Assembly: GCA_017446745.1 (NCBI GenBank)
Contig: JAFSQF010000035.1
Coordinates: 1 to 56,143, forward strand
DNA from: Bacteroidales bacterium
GTDB taxonomy: Bacteria > Bacteroidota > Bacteroidia > Bacteroidales > P3
DNA length: 56,143 nucleotides
Reading direction: 5' to 3'
Each line of letters opens with the position of its first letter. Position 1 is the stretch's first letter. The notes beneath the pieces are model-generated. The model was not told the origin of the DNA. It did not search any database and worked only from the letters and a program-made list of their open reading frames with translations. The position numbers and the translations under genes are program-made. This document shows positions 1-56,143 of this stretch, piece after piece.

Positions 1-825
1 CAGCGTGGCGGCGATGCGTTTGTTGCCGTCGCTGAACGAATGGTTCTTGGTGACGAGATAGAGCAGCATGGCGGCCTTCTCTTCGGTGCTGGGGTAGAGC
101 TCCACACCGTCGAAGGTCTGGTATATCTGCCCGATGGAGCTCTTGAACGACTCGTCCTTCTCGTTGCCGAAGAGGGTGCTCTCGCCGAAACGTTCCTTCA
201 ACGAGTGGATGGCCTGCATGGCGTTGTCGTAGGTGGCACGGAAAGGAGCCTCGCTGGTGGTGTCGCTGACGGTGAGCCGCTGGTAGTCGTAACTGTCGAG
301 GGTGTCGAGGGCGTAGGTGTAGTCGGTCACCACGTTGAAGAGCGCGTTGGTCTCGTCGGTTGAGAGCAGCGGCTGGTTCTGTATCGTCCTGCCGAGCATG
401 CCCACTAGCTGACGGAGTTCGCCAATCTGCTTTTTGTGGATGCGCTCGTTGACGGCATAGCCCTTGACAAGATAGTCTTTCAATACATTTCTTGCCCAGA
501 TACGGAATGCAGTACCTCGCTGACTCTTCACGCGATAGCCAACAGAGATAATGACATCAAGGTCATAAAACTTTTGCATACGCTTTATTTCTCTTACACC
601 TTCCCTTCGAACTTGTAAGAATTCCTTACAAGTTGCACGTTCGTCCAATTCACCCTCGCTATAAGCATTTCGTATATGCATAGTTATATTCTGCGGCGTT
701 TTCTCAAAGAGCAACGCCATCTGTGCCTGTGTCAGCCACACGGTTTCATTTTCCAAACGGACATCAATTTGAGTTTGCCCGTCGTCGGTCTGATAGATGA
801 TTATCTTGTCGTTGATGTTTTCCAT
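1..825 (-). CDS. RhuM/Fic-type (death-on-curing-like) protein, 3' end beyond the window
   Basis: The gene starts at 825 (MENINDKIIIYQT) and runs off the left edge; 275 codons are visible. The N-terminal half resembles the virulence RhuM family (QAQMALLFEKTPQNITMHI, then a YRVKSQRGTAFRIWA segment). The visible C-terminus enters a Fic/Doc core with the motif HSFSDGNKRIAAT, matching HxFx(D/E)GNKR, where His is catalytic and the loop binds nucleotide. Fic enzymes usually transfer AMP or phosphate to protein targets, and RhuM/Fic proteins are common on mobile or defence-rich islands. No antitoxin partner is visible on this side; the missing flank may hold one. Family assignment is firm, biological role inferred. 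Confidence 0.85.
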   Translation of the reverse strand, partial: MENINDKIIIYQTDDGQTQIDVRLENETVWLTQAQMALLFEKTPQNITMHIRNAYSEGELDERATCKEFLQVRREGVREIKRMQKFYDLDVIISVGYRVKSQRGTAFRIWARNVLKDYLVKGYAVNERIHKKQIGELRQLVGMLGRTIQNQPLLSTDETNALFNVVTDYTYALDTLDSYDYQRLTVSDTTSEAPFRATYDNAMQAIHSLKERFGESTLFGNEKDESFKSSIGQIYQTFDGVELYPSTEEKAAMLLYLVTKNHSFSDGNKRIAATL

Positions 826-1028
826 GTATAAAATTACGCCATTTGTGCCATTTTATTGCACAAGCAGCTTTTGTTCATAGGTTGTACAAATCATATTGAC
901 CTTCACCTAACAAAACATCTATAGGTTTTACTCCCCTTTTACTCATATTTTGCATACCTCCATGGTTTCTATAGGATAATTCCGAGACTGTTTCGTGGTA
1001 GGCTTAACCGAAAACTGACGTTGGATCC

Positions 1029-1418
1029 CTATACCCAGAGGTGGTCGTACCATTTGGAAAAAAGGGAAAGCCCCTCTTCCACCCGGCGTAGCTCATTATC
1101 GCTGGCAACCATTTTACGTTCACCATAATCGGCATAGTATTCAAAGCTGAACAGCATCTTTTTTACCATCTCCCGCCAGCGTTCATGGCCGTCGTCCGGA
1201 TATTGTCGGGCCAATATTCCTGGTTTGGCACCAACCTTCTCAATTTCCTTAAGGAACATCTTTAGCCTCGGCACAAGAAACTTTGCCATGTCAACTTTAA
1301 TGTTCCATGCATCTTCAGGGTGAATTTTGCGAGGGGTATGGAACAGCTCTTTTTTGATTAATGTCCTTTGTTGATTTCTTACAGACTTCAGGCGTTGCTT
1401 AAATGTCTTGCGTTTCAT
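1029..1418 (-). CDS. Small basic hypothetical protein (129 aa)
   Basis: I do not recognise this protein. It has a Lys/Arg-rich start (MKRKTFKQRLKSVRNQQ) and appears helical, with a central stretch WNIKVDMAKFLVPRLKMFL and a C-terminal part containing WREMVKKMLFSFEYYAD. An upstream ATG at 1481 is in frame, but the stretch between contains a promoter -7 element (TATTTTTG on the minus strand at 1452-1445), so I place the start at 1418. There is no signal peptide or membrane segment. The promoter carries the same palindromic operator as the broken gene at 2874-3545, suggesting a shared regulator. Function unknown. Confidence 0.6.
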   Translation of the reverse strand: MKRKTFKQRLKSVRNQQRTLIKKELFHTPRKIHPEDAWNIKVDMAKFLVPRLKMFLKEIEKVGAKPGILARQYPDDGHERWREMVKKMLFSFEYYADYGERKMVASDNELRRVEEGLSLFSKWYDHLWV

Positions 1419-1444
1419 GTTGTATTTCTGTTTAATTTCGACTG

Positions 1445-1485
1445 CAAAAATACGACAAAGGTGTGCCACATCATGACGCACCTTT
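1445..1485 (-). promoter_or_regulatory. Promoter with palindromic operator, copy 1
   Basis: The minus-strand -7 element TATTTTTG lies at 1452-1445. Immediately upstream an inverted repeat spans 1457-1485, with core 1460-1482 (GGTGTG on the left, CGCACC on the right, centre CATCATG), occupying the -33/spacer region. A near-identical palindrome sits at the same distance from the -7 element before the gene starting at 3545. A repressor-type site is inferred. Confidence 0.6.
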
Positions 1486-1508
1486 CGCTCTTGGAATTAA
1501 ATAACGTA

Positions 1509-1820
1509 TTATTTCCTTTTCGACCAGGCTCTACCACTGGTGGTTGAGTAATATAGGCCTTTACTGGTGGTTGCTAGTAGTTCTCGGCCTCCGTCGGTGA
1601 GACTGATGAAGTTGCCGCAAGAGGATCCAAGATATCGGGACGACCAGGCGCGACCTTGTGACGTTGAGTAATATATGCCTTTCGATGTGACAGCAAGTAA
1701 TTCGTTTCCGTAGGGCAGTAGGTCAATAAATGTTCCACATGATGAGCCCACGTATCTTAATGACCATGTACGTCCATTGGTTGTTGAATATTCAATTCCT
1801 TTTTGAGATATTTTCAACAT
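1509..1820 (-). CDS. Small repeat protein with three BNR/YCF48-like repeats (103 aa)
   Basis: The protein is essentially three copies of a ~37-residue unit with signature KGxYYSTxxGRxWSxR (KGIEYSTTNGRTWS, KGIYYSTSQGRAWS, KGLYYSTTSGRAWS), joined by YVGSSCGTFIDLLPYGNELLA-type linkers. Such units resemble sialidase Asp-box/BNR or YCF48 beta-propeller blades. Three blades alone cannot close a normal propeller, so this may be a fragment of a larger protein or may oligomerise. No signal peptide is visible. It lies between two other minus-strand accessory genes. Function is not predictable. Confidence 0.6.
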   Translation of the reverse strand: MLKISQKGIEYSTTNGRTWSLRYVGSSCGTFIDLLPYGNELLAVTSKGIYYSTSQGRAWSSRYLGSSCGNFISLTDGGRELLATTSKGLYYSTTSGRAWSKRK

Positions 1821-1883
1821 CTCATTCCCATAATTGATGATTTTAGGTATAATTGTGTTATTTTGAATTGTTTATATGTTATT

Positions 1884-2570
1884 CTACTGTTCTGTACTTA
1901 CATTTACACTATTGGTACAGAATCGGGTTCGCTGGGCAATCCCCTCGGGTCTGTTTTTGATGAAGCGCATCAAGCGTCTCGGATGTGTGAACGGGTTCTT
2001 GTCGAAATCAGGATCGAGATATTTAGCGTTGTGCTTCTCGGTTGTCTCATTGAAGTAGCGCATGGCTTTCTCTTGGAATTCGGAAGATTTGGATAGCCAG
2101 CCGAAGCCTAGATACACAGGCTGTTTCAAAGCCAATAGGTCATGTTCAAAGATTTTGTCATTAATCTGTTTTAGCAGAGATACATCTTGATTCATTCTTA
2201 ATGCAGTACCAAGGTTGGGTTCACGCAGATAGAAGAGGTTGAAAATCTGGATGACGCCCTGAAGGTCTTTTGTTCCGCTTGTGCCCATATATTGTGCAAA
2301 CAATTCTGCCACGCAACCCATTGTTTGGTCTGCATTGAACTCGTACCATTTCTCGTTTTGGTCGTCGGTGTAATCCAATTGTCTCAAGTGAGATAATATG
2401 TCCTTGTCCTCAATGCCACCTTCGGCGCCTCGTTTGAAGTTTGCGCTCCCGGGATTCATCATCACTACTGAGCCGATAATGTCCCAAGAGGATCCGAATT
2501 GGAGCAAGGTTCTCCATCTGTAGCCTACATTTTGTTCGGCTAATGTTTTGTAATGTGTGTAAACATTCAT
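1884..2570 (-). CDS. DUF1643-like hypothetical protein (228 aa)
   Basis: Start placed at 2570 (MNVYTHYKTLAEQNVGYRW). An in-frame ATG at 2702 exists, but the segment between belongs to a repeated leader element found again at 42.6-42.85 kb. The motif GSVVMMNPGSANFK near residue 35 recalls the MxNPSxA motif of DUF1643, a small soluble family of unknown role common in mobile regions. Further features are an aromatic-rich middle (VIQIFNLFYLREPNLG) and LGFGWLSKSSEFQEKAM. No export signal or membrane helix. The DUF1643 link is a resemblance by eye, not a firm assignment. Confidence 0.55.
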   Translation of the reverse strand: MNVYTHYKTLAEQNVGYRWRTLLQFGSSWDIIGSVVMMNPGSANFKRGAEGGIEDKDILSHLRQLDYTDDQNEKWYEFNADQTMGCVAELFAQYMGTSGTKDLQGVIQIFNLFYLREPNLGTALRMNQDVSLLKQINDKIFEHDLLALKQPVYLGFGWLSKSSEFQEKAMRYFNETTEKHNAKYLDPDFDKNPFTHPRRLMRFIKNRPEGIAQRTRFCTNSVNVSTEQ

Positions 2571-2589
2571 AATTGTTATTTGTTTAGAT

Positions 2590-2850
2590 GTTAATAATAA
2601 AGGCACAAGCCATCGGTTTTGCTCCATCTTGTTGAAGGTATCGCCAGAGACCTTGATAGGAATGGAACTATGCCAGATTGTCTTATGCCTGTAGCTGTGC
2701 ATAATAGCACATTACAAGCAAAAAGCATCGGTATCATGTTCCCCCTATCTGTCTGAAAACTGGCGATTTTCTCAACAAAGGAGTTCATTAACTGCACTTT
2801 TTGCCATGATTTGAACTCGCAAACCACGGTGCAAAGATACAAATATTTTC
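2590..2850 (-). repeat. Repeated ~260-nt leader element, copy B (with promoter)
   Basis: On the minus strand this begins with a promoter-like TATCTTTG (2839-2832) and ends just before the start of the gene at 2570. It aligns with gaps to 42583-42850; shared blocks include GGTATCGCC, GCATCGGTATCAT, TGGCGATTTT and CGGTGCAAAGATAC (plus-strand sense). Both copies can encode a short peptide beginning M-I-x-M and containing LAIP. It may be a regulatory leader, a small-peptide gene or a decayed mobile element. Confidence 0.5.
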
Positions 2851-2873
2851 TGATACCGATGCATTTTTACATT

Positions 2874-3545
2874 TTATTCTTCAAACGGTATGGTGTCCAC
2901 GGGCATACTTAACTGGTAGTTGAAGGCGTAGGTGGTCATGCGGAGGAGGTCGGGAATGGAGTAGTGCATGTGGGTGCAGAGGGTGTGGACAGCGTAGCAG
3001 ATGCAGAGGTGGTCGAATTGGGGAAAGCGAAGGTTGACTTGGGCCCAGGTCTGCCCGTCGTCGAGGTCGCAAATATGGTCGCCACAGCACTAGCAGATAT
3101 CATCCAGTCGCGAGTTTTTGCCAATGACCCAGAGCATCTCGTTCCAACGCGATCCATAGAAGGCATCCTCTTCCATCTCGAAGAGCTGCGGGTTGTCATC
3201 ATTGTGGCTGTAGACGAGAGTGGTTTCAAGCACGAAGGGCTCACCCTTGAGGGTGAGGATTGTGGACATCTGATACTGCAACATGAAGTGGCGCTCGTTC
3301 AACTGCTTGGTCAGTGCCAGCAGCAGCTCGTTGACCACCTCGAAGCGCCGCACCTCGGCATCGGTGGCATGCTTTGCAAACATCTCATTGAGCATACTCT
3401 GCCGTGCTCTGAGGTGGTCGTCAATTACCTCCTCTGTCGCCTTGTCCCAATAGCCCTCGAAGGGCTTGGCAATACGCAGGATATAATCCTCGCAATCATG
3501 CAGCCGCTTGCGCAGCTGGTCGATGTTGTCTTTCTCTTTTTGCAT
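2874..3545 (-). pseudogene. Hypothetical gene interrupted by an in-frame TAG (151 + 71 codons)
   Basis: Reading from 3545 the frame is open for 151 codons (MQKEKDNIDQLRKRLHD...), meets TAG at 3092-3090, and then stays open in the same frame for 71 more codons to TAA at 2876-2874. The downstream part looks like normal coding sequence (CGDHICDLDDGQTWAQVNL, then FPQFDHLCICYAVHTLC and MTTYAFNYQLSMPVDTIPF). The simplest reading is one ~222-residue protein broken by a nonsense mutation, though a functional 151-residue product is possible. The first half is helical and charged. I do not recognise the family. Its promoter shares the palindromic operator of the gene starting at 1418. Confidence 0.55.
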
Positions 3546-3568
3546 ATCTTAGCGTCTTTTTTCGGCTG

Positions 3569-3608
3569 CAAAAATAGCAATGCGGTGCGCCATATCATGA
3601 CACACCGC
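3569..3608 (-). promoter_or_regulatory. Promoter with palindromic operator, copy 2
   Basis: A minus-strand TATTTTTG at 3576-3569 is preceded by an inverted repeat at 3582-3608, core 3584-3606 (GGTGCG on the left, CACACC on the right, centre TATCATG). The core matches the copy at 1460-1482 in 20 of 23 positions, and its distance from the -7 element is identical. Confidence 0.6.
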
Positions 3609-3690
3609 CAAAAATCTTTATAATTTGTGAGAATGACTAAACGAACTTTTTTGATATAAGTGGCTGACCTAAATTAACTTTCATTTTCTT

Positions 3691-3730
3691 TGAACAGCAA
3701 TTGCCATAAATGAACAGCAATTACCATAAA
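3691..3730. repeat. 20-bp tandem duplication in a gene-free stretch
   Basis: TGAACAGCAATTRCCATAAA occurs twice head to tail, with a decayed third copy near 3766. The surrounding stretch from 3609 to about 4015 is AT-rich and I see no gene in it. Confidence 0.7.
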
Positions 3731-4015
3731 TAACATTTATAGAACGTGAATGTCGGTAAATGCAGGTGAATTATCATAAATGTCAATTAAATTTGACCGG
3801 TTACTTATAAAATGTCCATATAATTCTCTCGCGTGATGTTCTTGACTTCTACGTCGGGATATGCTCCGAGAAAAGTTTTACTGATTTTAGCCTTTTTCGT
3901 GGGGCTCCACTTTATTTTACAATGCAAATATACTAATTTCTGTGAATATAATCATCAAAATATTATAATTTTTTGTCGAATACACTCTCATATTATCCAT
4001 TTGCTTTATTACAAT

Positions 4016-4185
4016 TTGCTATCGCAAGCTTTGCAGGAGACTTCTTCACCCCTACGGGGTTCAGATAGGATAGTGCGTATCGGTTTCCGTGGGCTTGCGC
4101 GCACGGCTAAAAAGTTTTGTTCTCCGCTTCGCTATCGAAAGCTCCCCAGGAGCTTTCTTCACCCCTACGGGGCTATGTTAGGACA
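4016..4185. repeat. Dispersed intergenic repeat, CCCCTACGGGG family, copy 1
   Basis: Contains two modules of the form GCTATCG-AAGCT...TTCTTCACCCCTACGGGG (about 4019-4060 and 4132-4173), separated by an imperfect CCGTGGGCTT/GCGCACGG hairpin near 4089-4108. The same modules recur at 12184-12315, and the CCCCTACGGGG core is the centre of both tandem arrays in this window. Not coding. Nothing else is visible up to the superoxide dismutase gene except a CAACGCC/GGCGTTG hairpin near 4303-4320. Confidence 0.7.
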
Positions 4186-4356
4186 CAATTTATTCATGAA
4201 TAGTTATTTGGTGATTGTCTGCAAGTGGTCGCTGACGCCGTGCAGCGGTAATGATGGCTTGGTATGATTTGACTGAGGGGAGGCGTAAAGAAAGCAGTGG
4301 ACAACGCCATAGGGGGCGTTGGCCACCGCTCAAGGGTGAAAAGTGTGCTGATAGGC

Positions 4357-4938
4357 TTACATGCGAGCCTCGACCACGGGCCAGTCGATGCACTGCCAGA
4401 TGGCTGCCAGATAGTCGGCGCGGCGGTTCTGGTAGTCGAGATAGTAGGCGTGCTCCCAAACGTCGATGGTGAGTAGCGGGCAGAGGTCGTGGCGCACGGG
4501 GTTGTCGGCGCCGGCATTCTGGGTGATGACCAGCTTGCCGTCGGCGTCCAGGCTCAGCCACACCCAGCCGGAGCCAAACAGCGAGGCCCCTTTCTGAAGG
4601 AACTCGTCGCGGAAAGCCTCCACCGAGCCGTACTGTGCTGCCAGTTTGGCGGCAAAGGCATCGCTCATGCTGCGTGGCGTGTTGCTCAGTTGCTCGAAAT
4701 ACATGGTGTGGTTCAACACTTGGCCGGCGTTGTTGAACACGCCGCCATCGGCAGTACGCACAATCTCCTGCAGGCTTACGGCGGGGCCGTTGTAGAGCTT
4801 GTTGAGGTTGTCGACGTAGGCTTTCAGGTGCTTGCCGTGGTGGAAGCTGAGGGTTTGCTGGCTCACGGCCTCGCCAAGTTGCTGGTAGGGTAGCGTCATC
4901 AGTTGGAACTTTCCGTCGATAGGCATTATTTCTTTCAT
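4357..4938 (-). CDS. sodB: Superoxide dismutase, Fe/Mn family
   Basis: Cytosolic enzyme converting superoxide to oxygen and hydrogen peroxide. The four metal ligands are visible: His of FHHGKH (about residue 33), His of NNAGQVLNH (about 76), and Asp and His of DVWEHAYYLDYQN (about 158 and 162). The NNAxQVxNH form with Gln in the second sphere is that of iron-type or cambialistic enzymes, in line with Bacteroidales relatives that accept either metal. The length of about 193 residues is normal and there is no signal peptide. It is transcribed divergently from the flippase at 5094, with a TACTTTTG -7 element on the minus strand at 4990-4983. Identification is firm, metal preference inferred. Confidence 0.96.
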   Translation of the reverse strand: MKEIMPIDGKFQLMTLPYQQLGEAVSQQTLSFHHGKHLKAYVDNLNKLYNGPAVSLQEIVRTADGGVFNNAGQVLNHTMYFEQLSNTPRSMSDAFAAKLAAQYGSVEAFRDEFLQKGASLFGSGWVWLSLDADGKLVITQNAGADNPVRHDLCPLLTIDVWEHAYYLDYQNRRADYLAAIWQCIDWPVVEARM

Positions 4939-4982
4939 AGGTTATGAGATTAGAGGATTAGAGATGTGATGGATTGAAAATG

Positions 4983-5039
4983 CAAAAGTACTCATTTTTT
5001 TTGAAATCTTTGCCGTTTGGTGAAAAATATGTATTTTTG
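4983..5039. promoter_or_regulatory. Divergent promoters for superoxide dismutase and flippase
   Basis: On the plus strand TTTG (5009-5012), 19 bp and TATTTTTG (5032-5039) form an exact Bacteroidota-type promoter for the gene at 5094. On the minus strand TACTTTTG (4990-4983) is the likely -7 element of the superoxide dismutase gene; its -33 element is poor. Confidence 0.7.
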
Positions 5040-5093
5040 CAAACTTTTAGGTCTGAGACTTTTGTTTTTAATTTTTAATACTGAGTTAGTTCC

Positions 5094-6608
5094 GTGGGAG
5101 TAATAGCACGACAAAGCATCAAAGGGGCCTTGGCCAACTATTTGGGAGTGGCTATAGGTTTTTTCACCACTTTCTTCGTCCTCACCGACTGTCTGTCGCA
5201 GGAGGAGATTGGTCTTACGCGCGTCATGGTAGATGCTGCCATGCTCTTTTCTGGGCTGGCGCAGCTGGGCACCAATGCATCCATCATCCGTTTTTTCCCC
5301 TTTTTCCGTTCCGATGACGGCAAAAATCACGGCATTTTCGGATGGTCGGTACTCATACCCTTCATAGGCTTTTCCCTTTTCGCCATTTTCTTCTTTCTTT
5401 TCAAGGATTCCATTGTAGAGATCTATTCGCAGAAGTCGCCCCTCATAGCCAACTATGCCTATTTGTTGCTTCCGCTCACCTTCTTTGCGCTGTATTTGAC
5501 AGTGTTTGAGACCAATGCCAGCGTATTGCTTCGCATCACGGTGCCCCGTCTGGTGCGTGAAGTGGGTATCAGGGTCTTCAATCTGGCATGCTATCTGCTT
5601 TATGGTAAAGGAGTTATCACGCTCGACCTTTTCGTGCTCCTTTTCTGCCTAAGCTATGCCGTGGCTATGCTCATCAATTTCTTCTACCTCCTCTCGCTCG
5701 GTAAGATATCGTTCCGCATCGACTGGAAGTTCATCAGTCGCGAGCGTATGCGTGAAATCATGCTCTACACCATTTTCATGACTGCCACGATACTTGCGGG
5801 CAACATACCGCTCATCAACTCGCTGTTTCTCGGTGCACACAGTGGGCTGGCATTGACTGGAGTATACACTATAGCCTTCTATATAGCCAATATCGTGGAG
5901 GTGCCCTACCGTTCGCTCGGGGCCATATCGCGGCCTTTGGTGTCACAGGCGGTGCGCGACGACAACTGGCAGGAAGTCAACCGCCTCGGCAAGCAGGTGT
6001 CCCTTCATCAGCTCCTTGTAAGCTTGCTTATCTTTTTCCTTATCTGGATAAACCTCGAGCCCCTCTTTGCTGTCATTCCACACGGCGACGAATATGTTGG
6101 CGGCATGGGAGTGGTCTTCTTCCTTGGTCTCGCCAAGATAGTCAACTCGTCGCTGTCCATCGGAACGGATATCCTCAACTATTCGCGTCGTTACCCCCTT
6201 TCGCTCCTCTTTATAGCGTTGCTTACTGTTTCGGCCATTGTTCTGAACAACAATCTTATACCGCTATGGAGCATCAATGGTTCGGCATGTGCCACGCTTT
6301 TCGCCTACCTCATCTATTTCTCCTCGATGTTGCTTTTCTTGTGGCGTAGCCTGAAGGTGAACATATTCAGCAAGAAACACCTTGTCGTACTGTTGATGAT
6401 GGCCTTACTTTTTGCACTCAATGCATTATGGGAGTGGCTGTTGACACCCATTTTCGGATCCCAACCCTCGCTGGTGGCTCGACTGGCCAATGCGGTGCTT
6501 CGCACCTCGTTTTTTACTTTCGTGGCTGCCTTGGCCATCAAGCGGTTACATATCTCCAAAAGTATCGACGATATCATGCAACGCATCCCTCTCCTAAAAC
6601 GAATGTAA
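5094..6608 (+). CDS. Polysaccharide flippase-like membrane protein (MOP/Wzx superfamily)
   Basis: 504 residues with about 12-14 predicted transmembrane helices, beginning at GTG 5094 (VIARQSIKGALANYLGVAIGF). The N-terminal pattern QSIKGALANYLGVAIGFFTT followed by DCLSQEEIGLTRVMVDAA is typical of the oligosaccharide flippase family, which moves lipid-linked sugars across the inner membrane. Inner-membrane location is expected. It stands alone with its own promoter at 5009-5039 and no glycosyltransferases nearby, so the substrate cannot be inferred. Its 3' end runs directly into the CCCCTACGGGG tandem array. Superfamily is firm, cargo unknown. Confidence 0.85.
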   Translation: MGVIARQSIKGALANYLGVAIGFFTTFFVLTDCLSQEEIGLTRVMVDAAMLFSGLAQLGTNASIIRFFPFFRSDDGKNHGIFGWSVLIPFIGFSLFAIFFFLFKDSIVEIYSQKSPLIANYAYLLLPLTFFALYLTVFETNASVLLRITVPRLVREVGIRVFNLACYLLYGKGVITLDLFVLLFCLSYAVAMLINFFYLLSLGKISFRIDWKFISRERMREIMLYTIFMTATILAGNIPLINSLFLGAHSGLALTGVYTIAFYIANIVEVPYRSLGAISRPLVSQAVRDDNWQEVNRLGKQVSLHQLLVSLLIFFLIWINLEPLFAVIPHGDEYVGGMGVVFFLGLAKIVNSSLSIGTDILNYSRRYPLSLLFIALLTVSAIVLNNNLIPLWSINGSACATLFAYLIYFSSMLLFLWRSLKVNIFSKKHLVVLLMMALLFALNALWEWLLTPIFGSQPSLVARLANAVLRTSFFTFVAALAIKRLHISKSIDDIMQRIPLLKRM

Positions 6609-6621
6609 ATGTCGGCTGGTG

Positions 6622-7290
6622 TTTTCCCTACGGGGATAGCGAGAGAGAGGAAGGTGGTGGGTGTTGTCTATTGAACGGAATCCCCTACGGGGATGGAGAG
6701 AGGGATGGACAGGTGCTGGCTATTGAACGGGATCCCCTACGGGGATAGAGAGATGGATGGACAGGTGCTGGCTATTGAACGGGATCCCCTACGGGGATAG
6801 CGAGAGAAAGGAAGGTGGAGGGCGTTGTCTATTGAACGGGATCCCCTACGGGGATAGCGAGAGAAAGGAAGGTGGAGGGCGTTGTCTATTGAACGGGATC
6901 CCCTACGGGGATAGAGAGAGGGATGGACAGGTGCTGGCTATTGAACGGGATCCCCTACGGGGATAGCGAGAGAAAGGAATGTGGAGGGCGTTGTCTATTG
7001 AACGGAATCCCCTACGGGGATGGAGAGAGGGATGGACAGGTGCTGGCTATTGAACGGGATCCCCTACGGGGATGGAGAGATTGATGGACAGGTGCTGGAT
7101 ATTGAACGGAATCCCCTACGGGGATGGCGAGAAAGGAAGGTGGAGGGCGTTGTCTACTGAACGGAATCCCCTACGGGGATAGTGAGAGAAAGGAATGTGG
7201 AGGACGTTGTCTATTGAACGGAATCCCCTACGGGGATAGCGAGAGAAAGGAATGTGGAGGACGTTGTCTATTGAACGGGATCCCCTACGG
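6622..7290. repeat. Tandem array 1: 13 copies of a CCCCTACGGGG-centred unit
   Basis: Units begin ATTGAACGGR and contain the hairpin ATCCCCTACGGGGAT. Two unit types are mixed: a 52-bp type (tail GGATGGACAGGTGCTGGCT) and a 57-bp type (tail AAAGGAAGGTGGAGGGCGTT). The first and last copies are partial. The parts between hairpins are near-identical, so this is not a CRISPR, and the 52-bp units break every reading frame. It starts 14 bp after the flippase stop codon. A second array of the 52-bp type is at 44994-45486. Confidence 0.9.
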
Positions 7291-7339
7291 CGTATTTTAG
7301 CAATGGTGAAATAATAAGGTGTAACGATAGTTCTGTCTT

Positions 7340-7395
7340 AATCACTATTCACTAATCACTAATCACCAATCACTAATCACCAATCAACAATCACT
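7340..7395. repeat. Short tandem repeat, 7-bp unit AATCACY
   Basis: About eight degenerate copies of AATCAC(T/C) precede prfA. The remaining stretch between array 1 and prfA (7291-7515) shows no other gene or recognisable element. Confidence 0.7.
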
Positions 7396-7515
7396 TTTTT
7401 TCCATTCAAAACAATAAATATGTCTTTAACTCGTAATTGAGAATACTGGTCGGCGATAGGAGACAAGAAAGCATCAGTGTCGCCGGTCGCCAATAACAAC
7501 TCATAACTTATCGAA

Positions 7516-8586
7516 ATGTTAGACAAACTTGAAGCAATATATAAGCGTTATCAGGAGATAGAGCAGCAAATGAACGATCCGGAGATTACCTCCGACATGA
7601 AACGTTTTGTGAAAATCAGTAAGGACTACAAGGATTTGCAGCCTGTGGTCAAGGCTTATAAGGACTACAAGGCATTGCTTGATACCATAGCGGAATGCAA
7701 GGAGCTGCTTTCCACCGAGAAAGACGAGGAGCTGCGCGACATGGCCAAGGAGGAACTCACCGCCTGCAACGAGCGCAAGGAACAGATGGAGGAGGAGATC
7801 CGCATTATGCTCATCCCCGCCGACCCGCAGGATTCGAAGAACGCCGTGGTGGAGATCCGCGGTGGCACAGGAGGCGACGAGGCCTGCCTCTTTGCCGGCG
7901 ACCTTTTCCGCATGTACACCCGTTTCTGTGAGAAAAAAGGATGGAAGATTGAGGTGGCCGACTTTAACGAAGGCACCGCGGGTGGTTATAAGGACATCAC
8001 ATTCAATGTTAGTGGCGACAAGGTGTATGGCACGCTGAAATATGAGAGTGGTGTGCACCGCGTGCAACGCGTGCCTACCACCGAGACGCAGGGGCGCATC
8101 CACACCTCGGCAGCCGGCGTAGTGGTGCTTCCCGAGGCCGAGGAATTCGACGTTGAGTTGAATATGGCCGACGTGAAAAAGGAGATTTTCTGCGCCTCCG
8201 GGCCTGGCGGACAGTCGGTCAACACCACCTACAGTGCTGTGCGTCTGACACATATTCCTACCGGTATCGTAGTTTCGATGCAGGACCAGAAGTCGCAAAT
8301 CAAGAACATGGAGAAGGCTCTTACCCTGCTCCGCACCCGCCTCTACGAGCGCGAGTACAACAAATATATGGAGGAGATGTCGTCCAAACGTAAGACCATG
8401 GTGGCCACGGGCGACCGTTCGGAAAAAATCCGTACCTACAACTATCCCCAGAGCCGCGTCACCGACCATCGCATAGGATGGTCGATGCACAATTTGCCGG
8501 CTTTCATGGATGGCGACATCCAGGACTGCATCGATGCCCTTCAGCTGGCTGAAAATGCCGAAAAGCTTAAAGCCTCGGTAGGTTAA
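7516..8586 (+). CDS. prfA: Peptide chain release factor 1
   Basis: Recognises UAA and UAG stop codons and triggers peptide release on the ribosome. 356 residues, normal length. The catalytic GGQ (residues 231-233, in GPGGQSVNTTYSAVRL) contacts the peptidyl-transferase centre, and the codon-reading tripeptide is PTT (187-189, in RVPTTETQGRIHTS), fitting the PxT pattern of RF1. The GGTGGDEA motif is at 116-123. The residue after GGQ is Ser where E. coli has His. The gene is convergent with mnmA, with 52 bp between the stop codons. Identification certain. Confidence 0.98.
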   Translation: MLDKLEAIYKRYQEIEQQMNDPEITSDMKRFVKISKDYKDLQPVVKAYKDYKALLDTIAECKELLSTEKDEELRDMAKEELTACNERKEQMEEEIRIMLIPADPQDSKNAVVEIRGGTGGDEACLFAGDLFRMYTRFCEKKGWKIEVADFNEGTAGGYKDITFNVSGDKVYGTLKYESGVHRVQRVPTTETQGRIHTSAAGVVVLPEAEEFDVELNMADVKKEIFCASGPGGQSVNTTYSAVRLTHIPTGIVVSMQDQKSQIKNMEKALTLLRTRLYEREYNKYMEEMSSKRKTMVATGDRSEKIRTYNYPQSRVTDHRIGWSMHNLPAFMDGDIQDCIDALQLAENAEKLKASVG

Positions 8587-8638
8587 CCCCCTTATGGTGA
8601 GTTGGCAACGCTTTCTGATGTTGCGAAATCAACCACGT

Positions 8639-9745
8639 TCATCCGATCATGCCGGTGGCTACTACCAGATGAGCGTCGTGGTCGTAGATGGTGGCATACT
8701 GGCCTGCTGCGATGCCCTGTATTTTGGTGTCGCTGCTTAGGTGGTAGACGGTGCCGTTGATAGGGTCGAGGTGTTTGGTGAGGCGACCTGAGGCGAATTC
8801 AGGAGTGTGGCGTATCTTGAATTTCACGTCGATGCACCAGCTGTCGTCGGCCTTGCCCTCCAGTTCGGTAGGTTCCCAGATGTTGGCGCTGAGGTAGTGG
8901 AAGCCCAGGAGGTTGATTTCCTTGCCATACTGAGCCTCAGGGGTATAGCCTTGGCTGACGTAGAGCACGTTGTCCGCTATATCTTTCTTCACCACAAACC
9001 AGGGCCCGCCACTGAGGAAAAGGCCTTTGCGTTGCCCTATGGTGTGGAACCAATAGCCGCGGTGGGTGCCGAGCACTTTGCCGGTCTCGAGTTCCACGAT
9101 CTTGCCTTCGCGCTCGCCCAGGTATCGGCGTAGGAAGTCGTTGTAGTTTATCTTGCCCAGGAAGCAGATGCCTTGGCTGTCCTTGCGGTCGGCCGAAGGC
9201 AGATGGGCTTGGTGGGCTATCTGACGCACTTCGCTTTTCATCAGGTGGCCTATAGGGAACATGGCCTTGGCTATCTGAGGGTAGGTGAGCTGGGTGAGGA
9301 AGTCGGTCTGGTCCTTCAGCGGGTCTTTGGCTGCAGCCAGGAAGACGACAGAGTTGTCAGCCTGTTCGCTCTGCGCGTAATGGCCGGTGGCGATGCGGTC
9401 GAAATCCTTGCCGCACTTGTCGTTGAAAGCGCCGAATTTAATCATGCGGTTGCACATCACGTCGGGGTTTGGTGTCAGGCCGCGGCGCACCGAGTCAATG
9501 GTGTAGCTTACCACGTTGTCCCAATATTCGCGGTGCAGGTTTATCTCTTCGAAGGGGCATCCATATTTCTTGGCGATATAGGAGGTTATCTCGATGTCCT
9601 CTTCGGCGGGGCAGTCAATGAAGCCCTCTTCGCTCTCCATACCTATGCGGATATAGAAAATAGAAGGTGTGATGCCCTGCTCTTTAAGCAGATGCACCAC
9701 CACGCTGCTGTCGACGCCGCCCGATACTAATGCTGCAATATTCAA
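8639..9745 (-). CDS. mnmA: tRNA-specific 2-thiouridylase MnmA
   Basis: Adds sulfur to U34 of tRNA-Lys, -Glu and -Gln in the cytosol, using ATP and a persulfide sulfur donor. The PP-loop is SGGVDSS (residues 8-14). The two catalytic cysteines are Cys98 in NPDVMCNRMIKF and Cys194 in DSQGICFLGKINYNDF. 368 residues, normal length; the C-terminal beta-barrel ends in GQYATIYDHDAHLVVATGMI. It lies 69 bp downstream of the CNNM/CBS gene on the same strand and could be cotranscribed. Identification certain. Confidence 0.98.
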   Translation of the reverse strand: MNIAALVSGGVDSSVVVHLLKEQGITPSIFYIRIGMESEEGFIDCPAEEDIEITSYIAKKYGCPFEEINLHREYWDNVVSYTIDSVRRGLTPNPDVMCNRMIKFGAFNDKCGKDFDRIATGHYAQSEQADNSVVFLAAAKDPLKDQTDFLTQLTYPQIAKAMFPIGHLMKSEVRQIAHQAHLPSADRKDSQGICFLGKINYNDFLRRYLGEREGKIVELETGKVLGTHRGYWFHTIGQRKGLFLSGGPWFVVKKDIADNVLYVSQGYTPEAQYGKEINLLGFHYLSANIWEPTELEGKADDSWCIDVKFKIRHTPEFASGRLTKHLDPINGTVYHLSSDTKIQGIAAGQYATIYDHDAHLVVATGMIG

Positions 9746-9814
9746 TGTTGCTTGAAGGATTAAAAGGTTAATGAAAAGAAGATTAGGAGCTGTTTCGAGA
9801 GGTTTTACGCGATG

Positions 9815-10894
9815 TCAAGCCTTGTCATCGGGGTTTTCTTCAGGCAGGCGTATGCTTTTAAAACGTCGTTGCCGTTGTTGCCACCGTTCGCGGGCATATT
9901 GCTGCATGTCGGTCACCTCGTCGTTCTCGTCGATAATTTCCAGGCCGAAGATGGTTTCTATGATGTCTTCGAGGGTCAGGATGCCCTGGAAGCCGCCATA
10001 TTCATCTATTATTATGGCTATTTGTTCTTTATGTTTAAGCAGGGAATCCCAAATTTCGCTTACCGACTGTTCTTCGTTGAAGAGCGGAATGGCGCGTTTT
10101 ATTTGGCCGAGGGTTTTGTCGAAATGGTCTTCGGCCAGGTCCTCGAGGGCGTCGCTGCGGAGGATGTAGCCGGTGATGTACTCAGGGTCGTCGGCATAGA
10201 CGGGGATACGGCTGAAATGGCTGTATTCCTCTACTTTGTAGAAGTCGCGTAGGGTCATTGCTTCCGGTGCCACGGCGGCGACGCTATGTGGCGTCATGAC
10301 ATCGTAGGCCTTAATGTCGTCGAGTTTTATGACGTTCTGAATAATCTTGTTCTCATCCTCGTCGAGCACCCCCTCGTCTTCGCCGACATCAGCCATGGCG
10401 GCCACCTCTTCGCGGCTTACGGTGGCCTCGTCGTCCTCTTTGGAAATCAGTTTGGTGAGAAAACCAATCAACCAAACGAAGGGGAACATTAAGACAATGA
10501 GGAGCCTGATGGTGCGTGCTGTGAAGCCCATAAGTTTTCGCCAATAGGTGGTTCCGATGGTTTTGGGTATTATCTCGGAGAAGATGAGTATCAGTATGGT
10601 GGTGAGAGCAGAGATGATGCCGAACCAGTTGCCACCGAACGAAGAGGCTTGAGCGCCAACGCCTGCGGCACCGATGGTGTTGGCAATGGTGTTGAGCGAC
10701 AGGATGGCGGCGATGGGTTTGCCGTTGTCAGTCTTGTATTGTTTGAAGCGCGTGGCAGGCTTGTATCCTGCATCTTCGCGCATGGTGATGTACGACAGAG
10801 GGGTAGACATCAGCACGGCCTCCAATATCGAGCACAGGAACGATATCGACATGGCTCCGAGCAGGAAAATCAGCAATAAAGCTAAGTGTGACAT
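9815..10894 (-). CDS. CNNM/CBS-domain membrane protein (HlyC/CorC family)
   Basis: 359 residues. An N-terminal CNNM (DUF21) membrane domain with three to four helices (LALLLIFLLGAMSISFLC onward, and SEIIPKTIGTTYWRKL near 125) is followed by a CBS pair (about 195-315, with YDVMTPHSVAAVAPE and IIDEYGGFQGILTLEDIIE). CNNM proteins are associated with divalent cation (magnesium) export; the CBS pair binds adenine nucleotides. The C-terminal CorC/HlyC transporter-associated domain of longer homologues is absent, and the protein ends in a short charged tail. Inner-membrane location. Not clearly GldE. Family firm, transported ion inferred. Confidence 0.88.
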   Translation of the reverse strand: MSHLALLLIFLLGAMSISFLCSILEAVLMSTPLSYITMREDAGYKPATRFKQYKTDNGKPIAAILSLNTIANTIGAAGVGAQASSFGGNWFGIISALTTILILIFSEIIPKTIGTTYWRKLMGFTARTIRLLIVLMFPFVWLIGFLTKLISKEDDEATVSREEVAAMADVGEDEGVLDEDENKIIQNVIKLDDIKAYDVMTPHSVAAVAPEAMTLRDFYKVEEYSHFSRIPVYADDPEYITGYILRSDALEDLAEDHFDKTLGQIKRAIPLFNEEQSVSEIWDSLLKHKEQIAIIIDEYGGFQGILTLEDIIETIFGLEIIDENDEVTDMQQYARERWQQRQRRFKSIRLPEENPDDKA

Positions 10895-11096
10895 TGTGTG
10901 TTAAGTGGGTATGTTGAATTGTTTTTCTGTTGAATTGTTTGTTTGTTGATGGTAAATCAAAAGGTTGTTTGGGCTGTCAGGTGCGGTTTAATAATGAACG
11001 ATTACTTAAAGTAAAGACGAACAGTTCTTTGCGAATAATTATTCAACAAATTATGTAAACATACATTAGCAATTCAACATCTAAGGTAGATAACGT

Positions 11097-12008
11097 TTAA
11101 TTGTCTTTAATATTGTTGTTTTTGTTGGAATGTAGTGCAATTATTATGACAGAGCTGAAGATAAGGACGATACCGATGGCGAGGTTGAGGGTGAACTGTT
11201 CATCGAACAGGAAAATGCCAATCATGACAGCCGTCAGAGGTTCGAGGGCCCCCATAATGGCAGTGGGTGTGGAGCCAATATATTTGGCGGCATAGACCAT
11301 CATCACCAGAGCCAGGATGGCGGGTACGATGGCAAGCCAACCCACGTAGAACCAGCTGCTTGGGGTGTGCGGAAAGACCAGGCCTTCGTTGCTCATCAAA
11401 GCCACAACCATGTTGCCTAAAGCACAGTAGATGAGCACGTAGAAATTAATCTTGAACGATGACATGTTCAGCCGCGCGCGGTTCATCACAATGATATAGA
11501 TGGAGTAGGTGAGAGCCGAGATAAGCACCAGTACCACGCCCCAGGGCGAGAGTGTGCCGCCATCGGGCGTCCAATAAAGAAGAGCCACACCGATGAACGA
11601 GAGGACAATAGAGAGGGCTGTGGCCGCTGTCAGCTTTTCTTTGAAGACAATAGCCATGATGGCTGCTGTAAGAACGGGATAGACGAAGAGGATGGTTGAG
11701 GCCACCCCGACGTCCATGAGGCGGAAGCTCATGTAGAGGGTTAGCGAGGAGGCGAGGAAAAGGAGGCCAAGGCAGCTGAGCGTTAAAAACTCGGTGCGGT
11801 TTATCTTCAGGCTTTCTTTTCTGAGCATCATGAGGGTGGCTATGATTAGCCAAGCGAGGCCGAAGCGCCAGAAAAGGACGCTACCGGGGTTCATGCCTTC
11901 GTCGTAGAGTCTGGCCCCAAGGGGATTTGTTCCATAGCACACCGCGGCCCCAATTCCACATAAAGTGCCGAAAATTTTTTTGTTCTTTGTTATCGTAGTT
12001 GCTTGCAT
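11097..12008 (-). CDS. EamA-family (DMT superfamily) transporter
   Basis: 303 residues with ten predicted helices in two EamA repeats. The first repeat opens with GTLCGIGAAVCYGTNPLGARLYDEGMNP, and the second ends with GALEPLTAVMIGIFLFDEQFT, the characteristic ALEP...GxxxxxE motif of the drug/metabolite transporter superfamily. Members usually export metabolites or amino acids. A TACCTTTG -7 element lies upstream on the minus strand near 12057-12050. Substrate cannot be told. Confidence 0.9.
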   Translation of the reverse strand: MQATTITKNKKIFGTLCGIGAAVCYGTNPLGARLYDEGMNPGSVLFWRFGLAWLIIATLMMLRKESLKINRTEFLTLSCLGLLFLASSLTLYMSFRLMDVGVASTILFVYPVLTAAIMAIVFKEKLTAATALSIVLSFIGVALLYWTPDGGTLSPWGVVLVLISALTYSIYIIVMNRARLNMSSFKINFYVLIYCALGNMVVALMSNEGLVFPHTPSSWFYVGWLAIVPAILALVMMVYAAKYIGSTPTAIMGALEPLTAVMIGIFLFDEQFTLNLAIGIVLIFSSVIIIALHSNKNNNIKDN

Positions 12009-12183
12009 CTTATTTCTTTGGAGTGTTTTTCTTCACGTCAAACAAAATGCAAAGGTACGAAACTATTGTGAAATTCAGCCACGGTGTTGAATTGTTTGAT
12101 TGTTTGAAGGTTTTAATTGTGGTATAATCATGCAAAAATAGTTTACATATTGGGATGCTATTTGGATTATTATTTATAATATT

Positions 12184-12315
12184 ATTTTCTCCGCTTCGCT
12201 ATCGAAAGCTTCACTGGAGCTTTCTTCACACCTACGGGGCTCAATGTAACTGCCTGGTTTATACCGTGGGCTTTCGCCCACGGCTAATATATGTCGCCCC
12301 TACGGGGCTACGAAA
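12184..12315. repeat. Dispersed intergenic repeat, CCCCTACGGGG family, copy 2
   Basis: Repeats the modules of 4016-4185: CTCCGCTTCGCTATCGAAAG followed by GGAGCTTTCTTCAC(A/C)CCTACGGGG, then a perfect hairpin CCGTGGGC-TTTC-GCCCACGG (about 12269-12288), then CGCCCCTACGGGGCT. It lies between the EamA gene and the dcw terminator. No gene is visible in 12009-12367. Confidence 0.7.
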
Positions 12316-12367
12316 AGAGGTAATTTATTTTGAACAGTTACTTATAATCATGAACGATTATTGATAG

Positions 12368-12397
12368 AAAAAAAGAGGACACCGTATTGGTATCCTC
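12368..12397 (-). terminator. Rho-independent terminator of the dcw cluster
   Basis: On the minus strand GAGGATACC-AATAC-GGTGTCCTC forms a 9-bp stem with one G-U pair, followed by seven T. It lies about 70 bp after the ftsZ stop codon and closes the long minus-strand cluster. Confidence 0.8.
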
Positions 12398-12467
12398 TCG
12401 TATTTATGTTTTCAAAGATGTATTTTGCTTGGCGGGGAGCTAAGCTCAAAAGTGCTGTGGTTCGGGA

Positions 12468-14375
12468 TTAATCAGGCAGGTCGAAGAGGTGGCGGAATCC
12501 CGAGGCAATAGGGTTGTCGGAGGCTGCGCTGCGCTGCGACAGGTTGTTGTTGGTTGAATGGTTTTCCTGATAGATTGCCTCGCCGCTAAGTTCCTCGGTG
12601 GTCATCCGTTCAATAATGGCGGGACCCTCGGGGTTGTTGAGGAGCAGGTCGTTCATGCGGCGGATACGTTCTTCGCGCATTTTCACCTGTTGGTCGTCCA
12701 CGCTTCCGTTCTGAGGTCTGAAAGCCTGCGCCACTTGTTGGTCGGGGAAAGCAGTTTTGGGCTGTTGGGTGGAGGGTTGCTTTGTCTCTGCCACGGTTTC
12801 GATGGTTGGTGTTGCCAAGGCTTCAGTTTGCTCGATATGGAAAGAGGGTTGAGCCGGGCTTTGTTGAGTGGGGCGAGACTGTTCCACGATGTGGCGGTTT
12901 ATGACACGAATGCCGTCGAGATGGCTGTTTTGTGAGGGCTGCGAGGAGGTCTCTTTCTTGTCGGCGGGAGCTTCAGCGAGGTCGTCGGCGGGAGAATTGA
13001 GGGATACGACGCGTTTCTCGCCCACCTGGCTTGAAGGCATGCTGTCAAAGGGGTTGTCGCTGAAAGCGGGTGCAGTATGAGTGTTGGAGGCCGCGTTTTC
13101 GATATTGGCGGTATTGGAGGGCTGAGAGGGGTGTTCGGCTCGGTGGATTATTATCATCTCGCCGTTATTCTGTTGTTGTTCGGCCAATCGTTGCTTCTCT
13201 TCAGCTGCTCTGGCTGCTGCTTCAGCTTCAGCTTCGGCGGCTTTGCGAGCTTCTTCCTCCTGTTTTTTGCGAGCTTCTTCCTCTTGTTTTTTCTTCATTT
13301 CGTCGGCCAGGTCGAATATGTTAGGGCCGGAGCTTTGTTCGAAGCCCGTGGCGATGAGTGTGATGCGGAGCTGGTCGTCGAGGTTGTCGTCGTCGGCGTT
13401 ACCCCAGATGATGTTGGCCTCGGTGTCGCCGATGAGGGTGGTGAGGTAGTCGGTGACCTCGCCGATTTCGTCCATGGTGATCTGATGCTGAGGCGAGTAG
13501 GAGAAGTAGAGCAGGATGTTCTTAGCGCCGCGGATGTCGTTGTCGTTGAGGAGCACAGATGTTGTTGCGGCCTTAATGGCGTCCATGGCGCGGTTTTCGC
13601 CGCGGCCTTCGCCGGCGCCCATAAGGGCTGTGCCGCTCTTCTCCATAACGGTGTTGACGTCGCGGAAGTCGATGTTTACATAGCCCGACACGGTGATGAT
13701 TTCGGCGATGCCTTTTGCTGCGGTGAGGAGCACGTCGTCGGCTTGGCTGAAAGCCACGCTGAAGGGCACATTGCCACAGATGTTGCGCAGTTTGTCGTTG
13801 TTGATGATAAGGATAGCGTCGACGTGTTTGCGTAGTTCGGCGATGCCTTGTTCAGCTTGTTCGCGGCGGCGACGGCCTTCAAAAGTGAAAGGCATGGTGA
13901 CGATGGCGACCACGAGGATGCGTGGCACCATTTCGTCGTCGAGTTCAATGCTTTTGGCTATTTCTGCTATGATAGGAGCTGCTCCGGTGCCTGTGCCGCC
14001 GCCCATACCGGCGGTGATGAAGAGCATCTGAGTGTCGTCGGAGATGGCTTCGCGAATTTCGTCCTTGTGTTCCAGGGCCAACTTGCGTGCGCGCTCTGGC
14101 ACGTTGCCCGCTCCGAGCTTGCCCAGTTCAATCTTGACGGGCACGGGGCTGGCTGCAAGGGCTTTGGCATCGGTGTTGCATACTATGAAGTCAACGCCTT
14201 TGATGCCCTGACGGTACATGTGGTTCACGGCGTTTCCGCCGCCGCCGCCCACGCCAATCACTTTGATTTTGGCTGGTTGCGAGCGGTCTTGCTCAAACTC
14301 CATGGTGGAGCTGCCGAGCATGCCGTTTTGTGCGGTTTCGTTGTCGCTTTCAAAAGAAAATGTAGTATCGTCCAT
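12468..14375 (-). CDS. ftsZ: Cell division protein FtsZ, with an extended C-terminal linker
   Basis: Tubulin-like GTPase that forms the cytokinetic ring. GVGGGGGNAV (41-50) and the tubulin signature GGGTGTG (125-131) are intact, as is the T7-type NxDxxD region (INIDFRDV). The globular core ends near residue 365. A ~255-residue linker follows, with a charged helical part made of KKQEEEAR/AAEAEAEAAARAAEEKQR and a Gln/Ser/Pro-rich part, then a conserved tail GFRHLFDLPD that probably binds FtsA or other partners. At 635 residues it is much longer than E. coli FtsZ (383); long linkers are known in Bacteroidota. Last gene of the dcw cluster. Confidence 0.98.
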   Translation of the reverse strand: MDDTTFSFESDNETAQNGMLGSSTMEFEQDRSQPAKIKVIGVGGGGGNAVNHMYRQGIKGVDFIVCNTDAKALAASPVPVKIELGKLGAGNVPERARKLALEHKDEIREAISDDTQMLFITAGMGGGTGTGAAPIIAEIAKSIELDDEMVPRILVVAIVTMPFTFEGRRRREQAEQGIAELRKHVDAILIINNDKLRNICGNVPFSVAFSQADDVLLTAAKGIAEIITVSGYVNIDFRDVNTVMEKSGTALMGAGEGRGENRAMDAIKAATTSVLLNDNDIRGAKNILLYFSYSPQHQITMDEIGEVTDYLTTLIGDTEANIIWGNADDDNLDDQLRITLIATGFEQSSGPNIFDLADEMKKKQEEEARKKQEEEARKAAEAEAEAAARAAEEKQRLAEQQQNNGEMIIIHRAEHPSQPSNTANIENAASNTHTAPAFSDNPFDSMPSSQVGEKRVVSLNSPADDLAEAPADKKETSSQPSQNSHLDGIRVINRHIVEQSRPTQQSPAQPSFHIEQTEALATPTIETVAETKQPSTQQPKTAFPDQQVAQAFRPQNGSVDDQQVKMREERIRRMNDLLLNNPEGPAIIERMTTEELSGEAIYQENHSTNNNLSQRSAASDNPIASGFRHLFDLPD

Positions 14376-14518
14376 GTGCTTAATTGTATTTCTGTATGTT
14401 GATTATGAAATGGTTATGGTTTGTATGTCATTATGCAAAACAACTGCTAAATTACTCATTATTATTCGGGTGCGGATTGCGGGGTGCAAATTGTTATCAA
14501 CAATGTTATTAACTATGA

Positions 14519-16000
14519 TTAAAAATCGATGGTCTCGTTATCTTTGCCTTCGTTTTCTATTGTTCCGTCGCTGAAAATCTTGTTGAAGTATTTCTGCACA
14601 GCATCGCCGAATTGCGAGAAGATACGTGTCTTTGCCGGCTTGGGTTTGGGTTCCGGCTTGGGTTTGGGTTCCGGGGCTGGAGGAGGAGTGGTTTCAACCT
14701 CGTCGGGCGAGCCAAATGGGTTGGTGTCGATGGGGGGCATGTTGCCGAAGGGGTTGTTGGAGGGGTTGCTCGTAGGCTCTTCGGTGGTTTTCTGCTCCGG
14801 TTCTGAGCTATTCTCGTCGGTGTGGTTGCGTTCCTTGTCAAGCTCGTTGAAGCCATAGAGTACCAAGCCAATGCCGGTGGAATACATGGTGTTGATGATC
14901 TCGGGGTCGGTGTCTTTGTCGAGGTGTTCGTTTGGGAGGCCGATGCGTGTGTCGATGCCGGTGGTGAATTCCGTGAGTTCTTTGATATGACGCAGTTGAG
15001 CGCCGCCGCCTGTCAGCACGATGCCGGCGATGAGGCTCTGTTCGAGGTGAGATTTCTTGATTTCGAATTCCACCTGTTCGAGGATGGTCTCGGTGCGTGC
15101 CTTGATGATTTTAGCCAAGGTGAGCATGCTTATCTCGCGAGGAGGCTGGTTGCGGAGGCCGGGGATGGAGATGATGTCGTTGTCGCTGACGTTCTGAGGC
15201 AGGCACGAGCCGAAGCGTGTCTTCAGGGCCTCGGCCTGGCTGCGGAGGATTTTGCAGCCATCCTTGATGTCGGACGTTATGGCGTTGCCGGCGAGGGGCA
15301 GCACAGAGGTGTGCCGGATAATGCCGTCGTGGAAGATGGCGATGTCGGTGGTGCCGCCACCAATGTCGACCAGGGCCACGCCGGAGCTTTTGTCGTTGTC
15401 GTCGAGGACAGCCAAAGCCGAGGCTATGGGTTCCAGGACCACCCCCTTAATCTTCAGGCCGGCGCGGCGCACGGTGTCGTTGATATTGATAAGGTTAATG
15501 GTGTTGCCAGTGACGATGTGGAAGTTGGCCTTGAGTTGTTTGCCTGCCACTCCCACGGGGGCGATGTCGGGGCTGAGTTCTTCGCCGTCGACCACGAAGT
15601 TTTGCGGGAAGATGTGGATGATGTCCTCGCCGGGGTTGACCATGATGCCCCGTTGCTCCTCGATGAGGCGGTCCAGGTCCTCTTGCTGTATGAGTTTGTG
15701 GTTCTCGGGGATCATGATGGAGCCCATGTTCTGGGTGCTCTTGATGTGCTGTCCGGCGATGCCCACATAGACCTCGTCGACGGTGATGCCGGCTTGTTCG
15801 GAGGCGGCCTCCACGGCTTTGGAGACCGAGATGGCCGATTCTTTGATGTTTTTCACTACACCGCGTTCCACGCCTTTCGACTCCGTCTTGCCAAATCCGA
15901 TGATTCTGACTTTGCCATTGTCGTCGCGCTGTCCTATGAAACAGGCTATCTTGGTGGTTCCAATGTCCAGACCTACGATGATGTCTTTTTCGTTATTCAT
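14519..16000 (-). CDS. ftsA: Cell division protein FtsA
   Basis: Actin-fold ATPase that tethers FtsZ to the inner membrane. Visible motifs are VGLDIGTTKIACFIG (phosphate 1), VALVDIGGGTTDIAIFHDG (phosphate 2) and IVLTGGGAQLRHIKEL (adenosine). After the core comes an Asn/Pro-rich stretch and a Pro-Lys repeat (EPKPKPEPKPKPAKTR), then FGDAVQKYFNKIFSDG, which could serve as the amphipathic membrane-binding helix, followed by a short acidic tail. 493 residues, longer than E. coli FtsA (420) because of the Pro-rich linker. It follows ftsQ by 12 bp and precedes ftsZ by 143 bp. Confidence 0.97.
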   Translation of the reverse strand: MNNEKDIIVGLDIGTTKIACFIGQRDDNGKVRIIGFGKTESKGVERGVVKNIKESAISVSKAVEAASEQAGITVDEVYVGIAGQHIKSTQNMGSIMIPENHKLIQQEDLDRLIEEQRGIMVNPGEDIIHIFPQNFVVDGEELSPDIAPVGVAGKQLKANFHIVTGNTINLININDTVRRAGLKIKGVVLEPIASALAVLDDNDKSSGVALVDIGGGTTDIAIFHDGIIRHTSVLPLAGNAITSDIKDGCKILRSQAEALKTRFGSCLPQNVSDNDIISIPGLRNQPPREISMLTLAKIIKARTETILEQVEFEIKKSHLEQSLIAGIVLTGGGAQLRHIKELTEFTTGIDTRIGLPNEHLDKDTDPEIINTMYSTGIGLVLYGFNELDKERNHTDENSSEPEQKTTEEPTSNPSNNPFGNMPPIDTNPFGSPDEVETTPPPAPEPKPKPEPKPKPAKTRIFSQFGDAVQKYFNKIFSDGTIENEGKDNETIDF

Positions 16001-16012
16001 AATCTATATGTT

Positions 16013-16810
16013 TTATTGTTTTTTTCTTGTGCAAACCACCTGATTGTTGTATTTCAGGCTTATGGAGGAGTAGGTGTCCCATCCCACTTTGTCTATGCCC
16101 TGGTTGAGGAACGATTTGAGGTTGCTGAATTTTTTGTCGAGTTGTGTGGTGTCGCCCACCACGACGGTAAGAGAGCCGAGTTTTGGCACGAGGACGAGGT
16201 CGCCTTTGTCGGCCACCACCACTTGGTCGAAGAGTTCGCCATACTGTGGGTTGTCGTGGAGGAATTTTGCCAGCACCCATATTTTCATGGGCGAGGTGGG
16301 TTTGCGGTGCATTGAGGTGTCGCTCAGGTTTAAGGCCCAAGCATTCTTCAACAGGGGTTCCTCCCATAGTGTGCTTCCCACCAATACGTGGCAGTAGTGC
16401 TTGGCGGAGAGGGGCATGCATGTGCCCTGATGCGACAGGTAGTATTCGTTGTCCTGATAGAAGAGGCGCACCACGGGCATACGTTGTTCCACCTCGATGC
16501 GTAGTTTTCCGCCTGTAGTCATGCTCACGTTGGCGCTGAGCACGTAGGGGTGATGCTGCAAAAAGCTTTGTATGCCTTTGCGGTCCACGTCTTTGATATC
16601 GGTGGCGAGCAATGAGGGGTAGGCGTTTAACACCAGGCTGTCGACGTCGTTGGCGTCGAGGAGCACCAGGTTGGCGCCGTCGTCCTTGCCGTCGTAAACC
16701 ACAGAGCATTCCAAGCCGCGCATAGTGGCGTTGCGCCGCACTATGTGTGCAGCCACCACGACGATGGCGATTACAATGATGATGATAATATTTCGAACCC
16801 GAGGCTTCAA
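16013..16810 (-). CDS. ftsQ: Cell division protein FtsQ (DivIB)
   Basis: Bitopic divisome protein: short cytoplasmic N-terminus (MKPRVRN), one membrane helix (IIIIIVIAIVVVAAHIV), then a periplasmic POTRA-like region (about 45-115, with GIQSFLQHHPYVLSANVSM and LRIEVEQRMPVVRLFY) and an FtsQ domain. FtsQ connects early and late division proteins and binds FtsL/FtsB. 265 residues, usual length. Position between murC and ftsA is canonical. Sequence conservation is low in this family; the assignment rests on topology, motif IEVEQRMPVVR and position. Confidence 0.92.
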   Translation of the reverse strand: MKPRVRNIIIIIVIAIVVVAAHIVRRNATMRGLECSVVYDGKDDGANLVLLDANDVDSLVLNAYPSLLATDIKDVDRKGIQSFLQHHPYVLSANVSMTTGGKLRIEVEQRMPVVRLFYQDNEYYLSHQGTCMPLSAKHYCHVLVGSTLWEEPLLKNAWALNLSDTSMHRKPTSPMKIWVLAKFLHDNPQYGELFDQVVVADKGDLVLVPKLGSLTVVVGDTTQLDKKFSNLKSFLNQGIDKVGWDTYSSISLKYNNQVVCTRKKQ

Positions 16811-16893
16811 GGGGATGATTTGTTGTTTAATTGTTTAGTGTTTGGTGGCTTATTGTTGGGTGTCTTGGGTAACAGTAAAAAAACAGAGTGTTT

Positions 16894-18345
16894 TCAATTG
16901 CGAAGTCTTTCTTCCAGTACGGGCACCAGCCTGTCGATGTCGCCGGCTCCCATGGTGAGCACAACGTCGGGGCAGAGGGCTTCGACGAGGTCGGCGAGTT
17001 GGTCTTTGCTGGTGAGGTATTTGTTCATGCTGTCTATTTTGCGCAGGATCATACCCGACGAAACACCGGGGATGGGTTTTTCGCGTGCCGGGTAGATGGG
17101 CAGGAGCACTATCTCGTCGAGAGGTTTGAGGGCTTCGGCAAAGTCATCGGCCAGGTCGCGTGTGCGGGAATAGAGATGAGGCTGGAAGATGCCCACTATA
17201 CGTTTGTCGGGGAAAAGATATTTCACCGATTCGATGGTGGCGCTGATTTCGCGAGGATGGTGGGCGTAGTCGTCGATGTACACTATATCGTTGGTTTTGA
17301 TGCGGTAATCGAAGCGGCGTTGTATTCCTGCGAAGGTTTTCAGTCCGTTGCGTAGCTGGTATTCGTCCAGGCCGCAGGTCATGGCTACTGCTGCTGCTGC
17401 CACGGCGTTCTCCACGTTGTAGAGGCACGAGTTCTGCAGCTCTATGTCGTAGAGCACCTTTCCCGGGGTACGCAGGTCGAAATAGATATTGCCATGATAG
17501 TTGCGCACGTTGATGGCGTAGTAGTCGGCCTCGATGCCACGTGCTGTATAGGAGTAGACTTTATGTTCGCTGCCTATCTTCAATGCTCTATGACCATCAT
17601 CATCGTGGTGGTGATGGTGGTGGTGCTTGTGTGCTGTTGTTCCTTCCTCGCCGTTACCGTCGTCGTGGTCTTCCTCGCCGTCCGGTGCCGGGGTGACGGC
17701 CAGACCCTCTTTCACAAACAGTGCTCCATCGATGTCGGTCTGCGAGGCGAACTGTTCGAAAGCCTGCAATAGATTCTCGAGGGTGCCGTAGATGTCGAGG
17801 TGGTCGGGGTCTGTGGCGGTGATGACGCTGTAGAAAGGGTGCAACTGAAGGAACGAGCGGTCGTATTCGTCGGCTTCCACCACCACGTATTCGCTGTTGT
17901 CGTTTACCAGCAGGTTGCTGTTGAAGTTCTTGGCGATGCCGCCGAGGAAAGCGGAGCAGCCTATGCCGCTCTTGTCGAGCAGGTGGGCTATCATGGCTGT
18001 GGTGGTTGTCTTGCCGTGAGAGCCGGCCACGGCGATGCACTTCTTGCCGCGGGTAAGTTCGCCGAGCACCTGCGAGCGTTTCTTCATGACCACGCCGCTG
18101 TGTAGCAGGTGTTGGAACTCATTGGTGTCCTGGGGTACGGCAGGGGTGTAGATGACCAGGTCGATATTGGAGGGAATCAGGTCGGGGTTGTCGTCGTAGT
18201 GTATCGCTATTCCCTCGCTTTCCAGAAGCTTGGTCAGCGGGCTCTCGGTGCGGTCGTAGCCGCACACGGTATGTCCGCTGCGCTTGAAGAAACGAGCCAG
18301 AGCACTCATCCCTATACCTCCGATTCCTAAAAAATAGTATGTCAT
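16894..18345 (-). CDS. murC: UDP-N-acetylmuramate--L-alanine ligase MurC, with a His-rich insertion
   Basis: Adds L-Ala to UDP-MurNAc in the cytosol, first step of the stem peptide. FLGIGGIGMSALARFF (UDP-binding) is at the N-terminus, the ATP loop GSHGKTTTTAMIAHLL at 108-123, and the Mur-family D-DH motif (DPDHLDIYG) near 179. A second-domain segment RRFDYRIKTNDIVYIDDYAHHPREI is also normal. Unusual is an acidic/His-rich insertion at about residues 219-256 (APDGEEDHDDGNGEEG, then seven consecutive His at 241-247 and DDDGH). At 483 residues it slightly exceeds relatives of about 450-460. The insert could bind metal ions; that is inference. Confidence 0.97.
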   Translation of the reverse strand: MTYYFLGIGGIGMSALARFFKRSGHTVCGYDRTESPLTKLLESEGIAIHYDDNPDLIPSNIDLVIYTPAVPQDTNEFQHLLHSGVVMKKRSQVLGELTRGKKCIAVAGSHGKTTTTAMIAHLLDKSGIGCSAFLGGIAKNFNSNLLVNDNSEYVVVEADEYDRSFLQLHPFYSVITATDPDHLDIYGTLENLLQAFEQFASQTDIDGALFVKEGLAVTPAPDGEEDHDDGNGEEGTTAHKHHHHHHHDDDGHRALKIGSEHKVYSYTARGIEADYYAINVRNYHGNIYFDLRTPGKVLYDIELQNSCLYNVENAVAAAAVAMTCGLDEYQLRNGLKTFAGIQRRFDYRIKTNDIVYIDDYAHHPREISATIESVKYLFPDKRIVGIFQPHLYSRTRDLADDFAEALKPLDEIVLLPIYPAREKPIPGVSSGMILRKIDSMNKYLTSKDQLADLVEALCPDVVLTMGAGDIDRLVPVLEERLRN

Positions 18346-18360
18346 TTTTTTTGTTTTTTT

Positions 18361-18466
18361 TGTCTGGTTGTCTTGTTATTTTGATGTCTTGTTATTTTGA
18401 TGTTTTGTTTTGTCGATGCTTCGGTGTTTCGGTGTTTCTATGATTTTGTGTTTCGATGTCGTTGTT
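18361..18466. repeat. Degenerate GATGTTTC-type spacer repeat (murG-murC)
   Basis: T-rich spacer with several weak copies of TTTTGATGT/TTTCGATG. Same family as the cleaner octamer tracts in four other dcw spacers. Confidence 0.5.
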
Positions 18467-18480
18467 GCTGCTATGAAGCA

Positions 18481-19659
18481 TCATTTTTTGACAATCTTGT
18501 CGATTTCATCGACGATTTTGTCGGCTGCTCTACGCCGTCCCATGCTGCCGATGTTTTTGCTCATGGAAGACTGTTGCTCTTTGTTGTCGAGCAGTTTGCG
18601 AAGCACCTCCAGACCATTGTCGTGGCATTCGGCATCGCGCACCATGATGGCGGCGCCTTTGTCGACCAGGGCCATGGCATTCTTGGTCTGGTGGTCTTCG
18701 GCGACGTTGGGCGAGGGGATTAGTATCACGGGTTTTGCGACGATGCAAAGCTCCGAGATGGCTATGGCTCCGGCGCGAGAGATGATGACGTCGGCTGCGC
18801 GGTAGGCTTTGTCCATCTGGTTGATGAACTGGTGAACCTTCACCCAGCTGTCGACCCCCATGGCCTGTACTTTTGCAACGGCATCGTCGTACATGCCTTT
18901 GCCTGTCTGCCAAATGATTTGGATATCGTTGTCTTTAAAGAAAGTCAGGTTGTCGGAAATCATCTTGTTGATGCTGCCGGCGCCGAGGCTGCCGCCCACC
19001 GACAGCACGGTTTTCTTCTCGGGGTCCAGCTCGAAGAGGCGGATGCTCTCGGTACGGAGAGCGGAATGGTCCTGCCTGAGGTTTTTTATGTCGGAGAGTT
19101 TGCCTTCGAAGCGTCGGGGCACCTCGTTGTCGTAGATATGTTCGATGTTTTCTCTGATGGGGTTGCCGGTGAAGACAATTTTCTCTTTAGGGAAGAAACG
19201 CTCCATGCCGTCGTAGGCCACGCAGATGGTGCGTGCGGCGCCGGCAAGCATCTTGTTGGTGAGGCCGGCGTAGGAGTTCTGCTCTTGCAGGAGGGTGGGG
19301 AAACCCATCTTGGAAGCCGTTTTAAGGGTCGGTTCGCTGGCGAAGCCGCCAACGCCGACCACGATGTCGGGTTGGAAATCTTGCAGGATGCCTTTCACCA
19401 TGCTGCGGCTGCGCAAAATCTTGAAAGGCAGCTGAAGGTTCTTTATGATGTTCGACAGGCTGAGTTTGCGCTGCAGTCCTGCAATGGGGAGTCCTTTTAT
19501 GTCGTAGCCGGCGGCGGGGACCTTCTCCATCTCCATACGCCCCTCGGCACCGACGAAGAGAATCTGGCACTCCGGGTGACGCCGTTTCAAGGCATTTGCT
19601 ATGGCTATGGCCGGAAAGATATGGCCTCCTGTCCCGCCTCCGCTAATTATTGCTTTCAT
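18481..19659 (-). CDS. murG: UDP-GlcNAc:undecaprenyl-PP-MurNAc-pentapeptide transferase MurG
   Basis: Converts lipid I to lipid II on the inner face of the inner membrane. The GT-B glycine loop GGGTGGHIFPAIAIANAL (7-24) and the second loop SVGGSLGAGSINKMI (near 215) are clear. The C-terminal nucleotide-sugar region has SRAGAIAISELCIVAKPVIL and a HQTKNA motif. 392 residues, slightly longer than E. coli MurG (355). Its start overlaps the end of ftsW by 17 bp, which suggests translational coupling of the flippase-like/polymerase gene and the lipid II synthase gene. Confidence 0.97.
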   Translation of the reverse strand: MKAIISGGGTGGHIFPAIAIANALKRRHPECQILFVGAEGRMEMEKVPAAGYDIKGLPIAGLQRKLSLSNIIKNLQLPFKILRSRSMVKGILQDFQPDIVVGVGGFASEPTLKTASKMGFPTLLQEQNSYAGLTNKMLAGAARTICVAYDGMERFFPKEKIVFTGNPIRENIEHIYDNEVPRRFEGKLSDIKNLRQDHSALRTESIRLFELDPEKKTVLSVGGSLGAGSINKMISDNLTFFKDNDIQIIWQTGKGMYDDAVAKVQAMGVDSWVKVHQFINQMDKAYRAADVIISRAGAIAISELCIVAKPVILIPSPNVAEDHQTKNAMALVDKGAAIMVRDAECHDNGLEVLRKLLDNKEQQSSMSKNIGSMGRRRAADKIVDEIDKIVKK

Positions 19660-20878
19660 TGTTTGAAAGGTTTTTATGGTGATTGAATGGTTGAGAGGAT
19701 GCGTTTTTCCCCTCCAAGAGTTCGTTTTCCTTCACGTCCTGAGCCACAGCCTGTATTATTCCCAACGCCAGACCCATGCAAAGGTATGCCGAGCCGCCGG
19801 AGCTGATAAAAGGAAGTGTCTGCCCCGTTACTGGCAGAGCGCCCACCGAGACGCCCATGTGGATGGCGGCCTGCAAGAAAATCAGGGTGCCGAGGCCTGC
19901 CACCGTCATGCGTCCAAAGGGTCCTTTGCACCTGCATGCGATACGAATGCACCTGAAGTATAGGAAAGCATAGATTAGGAACACGATAATGCCACCGGCC
20001 ATACCGCTCTCTTCGATGATGATGGCATAGATAAGGTCGTTGTTGGCCTGGGTCATCAGACGTGCCTGCACGGTGGAGCCGATGCCAACGCCCATGAATT
20101 TGCCTGATGCCACGGCCATGCGCGCCATGGATTCCTGGGTAAGCTCGTCGGGGTTGAAATGCAGCCAGTTGTCAATGCGGTTGGTCCATGTCTCGCTACG
20201 TGCCAGGAATGGGATTTTCATCTGGTTGCCCACAAAAATCGCCAACAAGGCCAGGGCGATGATTCCAAAGAACGTCCGTCGCCAATAACGCCCATCCACC
20301 GGGGCAATCCCCATCATGGTGAAGCAGACGAGGAAGATGATGATGACGGTGGAGAGGTTGTCGGGGATAATGAAAACGAGCAAGAAGATTACGGCTAAGA
20401 CGATGTTCCGGAACGTGGCCCACTCTTTCAAGTTGTCCTTTTCCTGCGCTAAGAGGCGTGCCAGATAGACGATGATGACCACCTTGGCGAGCTCAGAGGG
20501 CTGGAACCGACCTATCAGAGGTATGTAAAGCCATCTGCTTTTTCCCGAGCCGGCGGCGTTGTCGCCGCCCAGCACAAGCACAAGCACCAGCAGCACAATA
20601 GAGATTACATATCCGAACCAGGAAGCCTTGGAGAACTTCCGGTAGTCCATGTTGGAGAGCAGGATAATGCCAATCAGCGAAGCGAAAACAAAAAGCACAT
20701 GGCGTCCGAAAGCCTTGTCGGGGGTGGTGCCCATCTCGGCGATAGCCGAATAGCCAATGGAGCTATAGACAGAGATGAGCGAAATAGCTGCCAATGCGCC
20801 GAAGCAGCCCCATATCCATCCGTCGCCTTTGAATGGATTGAGGAGTTTCCGTTTAAAGCTATTTTTTACTATCCCCAT
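19643..20878 (-). CDS. ftsW: Division-specific SEDS peptidoglycan glycosyltransferase FtsW
   Basis: Polytopic inner-membrane protein (about 10 helices) that polymerises lipid II at the septum together with FtsI. SEDS motifs: RWLYIPLIGRFQPSELAK near residue 115-132, PDNLSTVIIIFLVC, and LPFISSGGSAYLCMGLALGI near the C-terminus. 411 residues, normal. The cytoplasmic tail is polar (KNASSQPFNHHKNLSNNESNN). Position between the murD remnant and murG matches the usual dcw order, and a partner class B PBP (ftsI) is in the same cluster. Confidence 0.96.
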   Translation of the reverse strand: MGIVKNSFKRKLLNPFKGDGWIWGCFGALAAISLISVYSSIGYSAIAEMGTTPDKAFGRHVLFVFASLIGIILLSNMDYRKFSKASWFGYVISIVLLVLVLVLGGDNAAGSGKSRWLYIPLIGRFQPSELAKVVIIVYLARLLAQEKDNLKEWATFRNIVLAVIFLLVFIIPDNLSTVIIIFLVCFTMMGIAPVDGRYWRRTFFGIIALALLAIFVGNQMKIPFLARSETWTNRIDNWLHFNPDELTQESMARMAVASGKFMGVGIGSTVQARLMTQANNDLIYAIIIEESGMAGGIIVFLIYAFLYFRCIRIACRCKGPFGRMTVAGLGTLIFLQAAIHMGVSVGALPVTGQTLPFISSGGSAYLCMGLALGIIQAVAQDVKENELLEGKNASSQPFNHHKNLSNNESNN

Positions 20879-20913
20879 TGTTCAAAAATTAGATGCCAAT
20901 AATTAAAAGGATG

Positions 20914-21459
20914 TTACAGCTCGTTGACCTCATGCTTGAATTGTTCGCCTTGCTCATCGTAGGGCACGCCGTTCTCCATGGCTGGCGAGAAAAGCACCTT
21001 AAGGTTGTCGATGTTGCTATAGAAGGCTTTGGTCACGGCCTCGCCCATCGAAGACACGCTGCGGATATCGTGCACCAGGTCGCCGAAGACGGCGAGGTGC
21101 AGCTGGCTGTCGCCGAGGCACACAATGAGTTTTACCTTGTTTTCCACCAGGGTGCGGAGCCTCTTCAAGTCTTTGGCGCGCTGCGGAGTGTAGGGGACGC
21201 CGTTGGTAATCCATGCTATTTGCCCTTCAATGGTTTCAAGGGCATACCAGGTCGACAGAGCGCTGCGCGAGGCGGCATCGTCAATGAACGAAATGCCTTT
21301 GATACGGGCCACAAACTCCAGCTTGTGGCGCATCTCGTCGATAAGGTTGAAGCATTCCTTGAGGTGGTTGCTGCGCAGTTTCTTCAGTTTCGAGCTGTCG
21401 ATGCCTGCCAGCCCCGAGTGTACTTGTTCGCGTCCTTGTGTGGCTAATGATTCGTACAT
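20914..21459 (-). CDS. MurD-like protein reduced to a degenerate C-terminal domain (181 aa)
   Basis: It occupies the exact position of murD (between mraY and ftsW) but encodes only the C-terminal Mur-ligase domain. RHKLEFVARIKGISFIDDAA aligns with the start of this domain in MurD (HRFEVV...NGVRWINDSKAT in E. coli), and VLFSPAMENG...DEQGEQFKHEVNEL aligns with its end (LLSPACAS...RGNEF). The Rossmann and ATP-binding domains are absent, and only about 110 bp separate it from mraY, so no room remains for them. The conserved DSKATN is DAASRS and the LGGxDK region is TNGVPY, so ligase activity is very unlikely. The frame is intact; it may have a structural role or be a remnant. A functional murD is expected elsewhere. 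Confidence 0.85.
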   Translation of the reverse strand: MYESLATQGREQVHSGLAGIDSSKLKKLRSNHLKECFNLIDEMRHKLEFVARIKGISFIDDAASRSALSTWYALETIEGQIAWITNGVPYTPQRAKDLKRLRTLVENKVKLIVCLGDSQLHLAVFGDLVHDIRSVSSMGEAVTKAFYSNIDNLKVLFSPAMENGVPYDEQGEQFKHEVNEL

Positions 21460-21570
21460 GATATTTTATTGTGTTATTGCGTTATTGTGTTGTTTTCGTT
21501 CATTATTAAACTACACTACACTTCCTATTTCTCTCAGCAAATAAACCGTTAAACAATTCAATATGTCGGT

Positions 21571-22848
21571 TTATCTAAGTTTCAGTGTTACTATGCTTAC
21601 AACGGCGAGGAGGATGCCGATGATGTAGAAGCGAATGACTATTTTTTCTTCCTTCATGCCCTTTTTCTGGTAGTGATGGTGCAGAGGAGTCATCAGGAAA
21701 GGCCTTTTCTCGATAGGCACGGGCACACCGGCGGGCAGTTTGTGTTTGCGGCGGTAGGATTTGCATCCTGCTGTCTGTATAATCACCGAGAGACTCTCCA
21801 TCAGGAAAATGCCGCAAAGGATTGGGATGAGCAATTCCTTGCGTATCAGCAGAGCGAAGACGGCGATGATGCCGCCGATGGCCAGCGAACCGGTGTCGCC
21901 CATAAAAATTTGAGCCGGATGGGTGTTGTACCATAGGAAGCCCAATGTGGCGCCTACGAAGGCGGTGATGAACACAGCTAATTCTCCGATATTGGGCAGA
22001 TACATGATGTTCAGGTAGTTGGCGAAGATGACATTGCCCGACACCCAGGCCAGAATGGCCAGGGTGGCGCCGATAATGGCCGAGGTTCCGGTGGCCAGAC
22101 CGTCGATGCCGTCGGTGAGGTTGGCACCATTGGAGGTGGCGGTAACGACCAGGATGACAATGACCACATAAACCAGCCAGACCCATTTCTTTGCCCAGTC
22201 GCCCATCCAGGTGATAATCTTGGCGTAGTCCAGTTCGTGATTTTTGACGAAAGGAATTGTTGTTTTGGTGGATTTTACGGGGTTTTGTGCCAGCTCGTGT
22301 TTCGAACGCTCGTAGTTGCTGTCGATATTGACATTGTGAGAAGCCACGTAAGATTCAACGGTGGAGTATTCCTTGATGGTGATGTCGGGATGGTACATGA
22401 TTAGCAGCCCCACGGCGAGGCCTAACACCACCTGGCCGATGACTTTATACTTGCCGCGCAAGCCTTCTTTGTGTTTGCGGAACACTTTGATATAGTCGTC
22501 CAGAAACCCTATCAGGCCTAACCATACAGTGGTGCCGAGCATGATAAGCACGTAGATATTGTCGAGTTTGGCGAAGAGGAGGGTAGGGATGACAATGGCG
22601 GCGAGGATGAGCAGACCGCCCATGGTGGGGGTGCCCTCTTTTTCTTTCTGCCCCTCGAGGTGCAGGTCGCGCACCGTCTCGCCGATTTGCTTGCGGCGCA
22701 ACCATTTGATGAATGGACGACCAATAATAAGCATGATCACCAGCGAGGTGATTACCGACATGGCGGCGCGGAACGATATGTACTGAAACACACCGGCTCC
22801 GGGGAAGTCATAAGCTTTGTCTAACCAATTGAAAAGGTAGTATAGCAT
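21571..22848 (-). CDS. mraY: Phospho-MurNAc-pentapeptide transferase MraY
   Basis: Makes lipid I from UDP-MurNAc-pentapeptide and undecaprenyl phosphate in the inner membrane. About 10 helices. Motifs include [20 protein letters not shown], the Mg-binding [63 protein letters not shown] and the His-rich [17 protein letters not shown]. 425 residues against 360 in E. coli; the excess is a soluble loop around residues 155-220 ([20 protein letters not shown] region), typical of Bacteroidota MraY. The N-terminal [20 protein letters not shown] also fits. Confidence 0.98.
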
Positions 22849-22854
22849 TTTCTA

Positions 22855-22992
22855 TGTTTTTTCGTTATTTCGATGTTTCGTTATTTCGATGCTTCGATAT
22901 TTCGATGTTTCGATGTTTCGATGTTTCGATGTTTCGATGTTTCGATGCTTCGATATTTCGATATTTCGATATTTCGATGTTCCGTATTATCG
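22855..22992. repeat. GATGTTTC octamer tract, mraY-murE spacer
   Basis: About 16 near-perfect copies of the 8-bp unit GAT(G/A)TTTC fill the spacer between murE and mraY. This is the longest of five such tracts in the cluster. Frames across it encode only Phe/Arg/Asp-rich nonsense. Confidence 0.85.
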
Positions 22993-23010
22993 TTTTTTCG
23001 ATTTTGATTA

Positions 23011-24492
23011 TTAATTATCTTCGGTTCTGGTGTTCAAGAGTTTGCCCACCTCTTCGCGGTCGTCGAAATGATGGCGGATGCCGTTGATTTCTTGATAAGT
23101 TTCGTGACCTTTGCCGGCGATAAGGATAATGTCGCCTGGGTGAGCTATGAGACAGGCTGTTTTTATGGCTTGCCGGCGGTCGGTGATGCGGACGGCGTTG
23201 GCACGCTGCACGTTGCTGAGGCCGGCTTCCATGGCGTTGAGTATGGTTTCAGGGTCTTCGGTGCGAGGGTTGTCGGAGGTGAGAATGAGATGGTCGCAGC
23301 CTTCGGCGGCGATTTTTGCCATGATGGGGCGTTTCAGCGGGTCGCGGTCGCCGCCGCAACCCACCACGACAATGAGGTTCTGCTTGGGGGTGCGCACCTC
23401 GTTGATGGTTTCGATAACGTTCTTCAGGGCATCTGGGGTGTGAGCATAGTCCACAATGGCGGTGATGCCGTTGCCATGTAGGTATTGGAAACGTCCTGGG
23501 GCTGCGGTCAGTTTGCTAGCTTGTAGCAGGACATCGTGCATGGGGAAGCCGCACAACACGGCGGTGCCAATGATGGCGGTGATGTTGTAGGCGTTGAAGC
23601 GGCCCACTAAGGGTGACCAGAAGTCGTTGCCATTCAGCTCCAGTTGTTGTCCGTGGACAGTGCTTTCAACGATGCGGCAGTGGAAGTCGGCGGCGGTCTG
23701 CAGGCTGTAGGTCTTGATGGTGGCACGGCAGTTCTGCACCATGACGCGGCCGTTCTTGTCGTCGATGTTCACCAGGGCGAAGGCTTTGTCGTCGAGGCCG
23801 TCGAAGAGGCCTTTTTTAGCGGCGATGTAGTTGGCCATGGTTTTGTGGAAGTCCAGGTGGTCGTGGGTGATGTTGCTGAAGATGGCGCCGGCAAAGCGAA
23901 GTCCGGCGATGCGGTTCTGCACTATGGCGTGCGAGCTCACCTCCATAAAGCAGTATTGGCATCCGCATTCCACCATACGTGCAAGCATGGCGTTGAGTTC
24001 CACGGCGTCGGGGGTAGTGTGTGTGGCGGGGAATTCGTCGTCGTCGATGCGGTTCACAATGGTGGAGAGCAAACCGGCGTGCAGGCTCATAAGGCGCATC
24101 ATGCGATGAAGAAGGGTTACGGTGGTGGTCTTGCCGTTTGTGCCCGTGATGCCTATCAGCTTCAGTTTGTGCGAGGGGTTGCCATAGAAATTGGCTGCGG
24201 CGATGCCCAGGGCAATATCGCTGTTGGGTAGCACAACGAAGACAACGCCTTTGGGCTGCACAGAGGGCAGGTCCTGGCAGATGATGGCGCGTGCCCCACG
24301 TTCTATAGCAGCGACGATGTAGTTGTGACCGTCCACATGCAGCCCTTTTTGCGCAACAAAAAGGGAGCCCGTGGCCACTTTCCGCGAGTCGAATTCCACG
24401 GAGGTCACATCCATCTCGGGCAGAACTGTAAGCTCAAGCCCCTCCGAGTAGACTCTGAATTCAATTCCCTTTAATATATTATATAGTTTCAT
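23011..24492 (-). CDS. murE: UDP-MurNAc-L-Ala-D-Glu:meso-diaminopimelate ligase MurE
   Basis: Adds the third stem residue in the cytosol. The ATP loop GITGTNGKTTTVTLLH is near 114-129. TTPDAVELNAMLARMVECG and YCFMEVSSHAI are characteristic, and the amino-acid specificity motif is DNPRTEDP, the DNPR form seen in meso-diaminopimelate-adding enzymes. 493 residues, normal. It lies between ftsI and mraY with octamer-rich spacers on both sides. Identification certain; meso-DAP specificity follows from the motif. Confidence 0.97.
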   Translation of the reverse strand: MKLYNILKGIEFRVYSEGLELTVLPEMDVTSVEFDSRKVATGSLFVAQKGLHVDGHNYIVAAIERGARAIICQDLPSVQPKGVVFVVLPNSDIALGIAAANFYGNPSHKLKLIGITGTNGKTTTVTLLHRMMRLMSLHAGLLSTIVNRIDDDEFPATHTTPDAVELNAMLARMVECGCQYCFMEVSSHAIVQNRIAGLRFAGAIFSNITHDHLDFHKTMANYIAAKKGLFDGLDDKAFALVNIDDKNGRVMVQNCRATIKTYSLQTAADFHCRIVESTVHGQQLELNGNDFWSPLVGRFNAYNITAIIGTAVLCGFPMHDVLLQASKLTAAPGRFQYLHGNGITAIVDYAHTPDALKNVIETINEVRTPKQNLIVVVGCGGDRDPLKRPIMAKIAAEGCDHLILTSDNPRTEDPETILNAMEAGLSNVQRANAVRITDRRQAIKTACLIAHPGDIILIAGKGHETYQEINGIRHHFDDREEVGKLLNTRTEDN

Positions 24493-24496
24493 TAGT

Positions 24497-24598
24497 TATT
24501 TTTCGATGTTTCGATTTTTCGATGTTTAGTTATTTCGATTTTTCGATATTTCGATATTTCGATATCTCGATATTTCGATGTTTCGATGCTTCGATTTT
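24497..24598. repeat. GATGTTTC octamer tract, murE-ftsI spacer
   Basis: Repeated TTTCGAT(A/G) units fill nearly the whole spacer, with more ATA variants than in the mraY-murE tract. Confidence 0.8.
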
Positions 24599-24610
24599 TT
24601 TTGTTGATAA

Positions 24611-26881
24611 TCATTTTTCTGTTCTCAACTTCAGCTTCACTTTCGTTCCTTTGCCTATCGGAGTTCCTCGGCGTGGCTCTTGAGCGTAGACTTTGCCATA
24701 GCCTTCGAACGAAACGTCCAGACCCATGCTGCGGCACAGCAGGATAGCATCCTTGATTGTCATGCCGTAGCAGTTAGGCACCTGGCCATGTGGAGGGCTG
24801 TAGGGTTCGTAGGCTGCTGCAATGCCGAGGCTGTCTACCGGGTCGCGGAAAGTACACCATTTGGCGCGGTGGGTGACGAAGTCGTAGTGCAGTCCTAAAC
24901 GTTTGTAGAGTTGCCGCACTTCGGCTTGAGGTGCTTTGCTCACCGTTGGGGTGAAGTGGCGGAAGTCGGGGGTTTTATGGTTGTATTTCTCGCTTAGATG
25001 AGCGATAGTGGGGCGGCAGTCGAGCTCTTTGTCGAGCGATACCACGCAGTCGGCGATATCCTGGAACACGGGAGCGGCATCGCGGCCAAAGCGATAGATG
25101 TCGCGCAGCATCACCAGGCAAGTGTATTTGGGATTGTCGGCGGGGAAGAAGCCCACGAAAGTGGCGTTGCTGGTTGGTGCTCCGGGCGAGGTTACGGCGG
25201 TGCCTGTCTTGCCGGCGATGCTATAAGTGTCGTTGCGGATGTTGTCGCCAGTGCCGCCTTCCACTACTCCGATCAGCATGTCGCGCAGGGTGCATGCCGT
25301 CTGTTCGGAGCAGATGCTCTCGCTGATGACCTCTGAGGGGAATTCCTTCAGCACGCCATCGACGACTACTCCGCGGCAGAAGCGAGGCTTCACCATGCGT
25401 CCTTTATTGGCCAGGGCATTGTAGAATGTGGCCATGCGTAGAGGCGATACGGTACTGGTGTAGCCGTAGCAGAAGCGCAAGAAGTCGTTGTCGTTGGTCA
25501 GCGGGTTGGTGCGGCAGTTGTATTCCCTGTTTCGCAGGTCCACTCCCAGTTTCTGGTAAGGGAACACCGCCATTACCTGTTGGCGTAGGCTGTCGCGCCG
25601 CGAGGGGTAGTAGTAGCGCCAGCCTAGCTCGCAGAAAGCCACGTTCGACGACACTGCCACAGCTTTCCACAACGGGAACTCAGCATTTAGCAAGCCATGG
25701 TCCACCACCACGTTGCTGTTCTGGCTGAAGCGTTTCTTGCCCACGGGCAAGAGCATGGAGGTGTCGAGAGTGAAAGAGGGGTCGTTGTACATGGCTGTGA
25801 GGATGACGGGCTTGAAGATGGAGCCGGGCTCGTAGAGGTCGGTGATGGCCACGTTGCGGAAAGGGAGTTCGCGGTAGATGCCATTGGTGTCGCGGATGAG
25901 GCTGGAGCATACCAGCACGTTGCCTGTGGCGGCCTCCATGAGGATGGCGCATCCTGCCGAGCTGCCATACTGCCGGAGGGTGTGTTCGAGCGAGTAGTGG
26001 GCGATGTCCTGAAGGCGGGTGTCGATGGTGGCCACGATGTCCATGCCGTCGATTACGGGATGGCCGGGGATGGAGTCGGTGAGGAGGCTGTCGCTCTCGC
26101 TGACGGCGATGTTGCTGCCTTGGCTGACGGGGATCCAGGAGCCCCAGGTGAGGCGACGGCACAGCACGAGGCCGTCCTGTCCACGCAGGATAGAGTCGTA
26201 GTAGCCTTCCAGGCCGGTGTAGTCTTCGTCGTTGTAGGCAATATTGAAACCGATGATGCTCTCTGCCATGTTGCCGTAGGTGTGGAAGCGCTTGTTGTGG
26301 ATTACCGACTTGCCGTCGACGTATTTCACCACGCCGCGGCGCCATCCGGGGATGTGGCAGATGCGGTCCCAGTCGGAGTAGGGGATGTGGCGCGCTATGA
26401 GGATGCAGCCCCGCGGCTTCTTGGCGTTGCGGTTAGCCTCCATTTTCTTCTTGAAGGCTGCTGCGGAAGAATCGGGGAATACGTTGTGGAGTATCTGGCA
26501 GACGGAATCGAGGTATTTGGTGTATGCGGTGTCGTGAATAGGTGTGAAGAAAATGGTGTCGCGCCGGCCGGTGAGGGTGTCTTCAACAATCTTGATGCGG
26601 TTGTTGCGGTCTTTCAGGGGGCGCCGGCTGAAGTCAAGATAGAGGTCGCATTCCGGTACGGTGGTGGCCAGGATTTTGCCGTCCGACGAGTAGATGTTGC
26701 CACGGTTGGCTTTCTTGCTCATATAGTTCTTGGTGCGTTCCTCGGCATGTTTGCGCCACATGTCGCCGTCAACCCATGTCACCTTGACGCCGTTCCAAAG
26801 AATAGCCCCCCAAAACCCTAGTACCAGAGCTAAGTAGAGGATGCCCATTTTGGCGCGCGATGTCATAGGCTTTTTTCTCAT
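24611..26881 (-). CDS. ftsI: Division transpeptidase FtsI (class B PBP) with a C-terminal PASTA domain
   Basis: Cross-links septal peptidoglycan in the periplasm with FtsW. One N-terminal membrane helix (about 11-31), a dimerisation region from about 55 to 270 (KANRGNIYSSDGKILA), then the transpeptidase: SIFK with the acylated Ser354 (354-357), SSN (411-413) and KTG (558-560). The C-terminus from about 695 is one PASTA domain (VPNCYGMTIKDAILLCRSMG ... GTPIGKGTKVKLKL). 756 residues; PASTA domains are typical of Bacteroidota division PBPs and are thought to bind muropeptide or regulate the enzyme. Neighbouring ftsL and ftsW support the divisome role. Confidence 0.96.
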   Translation of the reverse strand: MRKKPMTSRAKMGILYLALVLGFWGAILWNGVKVTWVDGDMWRKHAEERTKNYMSKKANRGNIYSSDGKILATTVPECDLYLDFSRRPLKDRNNRIKIVEDTLTGRRDTIFFTPIHDTAYTKYLDSVCQILHNVFPDSSAAAFKKKMEANRNAKKPRGCILIARHIPYSDWDRICHIPGWRRGVVKYVDGKSVIHNKRFHTYGNMAESIIGFNIAYNDEDYTGLEGYYDSILRGQDGLVLCRRLTWGSWIPVSQGSNIAVSESDSLLTDSIPGHPVIDGMDIVATIDTRLQDIAHYSLEHTLRQYGSSAGCAILMEAATGNVLVCSSLIRDTNGIYRELPFRNVAITDLYEPGSIFKPVILTAMYNDPSFTLDTSMLLPVGKKRFSQNSNVVVDHGLLNAEFPLWKAVAVSSNVAFCELGWRYYYPSRRDSLRQQVMAVFPYQKLGVDLRNREYNCRTNPLTNDNDFLRFCYGYTSTVSPLRMATFYNALANKGRMVKPRFCRGVVVDGVLKEFPSEVISESICSEQTACTLRDMLIGVVEGGTGDNIRNDTYSIAGKTGTAVTSPGAPTSNATFVGFFPADNPKYTCLVMLRDIYRFGRDAAPVFQDIADCVVSLDKELDCRPTIAHLSEKYNHKTPDFRHFTPTVSKAPQAEVRQLYKRLGLHYDFVTHRAKWCTFRDPVDSLGIAAAYEPYSPPHGQVPNCYGMTIKDAILLCRSMGLDVSFEGYGKVYAQEPRRGTPIGKGTKVKLKLRTEK

Positions 26882-26933
26882 TGGGTTAATGCGTTTTTTT
26901 TATTATTAAATTATTTTCTTTATTTTTTTTCTC

Positions 26934-27032
26934 GATGCTTCGATGTTCCGTGGTTTCGTTGTTCTGTGGTTTCGATGTTCCGATGTTTCGATGTTTCGAT
27001 ATTTCGATGTTCCGTGGTTTCGATGTCTCGAT
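26934..27032. repeat. GATGTTTC octamer tract, ftsI-ftsL spacer
   Basis: Mix of TTTCGATG and TTCCGTGG units between ftsL and ftsI, more diverged than the other tracts. Confidence 0.75.
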
Positions 27033-27051
27033 AGTTTTTGTTATTTCAGAA

Positions 27052-27372
27052 TCATCTTCTCAATTCATAGGGTGGGCCGGGGACCAGCCCCACGCCGATA
27101 GTGTCAAGGTCGCGGTCGATGCGCGAGATGCGTATAGACTCTTGGTATTGTTTTTGCATCTGAACGCGTTGCTCGCGCAGGTATCCCACCTCTTTCTGCA
27201 TGGCCTCTTTCTGTTTGTTGAGGCTCTCCACGCGGTAGCGAACCTTCACCATGATGAGGCAGAAAAGCAGGACGGTGAGCAGCAAGGGAGTTTGCCGCAG
27301 CAGGAACCGCGAATCCAACACATTCCCTCTCAGCATTTTCGCCAGCCCGTTTTTTTTCTTTTTCTGCTTCAT
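27052..27372 (-). CDS. ftsL: FtsL-like divisome protein
   Basis: Small bitopic protein: Lys-rich cytoplasmic N-terminus (MKQKKKKNGLAKML), one membrane helix (TPLLLTVLLFCLIMVKV, about 28-45), and a periplasmic coiled coil (VESLNKQKEAMQKEVGYLREQRVQMQKQ) ending in a short tail. FtsL forms a trimeric complex with FtsB and FtsQ and activates FtsWI. Sequence similarity in this family is weak; the assignment rests on size (106 aa), topology and position between rsmH and ftsI. Confidence 0.88.
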   Translation of the reverse strand: MKQKKKKNGLAKMLRGNVLDSRFLLRQTPLLLTVLLFCLIMVKVRYRVESLNKQKEAMQKEVGYLREQRVQMQKQYQESIRISRIDRDLDTIGVGLVPGPPYELRR

Positions 27373-27379
27373 GGTTTGA

Positions 27380-27482
27380 TTTGATGATTAGTTATTTTTG
27401 TTATTTTGATTTTATTTATTTCGATGTTTCGATTTTATTTCGATGTTTCGATTTTTCGTTATTTAGATGTTTCGATTTTTCT
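27380..27482. repeat. GATGTTTC octamer tract, ftsL-rsmH spacer
   Basis: Units of TTTCGATGTTTCGATT with ATTT-rich interruptions between rsmH and ftsL. Confidence 0.75.
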
Positions 27483-27493
27483 TTTTCGCTCTT

Positions 27494-28429
27494 TTATATT
27501 TTCTCTGCCACCCTCAGTTTTGCGCTTCTTGCGCGGTTGTTCTCCGCCAGCTCTGTTTCAGATGCTGTTATTGGCTTGCGGCTCACCACCTTCAGTGGCA
27601 CTTGCGGCACTCCGTAGAAGTCTTTCTCCACTATTCCGTCGAAATTGCCGGCACGGAAAAAGTTCTTCACCAGTCTGTCTTCAAGTGAGTGATAGCTCAT
27701 GACGCAGAGCCTGCCTCCAGGGTTGAGCATCTCAGAGGCTTGTTGCAGCATTTGGCGGAGCGCTTCGAGCTCGCCGTTGAGTTCAATGCGGAGGGCTTGG
27801 AAAAGCATAGCCAATGTTTTGTTCTCGCGTCCGCGCGGCAGGAGGTGCTCTACGGCGGCACGCAGTTGGGAGGTGGTTTCGATGGGAGCTGTGTCGCGTG
27901 CCGCAACAATGGCTTGTGCCATGTGGTGTGCGTTTGGCAACTCGCCGTACAGCCGCAATATAGACTCCAGGTCGTCGGGAGAGGCGTTGTTCACTAGGTC
28001 GGCAGCCGTTAGGCCGTCCTGGCGGTCCATGCGCAGGTCTAAGGGGCCGTCGAAGCGTGTGGAGAAGCCGCGCTGGGCATCGTCGATCTGATGGCTTGAG
28101 ATGCCCAGGTCGGCGAGCAGGCCGTCGATGTGGCGCACGCCGTGAAGGCGCAGGAAGTTGCGCAAGTGCATGAAATTCTCATGTATCAGACAGAAGCGGG
28201 GGTCGTTGATGGCGTTGGCGTTGGCGTCGCTGTCGCGGTCGAAGGCATAGAGCCGTCCCGCCTCGCCGAGGTGAGCCAGGATGGCACGCGAATGACCGCC
28301 GCCACCGAAAGTGACGTCGACATACACGCCGCCGGGACGGATGTTTAATCCCTCCAAGCACTCGGCCAACATCACGGGCCTATGGTATGCGCTTGCTGTT
28401 GATAATATGACTTCAGGATTCTGCTTCAT
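27494..28429 (-). CDS. rsmH: 16S rRNA (cytosine-1402-N4)-methyltransferase RsmH (MraW)
   Basis: Methylates N4 of C1402 in the ribosomal P site with S-adenosylmethionine. RPVMLAECLEGLNIRPGGVY leads into the SAM loop VDVTFGGGGHSRAIL. GLLADLGISSHQIDDAQRGFS and GGRLCVMSYHSLEDRLVKNFF are family signatures. 311 residues, normal. Its start overlaps the end of mraZ by 17 bp, the usual tight mraZ-rsmH arrangement. Identification certain. Confidence 0.98.
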   Translation of the reverse strand: MKQNPEVILSTASAYHRPVMLAECLEGLNIRPGGVYVDVTFGGGGHSRAILAHLGEAGRLYAFDRDSDANANAINDPRFCLIHENFMHLRNFLRLHGVRHIDGLLADLGISSHQIDDAQRGFSTRFDGPLDLRMDRQDGLTAADLVNNASPDDLESILRLYGELPNAHHMAQAIVAARDTAPIETTSQLRAAVEHLLPRGRENKTLAMLFQALRIELNGELEALRQMLQQASEMLNPGGRLCVMSYHSLEDRLVKNFFRAGNFDGIVEKDFYGVPQVPLKVVSRKPITASETELAENNRARSAKLRVAEKI

Positions 28430-28874
28430 GTGCCACTCTGCCTAAACGCTCGTCGACTTGGACGGCATAATCTGTGATTTCATCGTTCATGCGGCAATAC
28501 ATGTCGTGGTCCCAGATTTCGATGAAGTCGCCCGTCGACAGCAGGACGATGTCCTTCGACAGCTCAACGCGGCTGCGTTGTTCGCCAGGAATCACCAGGC
28601 GGTCCGCCGAGTCCAGCTCGACGATGTTTCCGGCGCTGAGGATACGCAGCATCTTGCGGTCTTCGATAGAGTAGCGGTTCAGTTCTTTCTGGAGATGAGC
28701 AATTTCAGCTTGAAAACTGGCGTATGGCCAAAGTTCCAAACACTTGGCGTAGATGCTGGGGCGGAAGACAAAACGGCAGTCCTCGCCCTCCAGTTGCCTT
28801 TTTATGGCAATTGGAAGCTTGAAGCGACCATTGTTGTCAAGCTTACAGTATTCTATTCCAAGTATTAACGACAT
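28413..28874 (-). CDS. mraZ: Transcriptional regulator MraZ
   Basis: DNA-binding regulator of the dcw cluster, forming ring-shaped oligomers. The two AbrB-like half-motifs are visible: DNNGRFKLPIAIKRQL near residue 13-28 and DSADRLVIPGEQRSRVEL near 90-107. 153 residues, normal. First gene of the cluster; five 10-bp-phased TGG/GGG boxes lie directly upstream, matching the tandem-box recognition known for MraZ, so it probably represses its own operon. Confidence 0.97.
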   Translation of the reverse strand: MSLILGIEYCKLDNNGRFKLPIAIKRQLEGEDCRFVFRPSIYAKCLELWPYASFQAEIAHLQKELNRYSIEDRKMLRILSAGNIVELDSADRLVIPGEQRSRVELSKDIVLLSTGDFIEIWDHDMYCRMNDEITDYAVQVDERLGRVAHEAES

Positions 28875-28879
28875 TTTTG

Positions 28880-28970
28880 CCTAAATTGTTTCAAGTTGTA
28901 AAAATACTACAATTTTTCCAAAAAAAACCATAAAAATCCAAAAAGTAACTTTTTTTTCCAAAAAAATCCC
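28880..28970 (-). promoter_or_regulatory. dcw promoter region with phased MraZ-type boxes
   Basis: On the minus strand the triplet TGG/GGG recurs at exact 10-bp steps (plus-strand CCA at 28918-28920, 28928-28930, 28938-28940 and 28958-28960, CCC at 28968-28970), with one degenerate position at 28948. MraZ of E. coli binds direct TGGGN-type repeats with 10-bp period. A weak -7 element (TATTTTTA) follows near 28909-28902, so the boxes overlap the -33 region. Confidence 0.7.
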
Positions 28971-29328
28971 TTTTGAGACACTTTAACGTCAATTTTTGCC
29001 AAAGGTTTCGTTTGCCAGTTATTGTTTCGTAACAGTCATGGAATAAGCATTATATGTGGTTGCATGAAGATGTTCGTGGAGCCTTAGGCACGTGTTGTTG
29101 GGTTGTTGATAACTTTTTTGCTTTTATGGCAACGGAATGGGTGTGGGCTGCACGCTGCGTTCGCGAAATTTTGTGACTCTTGTAAATTTTTATTAAACGC
29201 CAGGCCGCGGGGATGGGCAAACAAAGGCTGAGGTAAGTAAATCAGGACTTTTCGCTTTCTGGAAAGGGGTAAAAAGTGCAAGATTTATGCCTTGGGGATA
29301 TGAGTTTCAAAAATAATTCGTAAATTTG
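28971..29328. other. Divergent intergenic region before the S46 peptidase
   Basis: No gene is supported here. The plus strand carries a -7-like TAAATTTG at 29321-29328, suitably placed for the peptidase gene starting at 29403, but without a good -33 element. The rest shows no recognisable structure. Confidence 0.5.
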
Positions 29329-29402
29329 CAATCCCGAATAATCGCTTCTGAAATTGCAAGAAATTCAAAATCAATAAAGTGTAATAATAAAAATTCAAGA
29401 AA

Positions 29403-31574
29403 ATGAAAATCAAAACCATCATTCTGTCGTTAGGGCTGCTGTTTATGCTGCCCGGAATGGCAAAGGCCGATGAGGGCATGTGGCTACTCTCGCTGTTGGG
29501 CAAGAACTATGCCGACATGCAAAAGGCAGGCTTCAAACTTACCGTTGAAGAAATCTACAGCATCAACCAGAATTGCATCAAGGATGCCATTGTGGGATTA
29601 GGGAACGAGGGAAGCCCGTTCTGGCATTTCTGCACAGGCGAAATTATTTCGGACCAGGGACTTATGTCCACCAACCACCATTGCGGCTACGGCAAGTTGC
29701 AGGAGCATTCTACCGTTGGACACGACTATCTTCGCGACGGTTTTTGGGCCTACAGCAAAGAGCAGGAGCTTCCCAACCCGGGGCTTACGGCATCCATCCT
29801 GGTCCGCATGGAGGATGTCACCGAGCAGGTACAGGCTGCCCTTAGCGACGATATGAGCGAGTCGGAGCGCGAACGTGCCATCAAGGAGGTATGCGACCGT
29901 ATAGCCAAAAAGGCCGTGGAAGGCACCAACTACGATGCCCAGGTCAAGCCGATGTTCAACGGCAACCAGTTCTTCCTCTTCGTGCACATCATCTACAAGG
30001 ATGTCCGCCTTGTTGGAGCCCCTCCGTCGTCGATGGGCAAGTTTGGAGGCGACACCGACAACTGGTCGTGGCCGCGCCACACCTGCGACTTCTCCATGTT
30101 CCGCATCTACACCGCTCCCGACGGCACTCCGGCAGAATATAGCGACGCCAATGTGCCACTGAAGCCCAAGCATTTCCTCCCGGTGAGCAACCGAGAGCTC
30201 AAGGACGGCGACTTCGCCATGGTCATGGGCTTCCCCGGAACCACCGACCGCTTCCTCACCTCCTATGGATTGGAGGAAACCATGGACATCACCAACAAGC
30301 TGCGCTACGAAATCCGTACTGTGAAGATCAATATCCTGCGCGAGGAGATGGCCGCAGCACAGGAGACGCGCATCAAATATGCCTCCAAATATGCCAGCTG
30401 CAGCAACTACTGGAAATACAGCAACGAGCAGAATAAAGCCCTCAAAGCTCTGAATACCATGGGTGTGAAGAAAGAGTTGGAACGCGTCTACAATGCCTGG
30501 GCCAAGGACAAGGCACCGAAATATGCCGAGGCTCTGCCCTTAATCAAGAAAGGCTACGCCGACCGTGCCCCTTATGAGGCCGCCAGCACCTATATGGCCG
30601 AGGGCCTTATCAGTGGCCCTGAGCTGCCCTGGCGTGCCTATCGCACCGGACGCAACATGCTCCTCGTCAATGAGCCGCGCTTTGCCGACCGCCGCGACGA
30701 AATCTTTGAGACGTTGAAAGGCACCATGGCCGACTTTTACAAGGATTATAACCTCGAGACCGAGAAGCGTCTCGAAGCAGCTCTGTTCCAGTATGTCTAC
30801 ACCCATCTTGAGATGAAGTTCATGCCCGAGTTTCTGATAAATGCTGACAAGAAATATAAGGGCGACTTTGCCAAGTATGTAGAGGACCTCTTCAAAAAGT
30901 CCATTTTCGCCACCGAGGCCACATTCAACAAGTTCATGGAGAAACCCGACCTGAAGAAAATAGAGAAAGACCCGGTTTACATGGTGGGTAAGGAAATTTA
31001 TGAGAAGTATGTGGAGATCAATGGAATGGTGTCGAAAGAGTCGGCAGAGGGCTTGCAGCGAGGCATACGCAATTTCACCGACGGAGTGTTGCAGATATAC
31101 AAGAACGGCAAGCTGATGTGCCCTGATGCCAACTCCACCATTCGCCTCACCTACGGCAACGTCAAGGCCTACGACCCGCGTGATGCTGTGGCATACAGCC
31201 ACTACACCACCATGAAGGGCGTCATTGAGAAAGAAGACTCCACGAGCAGCGAATTTGCCGTGCCCGAGCGTCTGAAGAACCTCTACAACGCCAAGGATTT
31301 CGGGCCTTACGCCAACAGCAAAGGCGAGTTGGTGACCTGCTTCATCACCAACAACGACATCACCGGAGGCAATTCCGGCAGTCCCGTCATGGATGCCGAG
31401 GGTAACCTCATCGGGTTGGCATTCGATGGCAACAGTGAAGCCATGTCGGGCGATATTGACTTCGAGGAGAACCTCCAGCGCTGCATCTGTCTCGACACCC
31501 GCTATATGTTGTGGGTTATCGACAAATACGCTGGCGCCAAGAACCTTATCGATGAGATGGTAATAGTGAAATAA
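29403..31574 (+). CDS. S46-family dipeptidyl-peptidase, DPP7-like
   Basis: Periplasmic serine exopeptidase that removes N-terminal dipeptides; central to peptide use in asaccharolytic and gut Bacteroidales. Signal peptide MKIKTIILSLGLLFMLPGMAKA. Chymotrypsin-like triad: His in STNHHCGYG (92/93), Asp in GGDTDNWSWPRH (about 219), Ser658 in TGGNSGSP. The residue that sets specificity in P. gingivalis enzymes (673; Gly in DPP7, Arg in DPP11) corresponds here to Gly676 in AFDGNSEAMSGDI, predicting preference for hydrophobic rather than acidic P1. 723 residues, normal. Single gene with its own promoter region. Confidence 0.94.
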   Translation: MKIKTIILSLGLLFMLPGMAKADEGMWLLSLLGKNYADMQKAGFKLTVEEIYSINQNCIKDAIVGLGNEGSPFWHFCTGEIISDQGLMSTNHHCGYGKLQEHSTVGHDYLRDGFWAYSKEQELPNPGLTASILVRMEDVTEQVQAALSDDMSESERERAIKEVCDRIAKKAVEGTNYDAQVKPMFNGNQFFLFVHIIYKDVRLVGAPPSSMGKFGGDTDNWSWPRHTCDFSMFRIYTAPDGTPAEYSDANVPLKPKHFLPVSNRELKDGDFAMVMGFPGTTDRFLTSYGLEETMDITNKLRYEIRTVKINILREEMAAAQETRIKYASKYASCSNYWKYSNEQNKALKALNTMGVKKELERVYNAWAKDKAPKYAEALPLIKKGYADRAPYEAASTYMAEGLISGPELPWRAYRTGRNMLLVNEPRFADRRDEIFETLKGTMADFYKDYNLETEKRLEAALFQYVYTHLEMKFMPEFLINADKKYKGDFAKYVEDLFKKSIFATEATFNKFMEKPDLKKIEKDPVYMVGKEIYEKYVEINGMVSKESAEGLQRGIRNFTDGVLQIYKNGKLMCPDANSTIRLTYGNVKAYDPRDAVAYSHYTTMKGVIEKEDSTSSEFAVPERLKNLYNAKDFGPYANSKGELVTCFITNNDITGGNSGSPVMDAEGNLIGLAFDGNSEAMSGDIDFEENLQRCICLDTRYMLWVIDKYAGAKNLIDEMVIVK

Positions 31575-31644
31575 TGCGCCACGCCTACGGGCGTTGCCAT
31601 ATAGTGTGGGGCTTCATGGCTTTTGTCAGGCAAGGAGCCACACG

Positions 31645-31702
31645 ACGAGCTACCGGCGACACGATGCGGCATGAGAGCTGCGATGTGTTGCCGGTAGCTC
31701 GT
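31645..31702. other. Long stem-loop downstream of the S46 peptidase
   Basis: Perfect 13-bp arms ACGAGCTACCGGC (31645-31657) and GCCGGTAGCTCGT (31690-31702), extendable to about 18 bp with G-U pairs. No T-run follows, so it is not a classic terminator; it may still limit transcription or protect the mRNA end. Confidence 0.6.
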
Positions 31703-31764
31703 TTAATGATTCTGGAGTTTACGCGGGCTTGCGTTAAATAGGCCATCTTTTTTTTGTTTTTTGT

Positions 31765-32375
31765 TATTACTGTCCGCTAAAAAATAGAGCGTACAAATAA
31801 TAGGGCTGTCATGTAAGATGGAGGACAGGGAGCAGGTGGTGGTTTTCCGCAAGGATGGAATCAGCCATATCGCACGCATCATCACATACGTGGACTTCAA
31901 GAAAGGCAAGACGCCAAAGCTCATATCGCTACTCACCAACGATTTCGATATTCCGATGGAGACCATAGTGGACATCTGCCGCAGAAGATGGCAGATAGAA
32001 TCGTTCTTCAAGCAGATAAAGCAGAACTTTCCGCTGCGATACTTCTATGGCGAGAGCGTCAATGCCATTAAAATCCAGATATGGGTCACTCTGATTGCGA
32101 ATCTCCTGTTGTCCCTGCTGCAGAGTTCCCTTGAGCGCAACTGGAGTTTCTCCGGCCTTGCAACCATGGTCAGGATTGAACTGATGTACTACCTCAACCT
32201 GCAGACCTTCTTCAACCAGCCTGATGCAGACCTTAAAATCATGCTGGCCGAGGCTTCGGAAGAAGCACCGCCCGGAAACACCTCAACTGAGCAGGGGGGC
32301 TGAAACATGATAGCGTCTTTATTATAACATTCAGACTATTATCTGTTACACATTATTGTTTAGCGGACAGTAATA
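31765..32375 (+). mobile_element. Internally deleted IS4-type element, left copy
   Basis: 611 bp with terminal inverted repeats TATTACTGTCCGCTAAA and TTTAGCGGACAGTAATA. It contains the 3' part of a transposase gene only. The same deletion structure is found in the right copy, 91 percent or so alike by eye, which implies the shortened form moved or was duplicated after the deletion. Confidence 0.85.
31818..32303 (+). pseudogene. IS4-family transposase, C-terminal fragment
   Basis: 161 codons from an internal ATG. It carries the C-terminal DDE region with the family motif around the catalytic Glu (DICRRRWQIESFFKQIKQNF) and a downstream helical part (IQIWVTLIANLLLSLLQSSL). The N-terminal half with the two catalytic Asp residues is missing, so no transposition activity is expected. 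IS4 family assignment is from the Y/R-E-K-type motif and sequence feel; the exact IS cannot be named without a search. Confidence 0.85.
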
Positions 32376-32384
32376 ATTAAATTG

Positions 32385-32420
32385 AAAAAAGTTGACTCGG
32401 GAAGGGGAGTCAACTTTTTT
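32385..32420 (-). terminator. Terminator of the tubulin-like operon
   Basis: Perfect 14-bp arms AAAAAAGTTGACTC / GAGTCAACTTTTTT with an 8-nt loop, ending in a T-run on either strand. It follows the last gene of the operon by about 35 bp and lies 9 bp from the left IS copy. Confidence 0.9.
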
Positions 32421-32454
32421 CAGGAAATGTAGTCTGTCTCGAACGTCGGCTTGG

Positions 32455-33822
32455 CTATTCGCCTTCCATCATCATTATCTCGTCGCCGAGCCAAATCATT
32501 TCGGCCGCCTGATTGTTTTCGGGGTCCTTGATATAGCAGCGGCATTCGGAGGCTTCGACATCGATGGTGTTGTAGTCGCCGTCTATCTCGGTGCTGGCCA
32601 GGGGCTGCAGGTTGGTGTTGTCGTAGATTTGGAAATAGGTGTGCTGGTTTTCACGTGTTATGGTGTAGGTCACCATTTCGCAGAAGTTGAGGTCGATGAT
32701 GTCCTTGCCTTCGTCGGGAGTGTACTTTGTCAGGTGCGTGCCGTCGAAGCAGTAGTAAAGTGGGTTGGCATCGTTGCGTTTCATAATCCAGCAGCCGCTG
32801 TTTTCTTCGCTTGTGAAAATGGTGTAGTAGCCTGGCAGGACTTCTTGCTCGTCTAGGACGGTTCCGTCCTGGTTGCAGGCTTGCAGGAAGGTGCCTTTGC
32901 TGTCGTTGGCGATAACGTACAGCACGCCGCCGCTGAAGCCGTAGTCGATCAGTTCCATGTTCAGATTCTGCTTTGCATAGGACTGCACAAGGCTTTTGTT
33001 GGTAGACTGGTTGCCGGCCCAGTTGTTGGCGCATTGCGACCACAGGCCGGAGTGGGTCATCTGGCGTGGCGAGGATTTTGCTGACGATTTCGTCGGGAGC
33101 ATCTTCATCACGCTGTTTTTGAGCGGTGAGTAGACGAAATTAGAAGCTCTTGGTTGCGACATAGCTGCGGCTGCAGAGGCGGAACTGTTGTTGACGGCTG
33201 TGCCTGATGTGCTGGCTTTGGTCGCGGTCAAGTAGTTTTGGGTTCTCTGTTTCAGCCTTTCTCTTGAATGGTTGATGTTGGCCGTTGCGGTACGGGTTCT
33301 CTGTTTCAGCCTTTCTCCTGAATGGTTGATGTTGGCCGTTGCGGTACGGGTTGTTGCTTGCGAAGGGCTGCTTGCGGTTTGGCTTTGCTGTTTGCTGCTA
33401 AAGGTGCGGCTGCTGGTTTTCTGGGAGGAACGCGAGCTGTTGTAGCCTGTGTCGGTGTTCCGCTGTTTCGGGCTCGTTGCGGTGCTTCGGCTTGTCGAGA
33501 AACTGTTGTTGTGCGATGTTTTCGGGGCCGACGAGTTGTTCCTGCTGGAGGAATATAACGAGGAACTTCTTGGGGATGAATTCCTTGAGGATGAAAACGA
33601 GCTGGATTTGCTGCTGCTCGACGATTTGCTGCTTTTGTTGCTGCTTGACGATTTACTGCTGCTTGACGAGGATCTTGTTTTACTTGTGCTGCTCTTGTTG
33701 CTGCTTGACGACGAGAAGGAGCCGGAGCGGCTTTTGCTGAATTTGTCGTTTTGGGCGTATGCGGCAGATGTGGAGATCGCGATGCATACGAGAATTGTGA
33801 ACAAGAATCTGATTTTTTTCAT
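32455..33822 (-). CDS. Exported Ser-rich protein with a globular C-terminus (455 aa)
   Basis: Signal peptide MKKIRFLFTILVCIAISTSAAYA, then a low-complexity Ser/Lys/Thr/Arg region (residues about 25-160) dominated by Ser runs, a tandem duplication of an 18-residue segment (RTATANINHSGERLKQRT), and a C-terminal domain of about 200 residues with aromatic-rich beta-type segments (GVLYVIANDSKGTFLQA, GYYTIFTSEENSGCWIM, YYCFDGTHLTKYTPDEGKD). Probably periplasmic or surface exposed; the Ser-rich part could span the wall or be glycosylated. Last gene of the tubulin-like operon, 29 bp after the barrel gene. I do not recognise the family. Confidence 0.85.
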   Translation of the reverse strand: MKKIRFLFTILVCIAISTSAAYAQNDKFSKSRSGSFSSSSSNKSSTSKTRSSSSSSKSSSSNKSSKSSSSSKSSSFSSSRNSSPRSSSLYSSSRNNSSAPKTSHNNSFSTSRSTATSPKQRNTDTGYNSSRSSQKTSSRTFSSKQQSQTASSPSQATTRTATANINHSGERLKQRTRTATANINHSRERLKQRTQNYLTATKASTSGTAVNNSSASAAAAMSQPRASNFVYSPLKNSVMKMLPTKSSAKSSPRQMTHSGLWSQCANNWAGNQSTNKSLVQSYAKQNLNMELIDYGFSGGVLYVIANDSKGTFLQACNQDGTVLDEQEVLPGYYTIFTSEENSGCWIMKRNDANPLYYCFDGTHLTKYTPDEGKDIIDLNFCEMVTYTITRENQHTYFQIYDNTNLQPLASTEIDGDYNTIDVEASECRCYIKDPENNQAAEMIWLGDEIMMMEGE

Positions 33823-33851
33823 TTTGATTTTGGTGTTTGATTGTTAATTAA

Positions 33852-35093
33852 TTAAAACAGATACCAACGGAATCCGACGCCTCCGGCGAATCCGCCTATG
33901 GTTTTGTCTAAAATGCGTACTGTGAGATAGAGGTCGAACCGTTCTTCGCGGTAGCCGGCGACGATTTTGACGCTGTTGCCTGTCGATTGGGCCTTTGCCG
34001 TCGTGTTGTCGGCCGATGTTTTGCCAAAGGTCAGCAAGGATATTTCTCCGCCCAGTCCGACAAACAGGGATTCGTCGAAGTTAAGTCGTATTTCGGGTGC
34101 GAGGTGCAGGTTGGGTTTGAGGAAGGAACCTACGGAAGTTCCCACGCCGAGGAGGCCGTTGACTGTGTTGTGTGGACGTCCGATGCGAAGCACCACATTG
34201 GCTTCGATGCCGCCGTAGAATTTGGCGGTGTCGTAGTCGACTTTGGAGCTGTCGGGCAGCGTGAGGAACGGGTCGGCTCCGACACCGATGGTCAGCAGTG
34301 ACCCGTAGGCTGCTTTTTTGCGTGGTGTGGGTGCTACGACGGGTTTGCTAGAACTGGAAGATTTCGATGTTGTTTTGGTACTGGATGATGTGTTCTGGTT
34401 GTTTCCGTTTTGCCCTTGCAGGAATTTTTTTCCTTCGGTGCGCAGTAGGTTGGAGACTGTTGCGTAATGTTCGGATTTGGGGTATTTGGTGATGAAGGTG
34501 CGGCACTGGTTGAAGGCGTCCTTGTTGGGGATGGCGGTGAAATTGTAGGTTTTTTGCTTGAGGCTGAGGTAAAGGTCGTTTTCTGCCTTGGCTGCCAGGG
34601 TGTTGTTATATATTGCCAACAGGTCGCTGGGGACATCGGTTTTCGGCACTTTTTCAATGTATTGTATGAATTTTGCCATATCGTTTGCCGCTACGGCCAT
34701 ACGGGCTTGTTCAAGGAAGTAGTCGGTGCTGTCGCTGGCGGGGATTTCGACAACCATAACGTAGGTGACGTTGCTCTGGATGGGGTCGAATTCGTGGCGC
34801 AGAGGGAGGTATTGCTTTGTTTTGACTGTGAGCCAGTTGGCACCATTCATCATATAAATAAGCCATTCGCCGTTGTTGTATTCGGTCGATAAGAAGTCGC
34901 CTTCAAACTCGGCATCGGGAATAACCAGGCCGAGTTTGATGAGTCCGCAGTTCACGCCGTTGGCGTCCTTTACGGGATTCTTGGCGGCATCGGTCATAGT
35001 CAGGTCGGCGCGGAATTCGATGATTTTCAGTTCCTGCGCATTCATTGTTATTGCGCACACAAGTGTCAGGCAAAGTAAAGCTAATTTTCTCAT
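33852..35093 (-). CDS. Exported protein with a probable outer-membrane beta-barrel C-terminus (413 aa)
   Basis: Signal peptide MRKLALLCLTLVCAITMNA. The N-terminal domain (about 20-140) has DLTMTDAAKNPVKDANGVNCGLIKL, reminiscent of periplasmic PEGA-like or carboxypeptidase-regulatory beta domains. A helical repeat segment follows (about 140-225, TFITKYPKSEHYATVSNLLR), then a Ser/Thr linker, then alternating strands (YGGIEANVVLRIGRP, FVGLGGEISLLTFGK, VKIVAGYREERFDLYLTVRI) ending in GGFAGGVGFRWYLF. The terminal aromatic and strand pattern suggest an outer-membrane barrel. It would be the outer end of an envelope-spanning assembly; this is inference. Confidence 0.85.
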   Translation of the reverse strand: MRKLALLCLTLVCAITMNAQELKIIEFRADLTMTDAAKNPVKDANGVNCGLIKLGLVIPDAEFEGDFLSTEYNNGEWLIYMMNGANWLTVKTKQYLPLRHEFDPIQSNVTYVMVVEIPASDSTDYFLEQARMAVAANDMAKFIQYIEKVPKTDVPSDLLAIYNNTLAAKAENDLYLSLKQKTYNFTAIPNKDAFNQCRTFITKYPKSEHYATVSNLLRTEGKKFLQGQNGNNQNTSSSTKTTSKSSSSSKPVVAPTPRKKAAYGSLLTIGVGADPFLTLPDSSKVDYDTAKFYGGIEANVVLRIGRPHNTVNGLLGVGTSVGSFLKPNLHLAPEIRLNFDESLFVGLGGEISLLTFGKTSADNTTAKAQSTGNSVKIVAGYREERFDLYLTVRILDKTIGGFAGGVGFRWYLF

Positions 35094-35107
35094 ATTGAAG
35101 TTTTTGC

Positions 35108-36076
35108 TTATTTCAGTTTAAAATTGCTCAGTGTGAAGATGTCGTTTTCGTCGACTTCCATAGGTTGCCAGGTGCGGACGAGGATTTGCGGGTGCAGTTC
35201 GTCGCTGAAGTCCCAGATGATGAACAGGATGCCTTCGTCGCTGTAGTTCTTTGTGAACCATCCCTGTTTGAGGGTTACTCCATAGTAGTTGGGCTTGGCA
35301 CCGTGGCGTACTATTTCGATGTCGTCGAACTTGACGTTGATATAGCTGTTGCGCGCAAAAACGCCTTTCAAGTGCTTCAGGTACTGCTGTTTTCCGTATG
35401 AGGTATATTCCACCGAGACAGGCTTGATGTCGCTATGGACACGTTTTACGACACGGCCGGTGACGATCAGTGCATCGTCGCTGAAAACGTCCTCCATAAA
35501 ATTCATATTCTTCTGTATGTATGCCATTTTGAAACGCTCGACCCACTGCAGTATCTGAATGCGGCGGTCGGCATCGTTAAGGCGCTCACCTTCGCGGATG
35601 ATGCTCATATACTGCTGCACACCCATAGTGATGTTGAAGTCGGTGATGTTTCCGCGCCGGTCGTAGTTTATGCACACTTCCTGATTGATGTCGCCGTCGT
35701 AAGAGTCGTCGAAAGGTTTCATTTCTACAGCGATGTTGCGCACCTGGTATTCGATGACGGCTCCAGTGCTCGACTTGATTTGCAGGCAGTGTTCGACGAT
35801 GTCGTCGTCGGCTATGCGGAAATGCACATTGTTCCACATCATACCGATGCTTTGCGAGGCAAGATTGTCGATGTTGATTCCGCTGTAGTTTATGTCTTTG
35901 CCACTCGATTCAGCCTGATTTATGGCGGAGAGGAGCATAGACGTGTTGCGTTCGATGTTGCTTTTAAGTGCTGGGTCTGTTACGCCGTCCGAAATTTCAA
36001 AGTTGACAGCGTCCTGGGCGTAGGCACCAAGAGTCAGGACTAAAGCCAACATATACATAATAATTCGCTTCATCAT
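35108..36076 (-). CDS. Exported protein with an NTF2/SnoaL-like C-terminal region (322 aa)
   Basis: Signal peptide MMKRIIMYMLALVLTLGAYA. The N-terminal half contains SNIERNTSMLLSAINQAESSGKDI and a beta-rich part. The C-terminal half (about 165-310), WVERFKMAYIQKNMNFMEDVFSDDALIVTGRVVK through FFIIWDFSD-like strands, looks like a cone-shaped NTF2/SnoaL fold, used in many exported proteins for binding or protein contacts. No catalytic motif is visible. Third gene from the operon end, spaced 42 and 14 bp from its neighbours. Fold call is by eye. Confidence 0.82.
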   Translation of the reverse strand: MMKRIIMYMLALVLTLGAYAQDAVNFEISDGVTDPALKSNIERNTSMLLSAINQAESSGKDINYSGINIDNLASQSIGMMWNNVHFRIADDDIVEHCLQIKSSTGAVIEYQVRNIAVEMKPFDDSYDGDINQEVCINYDRRGNITDFNITMGVQQYMSIIREGERLNDADRRIQILQWVERFKMAYIQKNMNFMEDVFSDDALIVTGRVVKRVHSDIKPVSVEYTSYGKQQYLKHLKGVFARNSYINVKFDDIEIVRHGAKPNYYGVTLKQGWFTKNYSDEGILFIIWDFSDELHPQILVRTWQPMEVDENDIFTLSNFKLK

Positions 36077-36118
36077 ATTAATTGTTAATTTATTGCTGAA
36101 AGTGTATTGGTGGTGTTT

Positions 36119-37093
36119 TTATTTTGCGAAGTTAAACCATAATGCGTTCATACCTTTGTGCGCCTCAAGCGAGGACATTGTCATTGTCCGGTAGTCGATG
36201 CGTTCGGACGTTCCGTTGCCGAGAATGGTCACTAGTTTTCCTTTTTCGTCGAATATGGCCCAAAAAGAGTTGGCTACAGACGGACAGCGGTCTACGGTGC
36301 CATAGTTTTTGATTTTGTATTCTGTCTTTAGGCGGTTAAGGCGTACACGGAAAGATGCTATGTCTCCGCATTTCAAGAGGGAATTGATTGCATCTTGTTT
36401 CCATCCGCTGAGTGGCGACACTGCTTTGTTGGCTGATTGTGTAACGGGCTCCTTTGGGGTCGGAACGGGAGTTGTTTCGATTACTGTTTTTTTTTCTGCC
36501 TCGATGGTTGGCTGGATGGTATTGGCGGCAACTGGTATGTCAATGTCTACAACTTCATCTGGCTCCATTTCTACGGCTATCTCCGATTCCGGTATGTTGA
36601 CTGTTGAATTTGCTGTTGAAACTGTGGTTGCAGAAACATTGGCGGAGTTTGATGGTTTGTCGGTGACCGATATGGCTGTGCCGCTCTTGGCATTGATAAC
36701 GGTAGTGTTGTTGACGCCTTCGATGTCGGATTTCTTGACGTATACGAAAACGCGGTACATCGTTCCACGCATCATTGTCATCGACTCGCTCTTGGTACTG
36801 ATGTTCTTGATGAGGACGTTGTCGGCATTGGTCAATTTGCGTTTGGAGGAGATGTATTCCTCGATTTGTTTCATCAACAACTCGTTTGCCACATCGCGAG
36901 CTTCGGCTTCGGTAGCCATCGTCGATTCGGCATAGATATATATCTGGTTGCGTTTAATGTTGTTGATTTCTTTTGATGTGGTTTGAGCCGGCACAACTTC
37001 TGCAAACAGAAGCATTAGGACAAGGGCCAGCAGCTTTTTTTTAGGTCCGCAGAAATGCGGCTGTATCCTTGTGGTATGGTTATTTTTCGTCAT
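36119..37093 (-). CDS. Exported protein with an N-terminal LPP20-like region (324 aa)
   Basis: A Lys-rich start (MTKNNHTTRIQPHFCGPKKK) precedes a hydrophobic signal LLALVLMLLFAEVVPAQ. The next ~110 residues (IYIYAESTMATEAEARDVANELLMKQIEEYISSKRK, then TMMRGTMYRVFVYVKKSDI) resemble the LPP20 fold of exported stress-related proteins. The middle is a Thr/Ser/Pro-rich linker, and a conserved C-terminal region (GWKQDAINSLLKCGDIASF ... LVTILGNGTSERIDYRTM) closes the protein. Its start overlaps the end of the preceding gene by 14 bp. Function unknown. Confidence 0.8.
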   Translation of the reverse strand: MTKNNHTTRIQPHFCGPKKKLLALVLMLLFAEVVPAQTTSKEINNIKRNQIYIYAESTMATEAEARDVANELLMKQIEEYISSKRKLTNADNVLIKNISTKSESMTMMRGTMYRVFVYVKKSDIEGVNNTTVINAKSGTAISVTDKPSNSANVSATTVSTANSTVNIPESEIAVEMEPDEVVDIDIPVAANTIQPTIEAEKKTVIETTPVPTPKEPVTQSANKAVSPLSGWKQDAINSLLKCGDIASFRVRLNRLKTEYKIKNYGTVDRCPSVANSFWAIFDEKGKLVTILGNGTSERIDYRTMTMSSLEAHKGMNALWFNFAK

Positions 37094-38018
37094 CTTTGAA
37101 TATGTTTTTCACGTTCGACAATGGAATATAACAGTTCATGCGGGCGTTGACCACACCTTTGTTTTCATCCAGGACGGAGGGATTGAAATTGATTTTTGCG
37201 ATATGCGTGTAGCCGAGCATCTCGTTGTGCATAAACAGTTCGCAAACAACGTTGTCTTTGTCGTTGCTGATTATGCCATAGTAGGGTGTGCATCCTTCCG
37301 AAAGGCAGTAGCCGACCAGTTGCCGGAGCGGCACGGTGAAGGTGTCGGTCTTGAAATTGTTTTTTACGAGGACCACCGATATCAGCAGGCTGTTCACTGT
37401 TTCGGTGCCTGTAAGCAGATTGGCCATCGTTTCGCAAGGGAAGTCGCTGCTGTACAGCAGGCTGTAGTGGTTGCCGTCTTTCACATAGTAGCGGTTCCCG
37501 CTGAGCTCGGGTATCAAGAATGTACTGCCTTGCAGCAGGTAGATTTTGCTTTGTCCGATTTGTTGCAGCAGTTGGTCAGGAATTTCATATTCGCTGGGCT
37601 CATCAATCGTTGCATTGCGAATGTTATGTTCGAATTCGTCTTCGGCGTCAATCATGTTGGTCCCGAGGATGAGCCTGTAGTCGGCGGGATATGATAGCGA
37701 TACCTGGTCGGTGCTGTCGTGTGTGAACTGCAGCAGGTAGCGTTTGCCGTCAGCGAGGATGATGTTCACTGCCGCTGTGGAGTCGTTGCAAAGCCTTCGG
37801 AGGTCGTCGAAACTGCCGTCGCGTAGCAATATTTTTTCGGTACGCATATAGTCGTTGAACGGCATACCGTTCACTTCTCCAAATTCGGCATACGAAGCGA
37901 GCTTGATGGCAAATTGCCTGTGCATTTCGATGTAGTCGGGCTGTGCACAAACAATTCCTGGGCCTACTGCCAAAAGCAGGCCCAGGACAAGTGTTTGTAT
38001 GTTGGTTGTCAGCTTCAT
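37080..38018 (-). CDS. Exported hypothetical protein (312 aa)
   Basis: Signal peptide MKLTTNIQTLVLGLLLAVGPGIVCA. The mature part opens with YIEMHRQFAIKLASYAEFGEVNGMPFNDYMRTEKILL and continues with mixed alpha/beta segments (YPADYRLILGTNMIDAEDEFEHNI, KIYLLQGSTFLIPELSGNRYYV). The family is not recognised. Its start is 5 bp after the zinc-ribbon/TM gene and it overlaps the next gene, so translation within this part of the operon is probably coupled. Periplasmic location expected. Confidence 0.82.
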   Translation of the reverse strand: MKLTTNIQTLVLGLLLAVGPGIVCAQPDYIEMHRQFAIKLASYAEFGEVNGMPFNDYMRTEKILLRDGSFDDLRRLCNDSTAAVNIILADGKRYLLQFTHDSTDQVSLSYPADYRLILGTNMIDAEDEFEHNIRNATIDEPSEYEIPDQLLQQIGQSKIYLLQGSTFLIPELSGNRYYVKDGNHYSLLYSSDFPCETMANLLTGTETVNSLLISVVLVKNNFKTDTFTVPLRQLVGYCLSEGCTPYYGIISNDKDNVVCELFMHNEMLGYTHIAKINFNPSVLDENKGVVNARMNCYIPLSNVKNIFKDDEK

Positions 38019-38023
38019 CAGCG

Positions 38024-38758
38024 TTAGCAGTTAAACCACTTGCGGGTGCCGTCGGCACGGTGCAGCTCACCGGCACGCAGACGGCCGTTGTCGAACTTGG
38101 TGTTCTCGATGGTTTCGCCGGAACGGACGTCGAGCTTAGAGCCGCGACCGTCTTTGAGGTCGATGCTGTAGCTGCTCTTCACTCTGATGGTGCCGCCCAC
38201 GCCGTGGGGTTTGCCACCCTGCATAGGACCGCTGTAGCTGCCCCACCCGAGATTGGTGCTGCCGCTGGCGGAGCCAGTACTGGTTTTGACCGATTTCTTT
38301 TTGGCATTGGCGATAGAGTCGGCAATGCGCTGAGCCTCTTCTGCTTGTGCGATAGAGTCGGCGATGCGCTGCTGCTCGTCCATTGCTGCCTGGTTGGCGG
38401 CGTTGACGAGGGCTATAGAGTCGGCAATGCGCTGCTCTTCAGCCTCACGCACCTGCTGGACGGAATCCTGTATGCGTTGTGCCTCAAGCATCGCTGCTTC
38501 TTTCTTCTTGTTGCTGCTCGAGATGCCCATTGCGGCACCCACGCCACCACCGATGACCACCACGGCGGCGGCGATGAGGATGATGAGTTTCTTCTTGTTT
38601 GGGTCGAGTCCGCCATTTTTTTTCGTTTCGGACACTTCCTCAAGTGGATTATGACATTCAGAGCAAACAAAATTCAGGTCGTCTGCTATCTGGATTTCCT
38701 CTTTGTCAGCCAGGCTGCAGTTGACTACATTTTTGCAAATACCTTTTTTTTCTGCCAT
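38024..38758 (-). CDS. Zinc-ribbon / transmembrane / MORN-like protein (244 aa)
   Basis: Four cysteines at 8, 14, 32 and 35 (ICKNVVNC and FVCSECHNPL) form a likely N-terminal zinc ribbon. A membrane helix follows (about 56-79, LIILIAAAVVVIGGGVGAAM), then a helical repeat region with four RIADSIA-type heptads, then a C-terminal MORN-like part (GWGSYSGPMQGGKPHGVG, LRAGELHRADGTRKWF). With an N-in orientation the ribbon would be cytoplasmic, near the tubulin-like protein encoded 13 bp upstream, and the coiled coil and MORN part periplasmic. It is therefore a candidate link between cytoplasm and envelope. Domain calls are by eye. Confidence 0.85.
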   Translation of the reverse strand: MAEKKGICKNVVNCSLADKEEIQIADDLNFVCSECHNPLEEVSETKKNGGLDPNKKKLIILIAAAVVVIGGGVGAAMGISSSNKKKEAAMLEAQRIQDSVQQVREAEEQRIADSIALVNAANQAAMDEQQRIADSIAQAEEAQRIADSIANAKKKSVKTSTGSASGSTNLGWGSYSGPMQGGKPHGVGGTIRVKSSYSIDLKDGRGSKLDVRSGETIENTKFDNGRLRAGELHRADGTRKWFNC

Positions 38759-38771
38759 TTTTCGTTGGGTT

Positions 38772-41700
38772 TTATAGTTCTTGTAAATTGTTTTTGATAA
38801 TGTCAGCCACTATGTTGGTGTAGCGCTCGTAATCTTCGTGATACTTGTCCCCGTCACACAGGCTGTTCAACACCTCGTTTTGCAATACGGCAACCAGTTT
38901 TTCTTTTATTTCTGCACGTTGGGTATTGCTGCGGGTTTCGTTCTTGAGTTTTATATCCACCTGTTGTTTGATGCGGTCTGCAATGGCTGGTTCCATACAT
39001 ACGGCATTCCACGTAAGGCCAAAATTGCTGGCTTTGCTGTGCGGTATTGGCAGGTCGTCCTCTACGCCAAGGGCATTGATGCCCCTGTAGCAGGCAAAAC
39101 GTTCGCCGGTGCTCTTGGTCTGCTCGGTTATCAAGCCGAAGGCGTAGGCCAGCATCATCACAGGCAGCATTTCGCGTTGCAGTTCCTCGACACTCTTGTT
39201 GAAAAGGGCAGGGAACGCCTTGTCGAAGTCGGCGAAACTTTCTGTGTGGAGCAGCATACGGTTGTACTCGCCGTCGGGTCCTGACACTTTGGAGTCATAC
39301 TTTTCCTTCAAGGTTGTCATATTGGCCAGATAACGCAGGGGGAATCCAGATGCGGCAGTGACCACTACAATCTCATTTTCTTTGTAGTGTACAGAGACAT
39401 CGCTTTTGGAGACGGGGTAGCCGTCGGAATTGTTGGCGAAAGCTTCGATGAGTTTTTCGCGGAATTCTTGCGTGGTACTGGTCGGTTCGGGAATTGACAA
39501 TTGTATCATCTTCATCATCTTCACGCCGTCGGCAGTCTCGGTGGGATTGAACTGCACACAGGGTTTTGCCATCTTGACCACCTGCGAGACAAATTCTTTC
39601 ATCTTTTCGTGAGTTACTAGCTCCTGCTTTAGTTTTTCGAGGATGTTGACGTTGGTCATCCGGTTGGCAGAGTCGTTGTTGGCAGTGTTTTCCATTGCAG
39701 TTTTTGCAATATTGCCGCATTCAACAAACATAGTGGTTCGGATGGTCTCATAGTCGACCGTCTTGTTCAGAAGCCCAAACGATACCTCTGCATTTTCGCC
39801 GAGCATTTCGACTAATCGGTTGCGTATGTTTTTGGCCGCTGAAGTGGTGGAGATCTGCTCGTTTTTTGATGTCATATACTGTTTGACGATGGATCGGACT
39901 TGGTTTGGGTCATACCTCTTCAGGACGGTATCGGTTTGGTCTTCTGTTGGGTTGCATTTGGAAGCGATCTCTTCCAATACGTTCTCTATAATGCTATCGA
40001 TTTGCAGGTGGCACTCTTTCACCTTTTCCTTGATGGCATTAAGGCGGAACGCTACTTCCTGAAGCAACATTTTTGCAAATCTGAGAGCTTCTGCTTCGGT
40101 AGAGCGGAAATAGTATTCTTTAAGTGCAGTCTGGAACTGGTTGAATATCTTGCCCGAAGCGCCGGTTATGGCATCCTTGAGCCAGCCAATGTTGTCGTAT
40201 TGGTCGCGTACTTCCTTCACTTTTTGCTGCAACTGTGGAAGTTTGTCGTTGGCAATGCTGGAACTGCGTTGTTCGAATTGCTTCATACGCTCTTCGCAGT
40301 TCTGAATCAGTAGCGATAGGCATTTTTCGACCTCAAGCATACTGCGAGTTCCATCCTGCCATTCTTTGAAAAGAATTGTTTCTATATGATGGCTGATGTG
40401 GTTTGCCATTCCGGACAGTTCTTTCTCCTTCTGCAGAGAGTAGAACTTGGCGACGCCGGTGCCTCGGAATTTTGATGCTTTTTCATCGATTTCGCTGTCG
40501 TAGGCTTTCCGCATCAAAGTGCTGAATTCGCGGACCCAGAGTTTTTTGTCTTGAAAGTATTTCTGCACTTTGGCAGCAAAAGCATTGGCGAAAGCCTCCC
40601 AAGTTTTTTCAAGGTTTTTCCATTTCTCGCTCGACTCGTTGCGGATAATCGGCAGAGAGAGTTTCAGGTGCTCTTCGTCTAACATATAAATGCCTAAGTC
40701 CGAGTCTTTCTGCAGTTTTTCGTAGAAGCCGCTAGCCACTTCTTCGTAGGTACATTTGCTATATCCCTGTCCTTCCACATAGTGGTTGTAAGCGATTTGC
40801 AGCGCAGCCTGCTCGGCATAGCTATAGGTGGCATATTCACGCACCTCGGTCTCGGGATAGTTTACACGAGTGATACCGAAGGTGAGGAACTGACGGCCGT
40901 GCACCTTGCGTCCGGCACGGTCTTCCTCGGCACCGACGCCCTCGTTCTCGCAGCCTACCAGTCTGGCCAATCTGCCTTGCGAGCCTACTTTTTCAGGTAC
41001 TACTATTGTCTGGAAAAGGAAGTTGGCAACCATTGTCGGCAAATCGTTCTTGATGTCAAAAATCTTGCCGGCCTCATTCACGTTGCTGTATACATAGCAG
41101 GCTTCGAAGGGCTGGACCCCCTTCAGCAGGCGGCGCACCTTGCCTGAGCCGATGTCGGGTTTGCCGCTGACGTCTACAGGGTTGTATGTCCCCACGCTGA
41201 GTGCATTCAGCTCCGAGAGGGCTGCATAGCCGTTAGCTTGATAGAATCCTCCCTTTGCAAAGTCGGGGTTGGCCACGTTGCGTTCAGGCATATATGCAAA
41301 TATTCTTATCTTGTAAGTCCAATCAACATTCAAACCTTCACCTACTTTGACGGATGGATATTCGGTGCGGATCTGGCTAACAACATCGATAATGGATCCT
41401 GATCCCGTGCCTCCTGCCAATCCGGCACAGATATGGAAAGTGATATTCTCGTCGCCACCTTTCAAATTGTGCAGTCTGGTAACGGCATTAGTCAGCACGT
41501 TATAGAAGTTGTCGGGAATGTTCTCATTGCTCATATTGTTGGCAATGAGCATTCTGCCCAGTCGGCGACGCTGGCCGCCGATGCCCGAGTTGATGAGGCT
41601 CACCATATTGCTGTCGCGCTGCAACATGGCGATTTCGTTGGGCTTTAGAAACGCTTCGACACCAGGATATTTCCTTGTGTTTGTCAACAGATCGCTGTTG

Positions 41701-41927
41701 ACACCGTGGGTGCTGGCACACTGGGTGCATTCCAATGCTACGGAATGTCCCATCACTTTCCAGGACTGACTTTCGGCAAGGTCGGCTGTAGACGAATCCA
41801 GATATATATACTCGATGTTAACTCCTTCGGGGGAATTGCTGTTGAACTCTTCGTAAATGCGTTTGCGGAATTCGCGAATAACACTTCCACCTGTACCTCC
41901 AAGGCCTATAATAAGATGATTGGACAT
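38772..41927 (-). CDS. Large tubulin/FtsZ-like GTPase (Tubulin_2 type, 1051 aa)
   Basis: N-terminal nucleotide-binding domain with a Rossmann-type opening LIIGLGGTGGSVIREF (5-20) and the tubulin signature CAGLAGGTGSGSII (167-180, GGTGSG at 172-177). This matches the large tubulin-like family (Pfam Tubulin_2), distant FtsZ relatives proposed from genome context to act in membrane remodelling. After about residue 430 a long helical, coiled-coil-rich region follows (e.g. IANDKLPQLQQKVKEVRDQYD), much longer than FtsZ, and a C-terminal alpha/beta part (YGLITEQTKSTGERFACY-like). No signal peptide or TM helix, so cytoplasmic. Polymerisation is expected but unproven. It is the core of the operon. Confidence 0.9.
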   Translation of the reverse strand: MSNHLIIGLGGTGGSVIREFRKRIYEEFNSNSPEGVNIEYIYLDSSTADLAESQSWKVMGHSVALECTQCASTHGVNSDLLTNTRKYPGVEAFLKPNEIAMLQRDSNMVSLINSGIGGQRRRLGRMLIANNMSNENIPDNFYNVLTNAVTRLHNLKGGDENITFHICAGLAGGTGSGSIIDVVSQIRTEYPSVKVGEGLNVDWTYKIRIFAYMPERNVANPDFAKGGFYQANGYAALSELNALSVGTYNPVDVSGKPDIGSGKVRRLLKGVQPFEACYVYSNVNEAGKIFDIKNDLPTMVANFLFQTIVVPEKVGSQGRLARLVGCENEGVGAEEDRAGRKVHGRQFLTFGITRVNYPETEVREYATYSYAEQAALQIAYNHYVEGQGYSKCTYEEVASGFYEKLQKDSDLGIYMLDEEHLKLSLPIIRNESSEKWKNLEKTWEAFANAFAAKVQKYFQDKKLWVREFSTLMRKAYDSEIDEKASKFRGTGVAKFYSLQKEKELSGMANHISHHIETILFKEWQDGTRSMLEVEKCLSLLIQNCEERMKQFEQRSSSIANDKLPQLQQKVKEVRDQYDNIGWLKDAITGASGKIFNQFQTALKEYYFRSTEAEALRFAKMLLQEVAFRLNAIKEKVKECHLQIDSIIENVLEEIASKCNPTEDQTDTVLKRYDPNQVRSIVKQYMTSKNEQISTTSAAKNIRNRLVEMLGENAEVSFGLLNKTVDYETIRTTMFVECGNIAKTAMENTANNDSANRMTNVNILEKLKQELVTHEKMKEFVSQVVKMAKPCVQFNPTETADGVKMMKMIQLSIPEPTSTTQEFREKLIEAFANNSDGYPVSKSDVSVHYKENEIVVVTAASGFPLRYLANMTTLKEKYDSKVSGPDGEYNRMLLHTESFADFDKAFPALFNKSVEELQREMLPVMMLAYAFGLITEQTKSTGERFACYRGINALGVEDDLPIPHSKASNFGLTWNAVCMEPAIADRIKQQVDIKLKNETRSNTQRAEIKEKLVAVLQNEVLNSLCDGDKYHEDYERYTNIVADIIKNNLQEL

Positions 41928-41987
41928 AAGCGAGAATATTTTAATTGATTAAAGATTTCGTTTTGGTGTTCTGTTGAACTTAGCAGG

Positions 41988-42536
41988 TCAAAAACCGAGG
42001 TCGTCGTCAGGGGCATTCCCGTATGCAGTGCCATAGCCGTTGTTGGATCCTCCGCCTCCGATGCTGGCGCCTACAGACATAAACGCTACGGTCAGCACCA
42101 GTGTTATGGCCATATAAAGCACTGATGTCCAGATGCGATGGCTGGCACTGCGGTTCACGGCCTGGCGGATGATGATGCTACTTTCGGCAATAGTGTGGCC
42201 CGCAAGCTCGTCAGGATCTATGTATTTTGCCACTTTTGGATATAGCAGACGGAGTCCTATTTTAACACCCGACGCGTCCTCGGGACTGAGACGATAGTTC
42301 TGCGCATCTCCAGTAATGTATGTCTGTGCGGCTTCCTGTATGGCTGCAACCGTGTTGTCGGCGTTATTGCGCGAGTCGATGGCTCTAACAAGCCGTATGC
42401 CTTCGGCAGTAAAAGCTACAAAAGCTATAACAGCAACGATATAGGTTAGTGCTGTAGGGTCTTTTTTGCTCATGGCGGTAGATAGCACGAAACAGAGTGC
42501 TGTGAGTACAATACCAACAAGTATGGCCCAGAACAT
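41988..42536 (-). CDS. Small inner-membrane protein, first gene of the tubulin-like operon (182 aa)
   Basis: Two N-terminal membrane helices (MFWAILVGIVLTALCFVL; ALTYIVAVIAFVAFTAEGI) and one near the C-terminus (TSVLYMAITLVLTVAFMSVG), followed by a Gly/Asn-rich tail ending in DDDLGF. A soluble segment of about 80 residues (NTVAAIQEAAQTYITGDAQ, YPKVAKYIDPDELAGHTIAE) lies between. The acidic tail could bind the tubulin-like protein, as FtsZ partners often do with such tails in reverse; this is speculation. It follows the repeated leader element at 42583-42850. Family not recognised. Confidence 0.82.
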   Translation of the reverse strand: MFWAILVGIVLTALCFVLSTAMSKKDPTALTYIVAVIAFVAFTAEGIRLVRAIDSRNNADNTVAAIQEAAQTYITGDAQNYRLSPEDASGVKIGLRLLYPKVAKYIDPDELAGHTIAESSIIIRQAVNRSASHRIWTSVLYMAITLVLTVAFMSVGASIGGGGSNNGYGTAYGNAPDDDLGF

Positions 42537-42582
42537 AGCTTCATACAGTTTGTCCGCTATGAGTTCTCAGTTTGCGGGGAAA

Positions 42583-42850
42583 TAAAAAAAGCATAGAACT
42601 CGCGTTGTTGATTCTACGACTTTTAGGTATCGCCAAACACCTTTCCAAAATAAAACCAACTTTGAACGTTATCCTATGCTCTGATATGCAGTGGCAGGAA
42701 GCCAATACATAGGCAGAAGCAGAAGGCATCAGTATCATAGTCCTTTGGCTAAAATTTTGGCGAATTTTAAAAGTCGGACCTATACAAATGCTTTTTTCGC
42801 ATCGCACGACTACTCGCGTCGTTTCGCGGTGCAAAGATACGCAATTTTTC
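42583..42850 (-). repeat. Repeated ~260-nt leader element, copy A (with operon promoter)
   Basis: Diverged copy of 2590-2850, placed the same way: promoter-like TATCTTTG on the minus strand (42839-42832) at its start, next gene start (42536) just after its end. It can encode a short peptide starting MILMPSA and containing LERCLAIPKSRR, comparable with MIPMLFA and LSRSLAIPS of copy B. It probably supplies the promoter and leader of the tubulin-like operon. Confidence 0.5.
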
Positions 42851-42974
42851 AAATACTAATGCCTTTTTGATAAGGTTATGTTTTATAGTTTTGATTTTTA
42901 ATAATTTGTGATTTTGATTTTTGCTTATAGTGCTGCTGTTTTTCGTGATAATTTTTCTGATAAACGATTTTTTT

Positions 42975-43594
42975 TATTACTGTCCGCTAAAAAATAGAGC
43001 GTACAAAAAGAAATAGGGCTGTCATGTAAGATGGAGGACAGGGAGCAGGTGGTGGTTTTCCGCAAGGATGGAATCAGCCATATCGCACGCATCATCACAT
43101 ACGTGGACATCAAGAAAGGCAAGACGCCAAAGCTCATATCGCTGCTCACCAACGATTTCGATATGCCGATGGAGACCATAGTGGACATCTGCCGCAGAAG
43201 ATGGTAGAGAGAATCGCTCTTCAAGCAGATAAAGCAGAACTTTCCGCTGCGATACTTCTATGGCGAGAGCGCCAATGCCATTAAAATCCAGATATGGGTC
43301 ACTCTGATTGCGAATCTCCTGTTGTCCCTGCTGCAGAGTTCCCTTGAGTGCAACTGGAGTTTCTCCGGCCTTGCGACCATGGTCAGGATTGTACTGATGT
43401 ACTACCTCAACCTGCAGACCTTCTTCAACCAGCCGGATGCAGACCTTAAAATCATGCTGGCCGAGGTCTCGGAAGAAGCACCGCCCGGAAACACCTCAAT
43501 TGAGCAGGGGGGCTTGTCTTGAAACATGATAGCGTCTTTATTATAACATTCAGACTATTATCTGTTACACATTATTGTTTAGCGGACAGTAATA
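42975..43594 (+). mobile_element. Internally deleted IS4-type element, right copy
   Basis: 620 bp with the same terminal repeats and same internal deletion as the left copy, same orientation. The transposase remnant (43031 to about 43522) has an in-frame TAG replacing a Gln codon in the RRW-Q-IES motif (near 43206) and is therefore a double ruin. Small insertions (for example AAGA near 43008) distinguish it from the left copy. Confidence 0.85.
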
Positions 43595-43608
43595 GTTTTT
43601 TGTCTTTA

Positions 43609-43640
43609 TTTGTCGCATATCCATTTATTGTGTATCTTTG
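43609..43640 (+). promoter_or_regulatory. Promoter of the coiled-coil/barrel gene
   Basis: TTTG (43609-43612), 20 bp, TATCTTTG (43633-43640). It begins only 6 bp outside the 9-bp duplication at the right end of the composite element, so everything further upstream was replaced by the insertion. Confidence 0.7.
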
Positions 43641-43660
43641 CAAACTGCAAGAAAAAGTGA

Positions 43661-44968
43661 GTGCTGATGTTAAGTAAGCTGGGAATCAATATGATGAAGT
43701 GTTTTTTTGAGGTTCTTTTTTCGGCTTTGGAGCGTTGTGTTGTCTCCAAAGGTTATTTTTTGCTGCTTTTTTTTGCCGCCACTCCATTTGTTGCCACGGC
43801 ACAGGTTGCCGACACTGTAGCGACGGACGTTGACGTTGTTGCCGCCGCTGCTGCTCCATCCAGTCCCGATTCCGTTGTTATCCTCCGTCGTTATGTCGAC
43901 GACCTACAGCGACAGCTCGACTCCAATCAGGTGCGCCTTGCTGCGATGCATCACCGCTTTCGCGACCTGATGATGCTAAAGGATTCGCTCATTGCCATGA
44001 ACGACCTCTACCAGGCCGAGTTGCAGGAAAAGAACCGCCTGATGCAGGAGCAAAAAGCCGCCATGCAGGACAAGGAACGCCTCGTGGCCGAGAAAGAGGA
44101 GCTTTATCGTCAGGCACTTACCAACTCCACTATCGACAAGGCCAAATGGGATGGCGAAATGCGAGCCAAGGAGGCCAGCATTGAAGCCAAGACGCGCGAG
44201 ATAGCGTACCTGCAGAAGGATATCGACACCAAGGAGCAAACATTGCTGTCGCAGCGCGAGAACTACGAGCATGTCCTCACTGAGAAGGAACACTATCGCC
44301 ATCTTGTCGATTCGCTACAGCGCCGTGTCAACGCTGTAGAAATGGAGAACATTCGCAAGCAAGAAGAGAATAAATACCTGGCGCAGAAGGCCAAGGATGC
44401 CGAAGAGCGCGCTGCCATCACCCTCAACAAGAAGAAAAAAGTGCGTCCCATACAGGGTATCGCACTCCGTTTTTTCCGCACTCCCGACTGGGACATCCGC
44501 CTCACCCCGGAGAACGTGGATGGTTCTACAGTGACCTACAACAAGGTGATTCGAAACCGCAATGCCGGCGACATAGAGTTCGACTTTGTCACCGGGGCAT
44601 CGGTGATGCTCTGGGACCTCACGCGCTTCTTCGACCGTTCGCAGCGCACCGACACGGTCTCTGTGCTGCGCGACATCCCGCGCTTCGACCAGAAATTCAA
44701 CTACGACCTGGGCATCTACGTAGGCTTCGGTGGTTCCAACCTTTTCAAGAATTTCTATATAGGCCCCAGCTTCCGCTTCGTGGATTTTTTCTACCTCACT
44801 GTGGGTGTCAACATCTGCGAGTACGAGATGCTCATCGCGGGCTACACTGCCGGCCAGTCGCTTGAGCCGGTACTTACTCTCGACGACATCACCGCCAAGT
44901 CGTGGCTTGTAAAGCCTTTCATTTCCTTGTCCATCGACCTTGATTTCCTCTCATATATAAAAAAATGA
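43661..44968 (+). CDS. Exported coiled-coil protein with a probable outer-membrane C-terminus (435 aa)
   Basis: The N-terminus contains a hydrophobic export signal ending FFAATPFVATAQ; in-frame starts at 43661, 43691 and 43694 are possible, and an internal GTG would give a shorter, cleaner signal peptide. Residues about 70-265 are a long charged coiled coil (LQEKNRLMQEQKAAMQDKER, AKDAEERAAITLNKKKK). The C-terminal ~150 residues have alternating strands (YDLGIYVGFGGSNLFKN, FYIGPSFRFVDFFYLTVGVN) typical of a small barrel or beta-sandwich. Adjacent to, but outside, the composite element. Family not recognised. Confidence 0.82.
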   Translation: MLMLSKLGINMMKCFFEVLFSALERCVVSKGYFLLLFFAATPFVATAQVADTVATDVDVVAAAAAPSSPDSVVILRRYVDDLQRQLDSNQVRLAAMHHRFRDLMMLKDSLIAMNDLYQAELQEKNRLMQEQKAAMQDKERLVAEKEELYRQALTNSTIDKAKWDGEMRAKEASIEAKTREIAYLQKDIDTKEQTLLSQRENYEHVLTEKEHYRHLVDSLQRRVNAVEMENIRKQEENKYLAQKAKDAEERAAITLNKKKKVRPIQGIALRFFRTPDWDIRLTPENVDGSTVTYNKVIRNRNAGDIEFDFVTGASVMLWDLTRFFDRSQRTDTVSVLRDIPRFDQKFNYDLGIYVGFGGSNLFKNFYIGPSFRFVDFFYLTVGVNICEYEMLIAGYTAGQSLEPVLTLDDITAKSWLVKPFISLSIDLDFLSYIKK

Positions 44969-44993
44969 ATACAAGTAAGATTTCTATATTGCT

Positions 44994-45486
44994 ATTGAAC
45001 GGGATTCCCTACGGGGATGGAGAGAGGGAAGGACAGGTTTTGGCTATTGAACGGGATCCCCTACGGGGATGGAGAGAGGGATGGACAGGTTTTGGCTATT
45101 GAACGGGATCCCCTACGGGGATGGAGAGAGGGATGGACAGGTGCTGGCTATTGAACGGGATCCCCTACGGGGATGGAGAGAGGGAAGGACAGGTGCTGGC
45201 TATTGAACGGAATCCCCTACGGGGATGGAGAGAGGGATGGACAGGTTTTGGCTATTGAACGGGATCCCCTACGGGGATGGGGAGAGGGAAGGACGGGTTT
45301 TGGCTATTGAACGGGATCCCCTACGGGGATGGAGAGAGGGATGGACAGGTGCTGGCTATTGAACGGGATCCCCTATGGGGATGGAGAGATGGATGGACAG
45401 GTTTTGGCTATTGAACGGGATCCCCTACGGGGATGGAGAGAGGGAAGGACAGGTGCTGGCTATTGAACGGGATCCCCTACGGGGAT
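44994..45486. repeat. Tandem array 2: 10 copies of the 52-bp CCCCTACGGGG unit
   Basis: Nine full 52-bp units and a final 25-bp partial, each ATTGAACGGRATCCCCTACG followed by GGGATGGAGAGAGGGATGGA and CAGG(TGC/TTT)TGGCT. Only the 52-bp type of array 1 is present. Placed right after an exported-protein gene, as array 1 follows the flippase. Confidence 0.92.
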
Positions 45487-45797
45487 GTATTAAAAATTCT
45501 ATATATATAATGGTTTATAAGTATTATACACTATCGTCTGATTAATCTGCTTGATTTTTAATAAATAACATATTCGTGTTATTTCAATAAAATAACAGTT
45601 AAACATGTAAACAATTCAATTAGGTTAACAGCCAAAATTAATGTGCATTTTTTTATACATAAATTATACGTTTGTTAATGATCAATTAGATGATGGTTAT
45701 ATGTAAACTAAAAATTAGCAATTATCTAATAAACAATCTAATATAATAACATATCATTCCGCAGTATATACTCTTATAACTTTAAAATTTCAAGTTG
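45487..45797. other. AT-rich gene-free region before cysS
   Basis: No gene or clear element is visible. A weak hairpin GTTATTT/AAATAAC lies near 45577-45595. No good TTTG-N19-TAnnTTTG promoter for cysS was found by eye. Confidence 0.4.
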
Positions 45798-47285
45798 ATG
45801 CAACCTTTTCTTATTTATAATACTTTAACACGTCAGAAGGAGCTTTTCACTCCTCTCACTCCAGGACGTGTAGGCATGTACGTCTGTGGCCCCACCGTCT
45901 ATGGCGATGCTCATCTTGGCCATGCCCGTCCGGCCATCACGTTCGACATCCTCTTCCGCTACCTTATGCACATTGGCTACAAGGTGCGCTACGTGCGTAA
46001 TATCACCGATGTAGGGCACTTGGAGCACGATGCCGATGAGGGCGAGGACAAGATAGCAAAGAAAGCACGCCTTGAGCAGCTTGAACCCATGGAGGTGGCA
46101 CAGTACTATACCAACCGTTATCATGCCGCCATGGACCGTCTTGGAGTGCTACGTCCTAGCATCGAGCCTCATGCCAGTGGTCACATCATCGAACAAATCG
46201 AGCTTGTGCAGAAGATTCTCGATGCCGGCCTGGCATACGTTAGTAATGGCAGCGTCTATTTCGACATCCGCAAGTATCAGGAGAGCACCCACAAGTACGG
46301 CCAGCTCAGCGGACGTGTCATCGACGAGATGCTTGCCACCACCCGCGAGCTCGACGGACAGGACGAGAAGCGTTTCCCCGGCGACTTCGCCCTTTGGAAG
46401 AAAGCGTCGCCCGAGCATATCATGCGTTGGCCCTCGCCGTGGAGCGATGGCTTCCCCGGATGGCACGCCGAATGCACCGCCATGGGAGCCAAATATCTGG
46501 GCTCACCTTTTGATATCCATGGCGGTGGTATGGACCTCGTGTTCCCGCACCACGAAAGCGAGATAGCCCAGTGCGTGGCTTCCACTGGCCACGGGCCCTG
46601 CAAATACTGGATGCACAACAACATGATTACCATCCAAGGCCAGAAGATGGGCAAGAGCCTCGGCAATTTCATCACCCTCGACGAGTTCTTCAACGGCAGC
46701 CATATCAACCCCAAGACCGGCGAGGAGATGCTCGCGCAGCCCTACGGGCCCATGACCATCCGGTTCTTCATCCTTCAGGCGCACTATCGCAGCACTGTAG
46801 ACTTCAGCAACGAGGCCCTCCAGGCAGCCGAGAAAGGCTACAACCGCCTCATGCAGGCCTACAAGACCCTCGGCACGCTGCATGCTGCCAAGGAGAGCAC
46901 TGCCGACGTCAGTGGCTACCGCCAGCTCTGCTACGATGCCATGAACGACGACTTGAACACCCCCATCGTCATCTCGCACCTCTTCGATGCCTGCCGTGTT
47001 GTCAATAGCGCCGCCGACCATAAAGTCTCGCTCACGCAATCCGACATCGACGAGCTTCGTGGAGTGTTCGACACCTTCGTGTTCCAGATCATGGGGTTGC
47101 GCGACGAAGCCGCCGGCGACAATAGTGCCTTGGTCGACGGCCTCATGCAGATGATTCTCGACGTACGTGCCACAGCCAAGAGCAACAAAGACTGGGCCAC
47201 CAGCGACCGCATCCGCGACAGCCTTGCTGCCCTCGGCATAGCCGTGAAAGACGGCAAAGATGGCGCCACGTGGGAACTGAGGTAA
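45798..47285 (+). CDS. cysS: Cysteinyl-tRNA synthetase
   Basis: Charges tRNA-Cys; class I aminoacyl-tRNA synthetase acting in the cytosol. The zinc-binding Cys of [10 protein letters not shown] is followed by the HIGH-type motif HLGHARP (about 39-45). [17 protein letters not shown] and [14 protein letters not shown] carry the other zinc ligands, and [12 protein letters not shown] is the KMSKS loop. 495 residues from ATG 45798; a TTG three bases upstream is also in frame but ATG is preferred. A tRNA-Cys gene lies at 50348. Identification certain. Confidence 0.98.
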
Positions 47286-47379
47286 TCGATAACGCATTGA
47301 TGGTATCCTAGATATAAAAAAATCCTGACTTCCAAGGGTGGTATGCCTGCCGGAAGTCATTCATAATTCTCAAATTGCT

Positions 47380-47961
47380 ATGAAAAATATTGTTTTGTTC
47401 GGTGCCCCAGGAGTTGGCAAAGGCACCCATGCCGGCATCCTTGCCGAGAAATACGACCTTCTGCACCTCTCTACGGGCGACCTCCTGCGTGGCGAGGTTG
47501 CCCAGGGCACGCCTCTGGGACTTCGCGTCAAGGCCTCTATGGAGCGTGGCGACCTGGTGGGCGACGACGTGGTCATAGCACTGGTCGACAAGGCCCTTGC
47601 CTCCACCGAGCAGGGTATCATCCTCGACGGCTTCCCCCGCACCGTGCAGCAGGCCCAGGCTCTCGACTTCCTTCTCCGCAACCACCGGCGCAAGCTCAGC
47701 TGCGTTATCAGCATCGATGCCTCGCGCGACGAGTTGGTGCGCCGTATCCACGAGCGTGCCGTAATCTCGGGCCGCACCGACGATGCCGACGACAATGTGA
47801 TTCGCCACCGCCTCGAGGAATACGATGCCAAGACCAAGCCGGTGACCGACTACTACAAGGTCTCGGGCCTTCTTGTCAGCATTGACGGCAGCGGCGAAAT
47901 CAACCAGACCAGCATGCGCCTCTGCAAGGTGGTCGACATGCTCCTGAGCGGAAATGTTTAA
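47380..47961 (+). CDS. adk: Adenylate kinase, short form
   Basis: Interconverts ATP plus AMP and two ADP. P-loop GAPGVGKGT (residues 8-16), AMP-binding THAGILAEKYDLLHLSTGDLLR, and ILDGFPRTVQQAQALDF. The lid region (RAVISGRTDDADDNVIRHRL) is short and has no zinc Cys cluster, so this is the short-lid type; 193 residues from ATG 47380. An in-frame ATG at 47338 would add an atypical 14-residue extension and lies inside a TGACTTCC/GGAAGTCA hairpin (about 47325-47361), so 47380 is chosen. Identification certain. Confidence 0.97.
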   Translation: MKNIVLFGAPGVGKGTHAGILAEKYDLLHLSTGDLLRGEVAQGTPLGLRVKASMERGDLVGDDVVIALVDKALASTEQGIILDGFPRTVQQAQALDFLLRNHRRKLSCVISIDASRDELVRRIHERAVISGRTDDADDNVIRHRLEEYDAKTKPVTDYYKVSGLLVSIDGSGEINQTSMRLCKVVDMLLSGNV

Positions 47962-48023
47962 TAGTTTCTTCCTTTTTTCTATAAACGCCTATTTCTCACT
48001 ACAATAATATTTAAGTCCTACCC

Positions 48024-48701
48024 ATGCAAATAAAAGAAACACTCAACGACCTCATATTTTCAAAGGGCCGCCTGAAGCAGGATGTCTACCACTCCACCAA
48101 GGAGGCCTTCGAGCTGTTCCGGGCCACAGCCAAAGATCTCATAGCCCAGCTCCAGGAGCAGAACCGAGAGCGCGGCACCGACCTCAAGTTCGAGTTCACC
48201 GACCGGGGCGACTTCGAGTTCGAAATACGTTTCGCGTCCGACACCCTCTTTTTTTTGATGCACACCAACATCTTCGAGTTCTCGCGCAACCATGAGGTCA
48301 TGAAATCGCCCTATATCCGCGAAAACCCCGACCGTTCCTATTGCGGCGTTATCCACATCTACAATTTCCTCAGCGACAGTTTCACCTATGAGCGTGACAA
48401 TGACCTCGGCTACCTCATAGGCCGTATCTTCATCAACTCCGAGAAGCACTACTTCATCGAGGGGAAACGCGAATTGGGCATGCTTTACAACAATTTTAAT
48501 ACGTCGACGATTGACAGTCAGTCGGTTCAGGGGATTGTGGAGTCTGCTATAGAATATACCACCAATTTTGACCTTTTGTCGCCCCCATACGATGAAATAA
48601 AGGTGCTCTCTGTGGGCGAAATGCGCAACACTTTCAATAAAAAATCGTTTGTTACTGCCAAGCGTTTAGGGTTTCGTTTTCAGGCTGATACGCTTTCTTG
48701 A
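48024..48701 (+). CDS. Conserved hypothetical cytosolic protein (225 aa)
   Basis: Soluble, without signal or TM segments. Opens with MQIKETLNDLIFSKGRLKQDVYHSTKEAFELFRATAKDLI and has a beta-rich middle (DLKFEFTDRGDFEFEIRFAS, YCGVIHIYNFLSDSFTYERD) and an ending NTFNKKSFVTAKRLGFRFQ. It looks like a lineage-conserved gene by codon use and spacing (63 bp after adk). I do not recognise a named family and assign no function. Confidence 0.85.
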   Translation: MQIKETLNDLIFSKGRLKQDVYHSTKEAFELFRATAKDLIAQLQEQNRERGTDLKFEFTDRGDFEFEIRFASDTLFFLMHTNIFEFSRNHEVMKSPYIRENPDRSYCGVIHIYNFLSDSFTYERDNDLGYLIGRIFINSEKHYFIEGKRELGMLYNNFNTSTIDSQSVQGIVESAIEYTTNFDLLSPPYDEIKVLSVGEMRNTFNKKSFVTAKRLGFRFQADTLS

Positions 48702-48735
48702 GTGCAATAATCAACCACGATGTGTGAAAAAAAAT

Positions 48736-48766
48736 TTTGTCAGTTCGGAAAATGTTGGTACTTTTG
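48736..48766 (+). promoter_or_regulatory. Promoter of tRNA-Glu and rpsT
   Basis: TTTG (48736-48739), exactly 19 bp, TACTTTTG (48759-48766). It is an exact Bacteroidota-type promoter about 60 bp upstream of the tRNA. Confidence 0.85.
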
Positions 48767-48828
48767 CAATCCGAAACCGACAGAAACAGGTGCAAAAGAA
48801 CTTGTTGAAATTGTTTTCGAAACCTGAT

Positions 48829-48903
48829 GCTCCGTTCGTCTAGCTGGCCCAGGACGTGAGATTTTCATTCTCAAAATCGCGGGTTCGAATCCCGCACGGA
48901 GTA
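48829..48903 (+). tRNA. tRNA-Glu (anticodon TTC)
   Basis: Acceptor arms GCTCCGT / ACGGAGT (one G-U at the base), anticodon stem TGAGA / TCTCA around loop TTTTCAT giving anticodon TTC, T-arm GCGGG-TTCGAAT-CCCGC, discriminator A. The CCA end is not encoded. It shares the promoter at 48736 with rpsT, 26 bp downstream. This tRNA is also a substrate of the MnmA encoded at 8639-9745. Confidence 0.93.
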
Positions 48904-48929
48904 CAACAATAAAAACGTTTAATATAGAT

Positions 48930-49181
48930 ATGGCACATCACAAGTCAGCAAAAAAAAGAATTCGCACCAACGACAAAAAGAGAGTGGAGAACAGATATTA
49001 CGCCAAGACTATGCGCAATGCGCTGCGTGATTTCCGTGCTCTTGAGGACAAGGCTGTGGCTGAGGAGCGTCTGCCGAAGATGGTTTCAATCATCGACAAG
49101 CTCGCCAAGCGTTCGGTTATTCACAAGAACAAAGCCTCCAACCTCAAGTCAAAGCTGCAGAAGAAAGTCAACGCCATGTAA
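48930..49181 (+). CDS. rpsT: 30S ribosomal protein S20
   Basis: Small, strongly basic primary 16S rRNA-binding protein. The N-terminus [22 protein letters not shown] and the internal [17 protein letters not shown] are the S20 signatures. 83 residues, normal. It lies directly after tRNA-Glu and ends in a rho-independent terminator at 49209. Identification certain. Confidence 0.97.
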
Positions 49182-49208
49182 TTTATTTCTGGCGACGGTT
49201 GATAAAAA

Positions 49209-49242
49209 GGATGCCCCCTTTCATGTGGAGCATCTTTTTTTT
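49209..49242 (+). terminator. Terminator after rpsT
   Basis: Stem GATGC(C)CC / GG(A)GCATC with one mismatch and an 9-nt loop, followed by eight T. It ends the tRNA-Glu/rpsT unit. Confidence 0.8.
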
Positions 49243-49245
49243 GTT

Positions 49246-49302
49246 GGTACGCGGGCGTCCTCGCCCTGCGATTTGGTGCGCGGGCATCCAGGCCTGCGGT
49301 TG
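49246..49302. repeat. Two direct copies of a 29-bp GC-rich unit
   Basis: GGTACGCGGGCGTCCTCGCC... (49246) and GGTGCGCGGGCATCCAGGCC... (49275) lie head to tail between the rpsT terminator and the convergent methyltransferase gene. Each contains a GCGGGCG/CGCCC-type short hairpin. Probably another dispersed intergenic repeat family. Confidence 0.6.
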
Positions 49303-49307
49303 TGTAA

Positions 49308-50141
49308 TTATGTTTTTTCCCGCAGCTGCCAGAACGCCACGGCGGCCGCTGCCGCCACATTCAGCGAATCCACACCACGATACATGGGGATTTTTGCCAC
49401 CTGGTCGCAGGCTTCGATGGTGGCCTTTGCCAGGCCGTCGCCTTCAGTGCCCATCACTATGGCAATGCGGTCGCACTCCGTCAGCCGAGGGTCGTCGATT
49501 GCGAGAGCCCTGTCGCTCAGAGCCAGAGCCACAACGCAGAACCCCATGTCGTGCAGCTGGCTTATCGTATCGTTGGGCCAAGGCCTTTCGGTGTAGGTCC
49601 ACGGCAGCTGCATCACCGTTCCCATGCTCACCCTCGTGCTGCGGCGGTTCAGTGGGTCGCAGCAAGTAGGCGTCATCAGTATGCCTTCAATACCGAGAGC
49701 TGCGGCGGCGCGGAAGATGGCGCCGGTGTTGGTGCTGTTGACCACGCTGTCCACCACGGCAATGCGTCGTGCCTTGCTGCACACCTCCGCCACAGAGGGT
49801 AGCGTGGGGCGATGCATGGCGCAGAGTATTCCGCGGCTCAGTTCGTAACCCGTGAGCTGCCGCAGCACCTCGCGGCTACCGCAATAGACGGGTGTGGTTG
49901 GGTCGATGCCATAACGGGCGTCGTCGAAAAGTGGGGCCACCTGGCTTGCCACGTTTCTCTCTTCGGCGAGGAACGACAGCGGATGGTAGCCGTTTTCCAA
50001 AGCTATGCGCACCACCTTCAAACTCTCGCAGATGAAAATGCCTTTCTCCGGCTCAAGACGGTTGCGTAGCTGAGCCTCCGTAAGTCGTGCATAAACACTT
50101 GTTTCTGTACAGTCGATACTGTCTATTCTTACAACATTCAT
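49308..50141 (-). CDS. SpoU/TrmH-family RNA 2'-O-methyltransferase
   Basis: SPOUT-fold enzyme methylating ribose 2'-OH in rRNA or tRNA. The three SpoU motifs are NSTNTGAIFRAAAALGI, VMGTEGDGLAKATIEACD and IPMYRGVDSLNVAAAAAVAFW. An N-terminal substrate-binding part (about 1-110) precedes them. Start placed at 50141 (MNVVRIDSIDC); an upstream in-frame ATG at 50168 lies on a TATTTTTG -7 element. 277 residues. It is on the minus strand between rpsT and tRNA-Cys. The RNA target cannot be told. Confidence 0.93.
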   Translation of the reverse strand: MNVVRIDSIDCTETSVYARLTEAQLRNRLEPEKGIFICESLKVVRIALENGYHPLSFLAEERNVASQVAPLFDDARYGIDPTTPVYCGSREVLRQLTGYELSRGILCAMHRPTLPSVAEVCSKARRIAVVDSVVNSTNTGAIFRAAAALGIEGILMTPTCCDPLNRRSTRVSMGTVMQLPWTYTERPWPNDTISQLHDMGFCVVALALSDRALAIDDPRLTECDRIAIVMGTEGDGLAKATIEACDQVAKIPMYRGVDSLNVAAAAAVAFWQLREKT

Positions 50142-50293
50142 GAATGCAAAAATAGCAAAATTCGGCAAAATACAGCAAACAATAACGTTATTTGTTTGTG
50201 ATGACAGTATTTATTGATTAATTCTTTTTCTGATTTAAAAAGCTATATTTTAATTAAATAAGTGTGATGTGTAACTTTTTTAGGAAAAAATAT

Positions 50294-50324
50294 TTTGTCG
50301 GTTTGAGGAAAAGTAGTATTTTTG
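50294..50324 (+). promoter_or_regulatory. Promoter of tRNA-Cys
   Basis: TTTG (50294-50297), exactly 19 bp, TATTTTTG (50317-50324), 23 bp before the tRNA. The stretch 50142-50293 shows nothing else apart from the methyltransferase promoter. Confidence 0.85.
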
Positions 50325-50347
50325 CAAAGTCTTTTGAAGACAACTTA

Positions 50348-50421
50348 GGTCGTTTGGCCGAGGGGTTAGGCGCAGGTCTGCAAAACCTGTTACTCCGGTT
50401 CAAATCCGGAAGCGACCTCCA
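50348..50421 (+). tRNA. tRNA-Cys (anticodon GCA)
   Basis: Acceptor arms GGTCGTT / AGCGACC, anticodon stem CAGGT / ACCTG around CTGCAAA giving anticodon GCA, T-arm TCCGG-TTCAAAT-CCGGA, discriminator T, and an encoded CCA (50419-50421). A strong terminator follows. Confidence 0.95.
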
Positions 50422-50430
50422 AACAGAGAC

Positions 50431-50460
50431 ACCCGACAACATTTCATGTCGGGTTTTTTT
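50431..50460 (+). terminator. Terminator after tRNA-Cys
   Basis: Perfect 8-bp arms ACCCGACA / TGTCGGGT with an 8-nt loop followed by seven T. The T-run ends 13 nt before the start codon of the sensor kinase gene, so kinase transcription must come from read-through or from a promoter inside the tRNA. Confidence 0.92.
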
Positions 50461-50472
50461 GTATTCTTGAAT

Positions 50473-52569
50473 ATGATGTCCCGGAAGGTCATACTCCTAT
50501 ATACGACAGTGATACTTATGCTGTTTTCTGCCGGTTGCGGCCGCAGGCAGGAGGGTGTCGACGCGTTGCGCCGCTCCAAGGCAGATGCCCTCAACAAGGC
50601 CTCGTTTGCACTACGTTACAACGACAGTCACCGGTCGGAGTTATATGCCCGAAAGGCATTGGCATATATCGACGACAGCCTCAAAGAGTATGCCGACGGA
50701 CGCTTGCGAGCATGGAATAATATCGCCGTGGCATACTACAACCGTGCCGAGCACGACAGTGCTGCGGCCTATGCCGATTCGGTGCTTGCATTCAGAGGGC
50801 AGTGCCATAACGGTGGCGTAGAGCAGATGTTGGCGCAGCTGACGCAGGCGCGCCTGCGTCAGCGCCAGTGCGACATTGCGGGCTCCTACCGCATCCTCTA
50901 CGATTTGGAGCATTCTGGCCTCCTCCGTCGGCGCGGCGACGACCTGCTCTTCAACCTGGCCCAAAGCGAGTTCTACATCACCACCACCACGCTCAACTAT
51001 CACTACCGCAACAAGTCGCAATACCAGCAGGCCGAACTCCTCACCACCATGGAGCAGTGCCGCCGGCAGCTGCGCTGCGACTGGGCTGAGGACATGTCGT
51101 TCAACTATGCCATAGCCTACGGCTATTATTCGCTCTGCGACGACACCGCACAGCAGCGCCACTACCTTGCCAAGGCACTGGACTATACGCTCGATAATTT
51201 CCTCTTGCTTGGCGACAGTCTTCGCTTCTCCACCTACCATCTTGCCAACACCTATCAGCTTCTCGGCTTCATGCTGTGGGGGCGCAATATCGGCCTCGAC
51301 AGCTGGCGGCATAACGAGGACAGGCTCATGGAGATCTGCCACTTCGTTGCCCAGGCCTTCGCTTTCCGGCCATTGGGCGACACCCTCGCAACCATGGAGC
51401 TGGCCGCCTACAAGCCGATGCTTGCCGCTGCTTTCCTGCGCGAGGCCACGGCACTCTTCTTCCTTCACGACGACCCCTACCAGCGCCTCGGGGCCATCGT
51501 CTCCACCGGGCGTTTCTGCATGGCGCAGGGCGACACCGCCACGGCACGCTCCTATTTCCTCGAGGCCTTGGCCGACAGCACGATGCTCGGCGTGGCCCCC
51601 AAGTTTGAAGCCATGCTCTACGAGGGCTTCCTCACTTCCGGATGCGCCGCCGATATGCAAGAGGTGGCCGATTGGACACGCCACGAATTGCAGTTGCTCA
51701 AATATATCAACAGCAACGAGCGTGCCGACTTCGCCCTGCAGCAGCAGCTGGAGCAGATGCGGCGCGACAGTACGCTCTACCGCACTTTCCTTATCGTCCT
51801 TGCCGTCCTTACTGTGGCCCTTCTCCTCACCCTCCTGCTGCTTCGCCGCCGCACGCTCCAGCTGCAGAGCGAGACGGCACGGCTTCAGGAAGCCAAACGC
51901 CACGACGTGGAGCGCATAGCCAATGTCGAGACATGCCTCTCGGTGTTGCGCCACGACATCACCCCTTTCGTTTCCTACCTTCAGAACGAGCGTTTGCCGG
52001 AGCAGCTCCGCGCCGAGGTGACGGCACAGTTGATCCGCACGTTCAACAACATCAAAAACTGGACCAAGCTCTCCATTCCCAGCGGTCTTCAGTTCCGAAA
52101 GACCACGGTGGCGCTGCAGGACCTTTTCAACAGCGTGGAGCGCAGTGCCATGAATTTCCATGCCCCCGATGTCGACCTGCGATTCGAGCCCACCCCGCTG
52201 GTGGCCGTGGGCGATAGCCAGCTGCTTGAGATCTTGCTCCGCAACTTGGTAAACAACGCGCTGCAGCACACCGACAAAGGCTCGTTGACCGTCACGGCCA
52301 GGCCTTTCGACGACCCGGCGTTCATCCATGTCATGGTTGCCGACACCGGCAGCGGCATGACGCCCGAGCAAATTGAGACGCTGTTCCGAGCCGACAAGAA
52401 GATCAACCCCACCCCGGAGGCCGGTTATGGCTCTGGCTTCGGACTGATATTGTGCCGATATATAATCAAACTTCATGACGACAACACCCTGCGGGGGTGC
52501 CGCATCTGGGCCGAAAGCCAGCCGGGGCAGGGCTCAACGTTTCATTTCCTTATAGCTTCAAAACAATAG
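50473..52569 (+). CDS. Lipoprotein-type sensor histidine kinase with a periplasmic helical-repeat domain
   Basis: Start at 50473 or 50476 (MMSRKVILLY); an earlier frame start at 50446 is inside the terminator. A lipobox LFSAGC follows the signal helix, so the N-terminus is probably lipidated. About 400 residues of TPR-like helices (periplasmic) precede a membrane helix (about 435-457), a coiled linker, an H-box with His494 (LRHDITPFVSYL), and an HATPase domain: N-box NLVNNALQHT (591), DTGSGM (624), GYGSGFGLILC (about 648). This layout matches Bacteroidota kinases with DUF5112/DUF5113 sensor parts. Paired with the regulator 6 bp downstream. Signal unknown. Confidence 0.92.
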   Translation: MMSRKVILLYTTVILMLFSAGCGRRQEGVDALRRSKADALNKASFALRYNDSHRSELYARKALAYIDDSLKEYADGRLRAWNNIAVAYYNRAEHDSAAAYADSVLAFRGQCHNGGVEQMLAQLTQARLRQRQCDIAGSYRILYDLEHSGLLRRRGDDLLFNLAQSEFYITTTTLNYHYRNKSQYQQAELLTTMEQCRRQLRCDWAEDMSFNYAIAYGYYSLCDDTAQQRHYLAKALDYTLDNFLLLGDSLRFSTYHLANTYQLLGFMLWGRNIGLDSWRHNEDRLMEICHFVAQAFAFRPLGDTLATMELAAYKPMLAAAFLREATALFFLHDDPYQRLGAIVSTGRFCMAQGDTATARSYFLEALADSTMLGVAPKFEAMLYEGFLTSGCAADMQEVADWTRHELQLLKYINSNERADFALQQQLEQMRRDSTLYRTFLIVLAVLTVALLLTLLLLRRRTLQLQSETARLQEAKRHDVERIANVETCLSVLRHDITPFVSYLQNERLPEQLRAEVTAQLIRTFNNIKNWTKLSIPSGLQFRKTTVALQDLFNSVERSAMNFHAPDVDLRFEPTPLVAVGDSQLLEILLRNLVNNALQHTDKGSLTVTARPFDDPAFIHVMVADTGSGMTPEQIETLFRADKKINPTPEAGYGSGFGLILCRYIIKLHDDNTLRGCRIWAESQPGQGSTFHFLIASKQ

Positions 52570-52575
52570 TGCTCT

Positions 52576-53409
52576 ATGAATCAGCCCATCACCATAATGA
52601 TTGTGGACGACGAACCGATCATCCGTAAAGCCATCAAATACGAGATTAATGCCAGCCACGCCATGGTGGACTGCCGGCTTGACGATGACGGACACGTGGA
52701 ACAGCGGCAGCTACAGGTGCTCGACACCTTTGCCAGCGGACCGCAGCTTTTCGCTGCCCTCAATGCCTCGGTGGCCAACCGGCCCGACTATCTGCTTGTC
52801 GACATGGAGTTTCAGGGCGAGCCCACGGGAGGCGTATTCATTGCCGAGAGGGTGCGGCGCCAATACAAGAAAATCGATGGCAGCGACATTCGGATTATCA
52901 TTCTTTCCGGGCGTTTCGACAACCCTCTGCAGAACGAGGACGACCGTCTTTCGCGCATCAACGACATCGGAGGGGTGGTGTTCGAGGCTCTGCATAAAGG
53001 TGCCAATGCTTTTGTCAGCAAGAATGCCGTGGGGGGCTTCTCCATCGAGAATATAGTGCGTGCCATATCGTGCCTTGAACGTGGCGAGCGATACTATTTC
53101 AACTATCCTGTCATGCTGACCCTTATGGAAGCCGCCGAGCTCTATTTCGAACAGCAGAGGCATCCTGATTTCGACGAGCATATCAGCGACGAGGAGCGCG
53201 AGATTCTCCTTCTCGAGGCTGCGGGGTGCACGGCCCAGGAGATAGCGCAGCGCCTCACGCGGTGGACGGAGAACGACAAGTCGGTGCAGGAGAAGCAGAA
53301 AGAGCTGTCGCGCAAGTTCAACATTGTCAACAAGTCGGGGGCACGCATCGCCAAGGCCTTGCAGTACGGCCTTATCGACGCTTGCGATATACAATACTTG
53401 AAACGGTGA
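52576..53409 (+). CDS. Response regulator with LuxR-like HTH
   Basis: Receiver domain: acidic pair D11/D12 (IMIVDDEPIIRK), phospho-acceptor Asp76 (YLLVDMEFQGE), Ser111 (IILSGRF) and Lys149 (FVSKNAV). An extra ~25-residue loop follows helix 1 (about 26-50). The C-terminus (about 200-270) is a LuxR/GerE-like helix-turn-helix (ISDEEREILLLEAAGCTAQEIAQRL ... LSRKFNIVNKSGARIAKAL), with a short insert containing TRWTENDKS, as in Bacteroidota DUF5932-type regulators. It begins 6 bp after the kinase gene, so the two form an operon. Target genes are unknown. Confidence 0.93.
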   Translation: MNQPITIMIVDDEPIIRKAIKYEINASHAMVDCRLDDDGHVEQRQLQVLDTFASGPQLFAALNASVANRPDYLLVDMEFQGEPTGGVFIAERVRRQYKKIDGSDIRIIILSGRFDNPLQNEDDRLSRINDIGGVVFEALHKGANAFVSKNAVGGFSIENIVRAISCLERGERYYFNYPVMLTLMEAAELYFEQQRHPDFDEHISDEEREILLLEAAGCTAQEIAQRLTRWTENDKSVQEKQKELSRKFNIVNKSGARIAKALQYGLIDACDIQYLKR

Positions 53410-53502
53410 TTTTTTTCGATGCTAATATACAATAAATTACCTAAAATCGCGTTTTTTCTTGTCACTCCATAACAAAATAACGCAATAACTCTTTCAAATA
53501 CT

Positions 53503-55086
53503 ATGCGCTACGAAGTAGATTTCCTTGTTATTGGCTCGGGTATTGCGGGCCTCAGCTTTGCCCTCAAGGTGGCACCTTACGGCAAGGTTTGCATTCTTTC
53601 GAAAGGTGATGCCGCTGAAGGCTCCACCAAATACGCCCAGGGCGGTATCGCCGCCGTGATGTACGACACCGACAGTTTCGACAAGCACATTGCCGACACC
53701 CTTGTGGCCGGCGACGGCATCTGCGACCGCGATGTGGTGGAGATGACCATACGCGAGGCTCCGGAACGCATACAGGAGCTGGTGCAATATGGGGTGAATT
53801 TCGATATGGGCACGAGCGGGCGTTTCGACCTCCACCGCGAGGGCGGCCACTCCGAGTTCCGCATCCTGCACCATAAGGACAACACCGGGGCGGAAATAGA
53901 ACGTGGCCTGCTGCAGGCCATCCACGACCACCCCAACATCGAACTCAAAGAGCATCAGTTCGCTATAGATATCATCACGCAACACCATCTGGGGCAGCGT
54001 GTCACGAAGCATACGCCCGACATCGAGTGCTACGGTGTCTATGCCCTCAACTGCAAGACCAACCAGATCGACACCTACCTTGCCAAGGTGACCCTTCTGG
54101 CCACGGGAGGTATGGGCAACGTCTACACCACCACAACAACGCCGATTATCTCGACCGGCGACGGCGTGGCGATGGTCCACCGTGCCCGAGGAGTGTTGAA
54201 AGACTTGGAATTTATGCAGTTCCATCCCACCAGCCTCTACAATCCTGCCGAGAAGCCTGCCTTCCTTATCACCGAGGCCATGCGTGGTGCCGGGGCCATT
54301 CTCAAAGACCGTCAAGGCAAGGAGTTCATGCAGAAATACGACAAGCGTCTCTCGTTGGCGCCGCGCGACATTGTGGCCCGCGCCATCGACAATGAGATGA
54401 AGCTTGCTGGCGTAGAATACCTCTATCTTGACGCCCGCGGTATTGGTAAGGATGAGCTTATCAACGGTTTCCCTACCATATATGCCAAATGTCTGGAGGT
54501 GGGCATCAACATCACGCGCGACATGATTCCCGTGCGTCCCGCGGCGCACTATCAGTGTGGCGGTATCAAGGTGGACCGCAACGGGCGTTCCAGCATTCAT
54601 CATCTCTATGCCGCCGGTGAATGCTCATGCACGGGTCTGCATGGCGGCAATCGTCTGGCCAGCAATTCGCTGCTTGAGGCTGCCGTCTATGCCCACAATG
54701 CTGCCATGGATGCCATTGGTTATGTCAGCAACCTTACCGATGCGGCGCAGAGGCATCTGGCGGTGCTCAACGCACAGCTCCCCGACTGGAACGCCGAGGG
54801 GATGGTACTCAACGAGGAGATGGTGCTTATCACCCAGACCAAGAAGGAGTTGCAAGAGATAATGACCAACTATGTGGGTATTGTCCGCAGCGACTTGCGT
54901 TTGCGTCGTGCTTTCGACCGCCTCAACCTGATTTTCCGCGAGACCGAGGAGCTCTACAACCGCAGCGTCCTCACCGAGCCTCTTAGCGAGTTGCGCAACC
55001 TCATAGCCTGCGCCTACCTCATCATCAAGCAAGCCATGGCACGCCGTGAGAATGTGGGTCTGCATTATTCCATCGACCTTCTGTGA
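53503..55086 (+). CDS. nadB: L-aspartate oxidase
   Basis: FAD enzyme making iminoaspartate from L-aspartate, the first step of de novo NAD synthesis. FAD-binding FLVIGSGIAGLSFALKVA at the N-terminus, STKYAQGGIAAV, and the substrate region HREGGHSEFRILHHKDNTG. EFMQFHPTSLYNP and ECSCTGLHGGNRLASNSLLEA are typical of the fumarate reductase/NadB family. 527 residues, normal. No nadA or nadC is adjacent. Its stop codon overlaps the start of the channel gene by 4 bp. Confidence 0.97.
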   Translation: MRYEVDFLVIGSGIAGLSFALKVAPYGKVCILSKGDAAEGSTKYAQGGIAAVMYDTDSFDKHIADTLVAGDGICDRDVVEMTIREAPERIQELVQYGVNFDMGTSGRFDLHREGGHSEFRILHHKDNTGAEIERGLLQAIHDHPNIELKEHQFAIDIITQHHLGQRVTKHTPDIECYGVYALNCKTNQIDTYLAKVTLLATGGMGNVYTTTTTPIISTGDGVAMVHRARGVLKDLEFMQFHPTSLYNPAEKPAFLITEAMRGAGAILKDRQGKEFMQKYDKRLSLAPRDIVARAIDNEMKLAGVEYLYLDARGIGKDELINGFPTIYAKCLEVGINITRDMIPVRPAAHYQCGGIKVDRNGRSSIHHLYAAGECSCTGLHGGNRLASNSLLEAAVYAHNAAMDAIGYVSNLTDAAQRHLAVLNAQLPDWNAEGMVLNEEMVLITQTKKELQEIMTNYVGIVRSDLRLRRAFDRLNLIFRETEELYNRSVLTEPLSELRNLIACAYLIIKQAMARRENVGLHYSIDLL

Positions 55087-55889
55087 AACCGACGAAACGA
55101 TTCTTTTTCAACGAGAGGGCTATCCTCAGCGTGATAGTCGTCAACCTCGTGGTCATTTTTCTTCAGGAGAGTGGGGTGGAGAATAGTGTCATGAGCATCC
55201 TCGACATAATGTGCACGCTTGTCTTTACCGTAGAGATGTTGGTGAAGCACCGAGAGTTCGGACTGCGGGGCTATTGGCGCGACGGATGGAACATTCTTGA
55301 CGGGACAGTCACCCTACTTTCGTTGCCATCGTTGTTGGTTTATTTCTTGCCGGGCATCTATGGGATGAAGATTTTTTCAGTGCTCAGGGCTTTGCGCGTG
55401 TTCAAATCGTTCCGCACTGTGCGTCATTTCCCCAACATCAAGGAGATATGGGGCGGTTTCAAGCTTGCCATGCGGCAGTCGGCGGGCTTCCTGGTGGGTT
55501 ATGTCGTTGTCATCGTTGTCGTTGCCATGTTCAACAGCGCCCTTTTTGGTCGTCAGGCGCCCGAGTATTTCGGTACGCCGCTTGATTCCATCTATGCGGT
55601 GTTCCAACTTTTCACCGTCGAGGGGTGGTACGAGATTCCCAATGCCGTGGTTGGCAATATGCAATCCTTATGGACACATGTTATCCGCGCCTATTTCTGT
55701 CTTCTGCTCATTGGAGGCGGCATCATCGGCATGTCGCTAATCAATTCCATTTTCGTTGATGCCCTTGCCGCCGACAACAACGACGAGGTGAAACGACAGC
55801 TTGACGATATTACACAGCGCATGAACGAAAACCAACGCCAGTTGGAATCGCGCATCGAGGAGCTCAAAAAGCTTTTGTCGGAGAAATGA
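55083..55889 (+). CDS. Single-domain voltage-gated ion channel (BacNav-like)
   Basis: 268 residues, GTG start overlapping the nadB stop by 4 bp, which implies coupled translation. Six helices. S4 has a regular positive series: R102, R105, K108, R111, R114 (FSVLRALRVFKSFRTVRHF). The pore loop is QLFTVEGWYEIPNAV with Glu180 at the expected filter position (TVEGW where NaChBac has TLESW), suggesting a cation channel; sodium versus calcium selectivity is uncertain. The C-terminus (about 232-267) is a coiled coil, as in tetrameric bacterial channels. Inner-membrane location. Confidence 0.9.
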   Translation: MKPTKRFFFNERAILSVIVVNLVVIFLQESGVENSVMSILDIMCTLVFTVEMLVKHREFGLRGYWRDGWNILDGTVTLLSLPSLLVYFLPGIYGMKIFSVLRALRVFKSFRTVRHFPNIKEIWGGFKLAMRQSAGFLVGYVVVIVVVAMFNSALFGRQAPEYFGTPLDSIYAVFQLFTVEGWYEIPNAVVGNMQSLWTHVIRAYFCLLLIGGGIIGMSLINSIFVDALAADNNDEVKRQLDDITQRMNENQRQLESRIEELKKLLSEK

Positions 55890-55954
55890 GGCTTTAAAAC
55901 ATGACATCAGGCAATTTTCTAAGTGGCAAACAATAATAAGTCCGATAATGCGTT

Positions 55955-56143
55955 ATGGATACAAAAACAGTCGCCATGCTACACATTGCCAACCCTATAT
56001 ATGACTCGGTGTTCAAATACATGATGGAGGACGAGCGAATCGCTAAGCTCCTGCTGGGTGCCCTTATCAAGCATGAAATCGTAGAGATACAGATGTGTCC
56101 CAACGAGTACGCCAACACCACAAAGGACAACATCGCCATGTTC
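55955..56143 (+). CDS. PD-(D/E)XK nuclease-family (Rpn/transposase-like) protein, 5' part
   Basis: Sixty-three codons are visible before the right edge. MLHIANPIYDSVFKYMMEDE and IAKLLLGALIKHEIVEIQM are characteristic of the Bacteroidota PD-(D/E)XK nuclease-family proteins often annotated as Rpn-like or transposase-like; they are common in multiple genomic copies. The catalytic part is outside the window, so activity cannot be judged. Confidence 0.75.
   Translation, partial: MDTKTVAMLHIANPIYDSVFKYMMEDERIAKLLLGALIKHEIVEIQMCPNEYANTTKDNIAMF

Follow-up and report, generated by a model that had tools for sequence, protein, structure and literature searches.

An eight-gene operon in a Bacteroidales contig is, in our judgement, probably a transmembrane signalling device composed of two separately evolving halves, one of which would sense the envelope while the other supplies interchangeable cytoplasmic outputs. 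The contig (JAFSQF010000035.1, 56,143 nucleotides) is referred to hereafter as the window. Coupling of the inside and outside parts is well supported by sequence comparison, which revealed a recurring gene set, replacement of its tubulin-like gene, a breakpoint within the adaptor gene and, in other genomes, pairing of the same adaptor end with a TIR or a kinase domain.

The eight open reading frames (32455–42536, minus strand; Table 1) encode, in operon order, proteins of 182, 1051, 244, 312, 324, 322, 413 and 455 aa, separated by gaps of 60, 13, 5, −14, 42, 14 and 29 bp. The ORF list, these gaps and a hairpin scan bear out an earlier note, made from the letters, that had described an eight-gene operon with spacing of −14 to +60 bp and one terminator-like site. 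The hairpin takes its support from its position, because terminator-like sites across the region (15) were no more numerous than in shuffled sequence (16.8, sd 4.4). The GC content of the operon (0.497) was within the range of the other 10-kb stretches of the window (0.489–0.544). Across seven of the genes dN/dS was 0.02 to 0.30, with no sign of strong diversifying (positive) selection.

Table 1. Features of the operon and its flanks (positions in the window).
Feature	Description	Position	Strand	Basis or remark
tm182	182-aa three-TM protein, C-terminus DDDLGF	41988..42536	-	
tub	1051-aa Tubulin_2 / FtsZl1 protein	38772..41927	-	Tubulin_2 profile match, alignment
adaptor	244 aa; zinc ribbon at the N-terminus, then TM 58-76, a spacer and a MORN-like end	38024..38758	-	
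adaptor, zinc-ribbon part	residues 1-41; tracks tub in relatives	38636..38758	-	
adaptor, MORN-like end	tracks exported genes; common to TIR and kinase adaptors	38027..38260	-	
exp312	312-aa exported protein, known domain: none found	37080..38018	-	
exp324	324-aa exported protein, known domain: none found	36119..37093	-	
ntf322	322-aa exported protein, weak NTF2-like (Cds6_C) match	35108..36076	-	
413-aa tail gene	barrel-like end, position variable	33852..35093	-	
455-aa tail gene	Ser-rich, exported	32455..33822	-	
hairpin	terminator-like, 16 pairs	32383..32422	-	directly past last gene (455-aa)
left IS remnant	partial transposase, terminal inverted repeats	31765..32375	+	
right IS remnant	96% identical to left, same orientation	42975..43594	+	
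outer direct repeat, left	9 bp, GTTTTTTGT	31756..31764	.	
outer direct repeat, right	9 bp, GTTTTTTGT	43595..43603	.	

The 1051-residue protein, earlier described as tubulin/FtsZ-like, was confirmed as such by profile search, which matched it to Tubulin_2 (Pfam PF13809) at E = 1.9e-50 and 172.5 bits, the curated cut-off being 27. The loop GLGGTGG lies at residue 8 and AGGTGSG, the glycine-rich tubulin–FtsZ signature, at residue 171; FtsZ_C was not among the Pfam matches of the eight proteins. The length of the tubulin-like protein, the only property compared in this respect, fits the long C-terminal extension of FtsZl1 (coiled coil and helical domain). The operon had been called undescribed. 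This does not hold for tub, because it belongs to the FtsZl1/Tubulin_2 family, in print since 2010 (PMC2875224); for the gene set itself no description was found in the literature searched. Neither tub nor ntf322 had a relative in viral contigs, nor had tub one in phage records. Plasmids carried three relatives of tub, one over 97% of the query at 27.5% and two over 28–29%, and none of ntf322; on a Paraburkholderia plasmid tub adjoins a zinc ribbon–TM protein whose end differs (TPR-type), an arrangement that speaks for separately evolving halves. In the PDB, profiles of exp312, exp324, ntf322 and tub found nothing better than E = 0.1.

The reading of the adaptor as a zinc-ribbon/TM/MORN-like protein is supported by four ribbon cysteines that are invariant in the alignment of all 14 family members, by a single TM segment in the hydropathy profile and by a match of the adaptor profile to MORN1 in the PDB (9.4e-5). 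The ribbon gave a weak TFIIB-type match in two of the 14 members, and Pfam MORN was matched at E 0.05 in six, the window's member not among them. Hydropathy similarly assigned three TM segments to tm182 (residues 1–19, 29–47 and 139–157), as had been proposed. An ending of two or three acidic residues and F, a motif defined after inspection of the data, was present in all six type A loci having tm182 and in none of eight others, which suggests that the tm182 C-terminus goes with tubulin type. Type A loci L036 and L073 have no recognised tm182. In L044 (type A) the protein ends in DDF, yet its last 14 residues are net basic, and in L041, where the tree puts tub on the type B side, the tail of the three-TM protein is not basic.

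Five proteins had been proposed to be exported. An N-terminal hydrophobic segment was found in four of these; ntf322 fell below the hydropathy threshold. By eye, the N-terminus of ntf322 resembles a signal peptide. Among the exported components of the window's family this protein, which matched Cds6_C at 8.8e-4 (below the curated cut-off), is the best conserved. The last two genes, for the barrel and Ser-rich proteins, had earlier been listed with the other six; they belong to a variable tail and not to the core. The 413-aa tail protein has an N-terminal region in common with PEGA/FGE tail proteins, and its C-terminal ...RWYLF suggests an outer-membrane barrel. The 455-aa Ser-rich gene had one further match, beside the barrel-type tail of genome G576 (L073, 4721–6094, 2e-101), and none in the other loci searched.

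In Bacteroidales, tm182, tub, adaptor, exp312, exp324 and ntf322 recur together with their order kept. Among 120 genomes of the genus, tub was present in 10, ntf322 in 10 and both in nine (Fisher p = 9.5e-12); among 393 genomes of the order, a tub close to the window's was present in eight and full-length ntf322 in 18, including all eight (p = 3.3e-12), counts which overstate independence because the window and L034, and likewise L038 and L074, are near duplicates. In the 16-row locus set, 11 rows belong to genomes within the order set that was searched. The suggested co-occurrence held for tub and ntf322 in both genome sets; the barrel and Ser-rich genes form a variable tail. The failure of the genes to co-occur that would have spoken against the earlier note was not seen, with some exceptions: for example, L076 (G576, C2) has tub and adaptor without a recognised exported gene nearby. 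Such an adaptor was missing from six of the 18 genomes with full-length ntf322. Pfam and NCBIfam gave no match to a known division or segregation partner for the eight proteins, as had been stated.

As judged from the trees, tubulin is replaced inside conserved operons. Loci L072, L074 and L038 formed one ntf322 clade (96/99), a clade that tub rejects (p-AU 1e-41; lnL lower by 599). Similarly, tub of L039 grouped with that of L045, from another family (100/100), a grouping rejected for ntf322 (p = 0.025). The trees did not include L040, L042 and L049; the tub of L051 is in two pieces, and the larger piece alone was used, without joining. Comparison of L072 with L038 gave identities of 27% for tub and 43% for the zinc ribbon, as against 92% for the MORN end, 79% for exp312 and 93% for ntf322; DNA identity was about 0.5 up to the ribbon and 0.86 at the TM segment. 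By this comparison the breakpoint is inside the adaptor, between the zinc ribbon and the periplasmic end; the break between L072 and L074 was less sharp. In partial Mantel tests over 16 loci (without L040 and L042, whose contigs stop short of ntf322), the ribbon went with tub given ntf322 (0.91), while the MORN end went with ntf322 given tub (0.93) and not with tub given ntf322 (0.06, p = 0.25). Residual links were seen between ribbon and ntf322 given tub (0.47, p = 0.003) and between exp312 and tub given ntf322 (0.29, p = 0.006). The natural recombinants, together with co-occurrence, support the suggestion that a cytoplasmic tubulin-like protein is linked through the inner membrane to exported proteins.

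Strong matches to the adaptor MORN end were found in 12 of the 393 genomes. Zinc ribbon and tubulin accompany it in eight of them, a TIR domain in three (L089, L090 and L092) and a kinase in one (L086). The TIR and kinase versions lie beside ntf322 in genomes without Tubulin_2, and in each the output domain is separated from the MORN end by a hydrophobic segment. Since they were sought beside ntf322, the link between adaptor and ntf322 is partly by construction. Against ThsB models, the TIR parts of L089 and L090 gave 1.4e-9 and 0.0047, and that of L092 gave no match. L108, which is similar to L089, was rejected as a TIR adaptor and is outside this count because Pfam gave MORN only and its N-terminus is lipoprotein-signal-like. 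PADLOC 2.0.0 matched none of the six window proteins scanned (the 182- and 455-aa proteins were left out) and none of 10 neighbours chosen for defence-island context. That relatives have another tubulin, a protein kinase or a TIR immune-type domain as the inside part suggests a modular signalling device. The functions proposed earlier (envelope remodelling, defence or surface assembly) are narrowed, though not to a single one, toward cytoplasmic-output signalling by the TIR and kinase versions.

We propose that exp312, exp324, ntf322 and the variable tail protein would form a sensing complex outside the inner membrane. Given the predicted topology, this complex would contact the MORN-like end of the single-pass adaptor, as co-inheritance suggests. 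On the inside, co-exchange points to the adaptor zinc ribbon and the tm182 C-terminal tail as the parts that would physically bind the tubulin-like GTPase. An envelope signal, presumably passing from outside to inside, would then nucleate or release a GTP-dependent tubulin-like assembly, possibly a polymer, at the membrane as the output. The purpose may be a stress response or phage defence. More tentatively, the operon may represent a Bacteroidota receptor family in which one periplasmic sensor and a TM–MORN adaptor are combined by recombination with tubulin (at least two non-mixing types), TIR or Ser/Thr kinase outputs, the tubulin polymer being an immune-type effector triggered from outside the inner membrane.

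The tubulin polymer could instead drive the outside part. If tubulin formed a polymer at the membrane that remodelled or positioned the envelope and moved the exported proteins, this would be near the published FtsZl1 prediction, which was drawn from operons that carry OmpA, vWA and GTPase genes (PMC2875224). It would also accord with the signature loop, which by a strict pattern is retained in 18 of 20 tubulins, C replacing A in L038 and L074. We regard this direction as rather unlikely, since TIR and kinase domains occupy the same slot and the exported genes also occur without tubulin. To our knowledge, neither domain is known to drive a periplasmic machine.

A role in surface assembly or transport is more doubtful still; here the exported proteins and the tail would make a surface structure, or export it, under regulation by the cytoplasmic part. 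Tail proteins do carry PEGA, FGE-sulfatase, WG and barrel-like parts, and one reviewer of the 2010 paper put forward transport or signalling (PMC2875224), but Pfam and NCBIfam showed no transporter, secretion channel or known assembly factor among the operon's proteins.

TubZ segregates or maintains plasmids, and tubulin might likewise segregate or maintain a mobile unit that carries it. The operon is indeed bracketed by two insertion-sequence remnants, with a 9-bp direct repeat outside them (3e-5 in shuffled flanks). We consider this role very improbable: the contig of the nearest operon copy, L034, has no match to this insertion sequence, the window's contig carries genes resembling the dcw cluster, no DNA-binding partner was matched by Pfam or NCBIfam, and the exported genes would be without a role. 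The flanking 435-aa gene was matched in 10 of 18 other genomes searched, mostly through its C-terminal part, and so perhaps as a paralogue; none of the nine match regions compared (G153 was left out; two are contigs of just 10.5 and 4.7 kb) had a match to the window's dpp7, cysS, adk, mraW or ftsI. Least credible is that the mosaic operons arose as chimeras in the assembly of metagenome bins, for although the assemblies are drafts with listed contamination of 1 to 3% (G052, G102, G130, G091, G545, G550 and G576), the breaks are in frame, within one gene and, by eye, at a similar place in two separate exchanges (L038/L074 and L039), the former common to two genomes.

The signalling device that we favour has a close known counterpart in the FtsZl1 family of Makarova and Koonin (2010), for which a membrane-associated operon was predicted and whose published alignment includes a member from Bacteroides caccae (PMC2875224). 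In common with that family are an N-terminal Tubulin_2 domain, a length of about 1000 aa, a GTP-binding signature and an operon with membrane and exported proteins. Unlike in the FtsZl1 operons described there, vWA, P-loop GTPase, kinase and OmpA models matched none of the eight proteins here; the vWA protein is a usual partner, not a defining one. The partners are instead a zinc ribbon–TM–MORN adaptor, a three-TM protein and exp312, exp324 and ntf322, although the lineage-specific families of the 2010 paper may include some of these genes. That paper, which also raised a question about the T6–H7 elements, gave function as a prediction only, and no later functional study of FtsZl1 was found in the literature searched. 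One of its reviewers asked how a cytoplasmic FtsZ-like protein acts with periplasmic and outer-membrane partners. The recombinants indicate where the contacts would lie, at the zinc ribbon and the tm182 tail on the inside and at the MORN end and exported proteins on the outside, and the TIR and kinase versions provide a first functional comparison that makes the question testable.

In GTPase-centred conflict systems, tubulin-domain proteins are proposed to be multimerising effectors, often near the membrane, and FGE-type domains occur as variable components in related systems (Kaur et al., 2020; PMC7159879). Those systems are characterised by a DO-GTPase and GAP1, with tubulin or HSP70; the eight proteins here had no fn3 or HSP70 match and, tubulin apart, no GTPase match. 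An HSP70-like gene and a trypsin-like gene are present at L046, a further Tubulin_2 locus of Bacteroidales, with which L047, L052 and L053 each have at least one gene in common. The tubulin-free adaptors L089 and L090 resemble Thoeris and other TIR-based immunity (PMC11312562) in their ThsB matches, but the TIR domain is here joined to a hydrophobic segment and MORN end with exported proteins adjoining. Unlike in TubZ/RepX segregation, no DNA-binding domain was matched among the eight proteins. Receptor-type bacterial Ser/Thr kinases consist of a kinase, one TM segment and an extracytoplasmic part. L086 has the same arrangement, and differs in that its extracytoplasmic part is the MORN end common to the tubulin adaptor.

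The eight open reading frames that an earlier note had placed on the minus strand at 32455..42536 were recovered with the same lengths, strand and spacing, and a terminator-like hairpin of 16 pairs directly follows the last gene. The window is contig C73 of a 2.79 Mb draft genome (117 contigs, 92% complete). Its 1051-residue tubulin, tub, matches Tubulin_2 with 172.5 bits, and a tubulin 96% identical to it is present in a Bacteroidales MAG from sheep rectum. We conclude that this is a real, recurring operon, drawn from a known protein family and lying in a mobile-looking setting.

Tubulin_2 was present in 20 of 393 Bacteroidales genomes, above the curated cut-off in 16. Eight genomes carry a tub near that of the window (class I: G000, G221, G252, G385, G425, G458, G493 and G532; phmmer E of 2e-51 or better, the best among other fetched loci being 4e-7). 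Their gene order is a three-helix membrane protein (tm182 in the window), tub, the zinc-ribbon/TM/MORN adaptor, the exported proteins exp312, exp324 and ntf322, and a variable tail; at some loci a member is unrecognised or the contig ends. Near end-to-end matches to ntf322, judged by eye from the match table, occurred in 18 of the 393 genomes, all eight class I genomes among them (p = 3.3e-12); in one of these, G385, ntf322 lies on a different contig. Among 120 genomes of the genus, 10 carried a strong class I tub and 10 an ntf322 orthologue at E below 1e-60, nine genomes carrying both (Fisher, 9.5e-12). The exceptions are G148, where the contig ends within exp312, and G093, where adaptor-like, exp312, exp324 and ntf322 genes are present without tub. 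A further 31 genomes gave partial ntf322 matches, mostly within frames of ~600 residues. At L064, L065 and L066 exported proteins of this length appear to be fusions of an exp324-like N-terminus with the NTF2-like end of ntf322, and matches of this kind make up most of the remaining ntf322 hits in Bacteroidales. Locus L076, where a second tub and adaptor have no recognised exported gene alongside, counts against strict linkage; the same genome, G576, holds a fuller gene set elsewhere (L073). Other Bacteroidales Tubulin_2 genes have different partners. The gene set at L046 includes HSP70-like and trypsin-like genes, and L047, L052 and L053 share at least one of its genes; L048 and L050 have a gene in common, with a weak vWA match in L048.

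Coordinates of features in the window and at related loci
Sequence	Position	Feature	Remark
Window	19643-28429	ftsW-, mraY-, murE-, ftsI- and mraW-like genes (names assigned by reading)	Past left IS remnant and an S46 peptidase gene
Window	31756-43603	IS bracket	
Window	31765-32375	Left IS remnant	Same orientation as right copy
Window	33240-33347	Internal 54-bp direct repeat (98%)	In Ser-rich gene
Window	42975-43594	Right IS remnant	Same orientation as left copy
Window	44887-45591	52-bp tandem repeat, seen as a family of 237-nt copies that overlap at a 52-base spacing	Between 435-aa gene and cysS-like gene
L076 (G576:C2)	7737-11553	Second tub with zinc-ribbon/TM/MORN adaptor	
L088	6126-7505	TIR-Sel1 protein, opposite strand	Adjoins tubulin-free exp312/ntf322 operon
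L051	7438-10563	Tubulin frame split, two pieces 66 bases apart	Decay or assembly error
G148:C28	70901-71180	Two class I tubulin fragments, one with internal stop	Long copy on C14
L030 (G458:C25)		Second Tubulin_2 copy, 606-aa frame, contig-cut	Score equal to C21 copy

The tubulin has been exchanged, as identities alone show: between L039 and L045 the tubulins are 77% identical and the ntf322 proteins 36%. Conversely, the window and L038 or L039 share 71–72% identity in ntf322 and 25–26% in the tubulin. Phylogenetic tests agree. Loci L072, L074 and L038 form one ntf322 clade (support 96/99), but forcing that clade on tub lowers lnL by 599 and is rejected (p-AU 1.3e-41); the tub tree instead groups L038 and L074 with L051, and L039 with L045, each at 100/100, L051 and L045 being of other families. 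These groupings are in turn rejected for ntf322 (p = 1.5e-52 and 0.025, respectively), both trees having long branches of which the tree program warns. An earlier 13-locus test likewise rejected a single clade of window-family loci for tub (lnL lower by 1071, p = 0.0017) and did not reject one for ntf322 (p = 0.36). We refer below to a type A tub clade (the window, L034–L037, L044, L072 and L073) and a type B clade (L038, L039, L074, L043, L045 and L051, with L040 added by similarity); the long branch of L041 lies on the B side.

Comparison of the adaptors indicates that this protein is a chimera. The adaptors of L072 and L038 are 43% identical in the zinc ribbon and 92% in the MORN end, DNA identity running at ~0.5 through the ribbon, rising to 0.86 at the TM segment, dipping in the spacer and reaching 0.78–0.88 in the MORN end. 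Between L072 and L074 it climbs only from the MORN end, and between L039 and L045 the pattern is reversed (ribbon 77%, MORN end 23%). Partial Mantel tests over 16 loci related ribbon distance to tub when ntf322 was controlled for (0.91, p = 1e-4), with a weaker relation to ntf322 when tub was controlled for (0.47, p = 0.003). For MORN-end distance the coefficient was 0.93 with ntf322 after control for tub (p = 1e-4) and a non-significant 0.06 with tub after control for ntf322 (p = 0.25); exp312 also tracked ntf322 (0.90), with a small residual with tub (0.29, p = 0.006). Within the ten loci of the window family, the ribbon tracked tub (0.96) but showed no significant relation to ntf322 (0.17, p = 0.14), and the MORN end tracked neither significantly (0.08, p = 0.31; 0.24, p = 0.10).

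The C-terminus of tm182 divides along the same line, by a motif defined post hoc and among loci of which window/L034 and L038/L074 are near duplicates. In all six type A loci having the protein it ends in an acidic pair or triplet and F (EDF in three loci, DDDLGF in two and DDF in one), and the net charge over its final 14 residues is negative in five and positive in L044; no tm182 was recognised at the type A loci L036 and L073. In type B, the last 14 residues carry a net charge of +5 or +6 in 7/7, without a terminal F. The three-helix protein of L041 has neither ending (net -1); counted as B, it leaves the basic rule at 7/8 and the acidic-F ending at 0/8. No clear equivalent was seen in L042 or L049. 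The tm182 of L039 is 56–60% identical to that of the window, yet has the basic tail. These ribbon, MORN-end and tail patterns show the tubulin travelling with a putative cytoplasmic side made of the tm182 tail and the ribbon, which it would contact, while the exported part stays. The sequences provide a direct line of evidence on how the parts join across the inner membrane. On a Paraburkholderia plasmid, a tub 27.5% identical is followed by a zinc-ribbon-TM protein with a TPR end, and the exported families had no match at that locus.

Downstream of ntf322, the tail genes share a related N-terminal region and differ in how they end. An FGE-sulfatase end has a Pfam match in L038 and L044 and is readable in L035, L036, L039, L072 and L074. 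FGE tails accompany type A and type B tubulins alike. PEGA repeats form another end (L037), in some cases accompanied by an Lcl_C match; L039 has two tail genes, the first ending in WG repeats; and the window, L034 and L073 have a barrel-like end. The Ser-rich gene was found elsewhere only in L073; the L034 contig ends ahead of its place.

The same adaptor end also occurs with other cytoplasmic domains. A MORN-end profile, A8, comprised 16 rows, of which 11 came from the 393-genome set, so recovery of those eleven is by construction; its TIR and kinase rows were originally located beside ntf322. At E 0.001 it matched 28/393 genomes; 12 of the matches were strong, at 3.5e-12 or better, and the other 16 had E values no better than 5.7e-6. 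What the search adds is that full-length ntf322 was present in all 12 genomes with a strong adaptor (Fisher value 7.8e-19, inflated by the construction of A8). Beside the strong MORN end stood a zinc ribbon and tubulin in 8/12, TIR in 3/12 and a protein kinase in 1/12. The TIR matches are L089 (TIR_2, 3.5e-14, with MORN), L092 (7.6e-9) and L090 (4.6e-6, at 27.6 bits just under the cut-off of 28); the kinase of L086 (4.7e-28) has AVK, HFD and DFG motifs. A hydrophobic segment separates the output domain from the MORN end in all four, and Tubulin_2 was not found in their genomes. L089 reads end to end as TIR-TM-MORN, exp312, ntf322 and a PEGA tail; L086 includes exp312, exp324 and ntf322; at L090 and L092 ntf322 is accompanied by FGE genes, with exp312 unrecognised. 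In other classes of the phylum, a gene resembling exp312 or exp324 lies near full-length ntf322 in 14 of 18 fetched loci, and the MORN protein is present in one (L108). The adaptor-like proteins of L075 and L108 have a lipoprotein-like start and no cytoplasmic domain.

Two IS remnants, 96% identical and the sole copies found in the draft genome, flank the window operon; the transposase is only partial in both. The 9-mer GTTTTTTGT is common to their outer flanks and not shared by the inner ones (3e-5 in shuffled flanks). This bracket is composite-transposon-like, the trace expected of a composite transposon moved as a unit, although the T-rich flank urges care. Since it surrounds the operon, the nearness of division- and wall-like genes is probably accidental.

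In systems that are understood, TIR domains (PMC11312562) and kinase domains act as outputs. The exported set would, by that analogy, be the input and the cytoplasmic domain the output, the tubulin being an output that would assemble at the membrane. The purpose of the operon may be defence against phages, a response to envelope stress, or contact signalling. Defence is favoured by the patchy occurrence, the exchange of parts, the TIR versions and the mobile setting; against it, PADLOC gave no match for the six window proteins scanned or for ten selected genes neighbouring class I operons, and dN/dS was 0.02–0.30 for seven genes compared with L034, a near copy of the operon.

In the searched open-licence literature, judged by titles and the starts of abstracts, no description was found of this gene set, of a common adaptor for tubulin, TIR and kinase, or of such a set of alternative outputs. 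The protein family of tub is already known, and the surrounding gene set is a separate matter. Tubulin_2 proteins are an FtsZ-like group (PMC9871819), named FtsZl1 in 2010 by Makarova and Koonin, whose alignment includes Bacteroides caccae and who predicted a role in membrane remodelling (PMC2875224). None of the eight operon proteins matched vWA, P-loop GTPase, kinase or OmpA, whereas the FtsZl1 operons described there carry vWA, GTPase, kinase and OmpA genes with lineage-specific proteins, and the vWA link recurs in PMC10067837 and PMC5898192. Kaur et al. (2020; PMC7159879) assigned tubulin-domain genes to GTPase-centred conflict systems, which the HSP70-like and trypsin-like gene set of L046 resembles.
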